DNA of 64,000 nt from Anaerolineales bacterium. GTDB lineage: Bacteria; Chloroflexota; Anaerolineae; Anaerolineales; UBA11579. The translations under genes and the position numbers were made by a program. The stretch is taken from the NCBI GenBank assembly GCA_016932165.1, contig JAFGDK010000069.1, forward strand, positions 1 through 64,000. Reading direction: 5' to 3'. Below the pieces are notes generated by a model, which had not been told where the DNA came from, searched no databases, and saw nothing but the letters and a program-made list of their open reading frames with translations. This document shows, one piece after another, positions 1 through 64,000 of the stretch; positions within the stretch are counted from its first letter, which is position 1; every line of letters begins with the position of its first letter.

Positions 1-205
1 CAATAGAGTGAAGGAATGAATCCACAAGGAGTTATAGGAGGAGGCACCGCAGCCAAACTATGGGAGTTTGTGCAGCAAACTCCAGGTCGAAGGCGAAGCC
101 TTCGTACAATTCCCCTGTAACCACGGCCGGGAGGTTTCGTGCTTTTGTCGCTGTGGTTTCAACCGCCCGGCACCAAAACCCCACCTCACCAACCCGGCCA
201 ACAAA
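1..205. other. Gene-free left edge with two adjacent perfect hairpins
   Basis: No convincing coding sequence is seen here. Two perfect inverted repeats stand side by side. The first has arms GGAGTTTG (63-70) and CAAACTCC (76-83) with a 5-nt loop. The second has arms CGAAGGC (88-94) and GCCTTCG (98-104) with a 3-nt loop. Neither is followed by a T-run on either strand, so they are not obvious terminators. They could be a palindromic intergenic repeat or part of a structured transcript that begins outside the window. Confidence 0.4.
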
Positions 206-233
206 AAAGCCGGTCGGAACGCCGACCGGCTTT
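206..233 (-). terminator. Rho-independent terminator of the FecR/LysM gene
   Basis: A 12-bp perfect stem (206-217 with 222-233) has a 4-nt loop. Read on the minus strand it is followed by a run of T (complement of the A-run 203-208). It lies about 20 nt beyond the stop codon of the minus-strand gene ending at 251. Confidence 0.85.
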
Positions 234-250
234 GTGGCTAAGTTGTGTCT

Positions 251-2368
251 CTACGGCACACAGGGCACATTGTCAACGAAGGAACCCGAGTCCATCATCG
301 TCCAGATCCCGCGTGTGTCCAGCGCTCTGAATTCCCAGCTGACCGTGCTTCCTGCCAGGTAGCCATCCACGTTGATATCGATGGCGGTATCAAGCAAGTA
401 GGTGCCCACGATCGAATCGCCCACATGCAGCGGGACGGCGAAATAACTCGTCTTGTCCGGCAGCAGGCCGGCATCCTGGATGGTGTAATAGACCTTCACC
501 TCAGCGATCCCATTGGCGTCCGAGACATCGATCTGGAAACTATTGGCGCAATTGGACGCCAAATCAATCGACCCGGTAGGCCCGATCCCGGTGGTCCAGG
601 ATGTCGGCCCGCACATGATCGTATCGCTGTATGAGAATGCCCCGGTGGCCGGGAAGTGGGCCAGATTACCTTTGCTGTCCATCACGGCATACACGTACTT
701 CACCGTGGTACCCGCGCCAGTCGTATCCACGACCTCAACAACCTTATACGTATCCCCGCCGGCATTGGACATCAGGTAATAGCTGTGCGTGCCGTACGCC
801 GGAACGCTGCCGTCCGTGCTGTAGACCAGCTTCACCCAGCTGATCCCATCCGGGTCAACCACATCCACCTGGAAGGTCTGCTTGCAGGCATAGATATCGG
901 TGATCGTGGCCCCATCCGGCCCTGATTCGTTGCTGAAGGCTGCCGGGGTGTTATCCGAGCAGTTGACCTTGTCGGTCAGGTCATAGGCGTCATTGGCCGG
1001 GTAATAGGTCACATTGCCCAGGGTGTCTTTGGCGACAAACCGGAAGCGGATCCCCACCGGAGTGGGTTCGCCGGTGGTATCGATGATATACCCGGAGACG
1101 CCGTAAACATCGTCCGAGATCAAGGGCAGCAGCTTATACTTCCCGGCGCTGATCGCCGTATCCCGCATTGGCAATGAGCCGTCGAAGGTGTAGATCATTT
1201 TGACATCGGCGAGGCCATTTTGATCGACCACCTTGATCTTGTAAGGGTTGCCGCAGTCTGCTGTGGTCGAGATGATCTGATTGTCCGGGCCGACCGGACC
1301 GCTCATCTCTGTGGGATAGTCTGTGCCGCTGCCAGTCCCGCTGGTCGGCTTGGGTGTTTTGGTGGCCAATGGAGTTGGCGTGGGGGTCTTGGTCGGTGTG
1401 GAGGTGGCCACATTGGGCACATAGAACTGCTCTCCCGCAACCACAAAATCCATCTCCCCGCGGCAGTTGGCGATCCGCAGTTCTTCTTCGCTGACCCGGT
1501 AAAGCAGGCTGAGGGTCTCCAGGGTTTCACCTAAGCGGATGGTGTGCAGCACCCATCCGTCTGGCGGGCCGCAGTCCACGGCTTCAACTGTGTTGGTTGG
1601 GGTGTTGGTCGGGCCGGTTGTGGGAGATGGGCCAATCGTATTGGTGGGGGTGGGGGTATTGGTCTTGGATACCGGGGTGGGCTGCCCCTGGTTGGCGGCC
1701 ACAGTTTGGGTCAGCGGGACGACCACCAAAGTGGCTTCCGGATTGGCTTCCAGCCATTCATTCACATCTTGATGGTCCATTTTGCCCGCCTCTGGCGCTT
1801 TACCCTTCCCCCGGATGTGTGCGGTTTGACCGGCTACCAGGGAGAGAGTGCCCTGGTCGTTCCCCAGGGTGCAGATGCCTTCCAGGCAGGTGATGTTGGT
1901 TTCGCCGGTCAGCGGGTCTACCCACACATGCAGGTAAGAGCCGCGCACCGAAGCCAGGCCGGAGGGGGTGTCGACTTCCACCACGCCGCCCTTGAGGATG
2001 ATCCACAGCCGCCCGATGTTTAACTTCAGCCGGGTGATCGTCCCCTGGCCGCTGTCCTCGATTGAAGTGAGCACAAAGTTGGAAAGCGGGCTGAGCCGGA
2101 TGATCGTACCGTCAGAGATGTCAATCCGGGCGCGCCCATCCTCGCCGGTCAGCACCTGGTCATTGACTTCCAGCAGGAAGTCGGTGGAGGCGGCTTCAAA
2201 CACGCCTTTGGTTGCCTTCATGACTTGCACCCTGCCGCTGAACTCGGAGAGCATTGCCGTGATCGGGTTTGCGGCTGTTTCTGTTCCTCCAAAATTGGCG
2301 CAGAAGACGGTGAACATACCCAGCACCAGCAGCGCAAGTGTTATTTTGATTCTTTCTTTCTTCACCAT
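251..2368 (-). CDS. Secreted FecR-domain / LysM-domain protein with three C-terminal Ig-like repeats
   Basis: This 705-aa exported protein has no assigned function. A basic N-terminus and hydrophobic helix (about residues 8-25) form a signal or anchor; Cys23 lacks a small residue before it, so the lipobox is poor. A FecR-like beta domain follows (about 35-190, with the characteristic VNDQVLTGEDGRARI and GIASVRGS-like stretches). A Thr/Pro linker (about 225-262), a LysM-like segment (about 273-315, HTIRLGETLETLSLL) and a second TP-rich linker come next. Three repeats begin near residues 372, 494 and 605, each with a Cys followed by a V.D..G...VK..Y motif. FecR domains outside iron signalling are common in surface proteins, and LysM suggests glycan binding. 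The upstream sequence has AGGACGG close to the ATG. It is divergent from the MFS gene and probably monocistronic. Confidence 0.8.
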   Translation of the reverse strand: MVKKERIKITLALLVLGMFTVFCANFGGTETAANPITAMLSEFSGRVQVMKATKGVFEAASTDFLLEVNDQVLTGEDGRARIDISDGTIIRLSPLSNFVLTSIEDSGQGTITRLKLNIGRLWIILKGGVVEVDTPSGLASVRGSYLHVWVDPLTGETNITCLEGICTLGNDQGTLSLVAGQTAHIRGKGKAPEAGKMDHQDVNEWLEANPEATLVVVPLTQTVAANQGQPTPVSKTNTPTPTNTIGPSPTTGPTNTPTNTVEAVDCGPPDGWVLHTIRLGETLETLSLLYRVSEEELRIANCRGEMDFVVAGEQFYVPNVATSTPTKTPTPTPLATKTPKPTSGTGSGTDYPTEMSGPVGPDNQIISTTADCGNPYKIKVVDQNGLADVKMIYTFDGSLPMRDTAISAGKYKLLPLISDDVYGVSGYIIDTTGEPTPVGIRFRFVAKDTLGNVTYYPANDAYDLTDKVNCSDNTPAAFSNESGPDGATITDIYACKQTFQVDVVDPDGISWVKLVYSTDGSVPAYGTHSYYLMSNAGGDTYKVVEVVDTTGAGTTVKYVYAVMDSKGNLAHFPATGAFSYSDTIMCGPTSWTTGIGPTGSIDLASNCANSFQIDVSDANGIAEVKVYYTIQDAGLLPDKTSYFAVPLHVGDSIVGTYLLDTAIDINVDGYLAGSTVSWEFRALDTRGIWTMMDSGSFVDNVPCVP

Positions 2369-2738
2369 AGTTCCGTCCTATATGCTCGATAGAAAATGCC
2401 AATAACCATGCTGAGATACCCATCTCAGATGGTTGAGAACTTTCGCTGATTGCAGAGTTTGTAATCCAGCCTCTTGTAATCCATTATAGCGATATTCTGC
2501 AGGCATACCATTGCAGCTTTAGTACCATTATAGGGCTTTGCCGGCTAAAACTTTATTATCAAAACCGAACAAAACCGTCTTAATCAAATATTACTGAATC
2601 CAAGTTGCTGCCTTATCGATAGTTTTCCTGATCTCAAACCAAGGCTCAAACTTGGGTTACGAATCAAGCATCCAATCCATAAATTTTGGGTTCTTCCTGG
2701 TGTACAATAAATGAAATTTGTGTAAGCCGGGAGGGATC
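2369..2738. promoter_or_regulatory. Divergent intergenic region with a -10 box and an 18-bp palindrome in the FecR/LysM leader
   Basis: The region separates two divergent genes. On the minus strand a TATAAT lies at 2488-2483 with a weak -35. It would give a leader of about 105 nt for the FecR/LysM gene. Within that leader is a perfect inverted repeat, CTGAGAT-ACCC-ATCTCAG (2411-2428), extended by CCAT/ATGG after a one-base bulge (2406-2432). It could be an operator or an mRNA hairpin. No gene is visible in the rest. Confidence 0.45.
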
Positions 2739-4016
2739 ATGGAGTCCAAGTTATACAAGAAGGTTACCAATGCCTGGGTGATGTACGACTGGGCTAACTC
2801 AGCTTTTGCCACCACGGTCATGGCCGGGTTCATGCCGGTTTACTTCCGTTTTCTGGCCACAGAGGCGGGATTGAGCAATGTGAGGGCCACTTCTACCTGG
2901 GCTTTTGTGACCACAATCGCCCTGATCTTAATTGCTTTCCTCGCCCCGCCCATGGGTTATATGGCAGACCGCATGGCCGGCAAGAAGCGCTTCCTGACCT
3001 TTTTTGCCGTGCTCGGTTCACTGGCTTCGATTGCTCTTTTCATCCCCCACGGCAGCATGTACCGCCTGGCAGGGACGATCTATGTGTTGGCCAATATCGG
3101 CTTTGCTGGTGCGAATATCTTTTACAATGCCCTGCTGCCGCATGTGGCCAAAGAGGAGGACCTGGACTACATCTCGACCAAGGGATATGCCCTGGGATAC
3201 CTGGGCGGCGGTATCCTCCTGATCCTCAATGTGATCATGTTCATGTTCGACATTCCCAGCGCAGATACCAGCGTGCGCTGGTCTTTTGTGACTGTTGGTT
3301 TGTGGTGGCTGGGTTTCTCGATCCCGTTGTGGCGGCATGTGAAGGAACCGCCCACCGCTCACACAGAGGTGGTTGGATTCGGTCAAGCCTTCACTGCCAG
3401 CTTTAAGGAGCTGGCCAACACTTTCAATAAGATCCGCCAATACCCGGAGGCTTTTAAGCTGCTGCTGGCTTTCTGGCTGTATAACGATGGAATCGGCACG
3501 ATCATGAAAATGGCGGTGGCCTACGGGGATGAGATCGGCATTGACCAGACCGGGATGATCGCTGCCCTGGCCCTGGTGCAGTTTGTAGGGATCCCGTTCT
3601 CGTTTGGCTTCGGCTGGCTGGCGAAGAAGATCGGCGCCAAAACCGCTACCCTGATCGGGCTGGGCCTGTATGCCCTCATCTCGCTGGGAGGCTATTTTAT
3701 GGCGGTGGCCTGGCACTTCTGGGTCTTGGCCTTCATGGTCGGGCTGGTGCAGGGCGGCACCCAGGCGCTCAGCCGCTCGATGTTTGGCGCTATGGTGCCC
3801 AAGGAACGCAGCGGTGAGTTCTTTGGCTTCTACAGCATGAGCGACAAGTTTGCCGGGATTGTTGGGCCGCTGGTGTTTGGCGCAGTTGGGGCGATGACCG
3901 GTTCCAGCCGCTTTGGGATTGTCTCGCTGGTCTTCTTCTTTGTCATCGGCGGCTGGCTGCTCACCAAAGTGGATACCGGGAAAGGCATGGCGGAAGCTAA
4001 ATCTATTATTACCTAG
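2739..4016 (+). CDS. MFS transporter, UMF1 (Atg22-like) family
   Basis: A 425-aa polytopic membrane protein (about 12 predicted hydrophobic segments) of the major facilitator superfamily. It opens with VTNAWVMYDWANSAFATTV, typical of the UMF1/Atg22-like family, and has the loop motif GYMADRMAGKKR between early helices. Family members are proposed to export amino acids or related small molecules, but the bacterial substrate is unknown. The ATG at 2739 was chosen over an in-frame TTG at 2718 because GGGAGG (2729-2734) sits at proper distance before it. It is monocistronic and divergent from the FecR/LysM gene. Confidence 0.85.
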   Translation: MESKLYKKVTNAWVMYDWANSAFATTVMAGFMPVYFRFLATEAGLSNVRATSTWAFVTTIALILIAFLAPPMGYMADRMAGKKRFLTFFAVLGSLASIALFIPHGSMYRLAGTIYVLANIGFAGANIFYNALLPHVAKEEDLDYISTKGYALGYLGGGILLILNVIMFMFDIPSADTSVRWSFVTVGLWWLGFSIPLWRHVKEPPTAHTEVVGFGQAFTASFKELANTFNKIRQYPEAFKLLLAFWLYNDGIGTIMKMAVAYGDEIGIDQTGMIAALALVQFVGIPFSFGFGWLAKKIGAKTATLIGLGLYALISLGGYFMAVAWHFWVLAFMVGLVQGGTQALSRSMFGAMVPKERSGEFFGFYSMSDKFAGIVGPLVFGAVGAMTGSSRFGIVSLVFFFVIGGWLLTKVDTGKGMAEAKSIIT

Positions 4017-4094
4017 GGATACTGCTCTGTGCCTACATCTGGCTGTGCATGCGCAAAGACCCTCGACTGCAATCAGCAATTGTTGTGTGGCAGC

Positions 4095-4131
4095 TTGTGC
4101 CAGAATTACCGTCTAAGGTAAAATAATGGTA
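4095..4131 (+). promoter_or_regulatory. tsaD promoter, probably leaderless
   Basis: TTGTGC (4095-4100), an 18-bp spacer and TAAAAT (4119-4124) are followed by only 6 nt before the tsaD ATG at 4131. Transcription would start at or next to the A of the ATG. No Shine-Dalgarno sequence is present. Confidence 0.6.
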
Positions 4132-5204
4132 TGACTGATCAACCCTACCCCCCAGCCCGGATATTAGGTATTGAGACCTCCTGCGATGAGACTGCCGCCG
4201 CGGTGGTGGAAGATGGCCGCGTGGTGCTCTCAAATGTGGTCGCTTCACAAGCCGAGATGCATGCCAAGTACGGCGGCGTCTTCCCTGAGGTGGCCTCCCG
4301 CCAGCACATCCGCACCATTTATTCTGTGATCGACGAGGCTCTCTCAGAAGCGCACCTTTCCCTTGATGATCTGGATGCGATCGCGGTTACCCGTGGCCCG
4401 GGGCTGCCGGGGTCACTGGTGGTGGGGGTCAATGCGGCCAAAGGTCTGGCGCTGGGCAGCGGCAAACCCCTGATCGCCATCCATCATCTGGAAGGCCATC
4501 TGTATTCCCCCTGGATTTTAGACCATGGAGATTCTCTGGAGGATAAGGAAGAACCGTCTTTCCCGCTCCTGGCACTCCTGGTCTCGGGCGGCCACACTGA
4601 GTTGATCCTGATGAAAGATCATCTCAGCTATGAACGCCTCGGCGGTACGCTGGATGATGCTGCCGGAGAGGCTTTCGACAAGGTCGCCCGCTTGCTGGGA
4701 TTGGGCTATCCCGGCGGTCCGAAGATCCAGCAGGCTGCCAAAGAGGGTGATCCGGCGGCGTTTAAATTCCCGCGCGCCTGGCTGGAAGATACCTGGGATT
4801 TTTCTTTCAGCGGGTTGAAGACGGCTGTGCTGCACCAGGTGCGAAAGCTGCGTGCAGAGCTGGGCGAGGATGAAAATGATGAAGGCGTGGTGCTGCCAGT
4901 GGCCGATCTGGCTGCCAGTTTCCAGATGGCGGTGGTCGATGTGCTGGTGACCAAATCTCGTTATGCGGCCCAGGAATTCAGAGCCAAAGAGCTGCTTGTG
5001 GCCGGAGGTGTATCGGCCAACCAGCTGCTGAGAGAGATGATTGTGCAGGATACGCCGGGCAAGGTGCATATTCCTCCGCTGTACCTGTGTACTGATAATG
5101 CCTCGATGATCGCGGCTGCCGGGTACCACCGCTTTGTACGCGGCCAACGTTCAAGCCTCGATTTTGATGCCCTCCCCACCTGGCCGTTGGATGAGTTGGT
5201 TTAG
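4131..5204 (+). CDS. tsaD: tRNA N6-adenosine threonylcarbamoyltransferase TsaD
   Basis: TsaD transfers the threonylcarbamoyl group from TC-AMP to A37 of ANN-decoding tRNAs in the TsaBDE complex. The 357-aa length is normal for the family. It has the ASKHA-fold start GIETSCDETAAAVV, the metal-binding HxxxH in HHLEGHLYS (about residues 117-125), the SGGHTELI motif, GYPGGPKIQQAA, and the C-terminal DNASMIAAAGYHRF containing the metal-ligand Asp. No tsaB or tsaE is next to it. It stands alone and appears to be transcribed from its own leaderless promoter. Confidence 0.95.
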   Translation: MTDQPYPPARILGIETSCDETAAAVVEDGRVVLSNVVASQAEMHAKYGGVFPEVASRQHIRTIYSVIDEALSEAHLSLDDLDAIAVTRGPGLPGSLVVGVNAAKGLALGSGKPLIAIHHLEGHLYSPWILDHGDSLEDKEEPSFPLLALLVSGGHTELILMKDHLSYERLGGTLDDAAGEAFDKVARLLGLGYPGGPKIQQAAKEGDPAAFKFPRAWLEDTWDFSFSGLKTAVLHQVRKLRAELGEDENDEGVVLPVADLAASFQMAVVDVLVTKSRYAAQEFRAKELLVAGGVSANQLLREMIVQDTPGKVHIPPLYLCTDNASMIAAAGYHRFVRGQRSSLDFDALPTWPLDELV

Positions 5205-5324
5205 AAAATCATTGCTCTAAAGATGCACACAGATAAACCCTGAGGGGGAAGCAGCTGATTGTTTGATGCTTTTTCCTAATCACCAGGTGACCAATCATTA
5301 ATACCTAGTTTAAATTTTTCGTTC

Positions 5325-5373
5325 TTGACAGCCCTCAAAAATCCCTGTAATATGTCGATAACCGACATATTTA
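5325..5373 (+). promoter_or_regulatory. PadR promoter with a perfect palindromic operator over the -10 box
   Basis: TTGACA (5325-5330), a 17-bp spacer and TAATAT (5348-5353) form a near-consensus promoter. A perfect inverted repeat, ATATGTCG-N5-CGACATAT (5350-5370), overlaps the -10 box and the expected start site. It contains the ATGT...ACAT dyad typical of PadR operators. This strongly suggests autorepression by the gene that follows. Confidence 0.85.
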
Positions 5374-5727
5374 ATGGAGGCGGCTATCAAAACTGAAGAA
5401 TTCCTCCCCCTGCGGGAGCCGACCTTTTTTATCCTGCTGAGCATCTCGAACCAGAAAAAGCACGGATACGCCATATTGCAGGATACCGAATCGTTGAGCG
5501 GCGGGAAGATCAAACTGAGCAACGGTACGCTCTATGGCGCGCTGACCCGCCTGCTGGACCAGGGGTTGATCGAACGGGTACCAAGTGATGAACCCGCCGC
5601 CAGCGGCAAACCGCGCAAAGCCTACCAGCTTACCCGCACCGGTGCCAGTGTCCTTCAGGCGGAGATTGAACGCCTGGAGAATCTGGTGAGAACCGCCCGC
5701 CGCCATTTGCCGGAGCTGACCGGATGA
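5374..5727 (+). CDS. PadR-family transcriptional regulator
   Basis: A 117-aa regulator whose winged-helix domain covers most of the chain: PTFFILLSIS, KKHGYAILQ, and LSNGTLYGALTRLLDQGLIERV (split here as the N-half and C-half of the recognition region). A short C-terminal helix follows, as in the small PadR-s2 class that dimerises through one helix. The ATG follows the predicted transcript start by about 14 nt and has no clear Shine-Dalgarno. Its TGA overlaps the next gene's ATG (ATGA, 5724-5727), so regulator and membrane protein are translationally coupled. It probably represses its own operon through the palindrome upstream. Confidence 0.92.
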   Translation: MEAAIKTEEFLPLREPTFFILLSISNQKKHGYAILQDTESLSGGKIKLSNGTLYGALTRLLDQGLIERVPSDEPAASGKPRKAYQLTRTGASVLQAEIERLENLVRTARRHLPELTG

Positions 5728-6773
5728 AATCTGCCGCCTGGCACCTCACCCGATGTTATGACCGCATCCTCCAGCTTTACCCCTCCAGATTCCGGCTGGA
5801 ATTTGGGGATGAGATGCGCACGGTCTTCCAGCTGCAGCTAGACAGCTGCCCGGTAAGCTCGTGGGGAGCGATTAGGATTCTGTGGGGCGAGCTGCGCCCA
5901 CTCCCTGGATTGCTGCTATCTGCCTACTGGCGCGAAAGGAGAAATTCACCGATGAAAACCGGATTGGAATGCTGGTTTGTCCAGCCGGAAGGCTCATGGA
6001 AGGAACTGGTCCTTGCTGGGCTGCCTTTCTTGATGTTTGCCCTGCCCGGTGTATTTTCTCTATTCCCAGCAATCGTGAATCTCCCTTTAAGAATTGGTAT
6101 CACCATTATTTCGCTGATGGCGCTGACCCTGATTGGTGTAGGGATTATTGGATTATTTGTCCGGCTGCCGCGCTGGTCTCTGGTGTATGCGGGGGCGTTT
6201 CTGACCCTCTGCACACTTGGCGGTTTGGCGGTGATCGCAAATTTTGGCAATCTCCCGATCAACTGGAGCGCGCTAACCACCACCACGATCTTCCTTGGGA
6301 TACACCTTGTGCTTCAATTTGGCCTGGTTGCCGGTATTGTGTCGATCTCCGGCAAGATTCCGCTGACAACCGACTTCCACAACCAGGTGAAAGCTGATCC
6401 TTCCTTGATCTCGCTAATGATGTACGGCGGCACGCTGATGGTGATGGTCGCTAATTTTGAGGATGTAGCCGGGGTGGACTGGTATTTGATCGCGGCGGCA
6501 ATTGCTATGCTGCTGGGGGTTTGGGGATATCTGCGGACGGATAATCTGAGGGGGCAATTGCTGGCACTGATGGTCGGCAACACCGCTGCTGCCGCACTGG
6601 GGTTGGCAGCCAATCTGATCTTGGTGGATACCAACACCCCACCGTTGATCATTGGCGGTATCGAGGTTGAGCGGGTGATTGTCTTCATCGCCCTCACCTG
6701 GCTGACTTCGCTGGTTATGATCCTGCTGCCGGTCGTGGTCTTCAGTAGCAGGTCTGAGCCAGTTGCCACTTGA
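5724..6773 (+). CDS. Polytopic membrane protein coupled to the PadR regulator
   Basis: A 349-aa protein of unknown function. The N-terminal cytosolic stretch (about 1-70) includes LYPSRFRLEFGDEMRTVFQ, which resembles the short helical head found before permease domains in PadR-linked membrane proteins. The rest is mostly hydrophobic, with about eight to nine predicted helices arranged in pairs. No catalytic or nucleotide-binding motif was recognised. It overlaps padR by 4 nt and is followed by a terminator, so the two genes form a complete operon. By context it may be the target whose level PadR controls, perhaps in response to a membrane-active compound; this is inference. Confidence 0.75.
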   Translation: MKSAAWHLTRCYDRILQLYPSRFRLEFGDEMRTVFQLQLDSCPVSSWGAIRILWGELRPLPGLLLSAYWRERRNSPMKTGLECWFVQPEGSWKELVLAGLPFLMFALPGVFSLFPAIVNLPLRIGITIISLMALTLIGVGIIGLFVRLPRWSLVYAGAFLTLCTLGGLAVIANFGNLPINWSALTTTTIFLGIHLVLQFGLVAGIVSISGKIPLTTDFHNQVKADPSLISLMMYGGTLMVMVANFEDVAGVDWYLIAAAIAMLLGVWGYLRTDNLRGQLLALMVGNTAAAALGLAANLILVDTNTPPLIIGGIEVERVIVFIALTWLTSLVMILLPVVVFSSRSEPVAT

Positions 6774-6817
6774 TTTTTTATATCTGAAAGGAGTTCTTGG
6801 CAAAAATTGATTGGGTA

Positions 6818-6842
6818 AGTCCGCCGGAAAGCGGGCTTTTTT
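6818..6842 (+). terminator. Terminator of the PadR operon
   Basis: A 7-bp stem, AGTCCGC (6818-6824) with GCGGGCT (6831-6837, one G-U pair), has a 6-nt loop and is followed by six T (6837-6842). Confidence 0.7.
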
Positions 6843-6911
6843 CACCCGGTTTTTTTCCCTAACAGTTTTGAAGACCGGGAGGGCAAATGGTGTACTATAA
6901 TAAACCTCGTT

Positions 6912-8048
6912 ATGAATGCGCCCACTATCACACCCGAAATGGTCACCAGGCCCCAAAAGCTGGAGCAAGCTGTCCAGGCGATGCTCCGCCAGCCGATTGT
7001 GGCTGTGGATACGGAATCTAACAGCCTGTATGCCTACCAGGAGCAGGTCTGTCTGATCCAGTTCTCTATCCCCAGACATGATTACCTGATCGATCCGCTG
7101 GCTTTGCGGGATGTATCACCGCTTGAGCAGATTTTTGCTAACCCCAAAATTGAAAAGATTTTCCACGCGGCTGAATATGACCTAATGACCCTGCGCCGAG
7201 ACTTTGGATTCGAGTTTCGCAACCTGTTTGATACCATGATTGCAGCCCGGATTTTAGGCCGCACACGCGTCGGCCTTGGCACTTTGCTGGAAGATGAATT
7301 TGATATCCACCTTGAGAAGAAATTTCAGCGCGCTAACTGGGGCAAACGCCCTTTGCCGCCAGCCATGCGGCAATATGCCAGCCACGATACCCATTTTCTT
7401 ATTCGCCTGCGTAATCTATTCGCCGGGGAGTTGAAGTCTACTGGGCGCTGGCCAATTGCAGCTGAGGATTTCGCACGTTTGGAACAAAACATCAGTCCGC
7501 CCCCAGAACCGAATGGTGCGAATGTATGGCGGATCAATGGGGTGCGTGACCTCGCCCCTCGACAAATCGCCATATTGCAAGAGCTTGCCAAATACCGGGA
7601 AGAAAAAGCCAAATTTAGTAACCGCCCGGTCTTCAAGGTAATTGGCGACCGCACCCTGGTGGCGATCGCCGAAGAAGCGCCGGACTCTCTGGATGCACTG
7701 TCTCGACTGCCGGGGATGAGTACTAATCAGGTGCGCAAACATGGCCATGCTTTGCTTCAAGCTGTCTCGGCAGGCAAGCAGAAACCGCCCCTGCGGCGTC
7801 CCCGCAGTTCTCAAAAGGATTTCAGGGAGATTTCTCTGACCGAAGCGCTCCGAAACTGGCGCAAAGAGACTGCCCGCAAGATGAATGTTGAATCTGATGT
7901 GATCTTGCCCCGCGTAATCCTGGAGGAAATCGGCAGTTCTCTCCCCAGGAGCCGCGCCCATTTAGAAAAACTGATGGAGCAAGTACCCTGGCGATACGAC
8001 CAGTATGGAGAGCAAATATACCAGTTGATCCTCAATGAGGATCTGTAA
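6912..8048 (+). CDS. rnd: Ribonuclease D
   Basis: A 3'-5' exoribonuclease of the DEDD superfamily that trims tRNA precursors and other stable RNAs. Of 378 residues, about 20-190 form the DEDDy domain: VDTESNSLY (DxE), HAAEYDLMTLRR, and YASHDTHFL (the YxxxD motif). An HRDC domain follows (about 215-295, including LPGMSTNQVRKHG). A second, degenerate HRDC-like part fills the C-terminus. The length matches bacterial RNase D. TATAAT at 6896-6901 lies 10 nt before the ATG, with no Shine-Dalgarno, so the leader is at most a few nucleotides. Confidence 0.92.
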   Translation: MNAPTITPEMVTRPQKLEQAVQAMLRQPIVAVDTESNSLYAYQEQVCLIQFSIPRHDYLIDPLALRDVSPLEQIFANPKIEKIFHAAEYDLMTLRRDFGFEFRNLFDTMIAARILGRTRVGLGTLLEDEFDIHLEKKFQRANWGKRPLPPAMRQYASHDTHFLIRLRNLFAGELKSTGRWPIAAEDFARLEQNISPPPEPNGANVWRINGVRDLAPRQIAILQELAKYREEKAKFSNRPVFKVIGDRTLVAIAEEAPDSLDALSRLPGMSTNQVRKHGHALLQAVSAGKQKPPLRRPRSSQKDFREISLTEALRNWRKETARKMNVESDVILPRVILEEIGSSLPRSRAHLEKLMEQVPWRYDQYGEQIYQLILNEDL

Positions 8049-8075
8049 ACGCTCGACAAACAAAGGAAGAAAGCG

Positions 8076-9473
8076 ATGCAAATTCATTTTTGGGGAGCCG
8101 CTAATACTGTAACTGGTTCGGCACATTACATCCGCGCCAATGGACATACCTTGCTGCTGGATTGCGGACTATTCCAGGGCCGACGTTCTGAAACCTATGC
8201 GACGAACCGCTCCTTCCGCTTCCCGCCCAAGGATGTGGATGCGGTAGTGCTCTCTCACGCGCATATTGACCACAGCGGCAATCTGCCCAATTTAGTCAGC
8301 AACGGCTTTGACGGCCCGATCTATGCTACTGAGAGCACAGTTTACCTTTGTGAACTGATGCTGATGGATTCCGCACATATCCAGGAATCGGATGTTCAGT
8401 ATATCAACAGCCGGCGTGAGAAGCAGGGAAGGTCGCTGGTCGAACCGCTTTATACTGCGGAGGATGCCAAACTGGCGATCAGCAAGTTTGTGAAACGCAG
8501 ATACGAGCAGCCTTTTGAAGTCATCCCGGGGGTAACCGCTACTTTTGTGGAAGCTGGACATATTCTGGGATCAGCTGCCATTATTCTGGATGTTGATGAG
8601 AACGGACAGAAGAATCGGTTGTGGTTCTCTGGTGATATTGGCCGCTTTGGCATGCCGATATTGAAAGACCCAGTTTTGCCGTATGATGCCGATTATCTGA
8701 TCATGGAATCCACCTATGGCGACCGGCCGCATCCGCCTTACCAGAACGCCTGCGAGGAACTGAAATTTGTGCTTTCGCGCACACTGAATCGGGGCGGCAA
8801 AGTGATCATCCCGGCTTTTGCGGTTGGCCGTACCCAGGAATTGGTTTATGCGATTCATAAGATGATGGATGCCGGAGATATCCCTGCGGTGCCGGTATAT
8901 GTGGACAGCCCATTGGCTGTGAATGTCACGGATGTGTTTCGCCGCCGGCGGGAGGATTTTGACAAAGAAGCAATTGAAATGGTGCGCAACAGCCCCCAAC
9001 AGGCGGCTTTGGGCTTCGACCGGCTGACATATATCCGCTCGGTGGAAGAGTCCAAGGCGTTGAATAGGCGTGATGATCCGATGATCATTATTTCAGCTTC
9101 CGGGATGGTAGAAGTGGGGCGCGTACTGCATCATCTGCGCCACAATATCCACGATCCGAAAAACACCTTGTTGATTGTCTCCTGGCAGGCGCCGCATACC
9201 CTGGGCCGCCGCCTGGTTGAAGGAGCGAAGGAAGTGAAGATCTACGGCGAGGTGTATGAAAACCGGATCAGTGTAGAGAGCATTCAGGGATTCTCTGCCC
9301 ATGCTGGTCAGGATCTGCTGGTGGAATATGCGATGCAGCTTAAAGGAAGGGTGAAGGATATCTTCCTGGTGCATGGGGAGGAGCGCGGCGCTCTGCCGCT
9401 GATGCACATCCTGAATGCCAACGGTTTAGACTATGTGCATTACCCCCAACGCAACCATGTTTTCCATATCTAG
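8076..9473 (+). CDS. Beta-CASP metallo-beta-lactamase ribonuclease (CPSF-like)
   Basis: A 465-aa zinc-dependent RNA hydrolase of the beta-CASP family, related to bacterial RNases such as Thermus TTHA0252 and to CPSF73-like proteins. The metallo-beta-lactamase core has SHAHIDHSGNLPNL (HxHxDH), VEAGHILGSAAI and FSGDIGRFGMP. The beta-CASP insert spans roughly residues 205-380, with AFAVGRTQELVY and SASGMVEVGRVLHHL. The C-terminal metal-site motifs are GFSAHAGQDLL and FLVHGEERGAL. It starts 27 nt after rnd on the same strand with AAGGAAGAAA before the ATG, so it may be cotranscribed with the other exonuclease. Exact RNA targets are unknown. Confidence 0.9.
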   Translation: MQIHFWGAANTVTGSAHYIRANGHTLLLDCGLFQGRRSETYATNRSFRFPPKDVDAVVLSHAHIDHSGNLPNLVSNGFDGPIYATESTVYLCELMLMDSAHIQESDVQYINSRREKQGRSLVEPLYTAEDAKLAISKFVKRRYEQPFEVIPGVTATFVEAGHILGSAAIILDVDENGQKNRLWFSGDIGRFGMPILKDPVLPYDADYLIMESTYGDRPHPPYQNACEELKFVLSRTLNRGGKVIIPAFAVGRTQELVYAIHKMMDAGDIPAVPVYVDSPLAVNVTDVFRRRREDFDKEAIEMVRNSPQQAALGFDRLTYIRSVEESKALNRRDDPMIIISASGMVEVGRVLHHLRHNIHDPKNTLLIVSWQAPHTLGRRLVEGAKEVKIYGEVYENRISVESIQGFSAHAGQDLLVEYAMQLKGRVKDIFLVHGEERGALPLMHILNANGLDYVHYPQRNHVFHI

Positions 9474-9514
9474 CGGCTGATTGGGGAAATTGATCCGTAC
9501 CGGACCCCATTGAT

Positions 9515-9543
9515 TAAAAAAGCGCACCATTGTGGGTGCGCTT
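9515..9543 (-). terminator. Terminator of the dgt-greA operon
   Basis: A 9-bp stem, AAGCGCACC (9520-9528) with GGTGCGCTT (9535-9543), has a 6-nt loop. On the minus strand it is followed by a T-run (complement of the A-run 9515-9520). It sits 29 nt beyond the greA stop. Confidence 0.8.
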
Positions 9544-9571
9544 CTTGTGGGAATCTTCAAGGATCAAAAGG

Positions 9572-10039
9572 TCACTCGACCCTCAGGACTATAAATTTTG
9601 TCCTTCCGGCAGGGGTTTCTACGACAATTTTGTCGCCGGCTTTGCGGCCAAGCAATGCCTTTCCAATCGGCGATTCGTTCGAGATGCGCCCTTCACCCGG
9701 ATTGGCTTCACGGGCGCCGACCAGGAAATAAGTTTCTTCCGGGTAGCTGCCTTCCTGGATGGTCACGGTCGAACCGATATCCACAAAGCCGTTACTTTTA
9801 TTGGATTTGATGATCTTAGCCCCAGCCAGGGTTTCCTCATATTCCTTGATCTTGCCTTCAAGGAAGGCCTGGTCTTCTTTGGCTTTGTGGTAGTCTGCAT
9901 TCTCGCTCAAATCTCCCTGTGAGATGGCAAACCGCAGCCTCTTTGATAATTCTTCGCGTTGACGGGTTTTCATATCTTCCAGTTCGGCCCGCATTTTTTC
10001 GGCGCCTTCTTTGGTGAGCAGGTATTCTTCTTTCTTCAT
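9572..10039 (-). CDS. greA: Transcription elongation factor GreA
   Basis: GreA rescues backtracked RNA polymerase by stimulating transcript cleavage through the secondary channel. The 155-aa chain has the usual layout: an N-terminal antiparallel coiled coil (about 1-75) bearing the acidic tip DLSENADYHKAKEDQ, then the FKBP-like C-terminal domain with DIGSTVTIQ, ISNESPIGKALLGRKAGD and a terminal ...PAGRTKFIVL-type strand. Length is normal. It lies 11 nt downstream of dgt on the minus strand and ends at a terminator, so it is the second gene of a two-gene operon. Confidence 0.95.
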   Translation of the reverse strand: MKKEEYLLTKEGAEKMRAELEDMKTRQREELSKRLRFAISQGDLSENADYHKAKEDQAFLEGKIKEYEETLAGAKIIKSNKSNGFVDIGSTVTIQEGSYPEETYFLVGAREANPGEGRISNESPIGKALLGRKAGDKIVVETPAGRTKFIVLRVE

Positions 10040-10050
10040 TTGAGTCTCTC

Positions 10051-11202
10051 TTACGGTAACGTTAATGGGTCAAATAATTTATTATGCATGCTGGTTGCAT
10101 ACCGGTCGGTCATGCCGGCAATAAAATCACAGACAGTGCGTTCCAGCCCGCGCTTTTCGATCAGTGACTGGAAATATGGGTCCAGCATGGAAGGTTCTTC
10201 GATCAGCGCCTGATAAATTTCGCTGATTGTTCGTTCAGCTTTGACCTGCATGCGCACCACCCGGTGGTGGCGATAGAGTTTGTTGTATAAGAAATCCTTC
10301 AACTCCCGGTTTCGCCGGTGCATGACTGTTGAATAGCTGGCGACATTGTAATCTAACTTTTGGATATCTTCGGGTGTTTTCAAATTGGCGGCATTGATCT
10401 TCTCGGAGGTGGCTGCGACAACGTCATCCACCAGCAAGCCGATCAGGTGCCGGATCAGGCGGTGGCGGTCTAAATCCTTGAGATATGGATCTTTCCAGTT
10501 GATGCCTGCGCGTAGGATTTCCCAGATTTCGATGCCGTCGAGCATGGGTGGGGAGATCATCCCTGAGCGGAGGCCGTCGTCCAGGTCGTGGGCGGTATAG
10601 GCCAGTTCATCGGCTACATTGGCCAGTTGGGCTTCCAGTTGGCCGCGCAGATCGGGGTTGTATTCTCTGGCATCTGAGACATCATATTCTGTCTCATGTT
10701 TCACGATCCCTTCGCGCACTTCCCAGGTGAGGTTTAGTCCTGGAAAGCCGTTATAGCGTTCTTCCAGCTTGGTGACAATCCGGTAAGACTGCTTGTTATG
10801 GTCAAAACCACCGTGTTCTTTCATCAATCGTTGGAGGGCAACTTCACCAGAGTGCCCAAAGGGCGGATGTCCGAGGTCGTGGGCCAGGCAGATCGCTTCC
10901 ACCAGGTCTTCATTCGCACCCAATGCCCGGGCCAGGGTGCGGCCGATCTGTGCAACCTCCAGCGTGTGGGTTAAACGGGTGCGGAAGTAATCTCCTTCGT
11001 AGTTGATGAACACCTGGGTTTTGTATTCCAGGCGGCGGAAGGCAGTTGTATGCAGAATCCGGTCTCGATCCCGTTGGAAGGAGGTGCGGTAATCGGGTTC
11101 GTGGTCTGGGTGAGCGCGGCCTTTGGAATCCTGGCTTTTCATGCCATACGGGGCCACGGATTTTGCTTCTAATTTTTCCAATTTTGCTCGATTGTGAATC
11201 AT
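10051..11202 (-). CDS. dgt: Deoxyguanosinetriphosphate triphosphohydrolase-like protein (HD superfamily)
   Basis: The enzyme hydrolyses dGTP or other dNTPs to the nucleoside and tripolyphosphate, lowering nucleotide pools. Of 383 residues, the N-terminal GRAHPDHEPDYRTSFQRDRDRILHT region (split motif: DYRTSFQRDRDRILH) is the family signature. The HD metal site is HTLEVAQIGRTLARAL and CLAHDLGHPPFGHSGE, with a distal Asp in ELAYTAHDLDDGL. It is the short dGTPase type 2 form without the E. coli insertion. A TATAAT on the minus strand (11259-11254) with a poor -35 lies about 50 nt upstream. It is cotranscribed with greA. Confidence 0.92.
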   Translation of the reverse strand: MIHNRAKLEKLEAKSVAPYGMKSQDSKGRAHPDHEPDYRTSFQRDRDRILHTTAFRRLEYKTQVFINYEGDYFRTRLTHTLEVAQIGRTLARALGANEDLVEAICLAHDLGHPPFGHSGEVALQRLMKEHGGFDHNKQSYRIVTKLEERYNGFPGLNLTWEVREGIVKHETEYDVSDAREYNPDLRGQLEAQLANVADELAYTAHDLDDGLRSGMISPPMLDGIEIWEILRAGINWKDPYLKDLDRHRLIRHLIGLLVDDVVAATSEKINAANLKTPEDIQKLDYNVASYSTVMHRRNRELKDFLYNKLYRHHRVVRMQVKAERTISEIYQALIEEPSMLDPYFQSLIEKRGLERTVCDFIAGMTDRYATSMHNKLFDPLTLP

Positions 11203-11617
11203 GGTTAAATCCTTTCAGCCTTGAAACAGTTGCAGGCTGTCTTACAATTCTACATTATAGCTAAGAATTTTGGAAAGGGGAAAAGTGATTTCAGGTATGG
11301 CTTTCTCAAAGCCTGGAATTTATTCTTGCAATTGGAAAAGTTAAGGAATTGTCGGCAATGATAAAAAACTCCCCACCCCCTCACGCCATAGAAGAACCCC
11401 AAAACATGAGGATGATAGCTGATGAACTTGGTGGATGTGGGTTGAGTTAGCAGATAAATTTCTCGATAGTTGTCAAGCGACTTTGAGAATGCCATAGATT
11501 TCAGGCAGTTGATCTGAATGTGATTTTCGAGAAATCGCCTCATTTGGCCTGCTGCCTGGCTTGGATGGCCGATCCATTTTGCGCTGTGAGGATATGGAAT
11601 AAAGCCTGAAAAGTTCC
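11203..11617. other. Intergenic region upstream of dgt
   Basis: About 415 nt without a supported gene. The reading frame that runs through 11250-11738 on the minus strand overlaps the kinase gene and has no family resemblance. The dgt -10 box (11254-11259, minus strand) is near its left end. No terminator-like hairpin was found behind the isopentenyl phosphate kinase gene ending at 11618. Confidence 0.4.
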
Positions 11618-12427
11618 CTAAAACCCGGTTAGCTTTGTACCAGAGAGTTTCCCGGTGAGGGCGGCCAGCAGGCTGCCTGGTTGCAGCGCTGAGAAGATAT
11701 GTACCTCCAGGCCGGATACCTGTGAGGCAAGCTGGCACATTTCTCTCACTTTACTGGACATGCCGCCGGTGACATCGGTGGCTGCAGATCCTCTGATATC
11801 CGGCAGGACAGCTTCTAAATTTTCCGGGGTAATCTGATCAATGATCTTGGTGCAGGCAGGGAAATCTGCCCAGACGCCTTTTTCAATGCCAGCGATCAAA
11901 ATTCTGTTTGGTTTGAGCTCCCGGGCCAGGTAGTTGAAGATGTTTTCGGTCGAAACAATTGTCCCTCCCCGGACTGAATCAAAGGCGACATCGCCATACA
12001 CAACCGGCAGCAATCCATGCTCCAATGCTTGCTGGATTGGGGAGAGATCCCAATGTGTGATCTGCCCGTCCGCGGCTGCGGCGCTGCTGACTGCCGGGAA
12101 TACGACTGCCGGCAGCCCGGCTTGATGCAGCCCGTCTGCCACGATCTGGTTCAGGGTTTTGGCCTGCCGCCAGACCTCGGCAAATCCGCGCCATTGATCA
12201 GGTGTGTGCACGCCTTCACGGGTGCCGAATTTCTTGCCGGGGACATGCCCGAAGGAGCCGGAGCCGTGCCCCAGAAGCAGCTTTGCAGCGGGGGATTGTG
12301 CTTTAAATTCTGCGATCTCACCGCTAAGCTGCCGGATTCGCCCTGGCAGGGCGGTGCTGGGTGTGTGCTTGTCGGTGATCAGCGAACCGCCGAGCTTGAG
12401 AAAGGTGAGGGGGGGAGAATTGGTCAT
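11618..12427 (-). CDS. Isopentenyl phosphate kinase (IPK)
   Basis: IPK phosphorylates isopentenyl phosphate to isopentenyl diphosphate, the last step of the alternative (archaeal-type) mevalonate pathway. The 269-aa amino-acid-kinase-fold protein begins FLKLGGSLIT (ATP-binding Lys and Gly loop). It has LLLGHGSGSFGH, whose second His corresponds to the IPK-specific substrate His, then VYGDVAFD, STENIFNYLA, and TDVTGGMSSKVREM (nucleotide-binding Lys). It follows mevalonate kinase by 9 nt in one operon, which makes the assignment firm against the related glutamate 5-kinase or UMP kinase. Confidence 0.92.
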   Translation of the reverse strand: MTNSPPLTFLKLGGSLITDKHTPSTALPGRIRQLSGEIAEFKAQSPAAKLLLGHGSGSFGHVPGKKFGTREGVHTPDQWRGFAEVWRQAKTLNQIVADGLHQAGLPAVVFPAVSSAAAADGQITHWDLSPIQQALEHGLLPVVYGDVAFDSVRGGTIVSTENIFNYLARELKPNRILIAGIEKGVWADFPACTKIIDQITPENLEAVLPDIRGSAATDVTGGMSSKVREMCQLASQVSGLEVHIFSALQPGSLLAALTGKLSGTKLTGF

Positions 12428-12436
12428 TTTGGCGCC

Positions 12437-13372
12437 TCACCGCACAGTGGTGATGATGGTGTTGACCGCACCGGCTTCTCTCAGGGCGGCTGCCACATTT
12501 TCGGCGGTATGCGGTTCTACCAGGGCGATCATATTCCCGCCGCGCCCACCTCCGGAGAGTTTTGCCCCCAATGCGCCAGCATTCCGGGCAGCGTCTACCA
12601 GGGTGTCCAGTTCCGGAGAAGAAACACCGATCTGCTGCAACACCTGGTGGTTATCGTTCATCAGTGGGCCCAGGGCGGGGTTGCGTTTATCTCTGATCGA
12701 GGATGCCGCCTTGCCTGCGATCCTGCCGCACAGATCAAAATAGGTTTCGTACCGCCCCGGGTCAGCATCATAGGCGGCGCGCACATCTCTGACTGTGACT
12801 GATGTGGGGCAAATGACCCCGGTATCGCCGATCACCAGCATGAAGGGGAGCTTGATCTCCAGCATGGCGATCGGCTCTCCTTTGACAAAATATACCGGTT
12901 TGCTGAAGGTGATTACGGTGTTGTCGATCCCTGATGGTGTGCCGTGATGGAGTTTTTCCACCTCAAAAGCCAGCTTGTTGACAGTTTCATCTGGCAGCAG
13001 ATGGCCGAGGAAACGGGAAACTGCTCTGATGATGGCGACCGACACCGCGGCCCCAGACCCTAAACCTGCCGCCAGCGGAATGGTGGAGGAGATGATCAGG
13101 GTGCAGGCGGGTAGTTCCGGAACTTTAAGTTGATCCAGGGTCAGCCTGATGGCGAGGGCAATAGCGTCATCCAGCGGCAGGTGTTTGTACTGGTTGTGGA
13201 GGGAAATCTCGGGTGCAATCAAGTTGATGCCCTCACCTGTGGGGCGGGCGCGGATGATCGCTTTGGCCTGCACGTCCAAAACCGGGACGGCAATTGCCGG
13301 CTGCCCATAAACCACGGCATGTTCGCCAAACAGGATGACCTTACCAGGGGCGGAAGCAGTGTAGGCGGGCAT
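12437..13372 (-). CDS. mvk: Mevalonate kinase
   Basis: This GHMP-family kinase phosphorylates mevalonate to 5-phosphomevalonate. The 311-aa length fits. Motifs are APGKVILFGEHAVVYGQPA (motif 1), PLAAGLGSGAAVSVAIIRA (the GLGSSA-type phosphate loop, Ser-Gly variant), GTPSGIDNT with the catalytic Asp, and KLSGGGRGG (motif 3). It starts one nucleotide after the UbiA-family stop codon and ends 9 nt before the IPK start. No phosphomevalonate kinase or decarboxylase gene is in the window. Confidence 0.95.
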   Translation of the reverse strand: MPAYTASAPGKVILFGEHAVVYGQPAIAVPVLDVQAKAIIRARPTGEGINLIAPEISLHNQYKHLPLDDAIALAIRLTLDQLKVPELPACTLIISSTIPLAAGLGSGAAVSVAIIRAVSRFLGHLLPDETVNKLAFEVEKLHHGTPSGIDNTVITFSKPVYFVKGEPIAMLEIKLPFMLVIGDTGVICPTSVTVRDVRAAYDADPGRYETYFDLCGRIAGKAASSIRDKRNPALGPLMNDNHQVLQQIGVSSPELDTLVDAARNAGALGAKLSGGGRGGNMIALVEPHTAENVAAALREAGAVNTIITTVR

Positions 13373-13373
13373 C

Positions 13374-14243
13374 TTAGAGGAGGTAAAAAATTGCGATGAT
13401 TGACAGCCCCCAGATGAGGATATTTACAATGAAGGGGAAATCACTGAGGACAATCTCCTCTGGGGCTTCTCCATGGCCCTCAACCTGGAGCAAATATAAA
13501 TAACGAAATACACCAAAGATCACAAAGGGGATCGTGAGCATGGTGATCTGGGATTCGGGCAGGTTGGGGGCCACAAAGGTATACAGGCTGTAGGTCATGA
13601 TCGTAATCGTGATGACGATCATCAACAGGTTATCCAGATAGGGCAGCGTGTAATTTTGTAAGACTTTGCGGGTGTTGTTTTCATCACCCTGGGCTTTGAG
13701 CAATTCGGCCCGCCGTTTCCCAATCCCCATCACCAGGGCGACTGAAGAGGCTGCCAGGTACAGCCAGGGGGAGAAGCGTTCCACTTCGATGATCGCCACC
13801 CCGGCGACCACCCGGAGGACATAAAAGCTAGAGAGCAGCATCACATCCAGCACGACGATATGTTTGAGCCACAGCGAATATGAAAGGTTTAAAATGAAAT
13901 AAACCAGGCAGACAAGGAAGAAGGCGGGCGAGATCAGGAAAGCCAGGACCAGGCTGGTGATTAATAGGACCAGGGCGCTGGCGCGGGCCGCTGAGATGGG
14001 CAATGCCCCTGAAGCGATCGGCCTGAGTTTTTTGCGGTGGTGCTGGCGGTCGGCTTTTAGATCCGCAATATCGTTGAGCAGGTAGATAGAACTGGCCACC
14101 ATACTGAAAAGGACTGCCCCGGCAAAGGTGATCATCAAGGCGGGCAAATCGGTGAGTTTTTTATCAAACACCAATGGGGCGAAGATGAAAATGTTCTTGA
14201 CCCACTGGCGGGGGCGCATAGCGATGAACAGGGCTTTGAGCAT
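13374..14243 (-). CDS. UbiA-family prenyltransferase, probably decaprenyl-phosphate phosphoribosyltransferase-like
   Basis: A 289-aa integral membrane prenyl-chemistry enzyme with about eight to nine helices. It begins MRPRQWVKNIFIFAPLVF and carries the Asp-rich motif LNDIADLKADRQH (NDxxDxxxD) followed by RPIASGALP, as in the DPPR synthase branch of UbiA proteins. That branch makes polyprenyl-phosphoribose. The KRRAELL stretch after the mid helix also fits. ATG at 14243 was chosen over the upstream TTG (14267) because homologues start near MRPRQW. It leads the operon UbiA-mvk-IPK and so links isoprenoid precursor supply to a polyprenyl acceptor enzyme. The specific substrate is inferred, not shown. 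Confidence 0.82.
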   Translation of the reverse strand: MLKALFIAMRPRQWVKNIFIFAPLVFDKKLTDLPALMITFAGAVLFSMVASSIYLLNDIADLKADRQHHRKKLRPIASGALPISAARASALVLLITSLVLAFLISPAFFLVCLVYFILNLSYSLWLKHIVVLDVMLLSSFYVLRVVAGVAIIEVERFSPWLYLAASSVALVMGIGKRRAELLKAQGDENNTRKVLQNYTLPYLDNLLMIVITITIMTYSLYTFVAPNLPESQITMLTIPFVIFGVFRYLYLLQVEGHGEAPEEIVLSDFPFIVNILIWGLSIIAIFYLL

Positions 14244-14748
14244 AGTGAAATGATAGCATAAAACCAAGGATTAGGCAGCGAGGGAACAGGGATTGGGGAT
14301 GCAGGGAACAGGCACATAGGCACTTAGGCACCGAGAGATTTGGAAAAATGCAGAGCCACTTGGTAATGATTGCCCGCCACTTTTTGGGGTCAAGCTCAGA
14401 GGATGCCGAACAGCGTCAGGAGGGGGGTTGGGTGTTGAGGATAAGAATTAAATTCACCGCAAAAGGTCGTTGATTCCTGCCGGATGAATTGTGGAAAGAC
14501 CAAAGGTGCTTTGGTGGGGGTGCTGTCGTTCCCGCTAATGCGGGAATCTAAGGTTTTAAGAATTGGCAGTTACCAGAAATATGGAGGGCTGTCAATTATT
14601 TAAGGTTTATCATTTAGCATGGGAGCGACCTGGTGTCAAGCAGTTCAAAAAGTGGATTAATCTACAACCTGTTGAAACCCCCTTCGGAAGCATTTATGAT
14701 CAGGTTGTAAGTTTCTGGTTATACTTAAGAAAATAAAAGGAGTCTGAC
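14244..14748. other. Intergenic region with a REP-like palindrome and a dyad upstream of the haemolysin III gene
   Basis: No gene is seen. TTCCCGC-TAAT-GCGGGAA (14529-14546) is a perfect hairpin inside GTCG...GAATC flanks, very like the TTCCCGC...GCGGGAA palindromes scattered in many bacterial genomes. A separate 9-bp perfect inverted repeat, TACAACCTG (14663-14671) with CAGGTTGTA (14701-14709), lies just upstream of a TATACT -10 box (14720-14725) for the following gene. Confidence 0.5.
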
Positions 14749-15405
14749 ATGGCACAGCCGTATCATAAATTGGAGAAAGGGCAGTATTCGAAAGGAGAGG
14801 AGTTGATCAATAGTATCACGCACGGGATTGGGGCGGTGTTGAGTATTGCCGGCCTGGTTTATCTGATCACCCAGGCGATCAATTTTGGCACGAGCTGGCA
14901 TCTGGTCAGCTTTATCGTGTACGGCGTCTCGCTGATCTTGCTTTACCTGGCCTCTACGCTGTATCACGGCATCCCGGTGACCGCCTGGAAGGAAGGCTTG
15001 AATATATTTGACCGCTCAGCCATTTATATCCTGATCGCAGGCACCTACACACCCTTTTTGCTGAACAATTTGCGCGGCCCGACCGGCTGGTGGCTGTTTG
15101 CGCTGATCTGGGGGCTGACCATCTTCGGCCTGACGATCAGTCTGGGGCTGCTGCCTCAATTACGCAAGGCTTCGGTGGTCCTTTATTTGGCCATGGGCTG
15201 GATGGTGATCCTGGCGGGACGCCAATTATGGGGAGCTATCAGCAGTGCCAGCCTGGTGTGGCTGCTGGTCGGCGGGGTCAGCTACACGGTGGGGGTGATC
15301 TTCTACCTGTGGCGCAAGCTGCCCTATAATCATGCGATCTGGCACCTGTTTGTGATGGGCGGCAGCGCGGCGCATTATTTTTCGGTGCTGGGGCTGCTGG
15401 GTTGA
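14749..15405 (+). CDS. Haemolysin III family (PAQR/TrhA-like) membrane protein
   Basis: A 218-aa, seven-helix protein of the PAQR superfamily. It begins near YSKGEELINSITHGIGAVLS, with the conserved His in SITHG. It contains STLYHG after the second helix, RSAIYILIAGTYTPF in the third, and a C-terminal HAIWHLFVMGGSAAHYFSV, which holds the paired zinc-binding His residues. Bacterial members are proposed to act in membrane energetics or fluidity homeostasis; haemolysin activity is not general. AAAGGAG (14737-14742) precedes the ATG and TATACT lies at 14720-14725. Monocistronic. Confidence 0.9.
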   Translation: MAQPYHKLEKGQYSKGEELINSITHGIGAVLSIAGLVYLITQAINFGTSWHLVSFIVYGVSLILLYLASTLYHGIPVTAWKEGLNIFDRSAIYILIAGTYTPFLLNNLRGPTGWWLFALIWGLTIFGLTISLGLLPQLRKASVVLYLAMGWMVILAGRQLWGAISSASLVWLLVGGVSYTVGVIFYLWRKLPYNHAIWHLFVMGGSAAHYFSVLGLLG

Positions 15406-15505
15406 ACGACCTCACCCCGAGAATGCAAGCATTGTCTGCGCCTCTCTTTCTGGAAGGAGAGGCGCAGTTAACCAGAAGGCTGGTATTACAAATGCCGGGG
15501 TGAGG

Positions 15506-15543
15506 TTGGGTTAGGGATTGCATTCCCTGATACAATCAACCCA
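15506..15543 (+). promoter_or_regulatory. tlyA promoter, probably leaderless
   Basis: TTGGGT (15506-15511), a 19-bp spacer and TACAAT (15531-15536) are followed by 6 nt and the ATG at 15543. There is no Shine-Dalgarno sequence. Confidence 0.5.
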
Positions 15544-16349
15544 TGAAGAAATTCCGCGTCGATGTGCTCCTGGTAGAGCGCGGGCTGGCTGTCAGCCGCT
15601 CGATGGCCCAGCGTCTGGTGATGGCCGGCCAGGTGCGCGCCAACGGACAGGTGGTGGCCAAACCCTCGGTTTCCTATCCCCCGGATGTAGCTCTGGAAGT
15701 GGACCAGGGGCCGCCGTTTGTTTCAAGAGGGGGAGAGAAACTGGCTGGTGCGGTGGATATTTTTAGGCTGGATTTCAGCGGCCTGGTGTGTGCCGATATC
15801 GGCGCCTCCACCGGCGGGTTCACCGACTGCATGCTGCAGAATGGGGCCAGCAAGGTGTATGCGATTGATGTCGGCAGCGGGATCCTGCATTGGAAGCTGC
15901 GCCAGGACGAGCGTGTGGTGGTGATGGAAGGCACCAATGCCCGCCATGTAGCCGCATTGCCGGAGCCGGTGCAGTTCGTCAGCGTGGATGCTTCCTTTAT
16001 CTCGCTGAAGATGCTATTGCCAGTCTTTAAGCACTGGTTCCCGGAGAAAGGCGGCACAGCAGTGGTGCTGGTCAAGCCGCAGTTCGAGGCGGGGCGTAAG
16101 CTGGCAGCCAAGGGCAAGGGCGTGATCCGCGATCCCGAAGTGCACCGCCAGGTGCTGAACGATATCCTTCAATTTGCGCAGGAGGAGGGCTTTGGTTTGC
16201 TGGGGCTGGAGCGCTCTCCGCTGACTGGTCCGAAAGGCAATCTCGAGTTCCTGGCATATTTGGAGTATCCGGCAAAGATGGAAATTGACCTGGTTGAGAA
16301 AATTGCTGAGATCGTGCCAATAGAGGAAAAGCCTAAGGATGGGCACTAG
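15543..16349 (+). CDS. tlyA: TlyA-family rRNA 2'-O-methyltransferase
   Basis: TlyA 2'-O-methylates cytidines in 16S and/or 23S rRNA, a modification needed for capreomycin sensitivity in mycobacteria. Of 268 residues, about 1-65 form an S4 RNA-binding domain (RVDVLLVERGLAVSRSMAQ). The rest is an FtsJ-like Rossmann methyltransferase with the catalytic-type tetrad: Lys in SRGGEKL, Asp in VSVDASFISL, Lys in VLVKPQFEAG and Glu in KGNLEFL; ADIGASTGGFTDCML binds SAM. Its TAG stop lies in a CACTAG that is duplicated 371 bp downstream, on the other side of a foldback element. Confidence 0.92.
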   Translation: MKKFRVDVLLVERGLAVSRSMAQRLVMAGQVRANGQVVAKPSVSYPPDVALEVDQGPPFVSRGGEKLAGAVDIFRLDFSGLVCADIGASTGGFTDCMLQNGASKVYAIDVGSGILHWKLRQDERVVVMEGTNARHVAALPEPVQFVSVDASFISLKMLLPVFKHWFPEKGGTAVVLVKPQFEAGRKLAAKGKGVIRDPEVHRQVLNDILQFAQEEGFGLLGLERSPLTGPKGNLEFLAYLEYPAKMEIDLVEKIAEIVPIEEKPKDGH

Positions 16350-16720
16350 TACTTTGTCAAAGCAAAAAGGTGTTTAGAAGAAAAGTCGCTGATAAAAAAT
16401 TTAATTTTTTAAAACGCCTGCAGGCAGCCTTTGACAAAGTATTATGTGTTCCATTAATCAACAATCCAACTATTTAACCCAAGTTACCCCCTTGTTTTGA
16501 GTAAGGTGAAATAGTGAATAAGATAGTGAGATCGAATAAGGAATTTATTCAACCCCCCACCCGGCGAACCACCCCCTTCCACAGCCTGATCAGATCATGA
16601 TCGCATTTACTACCTTGTTGCTGGGGAAGGGGGCCGGGGGGTTGGGGTGGCAGTCAACCTTGATCGAAATTGTAGTGACTAAGGTAGCAACTTAGGTTAT
16701 TTAAAAAACCTTTGACAGAA
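16350..16720. mobile_element. Candidate MITE-like foldback element inserted behind tlyA
   Basis: A gene-free 371-bp segment is bounded by a 6-bp direct repeat CACTAG (16344-16349 and 16721-16726) that looks like a target-site duplication. Its ends are imperfect inverted repeats: TACTTTGTCAAAG on the left and, as reverse complement, TTCTGTCAAAG on the right. Nested inverted repeats lie inside: 16350-16362 with 16429-16441 (13 bp perfect), TAACCCAAGTTAC (16475-16487) with GCAACTTAGGTTA (16687-16699), and a GC-rich imperfect pair around 16551-16586 and 16618-16643. No transposase frame is present. Boundaries and mobility are inferred from one copy only. Confidence 0.5.
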
Positions 16721-16965
16721 CACTAGATTCCGGCTAAAGTTGAAATCTAGTTGAATTTGAGGTTCTGTTGGGGGATTGCTCTGCGTTAGCAGCTATGCTG
16801 AGTGCGTAATGATATGATTATGTGCGTGGCGTTTCCGAAACCGCCGCAGAGCTTCGACGAAGCGGTTGCTGGTGAACGCCCTTAGTTCAGCTGAAAACTG
16901 AACGTCGACCTCTACCTACCGACCACTGTCTGCTGACTACTAAATCTGATATACTTCCCCCGACT
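16721..16965. other. Structured lepA upstream region
   Basis: No gene is present. A nested set of inverted repeats occupies 16828-16880: outer GGCGTT/AACGCC (16828-16833, 16875-16880) and inner AACCGC/GCGGTT (16839-16844, 16862-16867). It is followed by GTTCAG/CTGAAC (16885-16890, 16898-16903). TATACT (16950-16955) is the likely lepA -10 box, 10 nt before its ATG. If transcription began upstream of the hairpins they would form a leader; from the -10 box they would not be in the lepA mRNA. Confidence 0.4.
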
Positions 16966-18765
16966 ATGTTTGAGCATATACGTAACTTTTGCATCATTGC
17001 GCACATTGACCACGGCAAGTCCACCCTGGCGGACCGGATGATCCAGGTGACCAATACCATCTCTGACCGTGAGATGACCGATCAGGTGCTGGACAGCATG
17101 GATTTGGAGCGCGAGAAGGGCGTTACGATCAAAGCTTCGGCGGTGCGGATGAATTACACCGCTGAAGATGGTAACACCTATCAATTGAACCTGATCGACA
17201 CCCCCGGTCATGTGGACTTTGGCTACGAGGTCAGCCGGGCGTTGAATGCCTGCGAAGGCGCCCTCCTGGTGGTGGATGCCAGCCAGGGCATGGAGGCCCA
17301 AACGATCGCCAACCTGTACCTCGCCCTGGAAGCTGATCTGGAGATCATCCCGGTGATCAACAAGATCGATATGATCTCGGCACAGCCGGACGAGGTGGCT
17401 GAGCAGATTGGCAATCTGATCGGCACCCCAAAAGAGGATATTTTACGTATCTCGGCCAAAGAGGGGCGCAACGTGATCGAGGTGCTCGAGGCAGTCGTCA
17501 AGCACGTGCCGCCGCCCAAAGGCGATCTGGATGCGCCGCCCCGCGCCCTGGTATTTGACTCGCATTACGATTCCTTTAAAGGCGTGGTGGCCTATGTGCG
17601 CATGGTTGACGGTATCCTTCAAAAATCTGATGACCTGCAGATGATCGCCACCGGTGTCGATTTCCGCCCGGTGGAGATCGGCGTGTTTGCCCCGCAATTG
17701 AAGGCCACTGGGGAAATCCGGGCAGGCGAAGTGGGGTACATTGCCACCGGGCTGAAAACCGTTTCCGAGAGCCGGGTGGGAGATACCGTCACGCTCAAAG
17801 CCAAAACCCTCCCGCCGGCCCTGCCGGGTTATAAAGAGGTCAAGCCGATGGTCTTTGCCGGGATCTATCCGGTGGAAGGCGAAGATTACCTGGATCTAAA
17901 AGAAGCGCTGGAGAAACTTCAGTTGAACGATGCCTCTCTGGTATTTGAGGCGGAGACTTCCCAGGCGCTTAATTTCGGCTTCCGCTGCGGGTTTTTAGGC
18001 ATGTTCCATATGGAGATCATCCAGGAACGGCTGGAACGCGAATATGACCTTGATATCATCATCACCGCACCCTCGGTGGAGTATGAGGTGGTGCTCAAAT
18101 CAGGTGAGACTATTCGCGTCGGGTCTCCAGCCGCCCTTCCGGATGAGAACAGCATTGAGGAGATCCGGGAGCCGTGGATGGAGATCCAGGTTTTTACTCC
18201 CACAGAATACTACGGTGCAGTCATGGATATGACCACCAAGCGCCGGGGGGTGTATCTCAGTGAGGAGTATGCTTCCTCAGATCGAGTGCAGCTGAATTTC
18301 GAAATCCCGCTGTCTGAGCTGATTGTCGACTTCTTTGATGTACTCAAGTCCCGCAGCCGGGGATACGCTTCCCTGGATTACCACTTCAAGGAATATCGGG
18401 CTGAAGACCTGACCCGCCTGGAGATATTGGTCAATGGTGAGCCGGTGGATGCCCTGGCTTCGATCGTTCACAAGGAGCATGCCTACCACCGCGGCCAGGC
18501 GCTGATCACCAAACTTAAGGATCTGATCCCGCGCCAGTTGTTCGTCGTCCCGATCCAGGCCAGCGCATCCAACCGGGTGATCTCACGGGCGAATGTGAAA
18601 GCGCTGCGCAAGGATGTACTCGCCAAGTGCTACGGGGGCGATGTTACCCGCAAGCGTAAGTTGTTGGAGAAACAGAAGAAAGGCAAGAAACGGATGAAAA
18701 TGGTTGGCAGTGTGGAGATCCCACAAGAGGCCTTCCTTGCCGTTTTAAAATTGGGTGATGATTAA
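16966..18765 (+). CDS. lepA: Elongation factor 4 (LepA)
   Basis: A ribosome-associated GTPase implicated in 30S biogenesis and in translation under stress. The 599-aa length is canonical. G-domain motifs are [14 protein letters not shown] (P-loop), the switch-I region [24 protein letters not shown] (G3) and NKIDM (G4). EF-G-like domains II, III and V and the LepA-specific C-terminal domain follow, including [12 protein letters not shown] and a Lys-rich end near [11 protein letters not shown]. The ATG lies 10 nt after a TATACT box. Its stop codon overlaps the next gene by 11 nt. Confidence 0.96.
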
Positions 18766-19777
18766 ATCTGGTAAAGGGGAGAAAGAGCAGGCTAACACCA
18801 TCCGCAAGATGCTGCCAGGGATTTTGGTCAGCGCATTGTGTGTGGCTGTGCTGATTTGGCAGATTGATCTTCAATCTACAGCAGAGGCTTTTGCACAGGT
18901 GCAAATCTGGCGGCTGATCGCTGGATTTGTGGTGCTGGTGCTGGCGTTAGCCGCCCGGGCAATTGGCTGGCGTGTTTTGATGCGCGAGCAGGTTTCATGG
19001 TCTGATTCATTCTCGGCAATCGGGATTGGCTATTTATTCAACCAGATTTTGCCTTTCAGGTTAGGCGAGGTGGCCCGATCGCTGGTGATCGGTCTGCGCA
19101 CACCGCTTTCCTTTTGGGAAGCTTTCCCCACTGTGGTGGTGGAACGCATCTTCGACCTGGCTTTCCTGGCGATGCTGCTTCTGGGAACACTTCCATTTGT
19201 TGCTGGGGTGGGATGGGCAGGGACTGCCGCTTTTGTATCCATCGCCCTGGTCTTGGGTGGATTTGGCGTTTTGTATGCCATCGTCCTCAATCCGGGAAAG
19301 GTGCAGGGATTATTTGCGAGTCTCTCAGACCGCTGGCCAAAAGTGAGAGAATCTGGGCAAGAGAAGATCGACCTTCTGCTGCGGGGCCTGTCGGTGCTCC
19401 GGCGGCCGGGGCGCTTTATTGCCGTCCTGGGCTGGATTGGCGCTACCTGGGGGCTGACTTTGGGGTGGAACGGGGTAGTGCTGCCTGACTTTTACCCCAA
19501 TCCAGGTGTCCTCGAACTTGGGTTTATTGTCGGGATTGCTGCGGTTGGGGTGGCGGCCCCCTCAACTCCGGGCAATCTGGGCGTGTATGAAGCCGCTATT
19601 TGGAGCGCATTTTTAGCACTGTCTGCCAACCCGGCCCAGGGTCTGGCTTTTGCCCTGGCGACCCATGGGATTTATATCCTGGCGATCCTCGTACTTGGGG
19701 TGATCGGTTTGCTGCGTACCAAGATTTCTCTGCGGGAGATTTACGGCGCGGCCCGAAATCGTCAGACCCAGGTCTGA
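18755..19777 (+). CDS. UPF0104 / lysylphosphatidylglycerol-synthase-type membrane protein
   Basis: A 340-aa polytopic protein of the LPG synthetase transmembrane (AglD/UPF0104) family. It shows the typical N-terminal helix ending before [10 protein letters not shown], the [19 protein letters not shown] motif, and a C-terminal [20 protein letters not shown] motif. Family members act in phospholipid flipping or as polyprenyl-linked glycosyl-transfer helpers (for example archaeal AglD); most bacterial ones are uncharacterised. It lacks the C-terminal acyl/lysyl-transfer domain of MprF. The start overlaps the end of lepA, and a GT4 gene follows 22 nt later, pointing to a role in envelope glycan or lipid assembly. 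Confidence 0.85.
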
Positions 19778-19799
19778 TAGATACGGAAGAAAATTAGTT

Positions 19800-20954
19800 A
19801 TGCGGATTTTGATTGCTCTGACCTATTACCGCCCTCATTATTCAGGGCTGACGATTTATTCTGAACGGCTGGCGCGGGCCCTGGCTGCCCGCGGTCATCA
19901 GGTGACGGTATTGACATCCCGGTTTGATACCAGTTATCCGCAGGAGGAGATTGTACATGGAGTGCGGGTGGTACGGTTGCCGGTGATGATGCGGATCAGC
20001 AAGGGGGTGATCATGCCCTCGATGCCCTTGCGGGCCTGGCAGGAGATTAGAAATGCTGATGTGGTCAATCTGCATGTGCCCCAGTTTGATGCCGCTCCGA
20101 TTGCCACACTGGCGCGCCTGATGGGCCGCCCGGTGGTGATGACCTATCAGTGTGATCTGGAACTCCCCTCCGGCTTGATTAACCGGGTGGCGAATCTGGC
20201 CTCAGACGTGGTGAACGAAGTGACTGCCAGAATGGCAAATGTGATAGTGACTACCTCGCAGGATTATGCCGATCACAGCCGTTTTTTGATGCGTTATGCC
20301 AGCAAGATTTGGCCGATCTCACCGCCGGTCGTGCTGCAAGAGGTAGCCCCTGGTTTTATCGCCCAGGTGCGGGAAAAGTATCAGATCAAACCTGGCGAGA
20401 AGATTATTGGGATGGTTGCCCGGCTGGCGGCCGAAAAAGGGGTCGAATATCTGGTACGGGCGCTGCCGGAAGTATTGGCAACCCATCCGGAGGCGCGGGT
20501 GCTGTATGCTGGTCAGCATCAGAATGTGATGGGTGAGGAGGCCTATGCCGAGATGCTGGCTCCTCTGATCGCTGACCTGGGTGACCGCTGGCAGTTTTTG
20601 GGGATTATCCCCGATGATGAGCTGGCGGCTCTCTTCCATCTGTGTGATGTGGTTGTGCTGCCCAGCACCAACAGCACGGAGGCCTTCGGGATGGTGCAGG
20701 TGGAGGCGATGATCTGTGGGACCCCGGTGGTGGCCAGTGATATGCCCGGAGTGCGCCAACCGGTGATCCAGACAGGTATGGGAAAATTGTTTGTTCTCAA
20801 GGATGCCGCTTCCCTTGCTGAATCTCTGAGCGAGGTGCTGGAAAAACCAGGTCAATTTCAAGGGGACGTGCTGGAGATTTCCCGGCAATATGCCCCAGAT
20901 TCCACTGCAGCTGAATATGAAAAGGTCTTTCAATCCCTGGTGAGGAAAAACTGA
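19800..20954 (+). CDS. Glycosyltransferase family 4 protein
   Basis: A GT-B fold retaining glycosyltransferase of 384 residues. The N-terminal acceptor domain begins with ALTYYRPHYSGLTIYSERLA and ends near residue 190. The C-terminal donor domain has GMVARLAAEKGVEYLVRALP, the E-x7-E-type segment TEAFGMVQVEAMICGTPVVA and DMPGVRQ. These are hallmarks of the GT4 family (PimA/WbuB-like). The sugar donor and lipid acceptor cannot be read from sequence. Its TGA shares one base with the ATG of the Nudix-methyltransferase gene, indicating tight cotranslation in the glycan operon. Confidence 0.92.
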   Translation: MRILIALTYYRPHYSGLTIYSERLARALAARGHQVTVLTSRFDTSYPQEEIVHGVRVVRLPVMMRISKGVIMPSMPLRAWQEIRNADVVNLHVPQFDAAPIATLARLMGRPVVMTYQCDLELPSGLINRVANLASDVVNEVTARMANVIVTTSQDYADHSRFLMRYASKIWPISPPVVLQEVAPGFIAQVREKYQIKPGEKIIGMVARLAAEKGVEYLVRALPEVLATHPEARVLYAGQHQNVMGEEAYAEMLAPLIADLGDRWQFLGIIPDDELAALFHLCDVVVLPSTNSTEAFGMVQVEAMICGTPVVASDMPGVRQPVIQTGMGKLFVLKDAASLAESLSEVLEKPGQFQGDVLEISRQYAPDSTAAEYEKVFQSLVRKN

Positions 20955-22210
20955 TGCTGCTGAATATGGTCTGCCTGCCAGTGAAAAAGCAGGACGGGAT
21001 CATCACCGAGGTGCTGTTGGCGCGCAAAAAGATCGGGTTCGGGGCTGGCAAGATCGTCGGGGTGGGAGGCACGGTGGAACCCGGCGAAACCTTGTTCCAA
21101 ACTGTGGTGCGCGAGGTGAATGAAGAGATCAGCCTCCAAATCAAAGAGGGGGATCTGGAGCGAGCAGCCAAGATCACCTTTACCTTCCCTTCCAAGCCTG
21201 AGTGGGACAGGCTGGTTTACGTTTATCTGGTGGAGGATTGGGTGGGAATCCCGCAATCGAGCAATGAGGTCGATCCATTCTGGGTGCCGGTGGAAGAAAT
21301 CCCATATCATCAGATGTGGGCCGACAGCGCTGAATGGCTACCGGTGGTGCTTTCAGGGCGGCGGATTGTGGCCCGATTTTCATTTGAAGATGACAACGAG
21401 AGCCTGGCCTTTCAGGAAATCGATGAGGACAAAGATTTTCTTTGGCCGCAGATCAAAAGCCTGCCCTGGTTCCGGGCGCTGCTGCGCTCGGTGGAGGCCA
21501 GCTACTACCAGGACCTTGATTTCCCGGAACCCGTTCTGGATCTGGGCAGTGGAGACGGCCATTTTGCCGATGCGGCCTTTGATTTTACGATCAATGTAGG
21601 CCTGGATCCATGGTGGGGGCCGCTGGCAGCGTCTAAAAAATATCCGCATGCCTACGGCGGCCGGGTGCAGGCAGATGGCGCGGAGATGCCCTTCCCGGAT
21701 GGATATTTTGCCAGCGCGTTGAGCAATTCGGTGCTTGAGCATATTCCTCACCTGGATGAAGTGCTCGCTGAGACTGCCAGAGTCCTTAAGACTGGCGCTC
21801 CGTTTGTGTTTTGCTGCCCGAACCCGGGCCATTTCTCCGAACTATCCATATCCGGGGGGTTGCAAAAACTGGGCTTGAAAAAACTGGCAGACTGGTATCA
21901 GGAATGGTTTCGGCGCATCTCCCGTACCGAACACGCTGACCGGCCGGAGGTATGGGAAACGCGGCTCGAGAAATCTGGCTTTACCCTGGACCGCTGGTGG
22001 CATTATTTCCCGCCGGAATCGATGCGCGTGCTGGAATGGGGGCATTACCTCGGCGCGCCAAGTTTGCTGCCAAAATGGCTGCTGGGCCGCTGGCTGATTT
22101 CGGGGTCAGACTGGAATCTGGCTCTGATCGAGAAAGTCCTCCGCCCCTTTGCTCAGACTGAGCCGCACCCCCTGGGGACCTATACGTTTTACATTGCCAG
22201 AAGGAAGTAA
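20954..22210 (+). CDS. Fusion protein: MTH1-like Nudix hydrolase + SAM-dependent methyltransferase
   Basis: A 418-aa two-domain protein. Residues about 1-165 are a Nudix domain with a full box, G-TVEPG-E-TLFQTVV-REVNEEISL (only the late Gly is Ser). ARKKIGFGAGKIVGVGG just before it closely resembles human MTH1, an 8-oxo-dGTP hydrolase. Residues about 175-418 are a class I methyltransferase with PVLDLGSGDGHFAD (SAM motif I), DGAEMPFPDGYFASALS and NSVLEHIPHLDEVLAETARV (methyltransferase type 11). The linker shows no frameshift and codon use is even, so the fusion looks genuine. It sits between a GT4 and a GT39 gene. The methyl acceptor may be a glycan or polyprenyl intermediate, but that is inference. 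Confidence 0.9.
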   Translation: MLLNMVCLPVKKQDGIITEVLLARKKIGFGAGKIVGVGGTVEPGETLFQTVVREVNEEISLQIKEGDLERAAKITFTFPSKPEWDRLVYVYLVEDWVGIPQSSNEVDPFWVPVEEIPYHQMWADSAEWLPVVLSGRRIVARFSFEDDNESLAFQEIDEDKDFLWPQIKSLPWFRALLRSVEASYYQDLDFPEPVLDLGSGDGHFADAAFDFTINVGLDPWWGPLAASKKYPHAYGGRVQADGAEMPFPDGYFASALSNSVLEHIPHLDEVLAETARVLKTGAPFVFCCPNPGHFSELSISGGLQKLGLKKLADWYQEWFRRISRTEHADRPEVWETRLEKSGFTLDRWWHYFPPESMRVLEWGHYLGAPSLLPKWLLGRWLISGSDWNLALIEKVLRPFAQTEPHPLGTYTFYIARRK

Positions 22211-22388
22211 TAACCCCTCCTATGCTCCTCTTGAATATCTCCATGTGCCGCCATGGTTTATTGAACTATAGGATGAAATCCCCGCCCTCTGCGCATGTAC
22301 ACAATCTCTCCCCGCGTGTATACTGGTATCTGAAATTTGTAAATTAAACTCAGGCTGTGATATAGCCGCGCCTGGGTACCGAGATGTT

Positions 22389-24566
22389 ATGGCCGATTTT
22401 GATAAAGATTCTCCCGAACTCCAGGAACCCTCTGTTTTGGATTATGTGCGTGCCCGGCTGATGCCCTGGCGCGGCCCTGCACCTGAGATTCCTGCGGAGC
22501 TTTCTTCAGGTGTGGTGCCGGCAGTGGAAGAAGAGGAAATCAGCAAGGGTGTGATAAGGTCCTGCATGGGTCTCTCAGAAGGGCTGCCGGTCAGGTCTCT
22601 TGGTGCGCTGGGATTAGCGCTGTTGGGCCAGTTCCTGTTAATGCCCTCTCTGCGCCAGCCATTGGCAGGGGGATTTTTCTTCGCACTTGCGGTGGGACTG
22701 CTGGTGTGGGCAGCCTCATCCGGCGAGTTGGTCCTGGCCGAACCAGCCGGCGATCAAGAATCAGAGGACGCCTTTGAAGTCCGTTTGCGCCCATTGGCGG
22801 CTGGGGTCTTGTTGCTGCTGGTGGCCTTTTTTGCCTTCTCCCGGAACCCGCAGAGCGGTGAATTCCTCTACACTGGTCTGAACCTTTTACTTTGGCTGGT
22901 TGGAATCGGTTTGGTATTGTACGCTTTGTGGCTGCCCCGCCTGAGTCCGGCTGAGCTGTTGGGGAGGATTAGAACTTTCCTCCAGCGGGAGGATTGGGAG
23001 ATCAGGTTTTCCCGGCACGCCGGATTGGTGCTGCTGGCATTTATTACGGCAGTTTTCTTCCGCGTTTTCAGGGTGGGAGAAGTGGTGCCGGAGATGTTCT
23101 CCGACCACGCTGAAAAGCTGCTGGATGTCTACGATGTACTAGAGGGGCATACCAAAATCTTCTTTGAACGCAATACCGGGCGTGAGGGGTTGCAGTTTCA
23201 TCTAATTGCCTGGACGATCCGGTTGTTCGGCACTGGAATCTCGTTTTTGAGCATGAAGATCGGCACGATCTTCTTCGGAATTTTCATGCTGCCGTATATG
23301 TATTTGCTGGGCAGGGAGTTAGGCAATAAAAACGTTGGTCTGCTGGCCATGCTGCTGACCGGGGTGTCCTATTGGCCGAATATCCTGGCCAGGGTGGCGC
23401 TGCGTTTTATCCTCTATCCGGCTTTTGCTGCCCCCACTATTTATTATCTGGTGCGCGGCCTGCGCACCGGCAAGCGGCATTACTTCATCCTCAGCGGGAT
23501 GTTCCTCGGCATCGGCTTACATGGATACAGCCCATTCCGGGCCGTGCCGGTGCTGGTAGTGGTCGTGTTTGTGTTGTACTGGCTCCAGCGGCGAGAGAGG
23601 GCGCGCTTTGACCGGGCTTTTGTCTGGCTGGGGATCGTGGCTTTTGTTTCCCTGACCGTTTTCCTGCCTTTACTGCGGGTCTGGGTTCAGGCGCCGGAAA
23701 TCTTTAACCAGCGCATGGCCTCGCGCCTGACAGCTGTTGAAGCCGGCGATCAGATGGCGCAAGGATGGTCGCTGGCCGGCGTTTTCTTAAAAAATGTGTG
23801 GGACGGCCTCTTGATGTTTAACTGGGACAGCGGCGATATCTGGGTGAATACGATTGTGCAGGCCCCCAGCCTGGAGATCGTCTCCGGCGCGGCGCTGATT
23901 TTGGGTGTTGCCCTGGTGGTTGGGCGGTACGTTCGCCAAGGGCGCTGGGAAGATGGGCTGCTTCTGTGGGGCATCCCGATCCTGATGCTGCCTTCAACCC
24001 TTTCCCTTGCTTATCCGCATGAGAACCCGGCACCCAACCGGGCGGGCGGGGCTGCGGTGGTGGTCTTCATCCTGGCGGCGATGGGGATTGAAGCCGTCCT
24101 GCGGGCCGTGCGCCAACGGGTGGGGGGAAAATTCGGGTTCAGGCTGGCAACAGTGCTGGGTATTGGGCTGGTCCTGATCGCCATTGGGCAGAACTACCTT
24201 CTGACCTTCAATACTTTTCCTTCCCATTATGTCCCCAACGCTAAAAACACTTCTGAATTGGGTGAAGTGATTGCCCAATTTACCGGTACCGTTGGGTCGC
24301 CCGACCAGGCCTGGGTGGTGGCCTTCCCGCATTGGGTCGATACCCGCTTGGTGGGGATCAATGCCGGGTTCCCGACCAGGGATTTTGCGATCTGGGAAGA
24401 AGATTTGGAAGAAACTTTGCTGGTAGAATCTCCAAAGCTGTTCCTGGTTAAGCTGGATGACCAGACCGGGCTGGAGAAACTGCAAGTCTTGTACCCTGAA
24501 GGGTCATTTGCTTTGTACCCAGCCAGGACTCCGGAGCAAAGTTTCATCATCTATTCAATTCCCTGA
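22389..24566 (+). CDS. GT39-type integral membrane glycosyltransferase
   Basis: A 725-aa GT-C fold glycosyltransferase of the dolichyl-phosphate-mannose protein mannosyltransferase (PMT_2) type, presumed to use a polyprenyl-phosphate sugar on the outer face of the membrane. An N-terminal cytosolic tail (about 1-75) precedes many helices. The first external loop carries the acidic site EMFSDHAEKLLDVYDVL and FERNTGREGLQFHL. The YWPNILARVALRFILYPAF segment is typical of the C-loop region. The C-terminal soluble part (about 600-725) is short. It is the first of three GT39-related proteins here. ATG at 22389 follows GAGATGTT with only a weak Shine-Dalgarno. Confidence 0.82.
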   Translation: MADFDKDSPELQEPSVLDYVRARLMPWRGPAPEIPAELSSGVVPAVEEEEISKGVIRSCMGLSEGLPVRSLGALGLALLGQFLLMPSLRQPLAGGFFFALAVGLLVWAASSGELVLAEPAGDQESEDAFEVRLRPLAAGVLLLLVAFFAFSRNPQSGEFLYTGLNLLLWLVGIGLVLYALWLPRLSPAELLGRIRTFLQREDWEIRFSRHAGLVLLAFITAVFFRVFRVGEVVPEMFSDHAEKLLDVYDVLEGHTKIFFERNTGREGLQFHLIAWTIRLFGTGISFLSMKIGTIFFGIFMLPYMYLLGRELGNKNVGLLAMLLTGVSYWPNILARVALRFILYPAFAAPTIYYLVRGLRTGKRHYFILSGMFLGIGLHGYSPFRAVPVLVVVVFVLYWLQRRERARFDRAFVWLGIVAFVSLTVFLPLLRVWVQAPEIFNQRMASRLTAVEAGDQMAQGWSLAGVFLKNVWDGLLMFNWDSGDIWVNTIVQAPSLEIVSGAALILGVALVVGRYVRQGRWEDGLLLWGIPILMLPSTLSLAYPHENPAPNRAGGAAVVVFILAAMGIEAVLRAVRQRVGGKFGFRLATVLGIGLVLIAIGQNYLLTFNTFPSHYVPNAKNTSELGEVIAQFTGTVGSPDQAWVVAFPHWVDTRLVGINAGFPTRDFAIWEEDLEETLLVESPKLFLVKLDDQTGLEKLQVLYPEGSFALYPARTPEQSFIIYSIP

Positions 24567-24581
24567 CAAGAGCGAACATTT

Positions 24582-27500
24582 ATGAGTGATCAAGAATCAA
24601 CATTGAAACTAGCCAACTCACCTGCCAGGGCTGCGACAAGAATATCTTCCCGCCGGGACCTGATCTATGATGTGGTCATGCTCCTGCTGCTGGTGGCCGG
24701 GGCGGTGCTGCGGCTCTCGGGGATTGACTGGGCTTCGGAAAATTACCTGCATCCCGATGAGCGCCATCTGGTCAATGTGGAAACCGCCCTCTCAACCGTG
24801 AAGACCTTCGGCGAGTATTGGGACACTGCCAATTCAACCCTGAACCCTCATAACGTGGGATACAACTTCTTTGTCTATGGGACCCTGCCGATCTTCCTGG
24901 TCCGTTATGTTTCGGAGTGGTTAGGGCAGATCGGTTATTCGGAGATGATGATCATCGGGCGGCAGCTTTCGGCGATTGCCGACCTGTTTGTCGTGCTGCT
25001 GGTTTACCTGACTGCCTCGCGCGCCTTTGACCGCCGGGTAGGGCTGGCGGCGGGTGCTTTCAGCACTTTCACTGTGCTGCAGATCCAGATTTCTCATTTC
25101 TTTGCTGTCGATACTTACCTGACCTTGTTCAGTATGTTGGCGGTGTATTTGGCTGTTCGGCTGGCAACCGAAGAGAACCCGGACCGGGGACCGGTATTCA
25201 AACCCTGGTTGTTTGTTCTTTTTGGGATAGCCCTGGGGATGGCGGTCGCCTCAAAAATCAACACGGTGCCGGTTGCGCTCGTGCTCCCGCTGGCAGTCTG
25301 GGTGCGGATCTCGAGGCTGGACCGGGGCGAACAGTTTGACGCGGCCTGGCATGCGTCTGGATACCTGATCGTGGCGGCGTTGGTCAGCCTGGTAACCTTC
25401 CGCATTTTCCAGCCGTATGCCTTCAGCGGCCCCGGTTTCTTGGGTGTCATCCCGAACCCCAAATGGGTGGATAATATCAGGGAGCTGATGCGCCAGACCA
25501 ACGGCGATTTTGACTGGCCGCCGTCTATCCAGTGGGCCCGGCGCCCGTTGTGGTTTTCGTTTCAGAATATGGTCTTGTGGGGCATGGGTGTCCCGATGTC
25601 TGTGATGGCTTGGGGCGGGTTCCTGGTTGCCGGCTGGCAGATGTTAAAAGGGCGGTGGCGACAATTTTTGGTGATGTGGGTTTGGACGGCGTTTTATTTC
25701 GGATGGCAGTCAATGGCCTTCAACCCAACGATGCGCTACCAGATTCTGGTGTACCCGGTGCTGGCAATCTTTGCCGGCTGGGCAGTGGTGAGTCTGTGCG
25801 ATTGGGCTGGTAAAGCGGCCAGGGCAAAACGAATCTGGCAGATTGGCGCGGCGGTGGTTGGAGTGGGCTCAATATTGCTGACTGCCTGGTGGGCGGTGGC
25901 TTTTGCCGGGATTTACACTCGCCCGATCACCCGGGTGGCAGCTTCGGACTGGATCTTCCACAATGTGCCTGGCCCGTTGAATTTGCAGATCGAAACCGAA
26001 GAAGGGGTCTATTCTCAGCCCCTGCCGCTGCCGTACGGGCAAATTATTGCCTACCAGACCGCTTATACCACCAGTTTTATGCCAAAACAGAACGGGTTGC
26101 TGCGCCAGGTGGCGTATAAGGATGTCTTCACTGGCGGCGGAGAGCAGGTGGTGGCAGTGACTTTATCTGAGGCTGGAGGTGTTGGTCTGCCGGTTTATGC
26201 CCAGAGCCAGCAGGCGGCATTTGATACTCCTGACGGGCTGCTGGAACTGGCTTTCATTGACGAGAATAAAGCCATCCTGCCGGGAGACCGGTATTATGTC
26301 CTCGAAATCGGTTTGTTCTCAGGCGATACGCCGGTAAGATTGGAAACAGGCAGTCTCCGGCTGGAAGGCGTCTCGGGGACGATGCGCCTGCCGTTGACGC
26401 AGGAGCCGGTTGAATTGCAGGCGGGGGGCAATGTGCATTCATATTCCTTCACTACGGTGGAGACCGTCTCTCTTTTGGATGTGAGCCTCACCCTGACTCA
26501 GGGAGAATCAAGTCTGCCTGATGAGCAGGTTTTCCGCATTTTGTTGGATACCGATCCAGAGTTTTCCCGCCCGACGGTCTCCGCGCCAGTGGCAATCTCC
26601 GGGCTGGCAGACGGCGTCAGCCGTGAGGGCGGTATTTTTGAATTGGAGGATTCCCTACTGCTGGAGTCGGGAACCCTCTACCATTTGCGGATTGAGAATC
26701 TCACCGAAGGCGGTTCGGCCACTTTCCAGGGGGCAACCCTAGCAAATGAAGGTTCATGGGATGATGGTTTGCCGATGCCCACCGGTGGGTATAACGGCTA
26801 CGGCGGCATTTACCCGCCCGATATGGGCTTTGATATGTACAATGACGCCAACCCGGATAAGCTGGCACGCTTCCTTTATCTGTTGGAGACCTCCGAATAC
26901 CTGACGATCTCCTCCAGCCGGCAGTGGGCCAGCACCACCCGCATCCCGGAACGCTATCCGCTGAATGTGGTCTATTACCGAAATCTGCTGGGCTGCCCGG
27001 AGGAGCGCACGATTGAATGGTGCTATAACGTGGCTGAACCGGGGATGTTTGAGGGCAACCTGGGCTTTGAATTGATCCGGACCTTCCAGTCTGATCCGGA
27101 ATTTGCGGGGCTGCGGATCAACGACCAGTTTGCTGAGGAGGCTTTCACTGTTTACGACCACCCCAAGGTGTTTGTCTTCAAGAAGCAGGCCGGCTATGAC
27201 CATGCAGCCGTAACGGAGATTTTAAGCCAGGTAGATTTTGATAACGTCATCCGGCTGACGCCCAAGCAGGCAGGCGAATTTAAATCGCTGCTGCTATCAG
27301 AGCCGGCGCGTGCCCGGCAGCGCGAGGCTGGCACCTGGTCTGAGTTGTTTGATTCCGATGCCTGGTACAACCGTTCCGGGATAGGGGCGGTGGCGCTCTG
27401 GTATCTGGCGCTGACTGTGTTGGGTTGGGCGGTCTTCCCGCTGGTGCGAAAAGCGCTCCCGGGACTGCCGGATAACGGTTACCCGCTGGTGCGCACTGCC

Positions 27501-29822
27501 GGGATGCTGCTGCTGGCTTATCTGAGCTGGCTGGCCGGGTCTGTGGGATTGGGGTACACCAAACCGGTGATTGCGGGTGTCTTCCTGCTTTTGTCTGCCC
27601 TGGGCATCTGGCAGGCTGTTGTGCAGCGGGATGAGCTTACGCGGCTTTTGCGGGCTCGCTGGCGGGAGTTCCTGCGGGTGGAAGTGGTCTTCCTGGCTGC
27701 TTTTCTGCTCGTGCTGCTGGTGCGCTACGGCAACCCTGACCTGTGGCACCCCTACAAGGGCGGTGAGAAACCGATGGATTTCGCCTACTTCAATGCGATC
27801 CTCAAGACAGTGTCTTTCCCGGCCTACGATCCCTGGTATGCCGGCGGTTATATCAACTACTATTATTTTGGATTTGTGTTTGTCGGCACGCTGGTCAAGA
27901 TGCTTGGGATTGTACCCGCTCTGGCTTACAACATCATCCTGCCGACCCTGTTTGCCATGATCTTCACCGGGGCATATTCGGCTGCCGGGAACCTGTACCG
28001 TAAATGGGAGGCGGATCGGGATCACCCTGCTCAGAAGACCATAATCCCAGCCTGGCTGGTGGGCATTGCTGGAGGGCTGATCACAGCCTTCCTGGGCAAT
28101 CTAGGTACCATCCGGATGATCATTGAAGGCTTCCAGCGGCTGGCAGCCCAAGGCGATTTCAGCCGGGAAGCGGCATTTTTCACCAAAGTTGGCTGGACGT
28201 TCTCAGGGTTTGGGCAGCTGCTGAAGGGCACGGGTTTACCCTACGGGATGGCAGAGTTTTACTGGCAGCCCAGCCGGGTGATCCCCGCACTGAATGAACC
28301 GGAACCGATCACCGAGTTTCCCTGGTTCACCACCATCTACGCTGACTTGCACGCCCATTTCATGTCATTGGCCCTGGTCTTCCTGGCGCTGGCCTGGGTG
28401 ATGGCAGTCGTGTTCTCCAAAGCCTGGCAGGGCAGCCGCCGCTGGCAAGTGGTGTGGAGTTTCGCCTTTGCCGGGGTTTCGATTGGTGCGCTGCGCCCAA
28501 CCAATACCTGGGACCTGCCTGCATATCTGGCCCTGGGTGGAGTGGCGGTGATTTTTGCGGCCTTCCGCTATGGGGGCGAATCGCCGCCAATGCGTTTGAA
28601 TGCTGCCCAATGGAAGTGGGGGCAGGCAATCGGCGGTTCGCTGATCCTGATGGTGCTCACTTTCCTTCTCTATCAACCCTTTGCCCGCTGGTATGGGATG
28701 CCTTATAGTCAGGTGATGCTGTGGCGCGGCACACATACCCCGATCAGCTCCTATTTTGTGCATTGGGGGCTGTTCTTGTTCATTTTAGTTTTCTGGATGG
28801 GCTGGGAAACCCGCCAGTGGATGGCGGCCACCCCGCTCTCTGCTTTACGCCGCCTTGAACCGTATCGCGCCTTGATCTATGCTGGAGGCGGGCTGATATT
28901 ACTGGCTATGCTGGTGATGGCAGTCTGGCTCAAGGTGCGCATTCACTTGGTCGCCATGCCGCTGGCGGTTTGGACAGCGGTGCTGCTTTTCCGCAAAGGT
29001 GCCAGCGACAGCAAACGGATGGTGCTCTTTATGACCGGGACCGCCCTGTTCCTGACGATGCTGGTCGAGGTGGTGGTGCTCTCTGGTGATATTGGGCGGA
29101 TGAACACGGTTTTTAAATTTTACCTGCAGGCCTGGGTGTTGTTTGGGGCCAGCAGCGCAGCCGCTTTTGGCTGGACGCTGACTGAAATGCGCCGCTGGCA
29201 GGAGGGCTGGCAGTCTGCCTGGCGGATCGGGTTGGCTTTGCTGGCGCTGGGTGCATTCATGTTCCCGCTGACCGCGACGATGACTAAGGTCCAGGACCGC
29301 ATGTCGGCGCAAGCACCGCATACCCTGGACGGGATGGCTTTTATGATTACCTCTGAGTATCCGGATGAGGGCGGCGTGGTGCAGCTGGATGAAGAATATG
29401 AGGCTATCCGCTGGGCGCAGGAGAATATCACCGGTACCCCGGTGATTGTGGAGGCCAATACACCGCTGTATCGTTGGGGAAGCCGCTTCAGCATCTATAC
29501 CGGTTTACCCACGGTATTGGGCTGGGACTGGCACCAGACACAGCAGCGCGGTTTCAGCCAGGTGACCCGCATTCCAGGGCGGCAGGAAGCCATCCGTATG
29601 TTTTACCTGATGGATGACCGCACCCTCACCGAGGAATTCCTGCGGGAATACCAGGTGGATTACATCATCCTCGGCCAGTTGGAGCGCAATTACTACCCTG
29701 GCGTCGGGCTGGATAAATTCGAGCGCTGGAATGGCGACCTGTGGCAGGAGGTCTTTCGCAATGAAGAGACCGTGATCTACGAGGTGCGGGATGGAGTGCT
29801 TTATGATCGGATGGGAGAGTAA
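24582..29822 (+). CDS. Giant GT39-DUF2298 (Chlor_Arch_YYY) fusion membrane protein
   Basis: A 1746-aa protein with two membrane modules. About residues 25-480 form a GT39-like module with the acidic loop NYLHPDERHLVNVETAL (Asp-Glu near residue 57) and SHFFAVDTYLTLFS. Residues about 480-920 are largely extracytoplasmic and beta-rich. From about 930 to the end is a DUF2298 module, with GEKPMDFAYFNAIL (about 1061), INYYYFGFVFVGT (the YYY motif, about 1091), TIYADLHAHF (about 1251) and RMNTVFKFYLQAWVLFG (about 1505). DUF2298/Chlor_Arch_YYY proteins occur mainly in Chloroflexota and some archaea and have no proven function. It starts 15 nt after the preceding GT39 gene. Confidence 0.85.
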   Translation: MSDQESTLKLANSPARAATRISSRRDLIYDVVMLLLLVAGAVLRLSGIDWASENYLHPDERHLVNVETALSTVKTFGEYWDTANSTLNPHNVGYNFFVYGTLPIFLVRYVSEWLGQIGYSEMMIIGRQLSAIADLFVVLLVYLTASRAFDRRVGLAAGAFSTFTVLQIQISHFFAVDTYLTLFSMLAVYLAVRLATEENPDRGPVFKPWLFVLFGIALGMAVASKINTVPVALVLPLAVWVRISRLDRGEQFDAAWHASGYLIVAALVSLVTFRIFQPYAFSGPGFLGVIPNPKWVDNIRELMRQTNGDFDWPPSIQWARRPLWFSFQNMVLWGMGVPMSVMAWGGFLVAGWQMLKGRWRQFLVMWVWTAFYFGWQSMAFNPTMRYQILVYPVLAIFAGWAVVSLCDWAGKAARAKRIWQIGAAVVGVGSILLTAWWAVAFAGIYTRPITRVAASDWIFHNVPGPLNLQIETEEGVYSQPLPLPYGQIIAYQTAYTTSFMPKQNGLLRQVAYKDVFTGGGEQVVAVTLSEAGGVGLPVYAQSQQAAFDTPDGLLELAFIDENKAILPGDRYYVLEIGLFSGDTPVRLETGSLRLEGVSGTMRLPLTQEPVELQAGGNVHSYSFTTVETVSLLDVSLTLTQGESSLPDEQVFRILLDTDPEFSRPTVSAPVAISGLADGVSREGGIFELEDSLLLESGTLYHLRIENLTEGGSATFQGATLANEGSWDDGLPMPTGGYNGYGGIYPPDMGFDMYNDANPDKLARFLYLLETSEYLTISSSRQWASTTRIPERYPLNVVYYRNLLGCPEERTIEWCYNVAEPGMFEGNLGFELIRTFQSDPEFAGLRINDQFAEEAFTVYDHPKVFVFKKQAGYDHAAVTEILSQVDFDNVIRLTPKQAGEFKSLLLSEPARARQREAGTWSELFDSDAWYNRSGIGAVALWYLALTVLGWAVFPLVRKALPGLPDNGYPLVRTAGMLLLAYLSWLAGSVGLGYTKPVIAGVFLLLSALGIWQAVVQRDELTRLLRARWREFLRVEVVFLAAFLLVLLVRYGNPDLWHPYKGGEKPMDFAYFNAILKTVSFPAYDPWYAGGYINYYYFGFVFVGTLVKMLGIVPALAYNIILPTLFAMIFTGAYSAAGNLYRKWEADRDHPAQKTIIPAWLVGIAGGLITAFLGNLGTIRMIIEGFQRLAAQGDFSREAAFFTKVGWTFSGFGQLLKGTGLPYGMAEFYWQPSRVIPALNEPEPITEFPWFTTIYADLHAHFMSLALVFLALAWVMAVVFSKAWQGSRRWQVVWSFAFAGVSIGALRPTNTWDLPAYLALGGVAVIFAAFRYGGESPPMRLNAAQWKWGQAIGGSLILMVLTFLLYQPFARWYGMPYSQVMLWRGTHTPISSYFVHWGLFLFILVFWMGWETRQWMAATPLSALRRLEPYRALIYAGGGLILLAMLVMAVWLKVRIHLVAMPLAVWTAVLLFRKGASDSKRMVLFMTGTALFLTMLVEVVVLSGDIGRMNTVFKFYLQAWVLFGASSAAAFGWTLTEMRRWQEGWQSAWRIGLALLALGAFMFPLTATMTKVQDRMSAQAPHTLDGMAFMITSEYPDEGGVVQLDEEYEAIRWAQENITGTPVIVEANTPLYRWGSRFSIYTGLPTVLGWDWHQTQQRGFSQVTRIPGRQEAIRMFYLMDDRTLTEEFLREYQVDYIILGQLERNYYPGVGLDKFERWNGDLWQEVFRNEETVIYEVRDGVLYDRMGE

Positions 29823-29828
29823 GCCCCT

Positions 29829-32318
29829 ATGATCTGGTTAGCGCCGGTTTTTTGGTATTTGTTGGTCAGTGCGGTTGGGGTGGGGGTATTTCCGCTGGCC
29901 TTCCGCTTCTTTCCCGGGCTCCCAGACCGCGGTTTTGCTGTCAGCCGGGCGCTGGGTTTGCTATTGTGGGGGTACATTTTCTGGCTGCTGAGCTCACTGG
30001 GAATCCTGGTCAATACCACCGGCGGGATTGTGGCTGCGCTGTTAATCGTGGCCGCAGGCAGCTATCTGGCCTGGCGCAAGGTGGACAAAGCAGCATTTAA
30101 AACCTGGCTGGAGGAGAAACGCAAAACCCTGATGGCTGTAGAGATTGTCTTTGTGCTCAGCTTTGTCTTCCTGCTGATCTTTCGCGGCATGGAGCCGGCC
30201 ATCCTCGGTACGGAAAAGCCAATGGAACTGGCCTTCATCAATGCGATCCTGCGCTCCCCACAGATGCCACCGCTGGACCCCTGGCTGGCAGATTATGCCA
30301 TCTCATATTATTACTTCGGCTATGTCCTCGTAGCTATGCTGGCCAAGGTTACCGGGGTCAGCGGTGGTGTGGCGTTCAATCTGGGTCTATCTTTGGTGTT
30401 CGCCCTGGGGGCGGCTGGGGCTTACGGAATTTTGCACAACCTGCTGGCAGCTCTGCCGGATGAGCGCAAACCGAACCTGGTTGCGCTTCCCCTTCTGGGG
30501 CCGGTGTTTGTCTTCATTCTCAGCAATGTGGAGGGCTTCCTGGAATTCATCCACGGGCGCGGCGTATTCTGGCAGCAGTTGCCAGATGGTGTTTGGAGGT
30601 CAGCTTTCTGGTCCTGGGTCAATCTGGATAACCTCAAAATGCCCCCGCCAGAGAATACGGCTCCCGGCCAGCTGCGCCACTGGTGGTGGTGGCGGGCTTC
30701 CCGGGTGGTAGCCGATTTTGATTTCTACGGAAACTTCCGCGAGGTGATTGACGAGTTCCCATTCTTCTCGTTCCTGCTCGGAGACCTGCACCCGCATGTG
30801 TTGGTGATCCCGTTTGTGATGCTGGCCCTGGCTTTCAGCCTGAATATGTTCCTGCAGCCTGTTCCGGAAGAAGACCGCCGCTTTCGATTGTTCCGGTTCG
30901 ATTATTTATTCCGCAGCGAGACCTTTTTGCTGGGGGTAGTCATCTTTGGTGGTTTGGGCTTCTTGAATGTATGGGACTTCCCCTGGTATGTGGTGGTCTT
31001 TGCAAGCGCTCATCTGCTGCGCAAGTCTGAGCGGGAGGGCTGGGCGCTGGACCGCCTGCTGGAGTTTGGGGTGATTATCCTGGCCTTTGGGTTGTTTGGG
31101 GTGGTCGCTTATCTACCGTTTTACATCAGTTTCTCCTCCCAGGCTGGCGGGATTTTGCCGAATGTGATCAACCCGACCCGCGGCATCCACCTTTGGATCA
31201 TGTTTGGCACTTTGTTCCTGCCGTTATTCTCGTTTCTCTTCTACCTGGCTGGCGGCCGCAAGAAGCCAGGCAGCGTGGTTAAAGGGGTAGGGCTGGCAAT
31301 GGCTGGGGTGCTGCTCTTGTTTGGAGTTTCACTGCTGCTTGCCAATCTGCTTGCCAACCAGACCGTGATCATTGGGGGGGCAGAAGTTCGTCCATTCTTA
31401 CAGATGCATGGGGTCTCTAATTTGGCGGAACTTCTGGGCGAAGGAATTAACCGGCGCCGGGCATCAATTTTCAGCTTAATCACCCTTACCAGTTTGCTGG
31501 GGTTGGCCTTGAGGGCGGTCTGGCCGGAATCGAATGCCGGAGATGCGGAAGCCAATCAAAGCCTGCCTGCCCCGCACCGATTTGTTGTCGTCATGATTGT
31601 GGTGGGCAGTTTGTTGGTGATTGTGCCGGAGTTTGTTTACCTGCGAGACTTGTTCCAAACCCGGATGAATACGGTCTTCAAGTTCTATTATCAGGGCTGG
31701 ATTTTGTGGGCGCTGGCGGCTGCGTATGGAAGTGCGGTGATGTTCCAGGCGCCCCAAAAGAGGCTTAGCGGGAAGATTTATCCGGCAGTGTTTGTGATCG
31801 CCTTGCTGGTAGGGCTGACCTATCCGGCGATGGGCATCCACACCCGGGTCTCCACATTTTTGTCCAACCCGGATGCCAAACTGGAACTTGACGGCACGGC
31901 GAATAACTATTATCTCAGCGCTGAGGAACAGGCTGCGGTGGAATGGCTGATTCAAGCTCCGACTGGCACTTTGGCAGAGGCAATCCATCCTCAGGGAGGC
32001 AGCTACACTCACTTTGCCCGCATCTCGATGAACTCCGGCCAGCCGGCGGTGTTGGGTTGGGTCGGTCATGAAGGCCAATGGCGCGGCGGAGATGAAGAAA
32101 TGGGTTCCCGCCAGTTGGATATCGAGCGTCTTTACCAAACTGCTTCCTGGCAGGATGCTTCACGGATCATTGATGAGTACAAGATTACTTATATTGTGGT
32201 TGGCAATCTTGAAAGAAGCACCTACGCCCTGGATGAAGACAAATTCACCCGCAACCTACCAGCGGTATTCCAGCAGGGCAGCATCACGATCTACCACACT
32301 GGCGTGCCGGGTGAGTGA
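29829..32318 (+). CDS. DUF2298 (Chlor_Arch_YYY) membrane protein
   Basis: An 829-aa polytopic protein equivalent to the C-terminal module of its 1746-aa neighbour. Shared signatures are TEKPMELAFINAIL (about residue 127), ISYYYFGYVLVAM (about 160), LLGDLHPHVLVIPF (about 317) and RMNTVFKFYYQGWILW (about 611). The conserved acidic, His and Tyr residues on presumed outer loops suggest a GT-C-like enzyme, but no reaction is known. It begins 6 nt after the fusion gene. The C-terminal soluble part (about 690-829) resembles the end of the fusion protein (EYKITYIVVGNLERSTY against EYQVDYIILGQLERNYY), so the two are paralogues. Confidence 0.85.
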   Translation: MIWLAPVFWYLLVSAVGVGVFPLAFRFFPGLPDRGFAVSRALGLLLWGYIFWLLSSLGILVNTTGGIVAALLIVAAGSYLAWRKVDKAAFKTWLEEKRKTLMAVEIVFVLSFVFLLIFRGMEPAILGTEKPMELAFINAILRSPQMPPLDPWLADYAISYYYFGYVLVAMLAKVTGVSGGVAFNLGLSLVFALGAAGAYGILHNLLAALPDERKPNLVALPLLGPVFVFILSNVEGFLEFIHGRGVFWQQLPDGVWRSAFWSWVNLDNLKMPPPENTAPGQLRHWWWWRASRVVADFDFYGNFREVIDEFPFFSFLLGDLHPHVLVIPFVMLALAFSLNMFLQPVPEEDRRFRLFRFDYLFRSETFLLGVVIFGGLGFLNVWDFPWYVVVFASAHLLRKSEREGWALDRLLEFGVIILAFGLFGVVAYLPFYISFSSQAGGILPNVINPTRGIHLWIMFGTLFLPLFSFLFYLAGGRKKPGSVVKGVGLAMAGVLLLFGVSLLLANLLANQTVIIGGAEVRPFLQMHGVSNLAELLGEGINRRRASIFSLITLTSLLGLALRAVWPESNAGDAEANQSLPAPHRFVVVMIVVGSLLVIVPEFVYLRDLFQTRMNTVFKFYYQGWILWALAAAYGSAVMFQAPQKRLSGKIYPAVFVIALLVGLTYPAMGIHTRVSTFLSNPDAKLELDGTANNYYLSAEEQAAVEWLIQAPTGTLAEAIHPQGGSYTHFARISMNSGQPAVLGWVGHEGQWRGGDEEMGSRQLDIERLYQTASWQDASRIIDEYKITYIVVGNLERSTYALDEDKFTRNLPAVFQQGSITIYHTGVPGE

Positions 32319-32342
32319 GAGGGCTTGGTTACACGATAGGAT

Positions 32343-34121
32343 ATGCCGATGGAAGTGAAAACAGAGTTTAAGAGAGGTTGGTCGCCCACGCTTGAGCAGC
32401 TGCTCTATTTATTGGCCTTTGTGATCGCATTGGTCATGCGTCTTGCTGCCCTAGGACAGCACCATCTCTCCGAATTAGAAGCGGGATATGCCTTGCAAGC
32501 ATTCCAGGTGGCGCAGGGAGACGAACTTCAAATGCTGGGCCATCCGGCTTACATCCAATTGACCGGTTTGCTGTTCTACTTGTTCGGCAGTGGTGAAGTC
32601 CTCGCCCGGTTGCTTCCCGCGCTGGCGGGCAGTTTTGTGGTCTTGCTGCCGTACATTGTGCGTGAATTTGTTGACCCGCGCGCGGCTCTCGTGGCAGCGT
32701 TTGGTCTGGCGCTGGACCCGATCTCGGTGGCAGTTTCTCGTCAGGCAGGCAGTCCGGCCATGGCGCTTGGATTTTTAGGGCTGGCGGTCTTCTTCTGGCA
32801 GCGCAAGCGCCCACTTGTGGCGGGTTTCTTTGCCGGTTTGCTGCTTCTCTCTGGGATTTCTTTTGTATTTGGGCTTGTTTCTGTGCTGGCTGCCTGGCTG
32901 GTGATCCGATTTGCAACCGATTTCAAGCTGAAGCTGCAGATTGAGTCTGAGGAGCGCAATTTGATCCTTGGGGGGGTTGGGATTGCACTTGTTTCAGTGG
33001 GAACCTTGTTTGCCCTTGAACTTCAGGGACTGGCGGCCCTGGCGCAGGCTGTTGCGGATTATTTCGCTGGCTGGTTTAGTTCCGCCGGCGCACAGCAACC
33101 CCTTGCAGTTTTATTTGAGTTGATCGTCTATCAGCCGCTGGGATTGCTGTTTGCTGCCTTCTTGTGGCTCAACCGGGCCAGGAACAGCGAGGCAGTCAAT
33201 ATCTTGCTGACGGTGCTATTCCTGGTGATCATCGGGTTGATTCTGCTCTACTCGGCTCGCCAGGCCTGGATGCTGATCTGGGCAGCCGTGCCGCTTTGGC
33301 TTTTGGCAGGCCAGTTTGTGGGGGAGTATCTCTCTCTACCCGAAGAGCCTGACGGCATGCTGGTGTGGGGCGGGGCGGTATTCTATTTGGTTTTACTGGT
33401 GTATTGGTGGATGAATCTCGCCCAGCTTACTACGGAAATTGGCCTGGTGCGTCCCGATGGTGTCAGCCTTTGGGAGTTGATCAGGATTGACCCGGTTTCC
33501 CGGGCATATTTTGTGCGTTTGCTGGTGACGATCCTGATCCCGGTGCTGATCGCGGTGATGATCGCTTTGATCTCCTGGGGTTGGACTGAAGATGCGGCCA
33601 TCCGCGGGGCAGTTTGGGGAGTGGGATTCTTTCTGTTTTTCTATGGGCTTATGGCGGCCTGGGGATTTTCAGCCCCGCCGGAAGAATTGGCTGCCGAACT
33701 TTGGGTGCAGGGGCCGTCTGTCGGCTACACAGAGGAATTAATGGATGCAATTGAAGAAGCTTCTGTGCAGATCACCGGAACCAAGTATGAGCTGGAAATG
33801 GTGTACCAGATTGATTCTCGCCTGGTGGACTGGCTGCTGCGAGGTTTTCCTAATGCGGTTTATAGTCCCCAGCTTGCTGCCGGTGATCTGCCGGATGTCA
33901 TTCTGAATCAAAATCTTGGGTTCATAGAGGGGGATAACGGCGATCTGTATGGCGGCCAGCATTTTGTGTTACAACTTGAACGCGCCTGGAGCAATCAGGT
34001 GGTACCGCCTGATTTTGGCCGCTGGCTGGTTTACCGCCAGGCCCCGGTGGAAAAGGATTGGGCATACCTGTGGACAAGGGCGGATCGTTTCCCATTGTAT
34101 GAACTTGCACCAGTAGAGTAA
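32343..34121 (+). CDS. GT39-like membrane protein, Agl23-type
   Basis: A 592-aa polytopic membrane protein of the mannosyltransferase superfamily. It resembles the set annotated as flippase activity-associated Agl23, which is usually found beside DUF2298 proteins. The first external loop has HHLSELEAGYALQAFQVAQ and GHPAYIQLTGLLFYLFG. YREFVDPRAALVA-like and GSPAMALGFLGLAVFFW stretches match the superfamily pattern. The C-terminal 130 residues are soluble. Two ATGs (32343 and 32349) are possible, and the weak AGGAT fits the second slightly better. It ends the glycan block, with a cmk promoter embedded at its stop codon. Confidence 0.75.
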   Translation: MPMEVKTEFKRGWSPTLEQLLYLLAFVIALVMRLAALGQHHLSELEAGYALQAFQVAQGDELQMLGHPAYIQLTGLLFYLFGSGEVLARLLPALAGSFVVLLPYIVREFVDPRAALVAAFGLALDPISVAVSRQAGSPAMALGFLGLAVFFWQRKRPLVAGFFAGLLLLSGISFVFGLVSVLAAWLVIRFATDFKLKLQIESEERNLILGGVGIALVSVGTLFALELQGLAALAQAVADYFAGWFSSAGAQQPLAVLFELIVYQPLGLLFAAFLWLNRARNSEAVNILLTVLFLVIIGLILLYSARQAWMLIWAAVPLWLLAGQFVGEYLSLPEEPDGMLVWGGAVFYLVLLVYWWMNLAQLTTEIGLVRPDGVSLWELIRIDPVSRAYFVRLLVTILIPVLIAVMIALISWGWTEDAAIRGAVWGVGFFLFFYGLMAAWGFSAPPEELAAELWVQGPSVGYTEELMDAIEEASVQITGTKYELEMVYQIDSRLVDWLLRGFPNAVYSPQLAAGDLPDVILNQNLGFIEGDNGDLYGGQHFVLQLERAWSNQVVPPDFGRWLVYRQAPVEKDWAYLWTRADRFPLYELAPVE

Positions 34122-34124
34122 AAT
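34095..34124 (+). promoter_or_regulatory. cmk-plsC promoter
   Basis: TTGTAT (34095-34100), an 18-bp spacer and TAAAAT (34119-34124) overlap the stop codon of the preceding gene. The predicted leader to the cmk ATG is about 28 nt. Confidence 0.5.
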
Positions 34125-34159
34125 ACAGCTTTGAAGTTCCAATCTGAAAGAGAAACTTG

Positions 34160-34858
34160 ATGAGTGACGATTTGCGCGTGAATACAATCGCTGTGGATGG
34201 CCCGGCAGCTTCCGGAAAATCTACTGCGGGGCAGTTGGTGGCCAGAGAGCTGGGATACCTCTTTTTTGATACAGGTGTGATGTACCGGGCAATAACCCTG
34301 GCAGCCCTGGAGGCCGGAGTTTCTGTTTTTGATGAGCTGGGGTGCACTAAACTGGCAGAAGAGACCCAGATTGATGTGCAGCCCCCCTCGATTGAAGATG
34401 GCCGTCTGAATGATATCCTGATTGATGGCGTGGATAAAACCTGGGATATTCGCACCCCAGAAGTGGATGCCAATGTATCCGAGGTTTCCACCTATGCGGG
34501 TGTCCGGTCTGCCTTAACTGCCCAGCAGCGCAAGATCGGAGTGCGCGGTCGGGTGATTATGGTGGGGCGTGATATCGGAACCGTGGTGATGCCGGATGCG
34601 ATTTTGAAAATCTATCTGGATGCTTCTGCCGAGGAACGGGCTGGGCGCCGGCATCATGAGCGAATTGAACGCGGCGAGGAATCAGATTTTGAGCAGGTGC
34701 TCTCGATTGTGCAGAAGCGCGATCAGATTGATTCGAGCCGGGAGGTGGCCCCGCTTTGTGCCGCGGAGGATGCAGTGGTGATCAATTCTGATCAGATGAG
34801 CATCGAAGAGGTCTTTGAGGCGATCATGCAGTTGGTAAGGGAAGCGGGATTGGCATGA
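34160..34858 (+). CDS. cmk: Cytidylate kinase
   Basis: This kinase phosphorylates CMP and dCMP to the diphosphates. The 232-aa length is normal for bacterial CMP kinase. It has the P-loop AVDGPAASGKSTAGQLVA, the CMP-binding YLFFDTGVMYRAITL, the VRSALTAQQRKIG helix, GRDIGTVVMPDA and the lid region EERAGRRHHER. ATG at 34160 is used; the TTG just before it adds only one residue. GAAAGAGAAA precedes it. Its TGA overlaps the plsC ATG (ATGA), so cmk and plsC form an operon linking nucleotide and phospholipid synthesis, a common bacterial pairing. Confidence 0.95.
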   Translation: MSDDLRVNTIAVDGPAASGKSTAGQLVARELGYLFFDTGVMYRAITLAALEAGVSVFDELGCTKLAEETQIDVQPPSIEDGRLNDILIDGVDKTWDIRTPEVDANVSEVSTYAGVRSALTAQQRKIGVRGRVIMVGRDIGTVVMPDAILKIYLDASAEERAGRRHHERIERGEESDFEQVLSIVQKRDQIDSSREVAPLCAAEDAVVINSDQMSIEEVFEAIMQLVREAGLA

Positions 34859-35550
34859 CCGAGGTGTTCACCGTTTCCCGAGTGCAGACGCTGAAGCGGC
34901 GCGTGCTGCGAATGGTCATCCAGGTAATTTTTAAGCTGCTCTTCAAGGTGAAAATTTCTGGTTTAGAGCATGTGCCGGTAGGTGAAGCTTATGTGATTGC
35001 GTCTAACCATGTCTCTCATTATGAACCACCGCTGCTGATGTCCTTTTGGCCGGAGATTCCGGAGGCATTGGCTGGGCATGATGTTTGGGATCGGCGGTAC
35101 ACTGGAATTTTCCCGCGCATTTTTGGCGCGATCCCTGTGAGGCGGGGGGAATACGACCGCCAGGTGATCGAGACGACAATCAATGTGTTAACCTCGGGCC
35201 GCCCGGTGTTGATCGCACCTGAAGGCGGGCGTTCGAATACGCCGGGGATGCGCCGGGCAAAACCTGGGATTGCTTATCTGATCGACCGGGCGAAAGTGCC
35301 GGTTTTGCCGGTAGCCATTCTGGGGACGCGTAACGATTCACTCAATCAGGCGCTCAAGTTCAAGCGCCCGGTATTGGAGATGCGTATCGGGGAACCGTTC
35401 ATCATCCCGGAGATCGGCGGGAAGGGGGAGGAGCGCCGAGAGGCGCGCCAGAGATGGGCTGATGAGATCATGCTGCGGATTGCCTCCATGCTGCCGGAGG
35501 AATATCACGGCGTTTATGCCGGGCAGGTGAAGAGTTATCCAGAATCTTAG
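34855..35550 (+). CDS. plsC: 1-acyl-sn-glycerol-3-phosphate acyltransferase (PlsC family)
   Basis: A 231-aa membrane-associated acyltransferase that converts lysophosphatidate to phosphatidate. It has the catalytic NHVSHYEPPLL (the H-x4-D/E motif, here with Glu), the substrate-binding GAIPVRRGEYDRQ, and APEGGRSNTPGMRRAKPGI (motif III, EGGRS in place of EGTRS), then VPVLPVAILGT (motif IV). One N-terminal hydrophobic helix (about 15-30) probably anchors it. It overlaps cmk by 4 nt and ends the operon. Confidence 0.9.
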   Translation: MTEVFTVSRVQTLKRRVLRMVIQVIFKLLFKVKISGLEHVPVGEAYVIASNHVSHYEPPLLMSFWPEIPEALAGHDVWDRRYTGIFPRIFGAIPVRRGEYDRQVIETTINVLTSGRPVLIAPEGGRSNTPGMRRAKPGIAYLIDRAKVPVLPVAILGTRNDSLNQALKFKRPVLEMRIGEPFIIPEIGGKGEERREARQRWADEIMLRIASMLPEEYHGVYAGQVKSYPES

Positions 35551-35613
35551 GGTGGGGTTGGCTGGGGGGGCTACGGACTGCGATTTGTTCTAACCGCCTT
35601 GCCTTGCCGTTAT

Positions 35614-35644
35614 TTGTGCATGAAAAGCACCTGAATGCTATAAT
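35614..35644 (+). promoter_or_regulatory. Promoter of the histidine kinase gene
   Basis: A consensus TATAAT at 35639-35644 is preceded by TTGTGC at 35614-35619 (19-bp spacer). The predicted leader is about 44 nt. Confidence 0.5.
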
Positions 35645-35694
35645 CACAGTTCAGATCAACGCTTCGTGAATAGGATTTGCGTTGGGGTGATACT

Positions 35695-38600
35695 ATGCGT
35701 TTCATTGATCAGATTTTCAGCGCTCCGGGATATTTTGACCATCCACAAGGGGTAGAAGGCTGGATCATCTTTTCCTTGATGCTTGCGGGAAATTTTTATC
35801 TGGCAATCCGCTGGCGGAAGTTTAACCGCAAGATTAGCCGCGTGCGGATGATGATCTTGATCTTGCTGTTCATCTCCACCCTGGTCTTCAGCCTGGTAAT
35901 TGGGCTGCATATCCCGGTTACAGATAGCATGCCGGTGCCTGGCAAAACATCGCTGCCCACTGGCGCGGCGATGATGTTCTTATCAGCGATCCCCTGGTGT
36001 GTGGCGGCTGGCTATCTTGGTCCGGTCTGGTCTGGGGGATTGGCAGGGCTCTCCGGGCTGGTGATCGGGTATTTTGATCATCACAATCTTTTCCTGCCTG
36101 TGGTAAATATTTCAATCGGGCTGGTGTTCAGCTTTTTCATCCGGCAAACTTACCGCACGCTGATTTACCGCCTGCTGAGGCATCCGCTCCTGGCGGGATT
36201 GCTGGTCTCGCTACTCTATGTGGTGTTGATCGTGATCTCGATGGTCTATATTACCAGCGGCGCGTTTGTTGTCCGTCTGGGCTATGCACTCGCCCAGATG
36301 CCCACCAATGCAGTGGCGTTCATTGGTACTCTAATCCTGGGAGCGATTGTCGCTCAGGTGCTGTATTTCAGCATGCCGCAGTATTGGCTTGGCGAGATCA
36401 AAGAAACGCCTTCTCCGGCTGAGGCCAGCCTTGAATCAAACCTTGTTTACCGGCTGATGCCACTGGTGATCATCTTTTCTTGTGTTTTGCTGGTGGTGAT
36501 TGGGTGGTTTTGGGTGGACGGGTTCAAACGGCAGTTGGTCAGCCAGATGGAAAACGTAGCGGAAGCCTCGGCAGCCACGATACCTTTCTCTCTGGAAACC
36601 GGCCAAAATATGATCGTGCGCCTTGCTGAAGATCCACGGATCTTGGAAACCGATGATCCTGAATTGCTGCAAGAGGTGCTGGTGGATTATTTGAAACGGG
36701 TGCCATTTTTTAACCAGCTCACCTATTTGAATGCTGAAAAAGAAGTTTTGGCTGCTTATCCATTCGCAGAAGTGGACCCACAATCATTTACCCTGCAGGA
36801 GCAGCAGGCGATAGATTTAGCCAAAAACGGGGTTGGTTTTCAAATGTATAGTTTGGAGCCCGAGCCGGGAGATGATATTGGACGGCTGGTATTCATCAGC
36901 TCTGTTGACCGGCCAGAGGGACAGGTTGGGGTGGTAATGGGTCATACCTATCTGGATGAGAACCCGTTGTTTATCCCGGTTTTGGAATCATTGGATCTGC
37001 TTACTCCGCTGGGCGGGGCAGGAATGTTGGTGGGTGAACAGGGATTGATCCTCTACCATCCAGACCCAAGCCGGATTGGTACGATCTATCCTCAGGAAAT
37101 CAACCTGACCGAGAGCTATTTTGATCCTCGATACACCGATACCGATGGGCGCCAGGTATTGTTGTATACCTATCCTGTGCCGGGCCGTTCCTGGGTGGTG
37201 GTCACCACCTTACCGCTGTCTGTAGCCCATCAAGCCGGGCTTCAGCAGTCTGTCACATTGCTGGTGATGCTGGCCGTGCTGCTGTTTGGGTTATACAAGC
37301 TCTTGCAGCGTGTTGTGCGGGCAGTGATCAGGGAGATCAGCCGCCTTGCCGATGATGCCGGGCAAATTGCGGCAGGCGACTTGGACAAAGCGCTGGAAAC
37401 CGAGCATGTCGATGAGGTCGGTAAACTTGCCCGGGCGGTGGATGGGATGCGCATCAGCCTGAAGGCGCGCATGGATGATCTGGATCAGCTGCTGACGGTC
37501 AGCAAGGGGGTGGCCGCCTCGCTGGATTTGCAGTCAGCAGTTGCGCCGATTTTGCAAGGGGCTTTATCTACCGGCGCGACCTCGGCTCGATTGGTGCTTT
37601 CTGATTCGGCTGCCCCGGAATTTAATGCGGAACTGCGTACCCGGTATGGGGCCGGGCCCTCCACAAAAATCTATCGCAATTTAGATTTGCAGGTTCTAAA
37701 GATGGCCATGCAGCAGCCTGAAGTTTTGCTGTCGAACCCGGCAAGAGCCCGGCTGCAAAATTTGGGTTATCCTCTGCCGGGGGCGTTGCTGGCGGAGGTG
37801 TTAGAACATGAGGGCGTGCAGTACGGCGCCCTGTGGATTGCCTATGATGAGGCGCATCCATTCAGTGAAGATGAGAAGCGTTTTATCAGGGCGATCGCCG
37901 GACAGGCGGCGCTGGCTGTCTCGAATGCCAGGCTTTATCTCTCGGCTCAATTGGGACGCCAGCGGATGGAAGAGATTTTGGCTTCCACGCCAGAGCCGGT
38001 GATCGTGACTGATGCACAAAACCGCTTTTTGCTTGCCAATCCGCCAGCCCAGGAGGTGCTTGGACACCCGCTTGAAGCCCTGGCTGGTCAGCCGGTGGAA
38101 AAAATAGTGCAGCAACCTGCGCTGCGGAATCTGCTGATCTCTGACCTGGGTGAGAATAGTGGGGTCCCCAGGGAAGTGCAGTTAGCGAATAAAAACACCT
38201 ATTATGTCACTTCTTCTCCGATTGTGATGGAAGGCGGGAAAAATGTGGGGCGTGTTTGCTTGCTGAGTGATATCACTAGGTTTAAGGAGCTAGATGAGAT
38301 GAAATCAGATTTTGTCGATACCGTGAGCCACGATCTGCGCTCACCGCTGACCACGATTCGGGGATATGCGACGATGCTTGACATGGTGGGAGACCTGAAT
38401 GAGCAGCAGGCCCGTTATGTCCAGAAGATCAGTGAGAGTGTTGAACGCATGCACTATTTGGTTGATACTTTGCTGGATATCGGGCGGATCGAGGCGGGAG
38501 TTGATCTCAAACTGGAATGGTTGATGGTTTCTGACCTGGTGCGCCAGGTGGCAGAGGACCTGCGCTTAAATGCCGTTCAGAAACGAATTAACTATCAAGT

Positions 38601-38985
38601 TAATTTACCTGCTGGTACCGAGCCGATGGTCCAGGCTGATCGAGCCTTGCTGGAACAGGCGGTTCAGAATGTGATCGACAATGCGATCAAATATACCCAC
38701 CCGGGTGGGGATGTGAAGATCTCGGTGCGTTTCGAGCAAGATGCCCTGGTGGCTATCCGGGTTGAGGATACCGGTTCTGGAATTGCGCCAGTTGATGAGC
38801 CCCGTCTGTTTGAACGCTTCTACCGAGGCGCGGGCAGGGCAGGGAAAAAGGATGGCAGCAGCGGTCTGGGATTGGCAATTGTCAAATCGATCATCGACCG
38901 GCACCACGGCTCGATCCAGGTGCAGACCCGCCTGGGGGAGGGCAGCGCCTTCACGCTGAGAATCCCGCTGAAGCAGCCTGAATAA
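35695..38985 (+). CDS. Large orphan sensor histidine kinase (TM - Cache - HAMP - GAF - PAS - HisKA - HATPase)
   Basis: A 1096-aa hybrid-input sensor kinase. About residues 15-240 hold six or so membrane helices resembling an integral sensing module. Residues about 265-520 are a double-Cache-like extracytoplasmic domain, followed by a helix and a HAMP linker near 540-600 (RLADDAGQIAAGDLDKALE). GAF (about 610-750) and PAS (about 765-870) come next. The phosphoacceptor His is in VDTVSHDLRSPLTTIRGY (about residue 881). ATP-binding boxes are NVIDNAIKY (N), VEDTGSGIA (G1), FERFYRG (F) and SSGLGLAIVK (G2). ATG at 35695 follows GGGGTGA. No response regulator is adjacent. Confidence 0.9.
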   Translation: MRFIDQIFSAPGYFDHPQGVEGWIIFSLMLAGNFYLAIRWRKFNRKISRVRMMILILLFISTLVFSLVIGLHIPVTDSMPVPGKTSLPTGAAMMFLSAIPWCVAAGYLGPVWSGGLAGLSGLVIGYFDHHNLFLPVVNISIGLVFSFFIRQTYRTLIYRLLRHPLLAGLLVSLLYVVLIVISMVYITSGAFVVRLGYALAQMPTNAVAFIGTLILGAIVAQVLYFSMPQYWLGEIKETPSPAEASLESNLVYRLMPLVIIFSCVLLVVIGWFWVDGFKRQLVSQMENVAEASAATIPFSLETGQNMIVRLAEDPRILETDDPELLQEVLVDYLKRVPFFNQLTYLNAEKEVLAAYPFAEVDPQSFTLQEQQAIDLAKNGVGFQMYSLEPEPGDDIGRLVFISSVDRPEGQVGVVMGHTYLDENPLFIPVLESLDLLTPLGGAGMLVGEQGLILYHPDPSRIGTIYPQEINLTESYFDPRYTDTDGRQVLLYTYPVPGRSWVVVTTLPLSVAHQAGLQQSVTLLVMLAVLLFGLYKLLQRVVRAVIREISRLADDAGQIAAGDLDKALETEHVDEVGKLARAVDGMRISLKARMDDLDQLLTVSKGVAASLDLQSAVAPILQGALSTGATSARLVLSDSAAPEFNAELRTRYGAGPSTKIYRNLDLQVLKMAMQQPEVLLSNPARARLQNLGYPLPGALLAEVLEHEGVQYGALWIAYDEAHPFSEDEKRFIRAIAGQAALAVSNARLYLSAQLGRQRMEEILASTPEPVIVTDAQNRFLLANPPAQEVLGHPLEALAGQPVEKIVQQPALRNLLISDLGENSGVPREVQLANKNTYYVTSSPIVMEGGKNVGRVCLLSDITRFKELDEMKSDFVDTVSHDLRSPLTTIRGYATMLDMVGDLNEQQARYVQKISESVERMHYLVDTLLDIGRIEAGVDLKLEWLMVSDLVRQVAEDLRLNAVQKRINYQVNLPAGTEPMVQADRALLEQAVQNVIDNAIKYTHPGGDVKISVRFEQDALVAIRVEDTGSGIAPVDEPRLFERFYRGAGRAGKKDGSSGLGLAIVKSIIDRHHGSIQVQTRLGEGSAFTLRIPLKQPE

Positions 38986-39354
38986 TGGGGATTGCTGTTC
39001 CAAATTCTGCATTTGTGTGCCGGAATCTGGCTAAAAAGCTCTGAAATTGGCCGGATTTTCATAATTTTACTTGACTTAAACGCCTGATTTTCGGTATAAT
39101 TCTCAATCTGGGCAAGCAACAAGCCATTAGAACTAAATCAATTAAGCGAGCGTTTGGAGAGTGGTCTTCATATGCTTGCTTCGTTTTGTGTCTTTTATAG
39201 CACATTTGTTCGAAATATGCCTGCCCTAAACTTAGATAAATACTGATCAGGAATGATATGAAACGGTTGCTTATCGGCATCGCGGGGAAAGCAAAGCACA
39301 AATTAAGCCAATACCGGACCTCAGAAATTGTTGTCTTCAGGAGGCATAATTAGT
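38986..39354 (+). promoter_or_regulatory. rpoC promoter and 250-nt leader
   Basis: TTGACT (39071-39076), an 18-bp spacer and TATAAT (39095-39100) form a near-consensus promoter. The predicted start near 39107 gives a leader of about 248 nt. AGGAGG (39340-39345) is the rpoC Shine-Dalgarno, about 9 nt before the ATG. The leader contains a 31-codon upstream ORF. Before 39071 the sequence holds no gene. Confidence 0.8.
39258..39353 (+). CDS. Possible 31-residue leader peptide of rpoC
   Basis: An ATG at 39258 preceded by CAGGAA opens a 31-codon frame that ends in TAG at 39351-39353, one nucleotide before the rpoC ATG at 39355. The frame covers the rpoC Shine-Dalgarno. The peptide is basic ([20 protein letters not shown], then a short tail with Arg-Arg-His-Asn at the end). 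If translated, ribosomes terminating here could reinitiate at rpoC or control access to its start. It resembles no family known to me, and it could be chance. Confidence 0.35.
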
Positions 39355-42300
39355 ATGGAAGCAAAGGGATTGCGGGCATTGAGGGTAAGTCTTGCGTCGC
39401 CAGAGACGATTAAAAGCTGGTCTTATGGTGAGGTGCAAAAACCCGAGACAATCAACTACCGCCGGCTGCGGCCGGAAAAGGACGGCCTGTTCTGTGAGGC
39501 CATTTTTGGACCTCAACGAGACTGGCAGTGTTACTGCGGTAAGTACAAGAATATTCGTTATAAAGGGATCGTTTGTGATAAGTGCGGCGTTGAGGTGACC
39601 CGTTCCTCAGTGCGCCGAGAACGCATGGGGCATATTGAATTGGCTGCCCCGGTGGCGCATGTCTGGTATACACGCCGGATCCCTTCGTACCTGGGCCAGC
39701 TGCTGGATATCTCCCGCCGCAACCTGGACCGGGTGCTTTATTTTGCCCAGTATATTGTCACGTATGTGGATGAAGAGGCGCGCGAGAAAGCCCTAGCCCG
39801 TCTGGATGAAGAAATCGCTGAACTTGAAACAGGTTATTCTCAAAAGCTTTCTGAACAAATCAGCGAAATTGAATCTGGCCGTGATATCCGCCTGGAAGAC
39901 CTGCAATCCCAGGCAGAAGATATCGAAAAACGCTACGACGAGGAGTTGGCCGCCTCACTTGATCCTGTGATCAAAGAGGGACAACGCCTGGAAGACCGCC
40001 TGACGGATGAGATGGGTTCTACCGCCAAGCAGACGATCATGTTCTCTGCTACCCAGACAGAGATTGTGAACAAAGGGGAAGAGATCAGCAATCAGCACCT
40101 TGCCGAGGTGCAAAACGTGGTCAAAAGCTACCTGGAAGAACTGGAACAGAAAACCTCCAGCGGCAAACAGCGCGAACTGGAGCACATCACTCTGAACATC
40201 GCCAGCACCAAGGCTGAGACGGATATGGCGATCACCGAACTCCAGGCGCAAACGGACGAAGAGTCTTCTGCAGTGCGCAGCGAGAAACAGCGTCTGCGTG
40301 ATGAGCTGCTGGACCTTCGCCCGATGACCTTCATGGGCGAACACCGCTACCGTGAGCTGCGTTCACGCTGGGGGCAGGTCTTCCGTGCCGATATGGGCGC
40401 TGAAGCCTTTTATGATATCCTCAAGCGGTTGGACCTTGAAGCCCTGTCCAAATCTCTGTGGCAGGAGGCCCGGAATTCGCGCAGCAAGCAGCGCCGCCGG
40501 AAGGCCACCAAACGCCTGAAAGTTGTGGAAGCCTTCCTGCGCTCCAATAACCGTCCTGAGTGGATGATCCTGACTGTGCTGCCGGTGATCCCGCCTGACC
40601 TGCGCCCGATGGTGCAGTTGGATGGCGGCCGCTTCGCCACCTCCGACATGAACGATCTTTACCGCCGGGTGATCAACCGAAACAACCGTTTGAAACGGCT
40701 GCTTGAACTTGGTGCCCCGGATGTGATCGTTCGCAATGAGAAGCGCATGCTTCAGGAAGCAGTTGACTCGCTGATCGATAACTCACAGCGCGGTAAAGCG
40801 CTTTCACGGCGAGGCCGGCGTGAATTGAAATCGCTCAGCGACCTGCTGAAGGGCAAGAAAGGCCGCTTCCGCCGTAACCTGTTGGGTAAGCGCGTGGACT
40901 ATTCCGGTCGTTCTGTGATCGTGGTGGGTCCGCAGTTGAAGCTTTATCAGTGCGGCTTGCCCAAAACAATGGCCCTGGAACTCTACCGCCCGTTTGTGAT
41001 CTCACGGCTGGTGGAACACAACTTTGCTGCCAATGTTAAAGGCGCCCGCCGCTTCATCGAGCGCAACCGGCCTGAGGTCTGGGAGGTGCTTGAGGAGGTG
41101 ATCAAGGAGCGACCGGTATTGTTGAACCGTGCGCCCACGCTTCACCGCCTGGGTATTCAGGCATTTGAGCCGATATTGATTGAGGGCAGCGCCATCCAGC
41201 TTCACCCGCTGGTAACCACAGCCTTTAACGCCGACTTTGACGGTGACCAGATGGCGGTCCATGTTCCTCTCTCTCAAAAGGCGGTTAAAGAAGCCCGTGA
41301 GCTGATGCTTTCCTCCCGCAACCTGTTGAAACCGGCTGATGGAGAACCGATCATTGGCCCGTCCAAGGATATGGTGCTGGGCGTTTATTACCTCACGATG
41401 GAAAGCGCTCATCAGCACATGGGCCACGGCCGGGTATTTGCCAGTATGGATGAGGTCAGTATGGCCTACCAGCTTGAGCAGGTTAACATTCATGCTGCCA
41501 TTAAGGCGATGGTATCCACCTGGTATGATGACGAGGGCAACCGTCTGGATGAAATGGAAACCCGCCTGATTGATACCACTGTTGGGCGTGTACTCTTCAA
41601 CCGCATTCTGGCCTCTGATGTCCAGTTCATGAACCGCACTCTGGACAAAGGCGGGGTGAAGGAACTGATTGCTGAAGTGCTTGAGATGACTGATGAAGCT
41701 GTCACCACCGAGGTGGCGGATAAGATCAAAGCGATCGGGTTTGAATATGCCACCCGCTCAGGGATCACGGTTGCTGTTTCAGATATTACTATTCCCGCTG
41801 ATAAACAAACAATCGTCTCTGATGCCATGGAGAATGAACAGAATGTGGAACGTGATTTCCGGCGCGGATTGTTGACTGCCCAAGAGAAAAATGACCGTGT
41901 GATCGAGATTTGGCAGCGCGCCACGGATGACACCGCTAAAGCTGTTAAGGAAAGATTGGACCCCGAAAGCAACCTGGCAATCCAGGCCAGTTCTGGTGCA
42001 GGTAAAGGTGGATTCAGCACGATCTCGCAGCTGGCTGGGATGCGCGGGATGATGGCAGACCCAGCGGGGCGTATTATCCCGCTGCCGATCCGCTCCAACT
42101 TCCGTGAGGGCTTGAACACCCTGGAATACTTCATCTCCACCCACGGTTCCCGCAAGGGCCTTGCAGATACCGCTCTGCGTACTGCCGATGCCGGGTATCT
42201 CACCCGCCGTCTGGTCGATGTGGCCCAGGATGTGATCACGATTGCAGAGGACTGCGAAACTGAAGATGGGATCTGGATCCGCTCTGCAGATGATATCGCC

Positions 42301-43674
42301 GGTCAGACCCTGGCAACCCGAATTTTTGGCCGTGTGCTGGCCAAAAGGGTTATCCACCCCGAGACTGGTGAGGTATTGGCTGAACGAAATACTCTGCTGG
42401 ATAAAGATATTACCCGCAAGATCGAGAAATCTGGTGTCGAAGAGGTGTTTGTCCGCTCTCCGTTGACCTGTGAAAGCCAGCGGGGAATCTGCGTCCATTG
42501 CTACGGCCTCGACCTGGGCCGCGGCAAAATGGTCCAGCCTGGCGCCGCAGTCGGGATTGTGGCTGCCCAGTCCATCGGGGAGCCAGGAACCCAGTTGACC
42601 CTGCGTACCTTCCACTCCGGTGGTGTGGCCTCCAGCTCGGATATCACTACCGGTCTGCCGCGCGTTGAGGAACTGTTTGAAGCCCGCCGCGCGCCAAAAG
42701 GTGAAGCGGTGGTCTCAGAGATCGAAGGCCGGGCTGAAGTGGTCCAGTCTGATCGATACAGCGATATGCGCGTTGTGAATGTGCGCCACAGTGAAATGGT
42801 CTCTGATAGCTATCAGATTGCTGATGGGTGGGAGATCAAGGTTGAGGACGGCGGTGAGGTCAAGGAAGGCGGCATTATCGCTGAACATGAGGATACCACC
42901 CTGACCGCCGAAAGCAGTGGGCGTGTGCGGATCGAGGATGGCCAGGTGATCGTCTCGTACGAGATCAGCGAAGAGGTGGATTATGAGATTCCCCCCAATA
43001 CCCGCCTGATCGTGAATACCGGCGACCAAATTGTCCCCGGCCAGGCGCTGACCGAGGGTTCTCTGAACCCGCATGCGATCCTGCGTATCCAGGGCCGGGA
43101 AGCCTGCCAGATATATCTCCTCTCGGAGGTGCAGCAGGTTTATCGGTCTCAGGGCCAGAACATTCATGATAAGCACTTTGAAGTCATCATCCGAAAGATG
43201 ATGTCCAAGGTGGTGGTGACCAGCCCTGGTGATACGGAATTGCTCCCTGGTGATTATGTTAACCGCCTGGATATGATTGAACTGAATAACCAACTGATTG
43301 CTGAGGGAAAGCGGCCAGCACGCCACATGGATGACCTTCTGGGTATTACCAAGGCTTCGCTGAACACCGAATCTTTCCTCTCCGCGGCTTCCTTCCAGCA
43401 TACGATCAAGGTGCTGGCTGGGGCAGCGATTGCCAGTGCGGAGGATCCGCTGCATGGTTTGAAAGAGAATGTAATCCTGGGCAAATTGATCCCGGCTGGA
43501 ACTGGCTACGAAGCTCATATCGCAAAGCTTGCCGAGATTGAGTCTCAGCGAGCGCTGGAAGCCGCTGGGGGGAATGGTGACGCTGAAGTGTCTGCCGAAC
43601 TTCCGGCGGGCGAGGGTTCAGCCCCAGAGGAGCTCGCCAGCGATTCGGAAGCCGTGGAAGCCGCCGGCGATTGA
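39355..43674 (+). CDS. rpoC: DNA-directed RNA polymerase subunit beta'
   Basis: The catalytic beta' subunit, 1439 aa. It starts [19 protein letters not shown], typical of the family. The N-terminal zinc ribbon is [19 protein letters not shown] (about residues 59-77). The active-site loop is [17 protein letters not shown] with three Asp ligands. The second zinc site uses Cys in DCETEDGI and in [14 protein letters not shown]. The trigger loop region ARVDLS is replaced by the usual [18 protein letters not shown] bridge-helix neighbourhood. Residues about 137-325 form a long charged insertion that looks coiled-coil. ATG at 39355 is preferred over TTG at 39328 because of AGGAGG. rpoB is not adjacent, which is unusual. 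A strong terminator follows. Confidence 0.96.
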
Positions 43675-43695
43675 GTCTGATAAACGAATGAGATC

Positions 43696-43726
43696 AATCC
43701 GCAGTCAAATCGACTGCGGATTTTTT
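43696..43726 (+). terminator. rpoC terminator
   Basis: An 11-bp perfect stem (43696-43706 with 43712-43722) has a 5-nt loop and is followed by a T-run (43721-43726). It lies 21 nt after the rpoC stop codon. Confidence 0.92.
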
Positions 43727-43740
43727 ATACCGCCAATCAA

Positions 43741-43777
43741 TTGGCTTGGTGACGGGTGATATACTATACTTTTGCTA
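43741..43777 (+). promoter_or_regulatory. Leaderless-type promoter of the PIG-V-like gene
   Basis: TTGGCT (43741-43746), an 18-bp spacer and TATACT (43765-43770) are followed by 6 nt and the ATG at 43777. An overlapping second TATACT is at 43760-43765. No Shine-Dalgarno is visible. Confidence 0.55.
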
Positions 43778-44961
43778 TGCGGAACCTCAAGGCAAGAACG
43801 GGCAGCATCAAAGAAGAGGGGGGTGTCCAAAAATGGGTGTGGCAATTTCTGGCTGTTTGGATTTTACTGCTCATCTGGGGTGTATTGAGCACTGAACTCT
43901 TGCCGGTCGTACCCAACCGGGCGCCGAGATCTTCCCATTTGACCATTGAAAGCTTTGCACCTGGCTGGGCGCCTGGATCATTGGGGGACAGGGTCTTTTC
44001 CCCCTGGCTGCGGTGGGATACCCTCTGGTATCTCCAGATTGCCCGGGATGGTTACCAGGCGGATCAGGCGTCTGTGGCCTTTCCTCCCTTATACCCGTTA
44101 GCTGCCAGATTGGCAGGCGGGTTATTGGGTGAAAACTATCTTATTGGGGGGCTGCTGGTCTCCTGGATGAGCTGTTTTGGGGCTTGCAGGCTGCTGGCAG
44201 AACGGGCTGTGTCTCGGGGAATGGATGCCGGCAAAGTTATCCGACTGATGTTGTTCTTCCCCACCGCCTTCTTTTTGTTTGCCGGCTATACAGAAAGCCT
44301 CTTCCTTCTGCTGGTGTTGCTCGCCTGGCGGGAAGCTGAGTCAGGCCGCTGGTGGTGGGTGGGTCTGGTCGGCGGGGCAGCTGTTCTAACCCGCTTCATT
44401 GGCGTTTTGCTGGTCATTCCTTTGGGGGTCATTTGGCTGGATCAGTTCAGGGCCAAGCATCACAAAATTTTTTCTATTCTTTGGTTTCTGCCGATGCCAT
44501 TGGCTTATTTTGGCTGGTTCTGGCTCGCCAATACTTTGTTTGGCACTGATCCGTCAAAAGCGCTGCATCTCAGCTGGGCGCAGCATTTTGATCTCCCCTG
44601 GGTTGGGCTCCTTGGCAGCCTTTCTGCTATCTTTACCCAACCGTTATCAGAGGTATTATTCGCCTACGTGGATATATTGGCGATCGCGATTGCCTGGGCA
44701 TCCGGCTTTTGGCTGCTTCTCAAACGAAAGTGGCCGGAAGGGTTGTTTGTGCTTGCCTTTGTTGTGATCAGCCTGGTGAAAGTCACCGACAAAGGCATGT
44801 TGGGCAGTTCGGCCCGGTTTATAGTGCCGTTGTTCCCTATCTTTCTTTACCAGCCAGAATGGATGGGTCATCCGGTATGGAGCCGGGTAGTGCTGTATGG
44901 GTCTGTTTTGCTCTGGCTGTTCAGTGCGGCGATGTTTTTCACCTGGAATTGGATAGGGTGA
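43777..44961 (+). CDS. PIG-V-like (GPI mannosyltransferase 2 family) integral membrane glycosyltransferase
   Basis: A 394-aa GT-C fold protein. The external loop after the first helix has SPWLRWDTLWYLQIARDGY followed by SVAFPPLYPL; the WD and downstream acidic residues match the family's catalytic loop. LFFPTAFFLFAGYTESLFLL is the clearest PIG-V signature. About ten hydrophobic segments fill the rest. Bacterial members are uncharacterised and are presumed to transfer mannose or another hexose from a polyprenyl-phosphate donor. The ATG at 43777 is preferred over the GTG at 43756, which would lie inside the -10 region. It stands alone between rpoC and gyrA but fits the glycan theme of the 19-34 kb block. 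Confidence 0.85.
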   Translation: MRNLKARTGSIKEEGGVQKWVWQFLAVWILLLIWGVLSTELLPVVPNRAPRSSHLTIESFAPGWAPGSLGDRVFSPWLRWDTLWYLQIARDGYQADQASVAFPPLYPLAARLAGGLLGENYLIGGLLVSWMSCFGACRLLAERAVSRGMDAGKVIRLMLFFPTAFFLFAGYTESLFLLLVLLAWREAESGRWWWVGLVGGAAVLTRFIGVLLVIPLGVIWLDQFRAKHHKIFSILWFLPMPLAYFGWFWLANTLFGTDPSKALHLSWAQHFDLPWVGLLGSLSAIFTQPLSEVLFAYVDILAIAIAWASGFWLLLKRKWPEGLFVLAFVVISLVKVTDKGMLGSSARFIVPLFPIFLYQPEWMGHPVWSRVVLYGSVLLWLFSAAMFFTWNWIG

Positions 44962-45037
44962 GAAATATTTTAAGGCGGGAAACAAATATCCGTTTTACTA
45001 TCTGAGGATAAAATCAATCTGGATTGCGACGATTTGA

Positions 45038-45162
45038 TATAATGGTGTTTCCGCTTTGGGAGGGGGCCAAAGCTTCGTCAAGTGAATTTCTTTGACGGGA
45101 ACAGAGATCCGTACTACAATTAAGATATAGCACATAAGTTCTATAAATATGGAGATTGTTTG
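45038..45162 (+). promoter_or_regulatory. gyrA -10 box and leader
   Basis: TATAAT at 45038-45043 lacks a good -35 at 17 bp. The leader would be about 113 nt. It contains CGTCAA/TTGACG arms around 45075-45096 that can form a hairpin. GGAGAT (45151-45156) is the ribosome binding site for the ATG at 45163. Confidence 0.45.
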
Positions 45163-47871
<2,709 letters not shown>

Positions 47872-47874
47872 TTG

Positions 47875-47903
47875 ACACAAGCGACCATTTTGGTCGCTTG
47901 TGT
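47875..47903 (+). terminator. gyrA terminator
   Basis: A 13-bp perfect stem (47875-47887 with 47891-47903) has a 3-nt loop, directly after the gyrA stop. The T-run that follows is short. Confidence 0.75.
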
Positions 47904-47948
47904 TTAAGAGTTTGCTTTGTAAACTCTTTGGTTGAAAAGAGAACCTAT

Positions 47949-47979
47949 AGCGGCGTGATTTCTTGCGCCGCTTTTTTTT
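47949..47979 (+). terminator. Second terminator downstream of gyrA
   Basis: AGCGGCG (47949-47955) pairs with CGCCGCT (47966-47972) across a 10-nt loop and is followed by eight T (47972-47979). It forms a tandem with the preceding hairpin. Confidence 0.8.
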
Positions 47980-48053
47980 GCCCTCTCCAGTTTCTCTGAT
48001 CCCGACTTGAAGGTATAAATATAGGGGTAGAGTAACCAGATGGGGAAGGTGAT

Positions 48054-48443
48054 ATGAACCCACGAGAATCTGCAGCAAAATGGCGCGGTGTAGAACTTAA
48101 AGAGCGTTGCTTCCACCAGGAACATTTCCTCGATTTATTCAAACTGGTGGGGCACGATACCCCGCAGCCTTTGACCCCAAAGGGGAGAGGTTCTCCTTTG
48201 AGGCTGGCGATTGCTGAAGCCGCCTGTGAGTTGAACGAGAAGCGTCAGCGATGGCTCAACCCGGAGGGACTGGAGGAGAAAGAACTCAAGAAGCGCACCC
48301 TCACCAACCTATACAACCAGCGTCCCACCTGGCTTGCTCTCGCTCACCAGAAGCTGGACAAAGCCGTGCTGGATGCCTACGGCTGGCCGCATGAGATTTC
48401 GGATTTGGAACGGCTGCTGGGGTTAAATCTGGAGCAGGTGTAG
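48054..48443 (+). pseudogene. Internally deleted relic of an MmeI-type restriction-modification protein
   Basis: A 129-aa frame joins two ends of a much larger enzyme. Residues about 1-45 (AAKWRGVELKERCFHQEHFL then DLFKLVGHDTP) match the extreme N-terminus of MmeI/type IIL-like combined endonuclease-methyltransferases. Residues about 48-129 (WLNPEGLEEKELKKRTLTNL, then YNQRPTWLALAHQKLDKAVL and AYGWPHEISDLERLLGLNLE) match their extreme C-terminus. The nuclease, methyltransferase and specificity domains, normally some 800 residues, are missing without a frameshift. AAGGTG precedes the ATG, so a small protein may still be made. The family match is from memory of the termini and was not searched. 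Confidence 0.72.
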
Positions 48444-48603
48444 AAACAGTAGGGCTTCGGCGGTGGGTGTATTTCAGTTTTGGGGTGCAAGGGAATGGGG
48501 TGAATGGCTAGCCTGAAATTAAAATCCACCCGCGGCGGTTAGAATTACCCAGATCATTGAAAAAGTTCTGGAAGGTGTCACTTTTTATCCCCTTTTGTCG
48601 CCT
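48444..48603. other. Intergenic region between convergent genes
   Basis: About 160 nt without a gene. It holds an imperfect long inverted repeat between GCGGTGGGTGTATTTCAG near 48459 and CTGAAATTAAAATCCACCCG near 48515. This may act as a shared terminator-like structure, but it lacks a clear T-run. Confidence 0.3.
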
Positions 48604-49167
48604 TTAGACCCCCGCCAACCCCAGTTCCTCGGCGATTCCCTGCATCGCGGTAAGCACGTTGCCGACATGCTCCCATTTTTCAACGCCAAAAGCCTCAATG
48701 GCTTCATCCATTTCCTCGCGGTTGGCGCCGGCGGCGAAGCTGCGGTCTTTCCACTTCTTTTTAACCGAGCTGACCTCTACATCCATGATTGACCTGGAAG
48801 GGCGCACCAGGGCGGTGGCGGTGATCAACCCGGTGATTTCGTCACAGGCGGCCAGGGCTTTGCGCAGGGGGGTATTGCGCGGCACGCCGGTTCGGTCGGC
48901 ATGGGAAAGGATATCCTGGATGATCTCTTCTTCCACGCCGCGCTCCCGCAGGATTGGCGCGCCTTTGATTGGGTGGCCTTCCAGGTCGGGGTGGATTTCC
49001 CAGTCAAAGTCGTGCAGCAGGGCTGCTAGTCCCCAGCGGTCTTGATCCTCACCGAGTTTGCGGGCATACCAGCGCATGGCGGCTTCCACCGCCAGCATAT
49101 GGCGCACAAGGTTCTCATTGTTCACAAATTCACGCACAAGGCTGAGAGCTTCTTCTCTGGTCATCAT
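48604..49167 (-). CDS. HD-domain phosphohydrolase (HDIG type)
   Basis: A 187-aa predicted metal-dependent phosphohydrolase. The HD motifs are RHMLAVEAAMRWYARKLG (first His), AALLHDFDWEIHPDLEGHP (HD plus a second His) and LSHADRTGVP; a last Asp is in ACDEITGLI. The substrate is unknown; relatives act on phosphorylated nucleotides or other phosphomonoesters. ATG at 49167 overlaps the stop of the SanA-like gene (ATGA). A longer upstream frame exists, but it runs through that gene in another phase and is not credible. It is the last gene of the CotH-VTC operon. Confidence 0.85.
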   Translation of the reverse strand: MMTREEALSLVREFVNNENLVRHMLAVEAAMRWYARKLGEDQDRWGLAALLHDFDWEIHPDLEGHPIKGAPILRERGVEEEIIQDILSHADRTGVPRNTPLRKALAACDEITGLITATALVRPSRSIMDVEVSSVKKKWKDRSFAAGANREEMDEAIEAFGVEKWEHVGNVLTAMQGIAEELGLAGV

Positions 49168-49805
49168 GGGGTCAATCCTTCCTGGTATAGGGTGGTATAT
49201 TCTGTTGTGTCTGGCGGGGAGATATAAATTTCTATGAAAGCCAACACGGTGGCCAGGGTCTCCCGGATGTTCCATGCGATGGTCGAGCCGCGCCAGTACT
49301 TGCCATGGATGGCAGTCACCCCGCGGGCCTCGATCCCCATTGAGCGGCACAGGAACAGGGTGCGCGGCATGTGATAGGCTTGGGTGACGAAGACCGCCTC
49401 ATCCAGGTCCAGCTGGGTGAGGCTGTTGAAACAGGTGGCATAGGTGCGGATGCCGCCGTTGTCCAGTAGGATGTGCTCTGCCGGGATACCCTGAGAAACC
49501 GCGTACTCCTTCATGATCGCCGGTTCCGGGTCGCGCCCAGACATCACTAGCTGGCCGACCACACCAGCCTTGTAGAGGGCAATGCCGCCTTCGAGGCGGT
49601 CTCTTAGAACTGCCGAGGGCTGCCCGTTGATTGATTCGGCTGCCAGCACAACCCCGAATTCAGTATGTTCGGCTTCTTCGATCGGCTGGATGTAGGGGGC
49701 GGCGGCGATGGTGGTGATCGTGCGTGGCAGCACCACCAGCACGGTGAGGATCACAATCCCGCGGTAGATGCGGGTGAGTAAGGATTTGGGTTTGAGTTCA
49801 CGCAT
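49164..49805 (-). CDS. SanA/YdcF/ElyC-like DUF218 protein
   Basis: A 213-aa protein anchored by one N-terminal helix (about 12-32) with the DUF218 domain outside. It has GVVLAAESINGQPSAVLRDR, GVVGQLVMSGRDP, LDNGGIRTYATCFN, and VTQAYHMPRTLFLCRSMGIE, the classical Ser-Gly-Gly/Asn-Ala-type pattern in variant form. E. coli relatives (SanA, ElyC) affect envelope barrier function and polyprenyl-lipid or peptidoglycan metabolism; catalysis is unproven. It starts 33 nt after the VTC gene and is translationally coupled to the HD-domain gene, so it belongs to the same operon. Confidence 0.85.
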   Translation of the reverse strand: MRELKPKSLLTRIYRGIVILTVLVVLPRTITTIAAAPYIQPIEEAEHTEFGVVLAAESINGQPSAVLRDRLEGGIALYKAGVVGQLVMSGRDPEPAIMKEYAVSQGIPAEHILLDNGGIRTYATCFNSLTQLDLDEAVFVTQAYHMPRTLFLCRSMGIEARGVTAIHGKYWRGSTIAWNIRETLATVLAFIEIYISPPDTTEYTTLYQEGLTP

Positions 49806-49838
49806 GCAGGCGATTTTACCATCGAAACTATGCTGAAA

Positions 49839-50528
49839 TCAGAAATATACCCGCTCGATCCCGATCACATATTTAGAGCTTTTTGTCACCCGAAAGGGGA
49901 AAAAGCCAGAAACATAATTTGCTTCGATCTCCTGGCCGTTATCGTATTTCAACTCGACAATTATATTGCGGCAGTCGGTTTGCGAATGGATGAAGCGGTT
50001 CCCGAAGTGAGCTATGCGGTAGTAGGAGAGGCCGGTATCCACCGTGAGGCGGAAGCGGTTGTCGTGGGTGGCGAAATAGTAGCGGTAGTAGCGGTTGAGC
50101 AAGACGATCTGCTGGGTGAGGAGAACTAATCTGACTTCTGCCGGCAAGTTGGGATGGCCGGCAAACTGGCGAAGCTCTTTGGCATGATAGCCTTCTCGCA
50201 AAGTGAACCCGCCAAGGGGATACAGGCGTTTGGTGCCGACCAACCCGCGTTTGATCTTGAATTCCAGGGTGGGTTTCTCAATGTTGCCAAACAGGCTGCC
50301 ATACCAGCGCAGCCTTACTTTGCGCCGGTCGCTTGCTCCGCAGACGTTGTCTTCATAATTGTCCATTTCTGGTGTATCGAGATAGAAATTATTGATGAAG
50401 CGGGGCGGATACGGCTGGTAGAACAGATATGGATGCCGTTTGATCAACGCGATGGCTTGATGGTGGTCGATCTGGTCTACCATGAACTTCCGTTCGTAAC
50501 GGTAGGCACGCGAATTGCCTTCGGTCAT
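49839..50528 (-). CDS. VTC-domain protein (polyphosphate polymerase fold)
   Basis: A 229-aa stand-alone VTC domain, the tunnel-fold catalytic domain of eukaryotic Vtc4, which makes polyphosphate from ATP. Family hallmarks are YRYERKFMV at the start, FINNFYLDTPEMDNYEDNV, the basic beta strand RRKVRLRWYG, LEFKIKRG, and the acidic/basic pair FRLTVDTGLSYYR and IIVELKYDNGQE. The Arg/Lys-rich strands and the Glu residues of the tunnel are kept, so activity is plausible. No SPX domain is present. It begins 2 nt after the DUF4956 stop, in the order CotH-DUF4956-VTC seen in other bacteria. Product and role are not established. Confidence 0.88.
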   Translation of the reverse strand: MTEGNSRAYRYERKFMVDQIDHHQAIALIKRHPYLFYQPYPPRFINNFYLDTPEMDNYEDNVCGASDRRKVRLRWYGSLFGNIEKPTLEFKIKRGLVGTKRLYPLGGFTLREGYHAKELRQFAGHPNLPAEVRLVLLTQQIVLLNRYYRYYFATHDNRFRLTVDTGLSYYRIAHFGNRFIHSQTDCRNIIVELKYDNGQEIEANYVSGFFPFRVTKSSKYVIGIERVYF

Positions 50529-50530
50529 GG

Positions 50531-51922
50531 TTACCAGATGCCTTTATTATCCAGGAAGGAGATTTGCATGGAAGGTGAAAGGGAATGCAGATCGGCCCTG
50601 GCCTGGTTCAGGTCTGAAAGCCGTTTAAATTCAATCAGATAAGTAGATTCAAGTACATCTGCGGTCTCATCAAAACGCAGCAGCTTGATCTTGGAGCAGT
50701 GCTTTTCGAGGATTGGGTTGACCCGGTTGATGTCCACCTTTTCCGGGGATTGGCTGGAAATTGTCAGGTGAAGGTTGACATCCGCTTTGGAATTGCGAAA
50801 GACCTTCAGCAAGCCGATAATCGCAATCGCCACGACCAGGGTCAGCAGTGTGATCAGACGCTGGTTATCGCCGAGACCAATGCCAAGGCTGATAGCGAAG
50901 AACAGGTAGGCCAGTTCTTCCGGTTCTTTGACCGCGGCGCGGAAGCGTACAATCGAGAGGGCGCCGACCAGGCCGAGAGATAATGCCACTGAGGAGCGCA
51001 CTACCAGGATGATGAAGGTCGTGGTAACTGTGAGCAGCATGAAGTTGGCGGCAAATGCCCGCCGGTTGGAGAGCGAGGATCCCCAATAGATATACACCCG
51101 GCCGAGGATAAAAGCACAGATCACGGCGAGGATCAGGTTGATCAGGAAGGTGGTCAGTTCAAGCTGGTTGGATTGACCAGACATCAGTTCCTCGATCAGG
51201 GAAAGCTTCTCGCTGGTGTCAGCATCTGTGAGGGGCGCGGCAGACGGTTGCTCTTCAGCGTGGGGTTCCTGGGGGGACGGCTCATCTGGGGGCGGACCTT
51301 CCTCAGGAGGTCTTTCACCTTCCGGGATTGGACCAGCGCCCATCGTGCCAGTCAGGCTGATCGAGTCTACCTCTACACCGGTTTCGCCGAAGACTTGCAG
51401 CATGACCGCCCCAGTTGAGAGCGGTTCCGGATCGGCAGCGGTAAGGACCTGGGTATCATTGAGACTGATGGTGTGGTTTCCCCCGGTAACCTTGATGTTA
51501 ACCTTGTTCCAGCTTTGGTCGCCGAGGTATTCGACCGGGGCTTCCTCCAACGGCGAGGGTTGCCCCTCGCTGATCTTCTGGAGGATGAGATGATTTTCCA
51601 GCAGGATGAGGGCATAATGCCCTTCATCCCGTAAATAGTAGTTGATCACGATTTCGTTGGGTGTCTGAAAGCGGAGTTGGAGGGTCAGATCAATTTCTGA
51701 CCAGTCTCCAAGCCGGATAAGGAAATTGCCGCCTCCCATCCTGAGGACGCCATCTTCTACTGTCAGGTCCTGGGAGCGTTCCCATTCTTCCCAATTGACC
51801 TCGTCGAACTCCTCGGTGAAGCCATCCACCCCTTCCTGGGCAAGGCTCTGGCTTGTTGATAGAAGACTGAGAATCGCAATCAGTATCAGGGCTGTCAGGT
51901 ATCTGCTCAATTTGGTTTTCAT
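50531..51922 (-). CDS. DUF4956 membrane protein with an N-terminal extracytoplasmic lectin-like domain
   Basis: A 463-aa protein. Residues 1-29 are a signal peptide ending near SQSLAQ. Residues about 32-200 are a beta-sandwich domain of the laminin-G/DUF1080 glucosidase-like type (FDEVNWEEWERSQDLTVEDG, YYLRDEGHYALILLENHLIL). A Pro/Glu linker (about 205-240) leads to the DUF4956 module (about 260-390), with RRAFAANFMLLTVTTTFIIL and ALSLGLVGALSIVRFRAAVK. A cytosolic C-terminal domain (about 395-463) follows. DUF4956 is the usual partner of VTC and CotH proteins and may form the membrane channel or anchor of that module; this is inference. Most DUF4956 proteins lack the lectin-like front domain. 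Confidence 0.85.
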   Translation of the reverse strand: MKTKLSRYLTALILIAILSLLSTSQSLAQEGVDGFTEEFDEVNWEEWERSQDLTVEDGVLRMGGGNFLIRLGDWSEIDLTLQLRFQTPNEIVINYYLRDEGHYALILLENHLILQKISEGQPSPLEEAPVEYLGDQSWNKVNIKVTGGNHTISLNDTQVLTAADPEPLSTGAVMLQVFGETGVEVDSISLTGTMGAGPIPEGERPPEEGPPPDEPSPQEPHAEEQPSAAPLTDADTSEKLSLIEELMSGQSNQLELTTFLINLILAVICAFILGRVYIYWGSSLSNRRAFAANFMLLTVTTTFIILVVRSSVALSLGLVGALSIVRFRAAVKEPEELAYLFFAISLGIGLGDNQRLITLLTLVVAIAIIGLLKVFRNSKADVNLHLTISSQSPEKVDINRVNPILEKHCSKIKLLRFDETADVLESTYLIEFKRLSDLNQARADLHSLSPSMQISFLDNKGIW

Positions 51923-51936
51923 ATTCTCCTCCTCAC

Positions 51937-53580
51937 TTATGGGACCGGGGTGAGATTTTCAAGAATAAATTGGCTGCGTTCACCGGCGAAATCTGCCAGT
52001 CTTTGCCAGCCATTTTCAAATTCGTTGTAGTTGAACCAGGCGGTTTCACCGAAATAGGCTTTGTCGCCGGCCGCCTGGTTGACATACGGCGAGATCAGGT
52101 TGTGGTGGTATGCAGATTGCTGGTAGATGTTTTCGTAGTTGAACCAGTATCTTGCCAGCAGATCGAGGTAGGCGGCAAATTTTTGCCGGTAGCGGGGCAC
52201 TTCGAAGACCCTTTCGTAGAGGGGCGCCCGCTCCAACAGACCAAAGCCTTTAATTTCATAGAGGGGCATGCTTGCTTCCCCGCCCCAGGTCTGGTCCCAG
52301 GGGATCCATTCAAAGCGGTTGGTGCCGGGATCGTTGTAGAGGTAGAAGTTATTGCCGGTGTAAGGATAATAATCCCAACTGGCCACTGCGACCATCACCG
52401 CCATATAGCGCAGAAAACCATCCACATTAAAGACGGTCTCCAGGGCTTGAGCAAAGTCCTCGGGTGTTTCATAGCTGGCTCCGTCAATGATATAGGCCAG
52501 CTGGACCACATCACTGTAATCGTTCTCCTCTTCATTGGTCATTTTGCCGTAGGCATATTGGCCGTTCTGGGTGGGGTAGTCTGTGATCTCGGGCCCGTAG
52601 TAGATCAGGTCCATCGGGCCGCGCTGGGCATGGCTGGCTTTGTAGAGGTTGCCGTTGCGGTTGTCGTTGCCAAAGCGGCTGGCGAGGAACTTGCGGTCCA
52701 CCCGCTCGATGAGGGTGTACACGCCCCAAAATTCAGCCGGCTGCTCATCATCGGAAAAATCGATCCAGAGTTCCGCATAACTGACAAAACTGGCCGGAAC
52801 ACCGGCAAAGGCGAGCATGTCGTAGGTCAGTTTTTCTTGGATCATGGTGGGATCGCCGATGCTGTTGACGAACATGATCTGCTTCAGGTTGTGGAATTCC
52901 TGTCCCTCCAGGTAATAATCGGTATCGATCTTTAAGGGTTTTTTCTCGCCGGATTCGCGCAGAGAGAACTGCCCGCGGAAGCGGAGACCGATATTGTTGA
53001 GACGTTCCCCAAAGATGACCGCATTGGCCGGCACGGTTTTCTTTTCTTCCGGATCTGACCACATGGCATCCCAGTTCTCCTGGGTGATCTCGATTGTTAC
53101 CCTGCCTACCGTGCTGTCATCAAATATCGACCAGTAGTCCACGCTGGCAGAACCGGGATGACGGACATAGATCCACAGGCTGTCTGTGGCTGTTTGTCCG
53201 CTGCTGTCTGTTACACGGAGGGTGACCTGGTATTCTCCGGGTTTGGCGTAGTAGTATGAGGTGTACCCGCCGGTGCTGGCGGCGTCGGTGTCGTAGATGC
53301 CATTGCCGTCGAGGTCCCATTCATAGCGTTTGATTTCCCCTGAGGTGGAATTGCTGCCAAAGGCGCTGAAGAAGACCGTCACCGGCGCCCAGCCCTGATT
53401 GGGCATCGCATTTGCCTGGGCAGACACACCACTGTCGGCGCTGAGATCAATATTCTCAGCAGATAAATAGTTAGGGCTTAGCAGGAGCAGGATGAGGCTG
53501 GCAGTAATGAATACCCCGACGAAGACCCCTTCTGTGACCCGGAACCATTCCGGGTTTTGGGTCTGTTTGGAAGATTCCAT
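51937..53580 (-). CDS. CotH-family kinase-like protein with PKD domain
   Basis: A 547-aa protein, anchored by one N-terminal helix (about 18-36). A PKD domain follows (about 55-145: KRYEWDLDGNGIYDTDAAS, GEYQVTLRVTDSSGQ). The CotH domain (about 165-530) shows IGLRFRGQFSLRESGEKKP, EKLTYDMLAFAGVPASFVSY, EFWGVYTLIERVDRKFL, NGNLYKASH and NNFYLYNDPGTNRFEWIPWD. Bacillus CotH is an atypical kinase that phosphorylates spore-coat proteins. Here the domain is predicted to be outside the membrane, so its phosphate donor is an open question. It is the first gene of the operon, 14 nt before the DUF4956 gene, with its own promoter. Confidence 0.88.
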   Translation of the reverse strand: MESSKQTQNPEWFRVTEGVFVGVFITASLILLLLSPNYLSAENIDLSADSGVSAQANAMPNQGWAPVTVFFSAFGSNSTSGEIKRYEWDLDGNGIYDTDAASTGGYTSYYYAKPGEYQVTLRVTDSSGQTATDSLWIYVRHPGSASVDYWSIFDDSTVGRVTIEITQENWDAMWSDPEEKKTVPANAVIFGERLNNIGLRFRGQFSLRESGEKKPLKIDTDYYLEGQEFHNLKQIMFVNSIGDPTMIQEKLTYDMLAFAGVPASFVSYAELWIDFSDDEQPAEFWGVYTLIERVDRKFLASRFGNDNRNGNLYKASHAQRGPMDLIYYGPEITDYPTQNGQYAYGKMTNEEENDYSDVVQLAYIIDGASYETPEDFAQALETVFNVDGFLRYMAVMVAVASWDYYPYTGNNFYLYNDPGTNRFEWIPWDQTWGGEASMPLYEIKGFGLLERAPLYERVFEVPRYRQKFAAYLDLLARYWFNYENIYQQSAYHHNLISPYVNQAAGDKAYFGETAWFNYNEFENGWQRLADFAGERSQFILENLTPVP

Positions 53581-53621
53581 TTCAAGATTCCGTTTCTGGA
53601 TACTCTTAGAAGCGTGATTTC

Positions 53622-53650
53622 ATTATAGCAATTCTGGATATGAGGAACAA
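53622..53650 (-). promoter_or_regulatory. Promoter of the CotH-DUF4956-VTC operon
   Basis: On the minus strand TTGTTC (53650-53645), a 17-bp spacer and TATAAT (53627-53622) lie 42 nt before the CotH start codon. Confidence 0.65.
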
Positions 53651-53655
53651 TACGC

Positions 53656-53688
53656 AAAAAAGACCCGGCACAAATTCGCCGGGCCTTT
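53656..53688 (-). terminator. Terminator of the phnDCE operon
   Basis: An 11-bp stem (53659-53669 with 53678-53688, one G-U pair on the minus strand) is followed by a T-run on that strand. It separates the phn genes from the CotH operon. Confidence 0.8.
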
Positions 53689-53754
53689 TGAAGTGGGGAC
53701 AGGTAGATTGTACCTGTGCCTACTAAATCCAAATAACTTTAGTCGTTTGGATGA

Positions 53755-55269
53755 TTACACATAGCGTTCACGGATTTCCGCTGAGATGTAATCCAGTATT
53801 GCGACTGTAACAGCGATGAACCACACGGCGATGCCGGCGGCCCTGAAATCTGTTTTATTGATCCACTGGATCAGGAGATAACCGATACCGCCGCCGCCGA
53901 CAAGACCGACCACGGTGGACATGCGGATATTGATATCCCAGCGGTAGATGGTGAAGGAGACGAACGGCGGGATGATCTGCGGAACAACTGCAAACATTAC
54001 CGTTTGGATCCAGTTCGCGCCGGTAGCCTGGATGGCTTCGATTGGTCCGGAATCAATCGATTCGATTGATTCGGAATACAGCTTGCCCAGGGCAGCGATC
54101 GAGTGAATCGTGAGGGCCAAAATCCCGGCGAAGGGACCCAGCCCGACGATGATCACGAAGATGATTGCCCAGATCACCGGTTCAATTGAGCGCACCAAGT
54201 TGAGGATGGTGCGCACCAGATAATAGATCGCCAGCGTGACCGGGGAGGCGGACATCAGGTTGCGGGCGGCCAGGAAGCTGACCGGTAGGGCCAAAATGAT
54301 GCCGAAGGCGGTGGCCATCATGCCGATGAAGATTGTTTCGATCATCTTCTCCACCACCAGCTTGAGTTCCTCGCTGGGTTCCAGGCTGCCGGTGGCTATC
54401 ACCTGTTGTGCAAAAACGGTCCATTTTTGGGCTTCCTCAGATGCACTTGGCGGAACCAGCCGGTACGGCATGGTGATCTTGACCTCAAAGCTTCCATTTT
54501 CATCGACGGGAAATTGCATGAATTCCCCATCCTGCCGATGGGTGAAGGAGACTTTAAGCGGATCGTACCATTTGATGGTGACCTGTTCTCCAGGAATGAA
54601 ATTACCGCCGGTGAGGGTAAGTTCGGTGCCGCGCTCACCTTCCAATACCGCCAGGTCGCCGCAGGTTGGATCTGAAATAAGATAGGGTTCGCCTTCTGGA
54701 ACCTCAGGTTGGGCAAAGGGGGTATCCGTGCAGGGCACCTGAATATATGCCTCTGGCTCGACATACTCAACCGGACGGGTAACAGCACGAGACCAGGGCC
54801 ACATGACGTGATTCACGGCTCTCTCAGCATCATTAATCTCGGTAATAAGCTTGACCAGATCGACCTGTCCGATCTGCCAGCCCAGGCTGGCAAACACAAT
54901 CCCCATCACCAGGAAGATGCCCACCGCTTTCTTGGGCGGGCGCTTGGCAGTCAGATAGGCATCCGCGATGGTCCAGATCCAAAAGGCAATCGTGGCAATT
55001 GTCAGCCAGATGAGGATCGGTTCAATCCGGATCGCCTTTTTGAAAATATCAATGAATCCAACATCGCGTCGGGCAGCACTCTGGAAACGCCAGACAAGCA
55101 GCCCAAAACTGGTGGAAAAACCCAGGAACATGGTCAACCCGCGCCGCCAGTCTCGCGCTAACGCCTGGCCGAGACCGGGAAGAATTGCGGATAAAATAGC
55201 CGAAAGGATTGGGGGAACTAAACTGGGTTTGATCTCTCCCTCTCTCTTTGTAATCTCTTTTTTGCTCAT
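53755..55269 (-). CDS. phnE: Phosphonate-type ABC permease PhnE with an extra extracytoplasmic Ig-like domain
   Basis: A 504-aa permease, nearly twice the usual 250-290 aa. The canonical binding-protein-dependent permease part is residues about 300-504, with IFIGMMATAFGIILALPVSF and the EAA loop EAIQATGANWIQTVMFAVVP. The N-terminal half adds three hydrophobic helices (about 18-135) and a soluble segment (about 165-290) with an IPT/Ig-like pattern, GTELTLTGGNFIPGEQVTIK and VDENGSFEVKITMP. Signal and topology suggest that the segment faces outside, where it could meet the binding protein. It overlaps phnC by 4 nt (ATGA). Substrate may be phosphonate, phosphite or phosphate. Confidence 0.88.
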   Translation of the reverse strand: MSKKEITKREGEIKPSLVPPILSAILSAILPGLGQALARDWRRGLTMFLGFSTSFGLLVWRFQSAARRDVGFIDIFKKAIRIEPILIWLTIATIAFWIWTIADAYLTAKRPPKKAVGIFLVMGIVFASLGWQIGQVDLVKLITEINDAERAVNHVMWPWSRAVTRPVEYVEPEAYIQVPCTDTPFAQPEVPEGEPYLISDPTCGDLAVLEGERGTELTLTGGNFIPGEQVTIKWYDPLKVSFTHRQDGEFMQFPVDENGSFEVKITMPYRLVPPSASEEAQKWTVFAQQVIATGSLEPSEELKLVVEKMIETIFIGMMATAFGIILALPVSFLAARNLMSASPVTLAIYYLVRTILNLVRSIEPVIWAIIFVIIVGLGPFAGILALTIHSIAALGKLYSESIESIDSGPIEAIQATGANWIQTVMFAVVPQIIPPFVSFTIYRWDINIRMSTVVGLVGGGGIGYLLIQWINKTDFRAAGIAVWFIAVTVAILDYISAEIRERYV

Positions 55270-56066
55270 GATTGATCCCCTCCGGCGCTGAGATCGCCTT
55301 CCAGACCGCCAACACGCACAGCTTCCTCGCCGTAGATATCCTTGAATTCCCGGTCGGTCATGGCGCGTATGTCTTTTCGAGAACCCTGATAAACGATCTC
55401 TCCATCCTTGAGCCCGATCACCTTGGTGGCATAGCGCTGCACCAAGTCCAGGTAGTGCAGGCTGCAGATGATCGTCATGTCGTCTTCCTGGTTCAGTTTT
55501 TCCAGATACTGGAGGATTGAGTGGGCCAGCACCGGGTCGAGGCTGGCAACCGGCTCATCCGCCAGGATCATCTCAGGTTCTTGCATCAAAGCCCGGGCGA
55601 TGCCAACCCGCTGCTGCTGGCCGCCGCTCAACTCGTCGGCGCGTTTGAGGGCTTGATCTTTGATATTCAATCTTTCCAGCGAATCCCAAGCTTTTTGTTT
55701 GTCTTTGGCTGAGAACTGCCCGAGCACACTCTTCCAGGATGGGGTGTACCCGAGCCTTCCGGAGAGCACATTGTTCATGACGCTGGACCTTTTGACCAGA
55801 TTGAAGTGCTGGAAGATCATCCCGATTTTGCGGCGGGTGTTGCGCAGGTCTTCGCCTTCTAACTTTGCCAGGTCAACCCCGTTCCAAAGAATTTCCCCTT
55901 CGGTGGGATTGATCAAGCGGTTGATGCAGCGCAGCAGGGTGGATTTTCCCGACCCGCTCAGCCCGATGACGACCAGAAAATCACCGTCTTCGACAGAGAA
56001 ACTTACATTGTTCAGCGCCCGGGTACCGTCATCATAGATTTTTGTTAGGTTGCGGATTTCAAGCAT
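55266..56066 (-). CDS. phnC: Phosphonate-type ABC transporter ATP-binding protein PhnC
   Basis: A 266-aa ABC ATPase. It has Walker [21 protein letters not shown], the Q-loop [20 protein letters not shown] (the PhnC-typical Q-loop), signature [18 protein letters not shown], Walker [21 protein letters not shown], and the His switch [23 protein letters not shown] at 56066 ([14 protein letters not shown]) is chosen; the longer frame to 56153 crosses the hairpin after phnD. It follows phnD and overlaps phnE. Confidence 0.94.
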
Positions 56067-56112
56067 ATGGGTTTTCTCCTCGGCTATTGATACCCATAGA
56101 AAATATGAGTTG

Positions 56113-56148
56113 AAAAAAAGGGGGGGAACAGAATTGCTCCCCCCCTTT
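56113..56148 (-). terminator. Attenuator-like terminator between phnD and phnC
   Basis: A 10-bp stem of three A/T and seven G/C pairs (56117-56126 with 56139-56148) is followed on the minus strand by a T-run (56119-56113). It lies 26 nt after the phnD stop. Such partial terminators often keep binding-protein mRNA above permease mRNA. Confidence 0.8.
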
Positions 56149-56174
56149 ATCATACTCCAAACTACTGGATTGAA

Positions 56175-57074
56175 CTACTCAATCAGGGTTGAGATATCAA
56201 AGCCAGCGGCTTCCAGCACCTGCAGGAAGGGATCATAGAAGCTGTTGTCGTGTTCTTCCAAACCATCCCAGGAGTAGGCACTGCTCAAAGCCTCAGCGCC
56301 AGCCTCAGAGGCGGCCACGCTGATCAGGGCGGGGTTCAGCTGGTCGCGCAGTTCCTGCGGGAAGTCCTTGGCGTACTGCACGCCGTCATTGGGGATGTCG
56401 GCGGAAAGGGAGACAACTTTAACCCTGTCCATCACATCCGGGTACTGCTCTTCAACGGAAGATCGGGCGTCAACAAAGGAGGCACCAACTTCACATTCGC
56501 CTTCAAGAATGCTGATGATCACCAGGTCGTGACCGCCGGCGTCCTTGATGCCAGCCAGGTCAGCGTCGGGATCTACACCAGCGGCGCGCAGTTCGAGGGA
56601 GGGGATGATCCAGGAGCTGGTGCTGTATTCGTCCGCGCGGCAGAAGGTCTTACCGGCGAAATCAGCAATTGTTTCGACACCAGCGTCGGCGGCAGCCACC
56701 ATCTGGCCGTTGTAGAACGGGCTGCCGTAGCGAACGGCGACCAAGTTCACATCCACACAGTCGCGCTGGATGGCAACCACGGATGAGAAGGTGTTCAGGG
56801 CGCCCATGTGGGCCTCGCCGCTGCACAGCGCCTCAATGGCGGCTGCGTTGGAGGTGGCCACGAAGGGTTCGATCACCAGGCCTGATTCTTCAAAAACCAT
56901 GTCCGTGAACTCGCCAAACCCAGCCAGGACACCTTCAGCCTCGGATGAGGGGACCAGCACCCAGACGATCGGGTTCTCTTCGGTTCCGAGTTCAGCCTCG
57001 CCACCGCATGCGCTCAGGACCAATGCCAGGACGGCCACGAGAGCAACTAACAACAACATTTTTCTGCTTTTCAT
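56175..57074 (-). CDS. phnD: Phosphonate/phosphate-type ABC substrate-binding lipoprotein PhnD
   Basis: A 299-aa lipoprotein. The signal peptide ends in the lipobox LSAC (Cys22). The mature part is a PhnD-type periplasmic-binding fold: PIVWVLVPSSEAEGVLAGFG, VATSNAAAIEALCSGEAHMG (the loop whose Ser/Asn bind the oxyanion), DFAGKTFCRADEYSTSSWII and EGECEVGASFVDARSSVEEQ. This family binds phosphonates, phosphite, hypophosphite or phosphate; the ligand cannot be fixed here. AAGGAG precedes the ATG. It leads the operon, with a palindrome in its promoter region. Confidence 0.9.
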   Translation of the reverse strand: MKSRKMLLLVALVAVLALVLSACGGEAELGTEENPIVWVLVPSSEAEGVLAGFGEFTDMVFEESGLVIEPFVATSNAAAIEALCSGEAHMGALNTFSSVVAIQRDCVDVNLVAVRYGSPFYNGQMVAAADAGVETIADFAGKTFCRADEYSTSSWIIPSLELRAAGVDPDADLAGIKDAGGHDLVIISILEGECEVGASFVDARSSVEEQYPDVMDRVKVVSLSADIPNDGVQYAKDFPQELRDQLNPALISVAASEAGAEALSSAYSWDGLEEHDNSFYDPFLQVLEAAGFDISTLIE

Positions 57075-57103
57075 TTCTTCTCCTTATGTAAATTGTCGTT
57101 TAC

Positions 57104-57162
57104 GGTATGCACCTGCATACCACGCTCGTTAACAATTTTACCTTACTTTGAATGGATGACAA
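57104..57162 (-). promoter_or_regulatory. phnD promoter with an 18-bp perfect palindrome downstream
   Basis: On the minus strand TTGTCA (57162-57157), a 16-bp spacer and TAAAAT (57140-57135) form a promoter with a start near 57128. GGTATGCA-N2-TGCATACC (57104-57121) lies just downstream, about +7 to +24, in a good position for a repressor. Confidence 0.7.
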
Positions 57163-57261
57163 GAATTTTTAAGATTAGGGATGTAATCGGCTTGTTAAAC
57201 CTGGTTTAAAGTTATGTTCAGTAGCATATATTTTGGATGGTTTCCCCTGAGGATATTATCC

Positions 57262-57298
57262 TTGCCGCCGGATAGATCAGACGTTAAAATCAAGCCTG
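57262..57298 (+). promoter_or_regulatory. folC promoter, probably leaderless with a GTG start
   Basis: TTGCCG (57262-57267), a 17-bp spacer and TAAAAT (57285-57290) are followed by 7 nt and GTG at 57298. This supports the GTG rather than the upstream ATG (57214) as start. Confidence 0.55.
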
Positions 57299-58608
57299 TG
57301 GAAAAAATCGATACCTACCAGCAAGCCCTGGATTACCTGTTTTCGTTTGTCGATTTCAGCCTGACCCACCAGGAGCAAATTGCCCCGGAACGGTTTGAGC
57401 TTGAGCGTATGTTCAGGTTGATGGCGATGTTGGGGAATCCGCAGCAATCGTTTGGGGCGATTCATATTGCCGGTACCAAGGGGAAAGGCTCGGTGGCTGC
57501 ACATTGCGCGGCCGCCCTGCAGTCGGCGGGATGGCAGACCGGGTTGTATACCTCACCCCACCTGGCAGATTTCCGCGAGCGCATCCAGGTGAATGGCGAG
57601 ATAATCCCCAGAGCCGATTTCGTGGCTGGGTTGCGGGTTTTGCAGGGAGCTGCTCGTCAACTGCCTGGTGTGACCTCATACGAGTTGCAAACCGCGCTGG
57701 CTTTCTGGTATTTTGCCCAAAAGAAGGTGGATTTCGCCGCTGTTGAGGTGGGGATGGGCGGGCGTTTGGATTCCACCAATATCCTCACACCACTGGTTGC
57801 GGTGATCACCAATATCTCTTACGACCACACCGCGATCCTGGGTGATACCCTGGAAGCGATCGCCGGAGAGAAGGGCGGGATCATCAAGGAAGGTGTGCCA
57901 GTGGTCTCTGCACCCCAACAGCCGGAAGCGCTGGCTGTCATCGAGCAGATGGCCAAACAGAGGGGGTCTGATTTCGTGCTGGTTGGCAGGTCTGTGGCTT
58001 ACCAGATTTTAAACACCAGCCTTGAGGGGCAGGAGTTTGCGATTGTGGCGGGAGACGGGCCAGAAAAAACTTTCACCACGCGCTTGTTGGGCGCGCATCA
58101 GGTTGAAAATGCGGTCACCGCGCATGCTGCCCTTCGGGCTGCTGCAAAAAAGGGGGGAGAAGTCTCAGATGAAGCTATCCGGGAGGGATTTGCCCAGGTC
58201 AGCTGGCCAGGAAGGTTTGAGGTGTTTCCCGGTCATCCTGTGATTGTGCTGGACGGCGCGCATAACCAGCATTCGGCGCGGCGGCTGGCAGAAACGATGA
58301 AAGAATACTTCCCTGGTAAGAGGACTGCGATCCTGTTTGGCGCTTCGGAGGATAAAAATATTGCTGGCATGTTTGCTGAACTGCTTCCATTGGCCTCGGA
58401 CCTGGTGCTGTATGCGGCTCACCATCCCCGCGCGGCTGCGGCTGCCGATCTGGCCGTGCTGGCAGCAGAGTTCAGCTGCCCGGTCACCCTGGCTGATACT
58501 GCCGATCACGCCCTGGCAGCCGCATCGGAGGCTGTTGGCCCAGATGGCGTGGTTCTTGTAACTGGAAGTTTGTACCTTGTGGGTGAATTGCGCGCCGAGT
58601 TGACCTAA
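57298..58608 (+). CDS. folC: Bifunctional folylpolyglutamate synthase / dihydrofolate synthase
   Basis: This Mur-ligase-like enzyme adds glutamate to dihydropteroate and to folates. With the GTG start the protein has 436 aa, the family's usual size, and begins VEKIDTYQQALDYLFSFVDF like other FolC proteins. Motifs are IHIAGTKGKGSVAAHCAAAL (P-loop), TSPHLADFRERIQVNGEII (omega loop), VGMGGRLDSTNIL, and VLDGAHNQHSARRLAETM. An in-frame ATG at 57214 would add 28 unrelated residues containing the promoter, so it is rejected. A lon promoter begins right after the stop. Confidence 0.9.
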   Translation: MEKIDTYQQALDYLFSFVDFSLTHQEQIAPERFELERMFRLMAMLGNPQQSFGAIHIAGTKGKGSVAAHCAAALQSAGWQTGLYTSPHLADFRERIQVNGEIIPRADFVAGLRVLQGAARQLPGVTSYELQTALAFWYFAQKKVDFAAVEVGMGGRLDSTNILTPLVAVITNISYDHTAILGDTLEAIAGEKGGIIKEGVPVVSAPQQPEALAVIEQMAKQRGSDFVLVGRSVAYQILNTSLEGQEFAIVAGDGPEKTFTTRLLGAHQVENAVTAHAALRAAAKKGGEVSDEAIREGFAQVSWPGRFEVFPGHPVIVLDGAHNQHSARRLAETMKEYFPGKRTAILFGASEDKNIAGMFAELLPLASDLVLYAAHHPRAAAAADLAVLAAEFSCPVTLADTADHALAAASEAVGPDGVVLVTGSLYLVGELRAELT

Positions 58609-58616
58609 AAACTGGT

Positions 58617-58641
58617 TATAATATCCAGACATCCATCTGGA
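58617..58641 (+). promoter_or_regulatory. lon -10 box and downstream dyad
   Basis: TATAAT (58617-58622) is followed at once by the inverted repeat TCCAGA-N6-TCTGGA (58624-58641), whose right arm touches the Shine-Dalgarno GGAGTGAGAG. The dyad could be an operator or an RNA hairpin that limits translation. Confidence 0.45.
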
Positions 58642-58651
58642 GTGAGAGATT

Positions 58652-61201
58652 ATGAACGATCAAGACTGGTATTCTCAGATAGAAGGCGCCCTCAATTCAG
58701 AGGAGCTTCACCAACGGGCTGAACAGCTTGAGAATATCCCCAATATGATGCCGGATGAAGAAGGGATCATCTTCTGCCCGGTATTACCGCTTCGGGAAGT
58801 GATTGTTTTTCCGCATATGGTCGTTCCGCTGCCGGTAGGTCGATCCAGCACCATCGAGGCGATTGAGGCTGCCAACCAGCAGGAACAACTGATGATCGCC
58901 ATCCCACAGCGCAACCCGCGCAAGCACTCTGTCCATAAAAAGGACTTTTTGCCAGTCGGCGTGCTTTCGGCAGTCAGTGAAATCTTTTCTACCGGGCAGA
59001 GCGACAACCTGGTGGTTGTGCAAGGGCGTTACCGGGTGGAATTGATCGAGATCGTGCGCGATAACATGGTTTTGTATGCCAAAGCGCGGGTGGTAGATGA
59101 ACATACCCGCCCCTCGAAGCAGGATTTGGCCTTGATGCGTAATCTGATGCGTCTCTTCAAGCGCTACGCTGATCTCACCCGTTCTATTCCAGATGAAGCG
59201 ATGGATTATCTGATGGAGATCGATGAACCCGGCTGGCTGGCGGATATGCTGACCAACTCCTTCTCCGTTCATCTGGATGACCGCCACGAACTGCTGCTGA
59301 GCCTGGAACCGACCGAACGTCTTGAGAAGGTCAATAACCTGCTGGTCCGCGAGTTGGGTGTGCTGGAACTGGAAGATGAACTCCACGCCAAGGTGCAGGA
59401 TGAGGTCGAACGCGGCCAGCGGGAGAATTATCTGCGCGAGCAGATGCGGGTGATCCAGCGCGAGTTGGGTGAACAAGATCCGTGGAGTAAAGAGCTTCAG
59501 GAGCTGCACAATCAGATCAAGGCAGCCAAGCTGCCAGAGGCAGCCGAAGAGGCGGCCTTGAAAGAATTTGAGCGTCTCTACCAGATGCCGCCGATGTCGC
59601 CGGAAGTGGGGGTCATCCGCACTTACATTGATTGGATCATTGATCTGCCCTGGACAGAGATGACGGAAGACAACCTCGATGTGCAGCATGCCATTGAGGT
59701 GCTGGAAGAGAATCATTACGGCCTGGAGAAGCCCAAAGACCGGATCCTGGAATCAATTGCCATTCGCAGCCTGAAGCCGGGTAAAACCCGGCAGCCGATC
59801 CTGTGTTTTATTGGGCCGCCCGGGACCGGGAAGACCACTTTGGGCAAGTCCATTGCCGAGGCGATGGGACGCAAGTTTGTGCGGATTTCGCTTGGCGGCG
59901 TGCGCGACGAAGCTGAGATGCGCGGACACCGGCGCACGTACATCGGCGCCCTGCCAGGACGCATCATCCAAACGATGAAGCGTGCCGGGACGCTGAACCC
60001 GGTCTTTATTCTGGACGAGGTGGATAAACTGGGCATCGGCTACCGGGGCGATCCGGCTGCGGCTCTCTTGGAGGTGCTGGATCCTGAACAGAATCAAGAA
60101 TTCTCCGACCATTACCTTGAGATTGCCTACGACCTTTCGAAGGTGTTGTTCATCACCACAGCCAACCACCGCAGCGATATCCCGTGGGCATTGCTGGATC
60201 GGATGGAAGTTGTGGAGTTCCCCGGATATATTGAAGAAGAAAAAGTTGAGATCGCCAAGAAGTTCCTCGTCTCCCGCCAATTGGAAGAATCCGGCCTGGA
60301 TCAAGGAGAGCTGACCTTCACCGAGAAAGCCATCCGGCGGATCATTAACGAATACACCTATGAGGCGGGTGTGCGCAATCTGGAGCGCGAGATTGGGCGA
60401 GTTTGCCGCAAGGTGGCCCGTCTGAAAGCAGAAAAGAAAACTTACCCTTCCCGGATTAGTGACACAACGATAGAGAAATATCTCGGCCCGCCAGAGTATT
60501 CGACCACTGAATCGGAAACAGAGGACCAGGTTGGGGTAGCCACCAGTATTGCCTGGACGATGGCAGGCGGCGATATCATGCCGATTGAGGTGGCGCTGAC
60601 CGAAGGCAAAGGCAACCTGCAGGTTACCGGCCAGATCGGTGAGGTGATGCAGGAATCAGCCCAGGCGGCTTTGACCTATCTCAAATCGCGGGCCAAGACC
60701 TTTGGCTTGAAGGCGGATGTTTTTGAAAATGTTGATGTACATATCCATGTGCCTGAAGGAGCAATCCCGAAGGATGGTCCCAGTGCGGGGATCACCCTGG
60801 CCACCGCAGTGATCTCGGCATTCACCGGGCGCAAGGTGCGCAAGGATGTGTGTATGACCGGGGAGGTCACGCTGCGCGGGCGAGTGCTGCCGATTGGCGG
60901 TGTGCGCAATAAGGTGCTGGCTGCCCACCGCAACGGCTTGAAAACCGTGCTGCTGCCCCAGCGCAATGAGAAGGATTTGGTCGATGTGCCCAAGAAGGTG
61001 CAAACAGACCTTAACTTAGTGTTTGTAACTCATATGGATGATGTGCTGGAGGCAGCTCTGCTGCCTGCAGAAGAAAAACCTGGGAAGGGTAAAAAAGCGG
61101 CGAAGAAGGATCAGCTCTCGAAGAATGACCAACCGCCTGGGGGAAAACCTGCCAAACCAATTGCGGATGACAAACAGCCGCCGGCAGTTTCTGGGGTATA
61201 A
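58652..61201 (+). CDS. lon: ATP-dependent Lon protease (LonA)
   Basis: A hexameric AAA+ serine protease that degrades damaged and regulatory proteins. The 849 aa comprise the N-terminal substrate domain (about 45-245, beginning VLPLREVIVFPHMVVPLPVG), a coiled-coil stretch (about 250-320), and the AAA+ module with FIGPPGTGKTTLGKSIAEAM (Walker A), VFILDEVDKLG (Walker B) and the sensor region FITTANHRSDIP. The protease domain has the catalytic Ser in IPKDGPSAGITLATAV and Lys in GVRNKVLAAHRNGLKTVLLP. The C-terminal 45 residues are a Lys/Pro-rich tail not seen in E. coli Lon. A good Shine-Dalgarno is present. Confidence 0.95.
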   Translation: MNDQDWYSQIEGALNSEELHQRAEQLENIPNMMPDEEGIIFCPVLPLREVIVFPHMVVPLPVGRSSTIEAIEAANQQEQLMIAIPQRNPRKHSVHKKDFLPVGVLSAVSEIFSTGQSDNLVVVQGRYRVELIEIVRDNMVLYAKARVVDEHTRPSKQDLALMRNLMRLFKRYADLTRSIPDEAMDYLMEIDEPGWLADMLTNSFSVHLDDRHELLLSLEPTERLEKVNNLLVRELGVLELEDELHAKVQDEVERGQRENYLREQMRVIQRELGEQDPWSKELQELHNQIKAAKLPEAAEEAALKEFERLYQMPPMSPEVGVIRTYIDWIIDLPWTEMTEDNLDVQHAIEVLEENHYGLEKPKDRILESIAIRSLKPGKTRQPILCFIGPPGTGKTTLGKSIAEAMGRKFVRISLGGVRDEAEMRGHRRTYIGALPGRIIQTMKRAGTLNPVFILDEVDKLGIGYRGDPAAALLEVLDPEQNQEFSDHYLEIAYDLSKVLFITTANHRSDIPWALLDRMEVVEFPGYIEEEKVEIAKKFLVSRQLEESGLDQGELTFTEKAIRRIINEYTYEAGVRNLEREIGRVCRKVARLKAEKKTYPSRISDTTIEKYLGPPEYSTTESETEDQVGVATSIAWTMAGGDIMPIEVALTEGKGNLQVTGQIGEVMQESAQAALTYLKSRAKTFGLKADVFENVDVHIHVPEGAIPKDGPSAGITLATAVISAFTGRKVRKDVCMTGEVTLRGRVLPIGGVRNKVLAAHRNGLKTVLLPQRNEKDLVDVPKKVQTDLNLVFVTHMDDVLEAALLPAEEKPGKGKKAAKKDQLSKNDQPPGGKPAKPIADDKQPPAVSGV

Positions 61202-61221
61202 TCGCCTGCGCTAACCCAAAC

Positions 61222-61308
61222 GGAGAGGTGCCAGAGTGGACGATTGGGGCGGTCTCGAAAACCGTTGTGGTCTTAGGATCACCGTGGGTTCGAATCCCAC
61301 CCTCTCCG
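61222..61308 (+). tRNA. tRNA-Ser (anticodon CGA, decodes UCG)
   Basis: An 87-nt type II tRNA. The acceptor stem GGAGAGG (61222-61228) pairs perfectly with CCTCTCC (61301-61307), with G as discriminator. The anticodon stem-loop GCGGT-CTCGAAA-ACCGT gives CGA. A long variable arm follows, and the T-arm GTGGG-TTCGAAT-CCCAC is standard. CCA is not encoded (the next bases are CAG). It lies 20 nt after lon. Confidence 0.95.
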
Positions 61309-61318
61309 CAGAGAAATT

Positions 61319-61337
61319 AGCCCCTTGAGGGCTTTTT
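61319..61337 (+). terminator. Terminator after tRNA-Ser
   Basis: AGCCC (61319-61323) pairs with GGGCT (61329-61333), followed by five T. Confidence 0.6.
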
Positions 61338-61435
61338 GATTGCCGTTTACACTAATCGATCTGCAAAATTGAATGATGAGATTTTATGCGGAGTCTGATG
61401 TGCGGCCGGATAGATCATCCGGGAGGCTGGAAACC

Positions 61436-61471
61436 AAAAGAGACGCACTCAAATTCGAGTGCGTCTCTTTT
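61436..61471. terminator. Bidirectional terminator after the MerR/GyrI-like gene
   Basis: A 15-bp perfect stem (61436-61450 with 61457-61471) with a 6-nt loop has A/T tracts at both ends. It lies 15 nt beyond the stop of the minus-strand regulator gene and can work in both directions. Confidence 0.85.
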
Positions 61472-61485
61472 GTGAGCCTGGTTGG

Positions 61486-62358
61486 CTACTTTTTCACCGG
61501 GATGTACACATACAGGATCGATTCCGGGTCAGCCGGGTCGAAGTGTTCTCCATAGTATTCAAAATCTGGGCCGTCGGCGCGTTTGTAGCCGTTCTCTGGC
61601 ATCCAGGTGCTGTGGGCATATTGGTAGGTCTTGTGGATGTCTCTCAAGGTGCAGGGGAACACCGCGTAGGTATTCTCTGGGACTTCCCAGCTGTTCAGAT
61701 CCGCAGGCAGGTCTTCAACCTTGTCGACTTGAATGCCGGCCAGGTAGGTGAAGCTGCCGTCTTCTTCCATTTCGCCACAGATGCCAAAGGCGCGTTCATA
61801 AGGTTTGGCCGGGTTGTTGATCTCGCCCCAGCGGGGGCCGATCTCCTGCCACATAGCGGCGATCTGATTATTTTCATTTTTTCCAACATATTTCATTCCA
61901 GCGGTGGTGAAGGCTGGGAGGGTTTTGATTTCAACTTTCATTTGTTCTAACTCCTTGGGTTTATTTATCTGGTCTAGTATTGTTGGTTCTTGGATTAAGG
62001 TGATCTGTGCCAGATCGGCACCAGCATCCAGTTGATTGAGCCGGTCCTCGATGAGGGCTAATTGAGATGTGCTGGTCTTAATCTCTTGCTGCAATTCGGT
62101 TTTCTTCAAACGCAGCATGGCCTTTAGCTGGGGGAGGGTGATCTCATCTTGGAGGATGGTCTGAATCTGATCCAGAGAGAAACCCATTTCCTTAAGCGCC
62201 AGGATCTGATTCAGATCTTCTACCTGGGTGAGGTGATAGAACCGGTACCCGCTGAACCGGTCTTTCCAGGCAGGTTTGAGCAGCCCCATCTGGTCATAGT
62301 AGCGCAGTGTTTTGATCGAAACTTTGGCTGCCTGTGAGAATTCGCCGATCTTGAGCAT
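61486..62358 (-). CDS. MerR-family regulator with GyrI-like effector-binding domain
   Basis: A 290-aa BmrR-type regulator. The MerR winged helix is residues 1-70 (LKIGEFSQAAKVSIKTLRYY, DQMGLLKPAWKD). A dimerisation helix spans about 78-115 (KKTELQQEIKTSTSQLALIE). The C-terminal GyrI-like domain (about 145-290) binds small lipophilic or cationic ligands; FEYYGEHFDPADPESILYVY contains the usual acidic pocket residues. ATG at 62358 is preferred over GTG at 62367 because AAGGTG lies at the right distance. No target pump gene is adjacent, so it probably controls itself and distant genes. Confidence 0.9.
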   Translation of the reverse strand: MLKIGEFSQAAKVSIKTLRYYDQMGLLKPAWKDRFSGYRFYHLTQVEDLNQILALKEMGFSLDQIQTILQDEITLPQLKAMLRLKKTELQQEIKTSTSQLALIEDRLNQLDAGADLAQITLIQEPTILDQINKPKELEQMKVEIKTLPAFTTAGMKYVGKNENNQIAAMWQEIGPRWGEINNPAKPYERAFGICGEMEEDGSFTYLAGIQVDKVEDLPADLNSWEVPENTYAVFPCTLRDIHKTYQYAHSTWMPENGYKRADGPDFEYYGEHFDPADPESILYVYIPVKK

Positions 62359-62475
62359 AACATTCACCTTGAGTGCTCACCTCTGGCCGGAAGTGAGTGA
62401 AGCAATTGGAGGAAAGGGTTGGTACATGGAATTGGTTTCTGTCCCGCGATCACTTAGATGTCTGACATCAATTTT

Positions 62476-62506
62476 ATTTTACCGCCTCCAGTAGGGGGAG
62501 AGTCAA
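62476..62506 (-). promoter_or_regulatory. MerR-type promoter with a 19-bp spacer
   Basis: On the minus strand TTGACT (62506-62501) and TAAAAT (62481-62476) are separated by 19 bp. The spacer holds a CTCC...GGAG dyad (62500-62486). Over-long spacers with central dyads are the hallmark of MerR-activated promoters, so the regulator above is probably autoregulated. Confidence 0.8.
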
Positions 62507-62657
62507 GGGGGAGAAATCGGTGGATTGGACGGTAACCGAACAATATTGCAGGTTTTAACCGTACGAAAGCATGCAGGTGTGATTGAATCTTGTTGTGCTT
62601 AAATGCCCGGAGTATAATCACAGGCAGACCCCGACACTACCAAGAACTAGAGGCTGC

Positions 62658-64000
62658 ATGGAAAAATCTCGGTCAAATAGGCTCGATCACAGGCGGATTT
62701 TGTTCACGCTTCTCTTTTGGATTGGGATCACCCTGCTGATGGTTGTGGTGCTGGGCGGATTTCAAGAGCTTTTTTGGGGGAACCAGACCACCAAGATGCT
62801 GTACGGTTTAGCCGATGCGGGTTACGGATATCTCGACCAGGATTGGATGGCGAATACCAAGGATCCGCTGCTGGCGTTTAGCTGGATCGTGAAGTTTACC
62901 TACCAATATCTGGGGGTGAGATTCTTCCATATATACCAGTTTGTCCTGGTTGGGATTTATCTTTACAGCCTGATGATGATTGCGGACCATTTCTATCAGA
63001 TCAGGCGAGCGCCGATTCTCTTTTTCATCTTTCTATCGGTTTATTTGCTCACCTATTCTGATCTATGGCCATATCCAATGAAGATCTTGCTGCATGACGG
63101 GGTTGCCATCCAAGACCTTGCCCTCACCCAGTTTTTACCCAATGGCTTTGCTGCATTCCTGTTCCTCTCTATCCTGTTATTCTTGAAGGAACGTCCGTAT
63201 TGGGCAGTGATTTCCCTGGTTGCGGCCTGTAATGTGCATACAAATTACTTGATTGCTGGCGCTGCACTGGTGAGCGCTTATCTGGTGATCGATTTTTGGG
63301 AGAAGCGAGATTTCAAACGGGTGCTGATGATCGGAGGGCTGGCGTTATTGCTGGTACTGCCGGTTGTTTTATATTATCTCACGTCAAATCAGGATGCCGC
63401 AGCAACTCAGGTTGCAGAGATGAATTCGATCGTCGTGAACCTGCGTATCCCCCACCATACCCAGGTAGGTGAGTGGTGGAATGGGAACGCTTTTTTGAAG
63501 ACCCTTTTGGTGATGGGTGCGTTAATAATTACGCGCCGAACGAGGTTATTTCCAATCCTGATGATCGGTTTGTTGGTGGCAGCTGTGCCGACTGTTGCCT
63601 TGTTTATCCGCCCGAGTAATAAAATCGCGGTATTGCAGATTTGGAGAATCAGCGTGGTTCTGGTTCCACTCTCATCGGCAGTCCTGACCGGGGCGATGGT
63701 ATCCGCTTTGTTTCGGGCAGAAGAGGACTTGATTCGCCGTTGGCGTTGGGTGATTGTTTTGATATTATCAGGATTGCTGGTTGTGGTTTTGATATTTGGG
63801 GCTCAGGAACTTGTAGAACGAAATTCCCTTGATCCCCAGTTGCCCAGCCTTGCTTTGATGGCGTATGTGGTTGAGAATGGCGGTCCCGGTGAAGTGTACC
63901 TGGTTCCGCCAAAAGATCGCTTGCTCGATCCGTTCCGCCTGAAAACTGGCCAGCCTATCTACATCAACTGGAAGTCCCACCCATGGTATGCGGTAGAATT
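62658..64000 (+). CDS. DUF6798-like polytopic membrane protein (truncated by the window end)
   Basis: An open frame from ATG 62658 runs to the window edge without a stop (447 codons visible). It starts MEKSRSNRLDHRRILFTLLF. About nine to ten hydrophobic helices follow, interrupted by an external loop (about 48-75) with ADAGYGYLDQDWMANTKDPL. Near the visible end is a soluble part with GGPGEVYLVPPKDRLLDPFR and YINWKSHPW, reminiscent of DUF6798 proteins, which are described as membrane proteins of unknown function often near glycan genes. This family call is tentative. The rest of the gene lies outside the window. Confidence 0.7.
   Translation, partial: MEKSRSNRLDHRRILFTLLFWIGITLLMVVVLGGFQELFWGNQTTKMLYGLADAGYGYLDQDWMANTKDPLLAFSWIVKFTYQYLGVRFFHIYQFVLVGIYLYSLMMIADHFYQIRRAPILFFIFLSVYLLTYSDLWPYPMKILLHDGVAIQDLALTQFLPNGFAAFLFLSILLFLKERPYWAVISLVAACNVHTNYLIAGAALVSAYLVIDFWEKRDFKRVLMIGGLALLLVLPVVLYYLTSNQDAAATQVAEMNSIVVNLRIPHHTQVGEWWNGNAFLKTLLVMGALIITRRTRLFPILMIGLLVAAVPTVALFIRPSNKIAVLQIWRISVVLVPLSSAVLTGAMVSALFRAEEDLIRRWRWVIVLILSGLLVVVLIFGAQELVERNSLDPQLPSLALMAYVVENGGPGEVYLVPPKDRLLDPFRLKTGQPIYINWKSHPWYAVE

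Follow-up and report, generated by a model that had tools for sequence, protein, structure and literature searches.

The locus discussed here raises the question of what the membrane protein family DUF2298 does, and why one of its members is fused to a glycosyltransferase-like module when a second member is encoded directly behind it. In the window, a stretch of 64,000 nucleotides from an Anaerolineales bacterium, the ORF of 1746 aa is followed downstream by the stand-alone gene of 829 aa after a gap of 6 nt. The two genes comprise the following features.

24582..29822, + strand: fusion protein, 1746 aa, in which an extracytoplasmic middle region connects a GT39/PMT-like GT-C module to a DUF2298/TIGR03662 module; a single uninterrupted ORF started by ATG, with Pfam/NCBIfam matches, models and fold searches
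24645..25919, + strand: GT39/PMT-like GT-C transmembrane module, aa 22-446 of the fusion; PF02366, PF13231, AlphaFold2 model with pLDDT 90.6, fold matches and invariance
24747..24761, + strand: LHPDE catalytic-type motif in the GT39-like module; H57, P58, D59 and E60 invariant in 50 relatives
25932..27371, + strand: middle region, aa 451-930 of the fusion (about 480 aa); delimited by DSSP of the model, some solved GT-C chains align into it
27384..29819, + strand: fused DUF2298/TIGR03662 module, aa 935-1746; TIGR03662 518.8 bits, PF10060 E 1e-114
27765..27779, + strand: EKPMD motif of the fused copy, aa 1062; motif search
27858..27872, + strand: YYYFG motif of the fused copy, aa 1093; motif search
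28344..28358, + strand: DLHAH motif of the fused copy, aa 1255; motif search
29097..29123, + strand: RMNTVFKFY motif of the fused copy, aa 1506; motif search
29829..32318, + strand: stand-alone DUF2298/TIGR03662 protein, 829 aa, predicted GT-C fold; one ORF, Pfam/NCBIfam matches, model and fold matches
30213..30227, + strand: EKPME motif of the stand-alone copy, aa 129, with E129, the predicted catalytic acid, at the tip of the helix after GT-C TM1; model, invariant in 131 sequences
30306..30320, + strand: YYYFG motif of the stand-alone copy, aa 160, where the second helix of the first outer loop begins; model and motif search
30783..30797, + strand: DLHPH motif of the stand-alone copy, aa 319, immediately before TM4 in the second of the large outer loops, a predicted site for metal or substrate; model, topology and motif search
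31662..31688, + strand: RMNTVFKFY motif of the stand-alone copy, aa 612, on a late TM helix at its outer end, a predicted binding site for the phosphate of the donor lipid; model, topology and motif search

Both proteins are full members of the family by sequence, as PF10060 (DUF2298) matches the fused copy with E 1.1e-114 and 384.5 bits and the stand-alone copy with E 7.6e-109 and 365.3 bits (cut-off 27.8), and TIGR03662 matches them with 518.8 and 496.9 bits, respectively (curated cut-off 300.25). The two regions share 29-31% identity in a pairwise alignment (E 1e-39) and a probability of 100% in the profile-profile comparison (E 8e-138). The original prediction had recognized four ordered motifs common to the C-terminal half of the fusion and its 829-aa neighbour; these are present in the same order in both proteins, and 0 of 2000 shuffles of the protein contain all four in order. 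The motifs are hallmarks of the DUF2298 family itself, to which the libraries used assign no function, with TIGR03662 (Chlor_Arch_YYY) taking its name from the YYY. Fusion of one of the copies to a GT39 module, equally predicted, is confirmed by PMT and PMT_2 profiles that match the N-terminal part, whereby PF02366 (PMT) aligns partially at aa 127-247 with profile positions 86-205 of 245 (43.5 bits versus a cut-off of 22.7). As the assignment rests on the Pfam PMT/PMT_2 matches and the fold, 'GT39-like' is the safer name. The extracytoplasmic region of approximately 480 aa between the modules, absent from the original prediction, is composed of the start of a GT-C periplasmic domain (AASDWIF), a beta-rich part (aa 466-723) and an alpha/beta part (aa 739-930).

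What DUF2298 might be is indicated by its predicted fold. The AlphaFold2 model of the stand-alone protein, based on 131 aligned copies, fused ones and stand-alone ones alike (pLDDT 93.9, pTM 0.95), displays around three extra N-terminal TM helices (aa 1-85), a GT-C core and a C-terminal extracytoplasmic domain (aa 679-829), with helices assigned by DSSP at 98-121, 130-142, 163-175 and 179-207, including juxtamembrane helices between TM1 and TM2. Foldseek retrieves DPY19 (7e-6) and AftA (2.9e-4) as first matches, and VIA-align 2 aligns the model with STT3 (Z 14.3, 462 residues aligned), ALG12 (13.8), AftA (13.1; rmsd 5.0, 496 aligned), DPY19 (12.7), AglB (12.3), Pmt1-Pmt2 (12.1), AftB (12.0) and ArnT (11.1). 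Because VIA-align 2 warns that Z scores below approximately 13 can be unspecific for helical proteins, the fold argument rests on the homogeneity of the list, in which the first 40 solved entries are all GT-C proteins with Z from 14.3 to 7.2, on the gap beneath it (the next, unrelated entry has Z 5.3), on the 400-500 aligned residues and on the C-terminal domain, which separately matches its AglB counterpart (Z 10.1, rmsd 2.4, 111 aligned). By sequence, neither phmmer nor a profile search found a relation between DUF2298 and solved GT-C proteins, and the profile-profile comparison with GT39 gives a probability of 5%, within the range of the reversed-alignment controls. The fused DUF2298 module reaches 91% in a profile-profile comparison with the family of the 592-aa protein encoded further downstream, although the alignment is confined to a C-terminal TM stretch.

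The N-terminal half of the fusion is more readily placed, as its model (pLDDT 90.6) matches AglB with Z 31.6, STT3 with 28.7, Pmt4 with 27.6 and ArnT with 27.2. GPI transamidase complexes, of which PIG-U is a subunit, also match this half. With the N-terminal half plainly GT-C and DUF2298 GT-C-like, the 1746-aa protein is, according to the models, composed of two GT-C modules in one chain. Since PIG-U possesses a GT-C fold considered catalytically inactive (PMC7801869), the fold alone does not prove activity.

Conservation was counted over the alignment of the 131 DUF2298 sequences with a threshold of at least 90%; helix parity, together with the outer location of the C-terminal domain, gave the topology. 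Seventy-seven positions are conserved at this threshold, 52 of them in outer loops or the C-terminal domain, 18 in the outer halves of TM helices and seven on the inner side; this corresponds to 70 of 559 outer versus 7 of 270 inner positions. All four motifs are located on the predicted outer face, and the positive charge of the inner loops (17% versus 7%) is consistent with the assigned topology. Invariant in all 131 sequences are E129, Y160, Y161, D319, H321, H323, R612, N614 and K618, and these nine residues are retained in nearly all classes of DUF2298 modules. The catalytic aspartate of GT-C_A enzymes is reported to sit at the tip of JM1, the first juxtamembrane helix (PMC12041299), where the invariant acid of DUF2298 is glutamate (E129) and not aspartate, with the nearly invariant D150 in the same loop. 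We infer the correspondence of the motifs to the active site and the residue roles from topology. Cumulatively, predicted fold, topology and conservation strongly support the original proposal that DUF2298 is itself GT-C-like with conserved polar residues outside, as the structural comparison proposed as a check returned GT-C entries exclusively among the top 40 and the motifs are found on the predicted outer face. DUF2298 is thus, as far as models can tell, very probably a GT-C enzyme.

The joining of two such modules in one protein is widespread, conserved in much of Chloroflexota and not peculiar to one genome. A strong TIGR03662 match occurs in 198 of the 301 Chloroflexota genomes sampled, in many of them as a long fusion accompanied by a stand-alone copy. 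As among the best 150 matches listed 58 are in frames of approximately 1280-2120 aa and 36 in frames of more than 2300 aa (56 are shorter), the fused form is common. In archaea, DUF2298 was found in two of 14 control genomes. The gene order GT4, NUDIX/methyltransferase, 725-aa PMT-like protein, fusion, stand-alone protein and 592-aa protein recurs among 80 loci, nearly all of them from Anaerolineae. The surrounding genes of the window are listed here.

13377..14267, - strand: decaprenyl-phosphate phosphoribosyltransferase (UbiA family); NF008977 247.6 bits versus an equivalog cut-off of 234
18755..19777, + strand: LPG_synthase_TM/flippase-like membrane protein, first in the gene run; PF03706, present in some relatives' loci
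19800..20954, + strand: GT4 cytoplasmic glycosyltransferase of the operon; profile match and synteny
20954..22210, + strand: NUDIX-methyltransferase protein of the operon; profile match and synteny
22389..24566, + strand: 725-aa PMT_2-type GT-C-like protein, conserved preceding gene; PF13231 E 4e-8, hhalign to GT39 98%, synteny
32343..34121, + strand: 592-aa GT-C-like protein, weak TIGR03663 (Agl23-type) relative, conserved next gene; hhalign to GT39 95%, synteny

Against TIGR03663 itself the 592-aa protein scores 30.1 bits, below the cut-off of 126.25. NUDIX and methyltransferase domains form one protein of 418 aa here and in locus L033, and two shorter adjacent ORFs in many relatives. Several relatives have, between fusion and stand-alone gene, an acetyltransferase-like ORF, judged GNAT-type by eye, which is absent in the window; examples are given below.

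L037, 9384-9989: acetyltransferase-like ORF
L077, 9330-9992: acetyltransferase-like ORF
L079, 9345-9968: acetyltransferase-like ORF
L094, 8785-9954: acetyltransferase-like ORF

Elsewhere in the window, a gene at 50534-51922 (- strand) combines a 3-keto-disaccharide hydrolase-type domain and DUF4956 in one protein and adjoins a gene for a CotH kinase with a PKD domain (51940-53580).

The architecture of the fusion is itself variable. Two genomes of one family encode, beside a stand-alone copy, a chain of 2498 aa composed of GT39, DUF2298, DUF2298 and TPR repeats, that is, three predicted GT-C modules in one polypeptide.

L117, 4100-11593, - strand: triple GT-C protein, 2498 aa
L118, 4450-11943, + strand: triple GT-C protein, 2498 aa

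In a similar triple-module protein of another genome, G150 (L121, 4992-11990, - strand), the first DUF2298 module has lost nearly all motif residues, which constitutes a natural test of module redundancy. In the tree of modules, the stand-alone copies are apart from the fused ones and the fused copies split with moderate support into two classes, whereby the notion that all fused copies are orthologous and go back to one fusion is rejected. A compact genome (L120) has two unfused DUF2298 copies, and genome G301 encodes a DUF2298 module of the fused class that lacks the GT39 half (L082, 8345-10807) and, at a separate locus (L136), a 792-aa protein of GT39 and middle region; the latter is sister to a stand-alone paralogue in the L095 genome, the fused GT39 half of which sits on a long branch. 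The fusion in L085 (5586-10549) and the stand-alone gene in L103 (9947-12554) are split into several frames in single metagenome assemblies, through either sequencing error or decay.

Does the fusion mean joint function? The original prediction had taken it as a physical argument that DUF2298 works together with a polyprenyl-phosphate-sugar transferase. Functional linkage is favoured because the fusion is old and phylum-wide, and to this extent the argument holds. On the other hand, the encoding of the two halves by separate genes in G301 shows that the covalent link is dispensable in one lineage, and the proposed coevolution of the two modules was not supported: in a mirror-tree test of tree distances (rates) across 29 loci, all genes of the operon correlate (0.72-0.91), with a partial correlation of 0.009 for the fused pair and no coevolution specific to GT39 and DUF2298.

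We consider it likely that DUF2298 is a GT-C_A glycosyltransferase and that the 1746-aa protein, a PMT/GT39-like module joined to a DUF2298 module, together with the separate DUF2298 enzyme and the GT-C-like proteins of 725 and 592 aa, builds or decorates a surface glycan on the outer face from polyprenyl-linked sugars. Activation of the acceptor would fall to the acid that tips the first juxtamembrane helix (E129 of the stand-alone protein, D59/E60 of the GT39-like half), the D-x-H-x-H of the outer loop (D319, H321, H323) would bind metal or substrate, and R612/K618 at the outer end of the late TM helix would hold the donor phosphate. Sugars may thus be transferred extracytoplasmically from polyprenyl-linked donors onto the growing glycan in successive steps by neighbouring GT-C modules, two of which the fusion would keep side by side. 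A bolder version, in which two or three active GT-C modules per polypeptide (GT39-DUF2298 and GT39-DUF2298-DUF2298-TPR) form an assembly line that passes one surface glycan between active sites, with DUF2298 as an unrecognized GT-C family that has a D-x-H-x-H site and the role of STT3 in these bacteria, appears rather unlikely.

With respect to the donor, the UbiA-family gene at 13377..14267 possibly provides, to judge from its sequence, a polyprenyl-phosphate pentose, as decaprenyl-phosphate phosphoribosyltransferase (DPPR synthase) starts the formation of such donors (PMC11127046). The gene belongs to a separate cluster, with an at most suggestive linkage to the operon; it adjoins genes for mevalonate kinase and isopentenyl phosphate kinase (12440-13372 and 11621-12427, both - strand), and this supply cluster for polyprenyl and polyprenyl-phosphate pentose is located 4.5 kb from the glycan operon. 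Among the 301 genomes, DPPR synthase and DUF2298 occur together in 185, one alone in 13 and 5 and neither in 98 (raw counts without phylogenetic correction), and the genes are rarely adjacent. A donor that is always a polyprenyl-phosphate pentose is rejected, since the compact, nearly complete DUF2298 genomes G057, G162, G194 and G042 have no strong match to DPPR synthase. With a DPPR synthase in the window and AftA, a pentose transferase, among the closest folds, the pentose donor is kept only as a lead.

Alternative roles of a GT-C fold have to be weighed against glycosyl transfer. Purified Agl23 from H. hispanica supported translocation of lipid-linked oligosaccharides and suppressed loss of RFT1 in yeast (PMC11182771), and TIGR03663, which names Agl23, co-occurs almost perfectly with DUF2298 (187 genomes with both, 11 and 2 with one alone and 101 with neither, again as raw counts over 301 genomes) and has a weak relative in the next gene. 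DUF2298 could by analogy be a scramblase, flippase or accessory of lipid-linked sugar transport, which we judge unlikely, as the most conserved residues line the outer face and not a path across the membrane, the conserved acid after TM1 occupies the catalytic position of GT-C enzymes and the gene run opens with a flippase-like gene of its own (LPG_synthase_TM). In another reading, the chemistry is left to the GT39 half or the stand-alone copy, and one DUF2298 copy, in all likelihood the fused one, serves as a catalytically dead scaffold for the acceptor or for partner enzymes. The protein of G150 demonstrates that modules can survive the loss of their motif residues, but both copies of the class found in the window keep all of them, which suggests selection for function in each and renders a scaffold very improbable.

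A further alternative is an oligosaccharyltransferase-like enzyme that transfers a whole glycan en bloc in place of STT3/AglB, and not single sugars. The highest Z score of the stand-alone model is to STT3, the C-terminal domain resembles that of AglB and the D-x-H-x-H stands before TM4, at the place that the second metal-binding acidic motif occupies in STT3. True STT3, present in seven of the 301 genomes, accompanies TIGR03662 in one of these seven, equivalent to 1 of the 198 DUF2298-bearing genomes (likewise raw counts), a near absence that fits a replacement and by which STT3 as a partner of DUF2298 is rejected. However, the WWDYG hallmark is absent from both proteins, PF02516 has no match in either of them (E 0.5) or in their own genome, ALG12, AftA and DPY19, all of them users of monosaccharide donors, trail STT3 by less than 2 Z units, and Haloferax and Methanosarcina carry STT3 and DUF2298 together. 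En bloc transfer is distinctly unlikely.

In the freely accessible literature searched, no functional paper uses the names DUF2298, TIGR03662 or TIGR03663, and neither a tandem GT-C chain of this kind nor a GT-C assignment of DUF2298 nor the phylum-wide operon is described. The sequence family is already catalogued, and the long architecture itself probably is as well, as the NCBI description of TIGR03662 presumably covers long members in which an additional N-terminal region, two domain copies and TPR repeats are combined. Beyond this, and apart from any grouping in Pfam clans, the analysis contributes a GT-C placement of DUF2298 together with a probable active site, the recognition that one chain can hold two or three GT-C modules, and an operon that extends through the phylum. 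If correct, the reading provides DUF2298, a family without assigned function that is present in archaea and most sampled Chloroflexota, with a fold, a mechanism that lends itself to testing and a probable site of catalysis. GT-C enzymes, as a rule single in their chain, can moreover occur in strings of two or three, and the conserved operon offers a direct handle on the surface glycan of a phylum with poorly understood envelopes.

Compared with the known GT-C_A enzymes (STT3/AglB, AftA, AftB, DPY19, ALG9/ALG12, PMT and ArnT), DUF2298 shares the predicted fold, the acid-bearing helix after the first core TM, conservation on the outer face and the C-terminal extracytoplasmic domain. It differs in the glutamate in place of aspartate at the JM1 tip, the D-x-H-x-H, the approximately three additional N-terminal TM helices, a sequence without detectable similarity and the tandem joining to one or two further GT-C modules. 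Agl23 (TIGR03663) represents a separate sister family that is the constant genomic partner of DUF2298, with the TIGR03663-type protein in L122 also matching PMT_2. Among the top matches, the arabinofuranosyltransferase AftA (8if8) has the longest alignment and the lowest rmsd (496 residues, 5.0) and, at 12% identity, is the only one that also covers the N-terminal helices (model residues 20..826).
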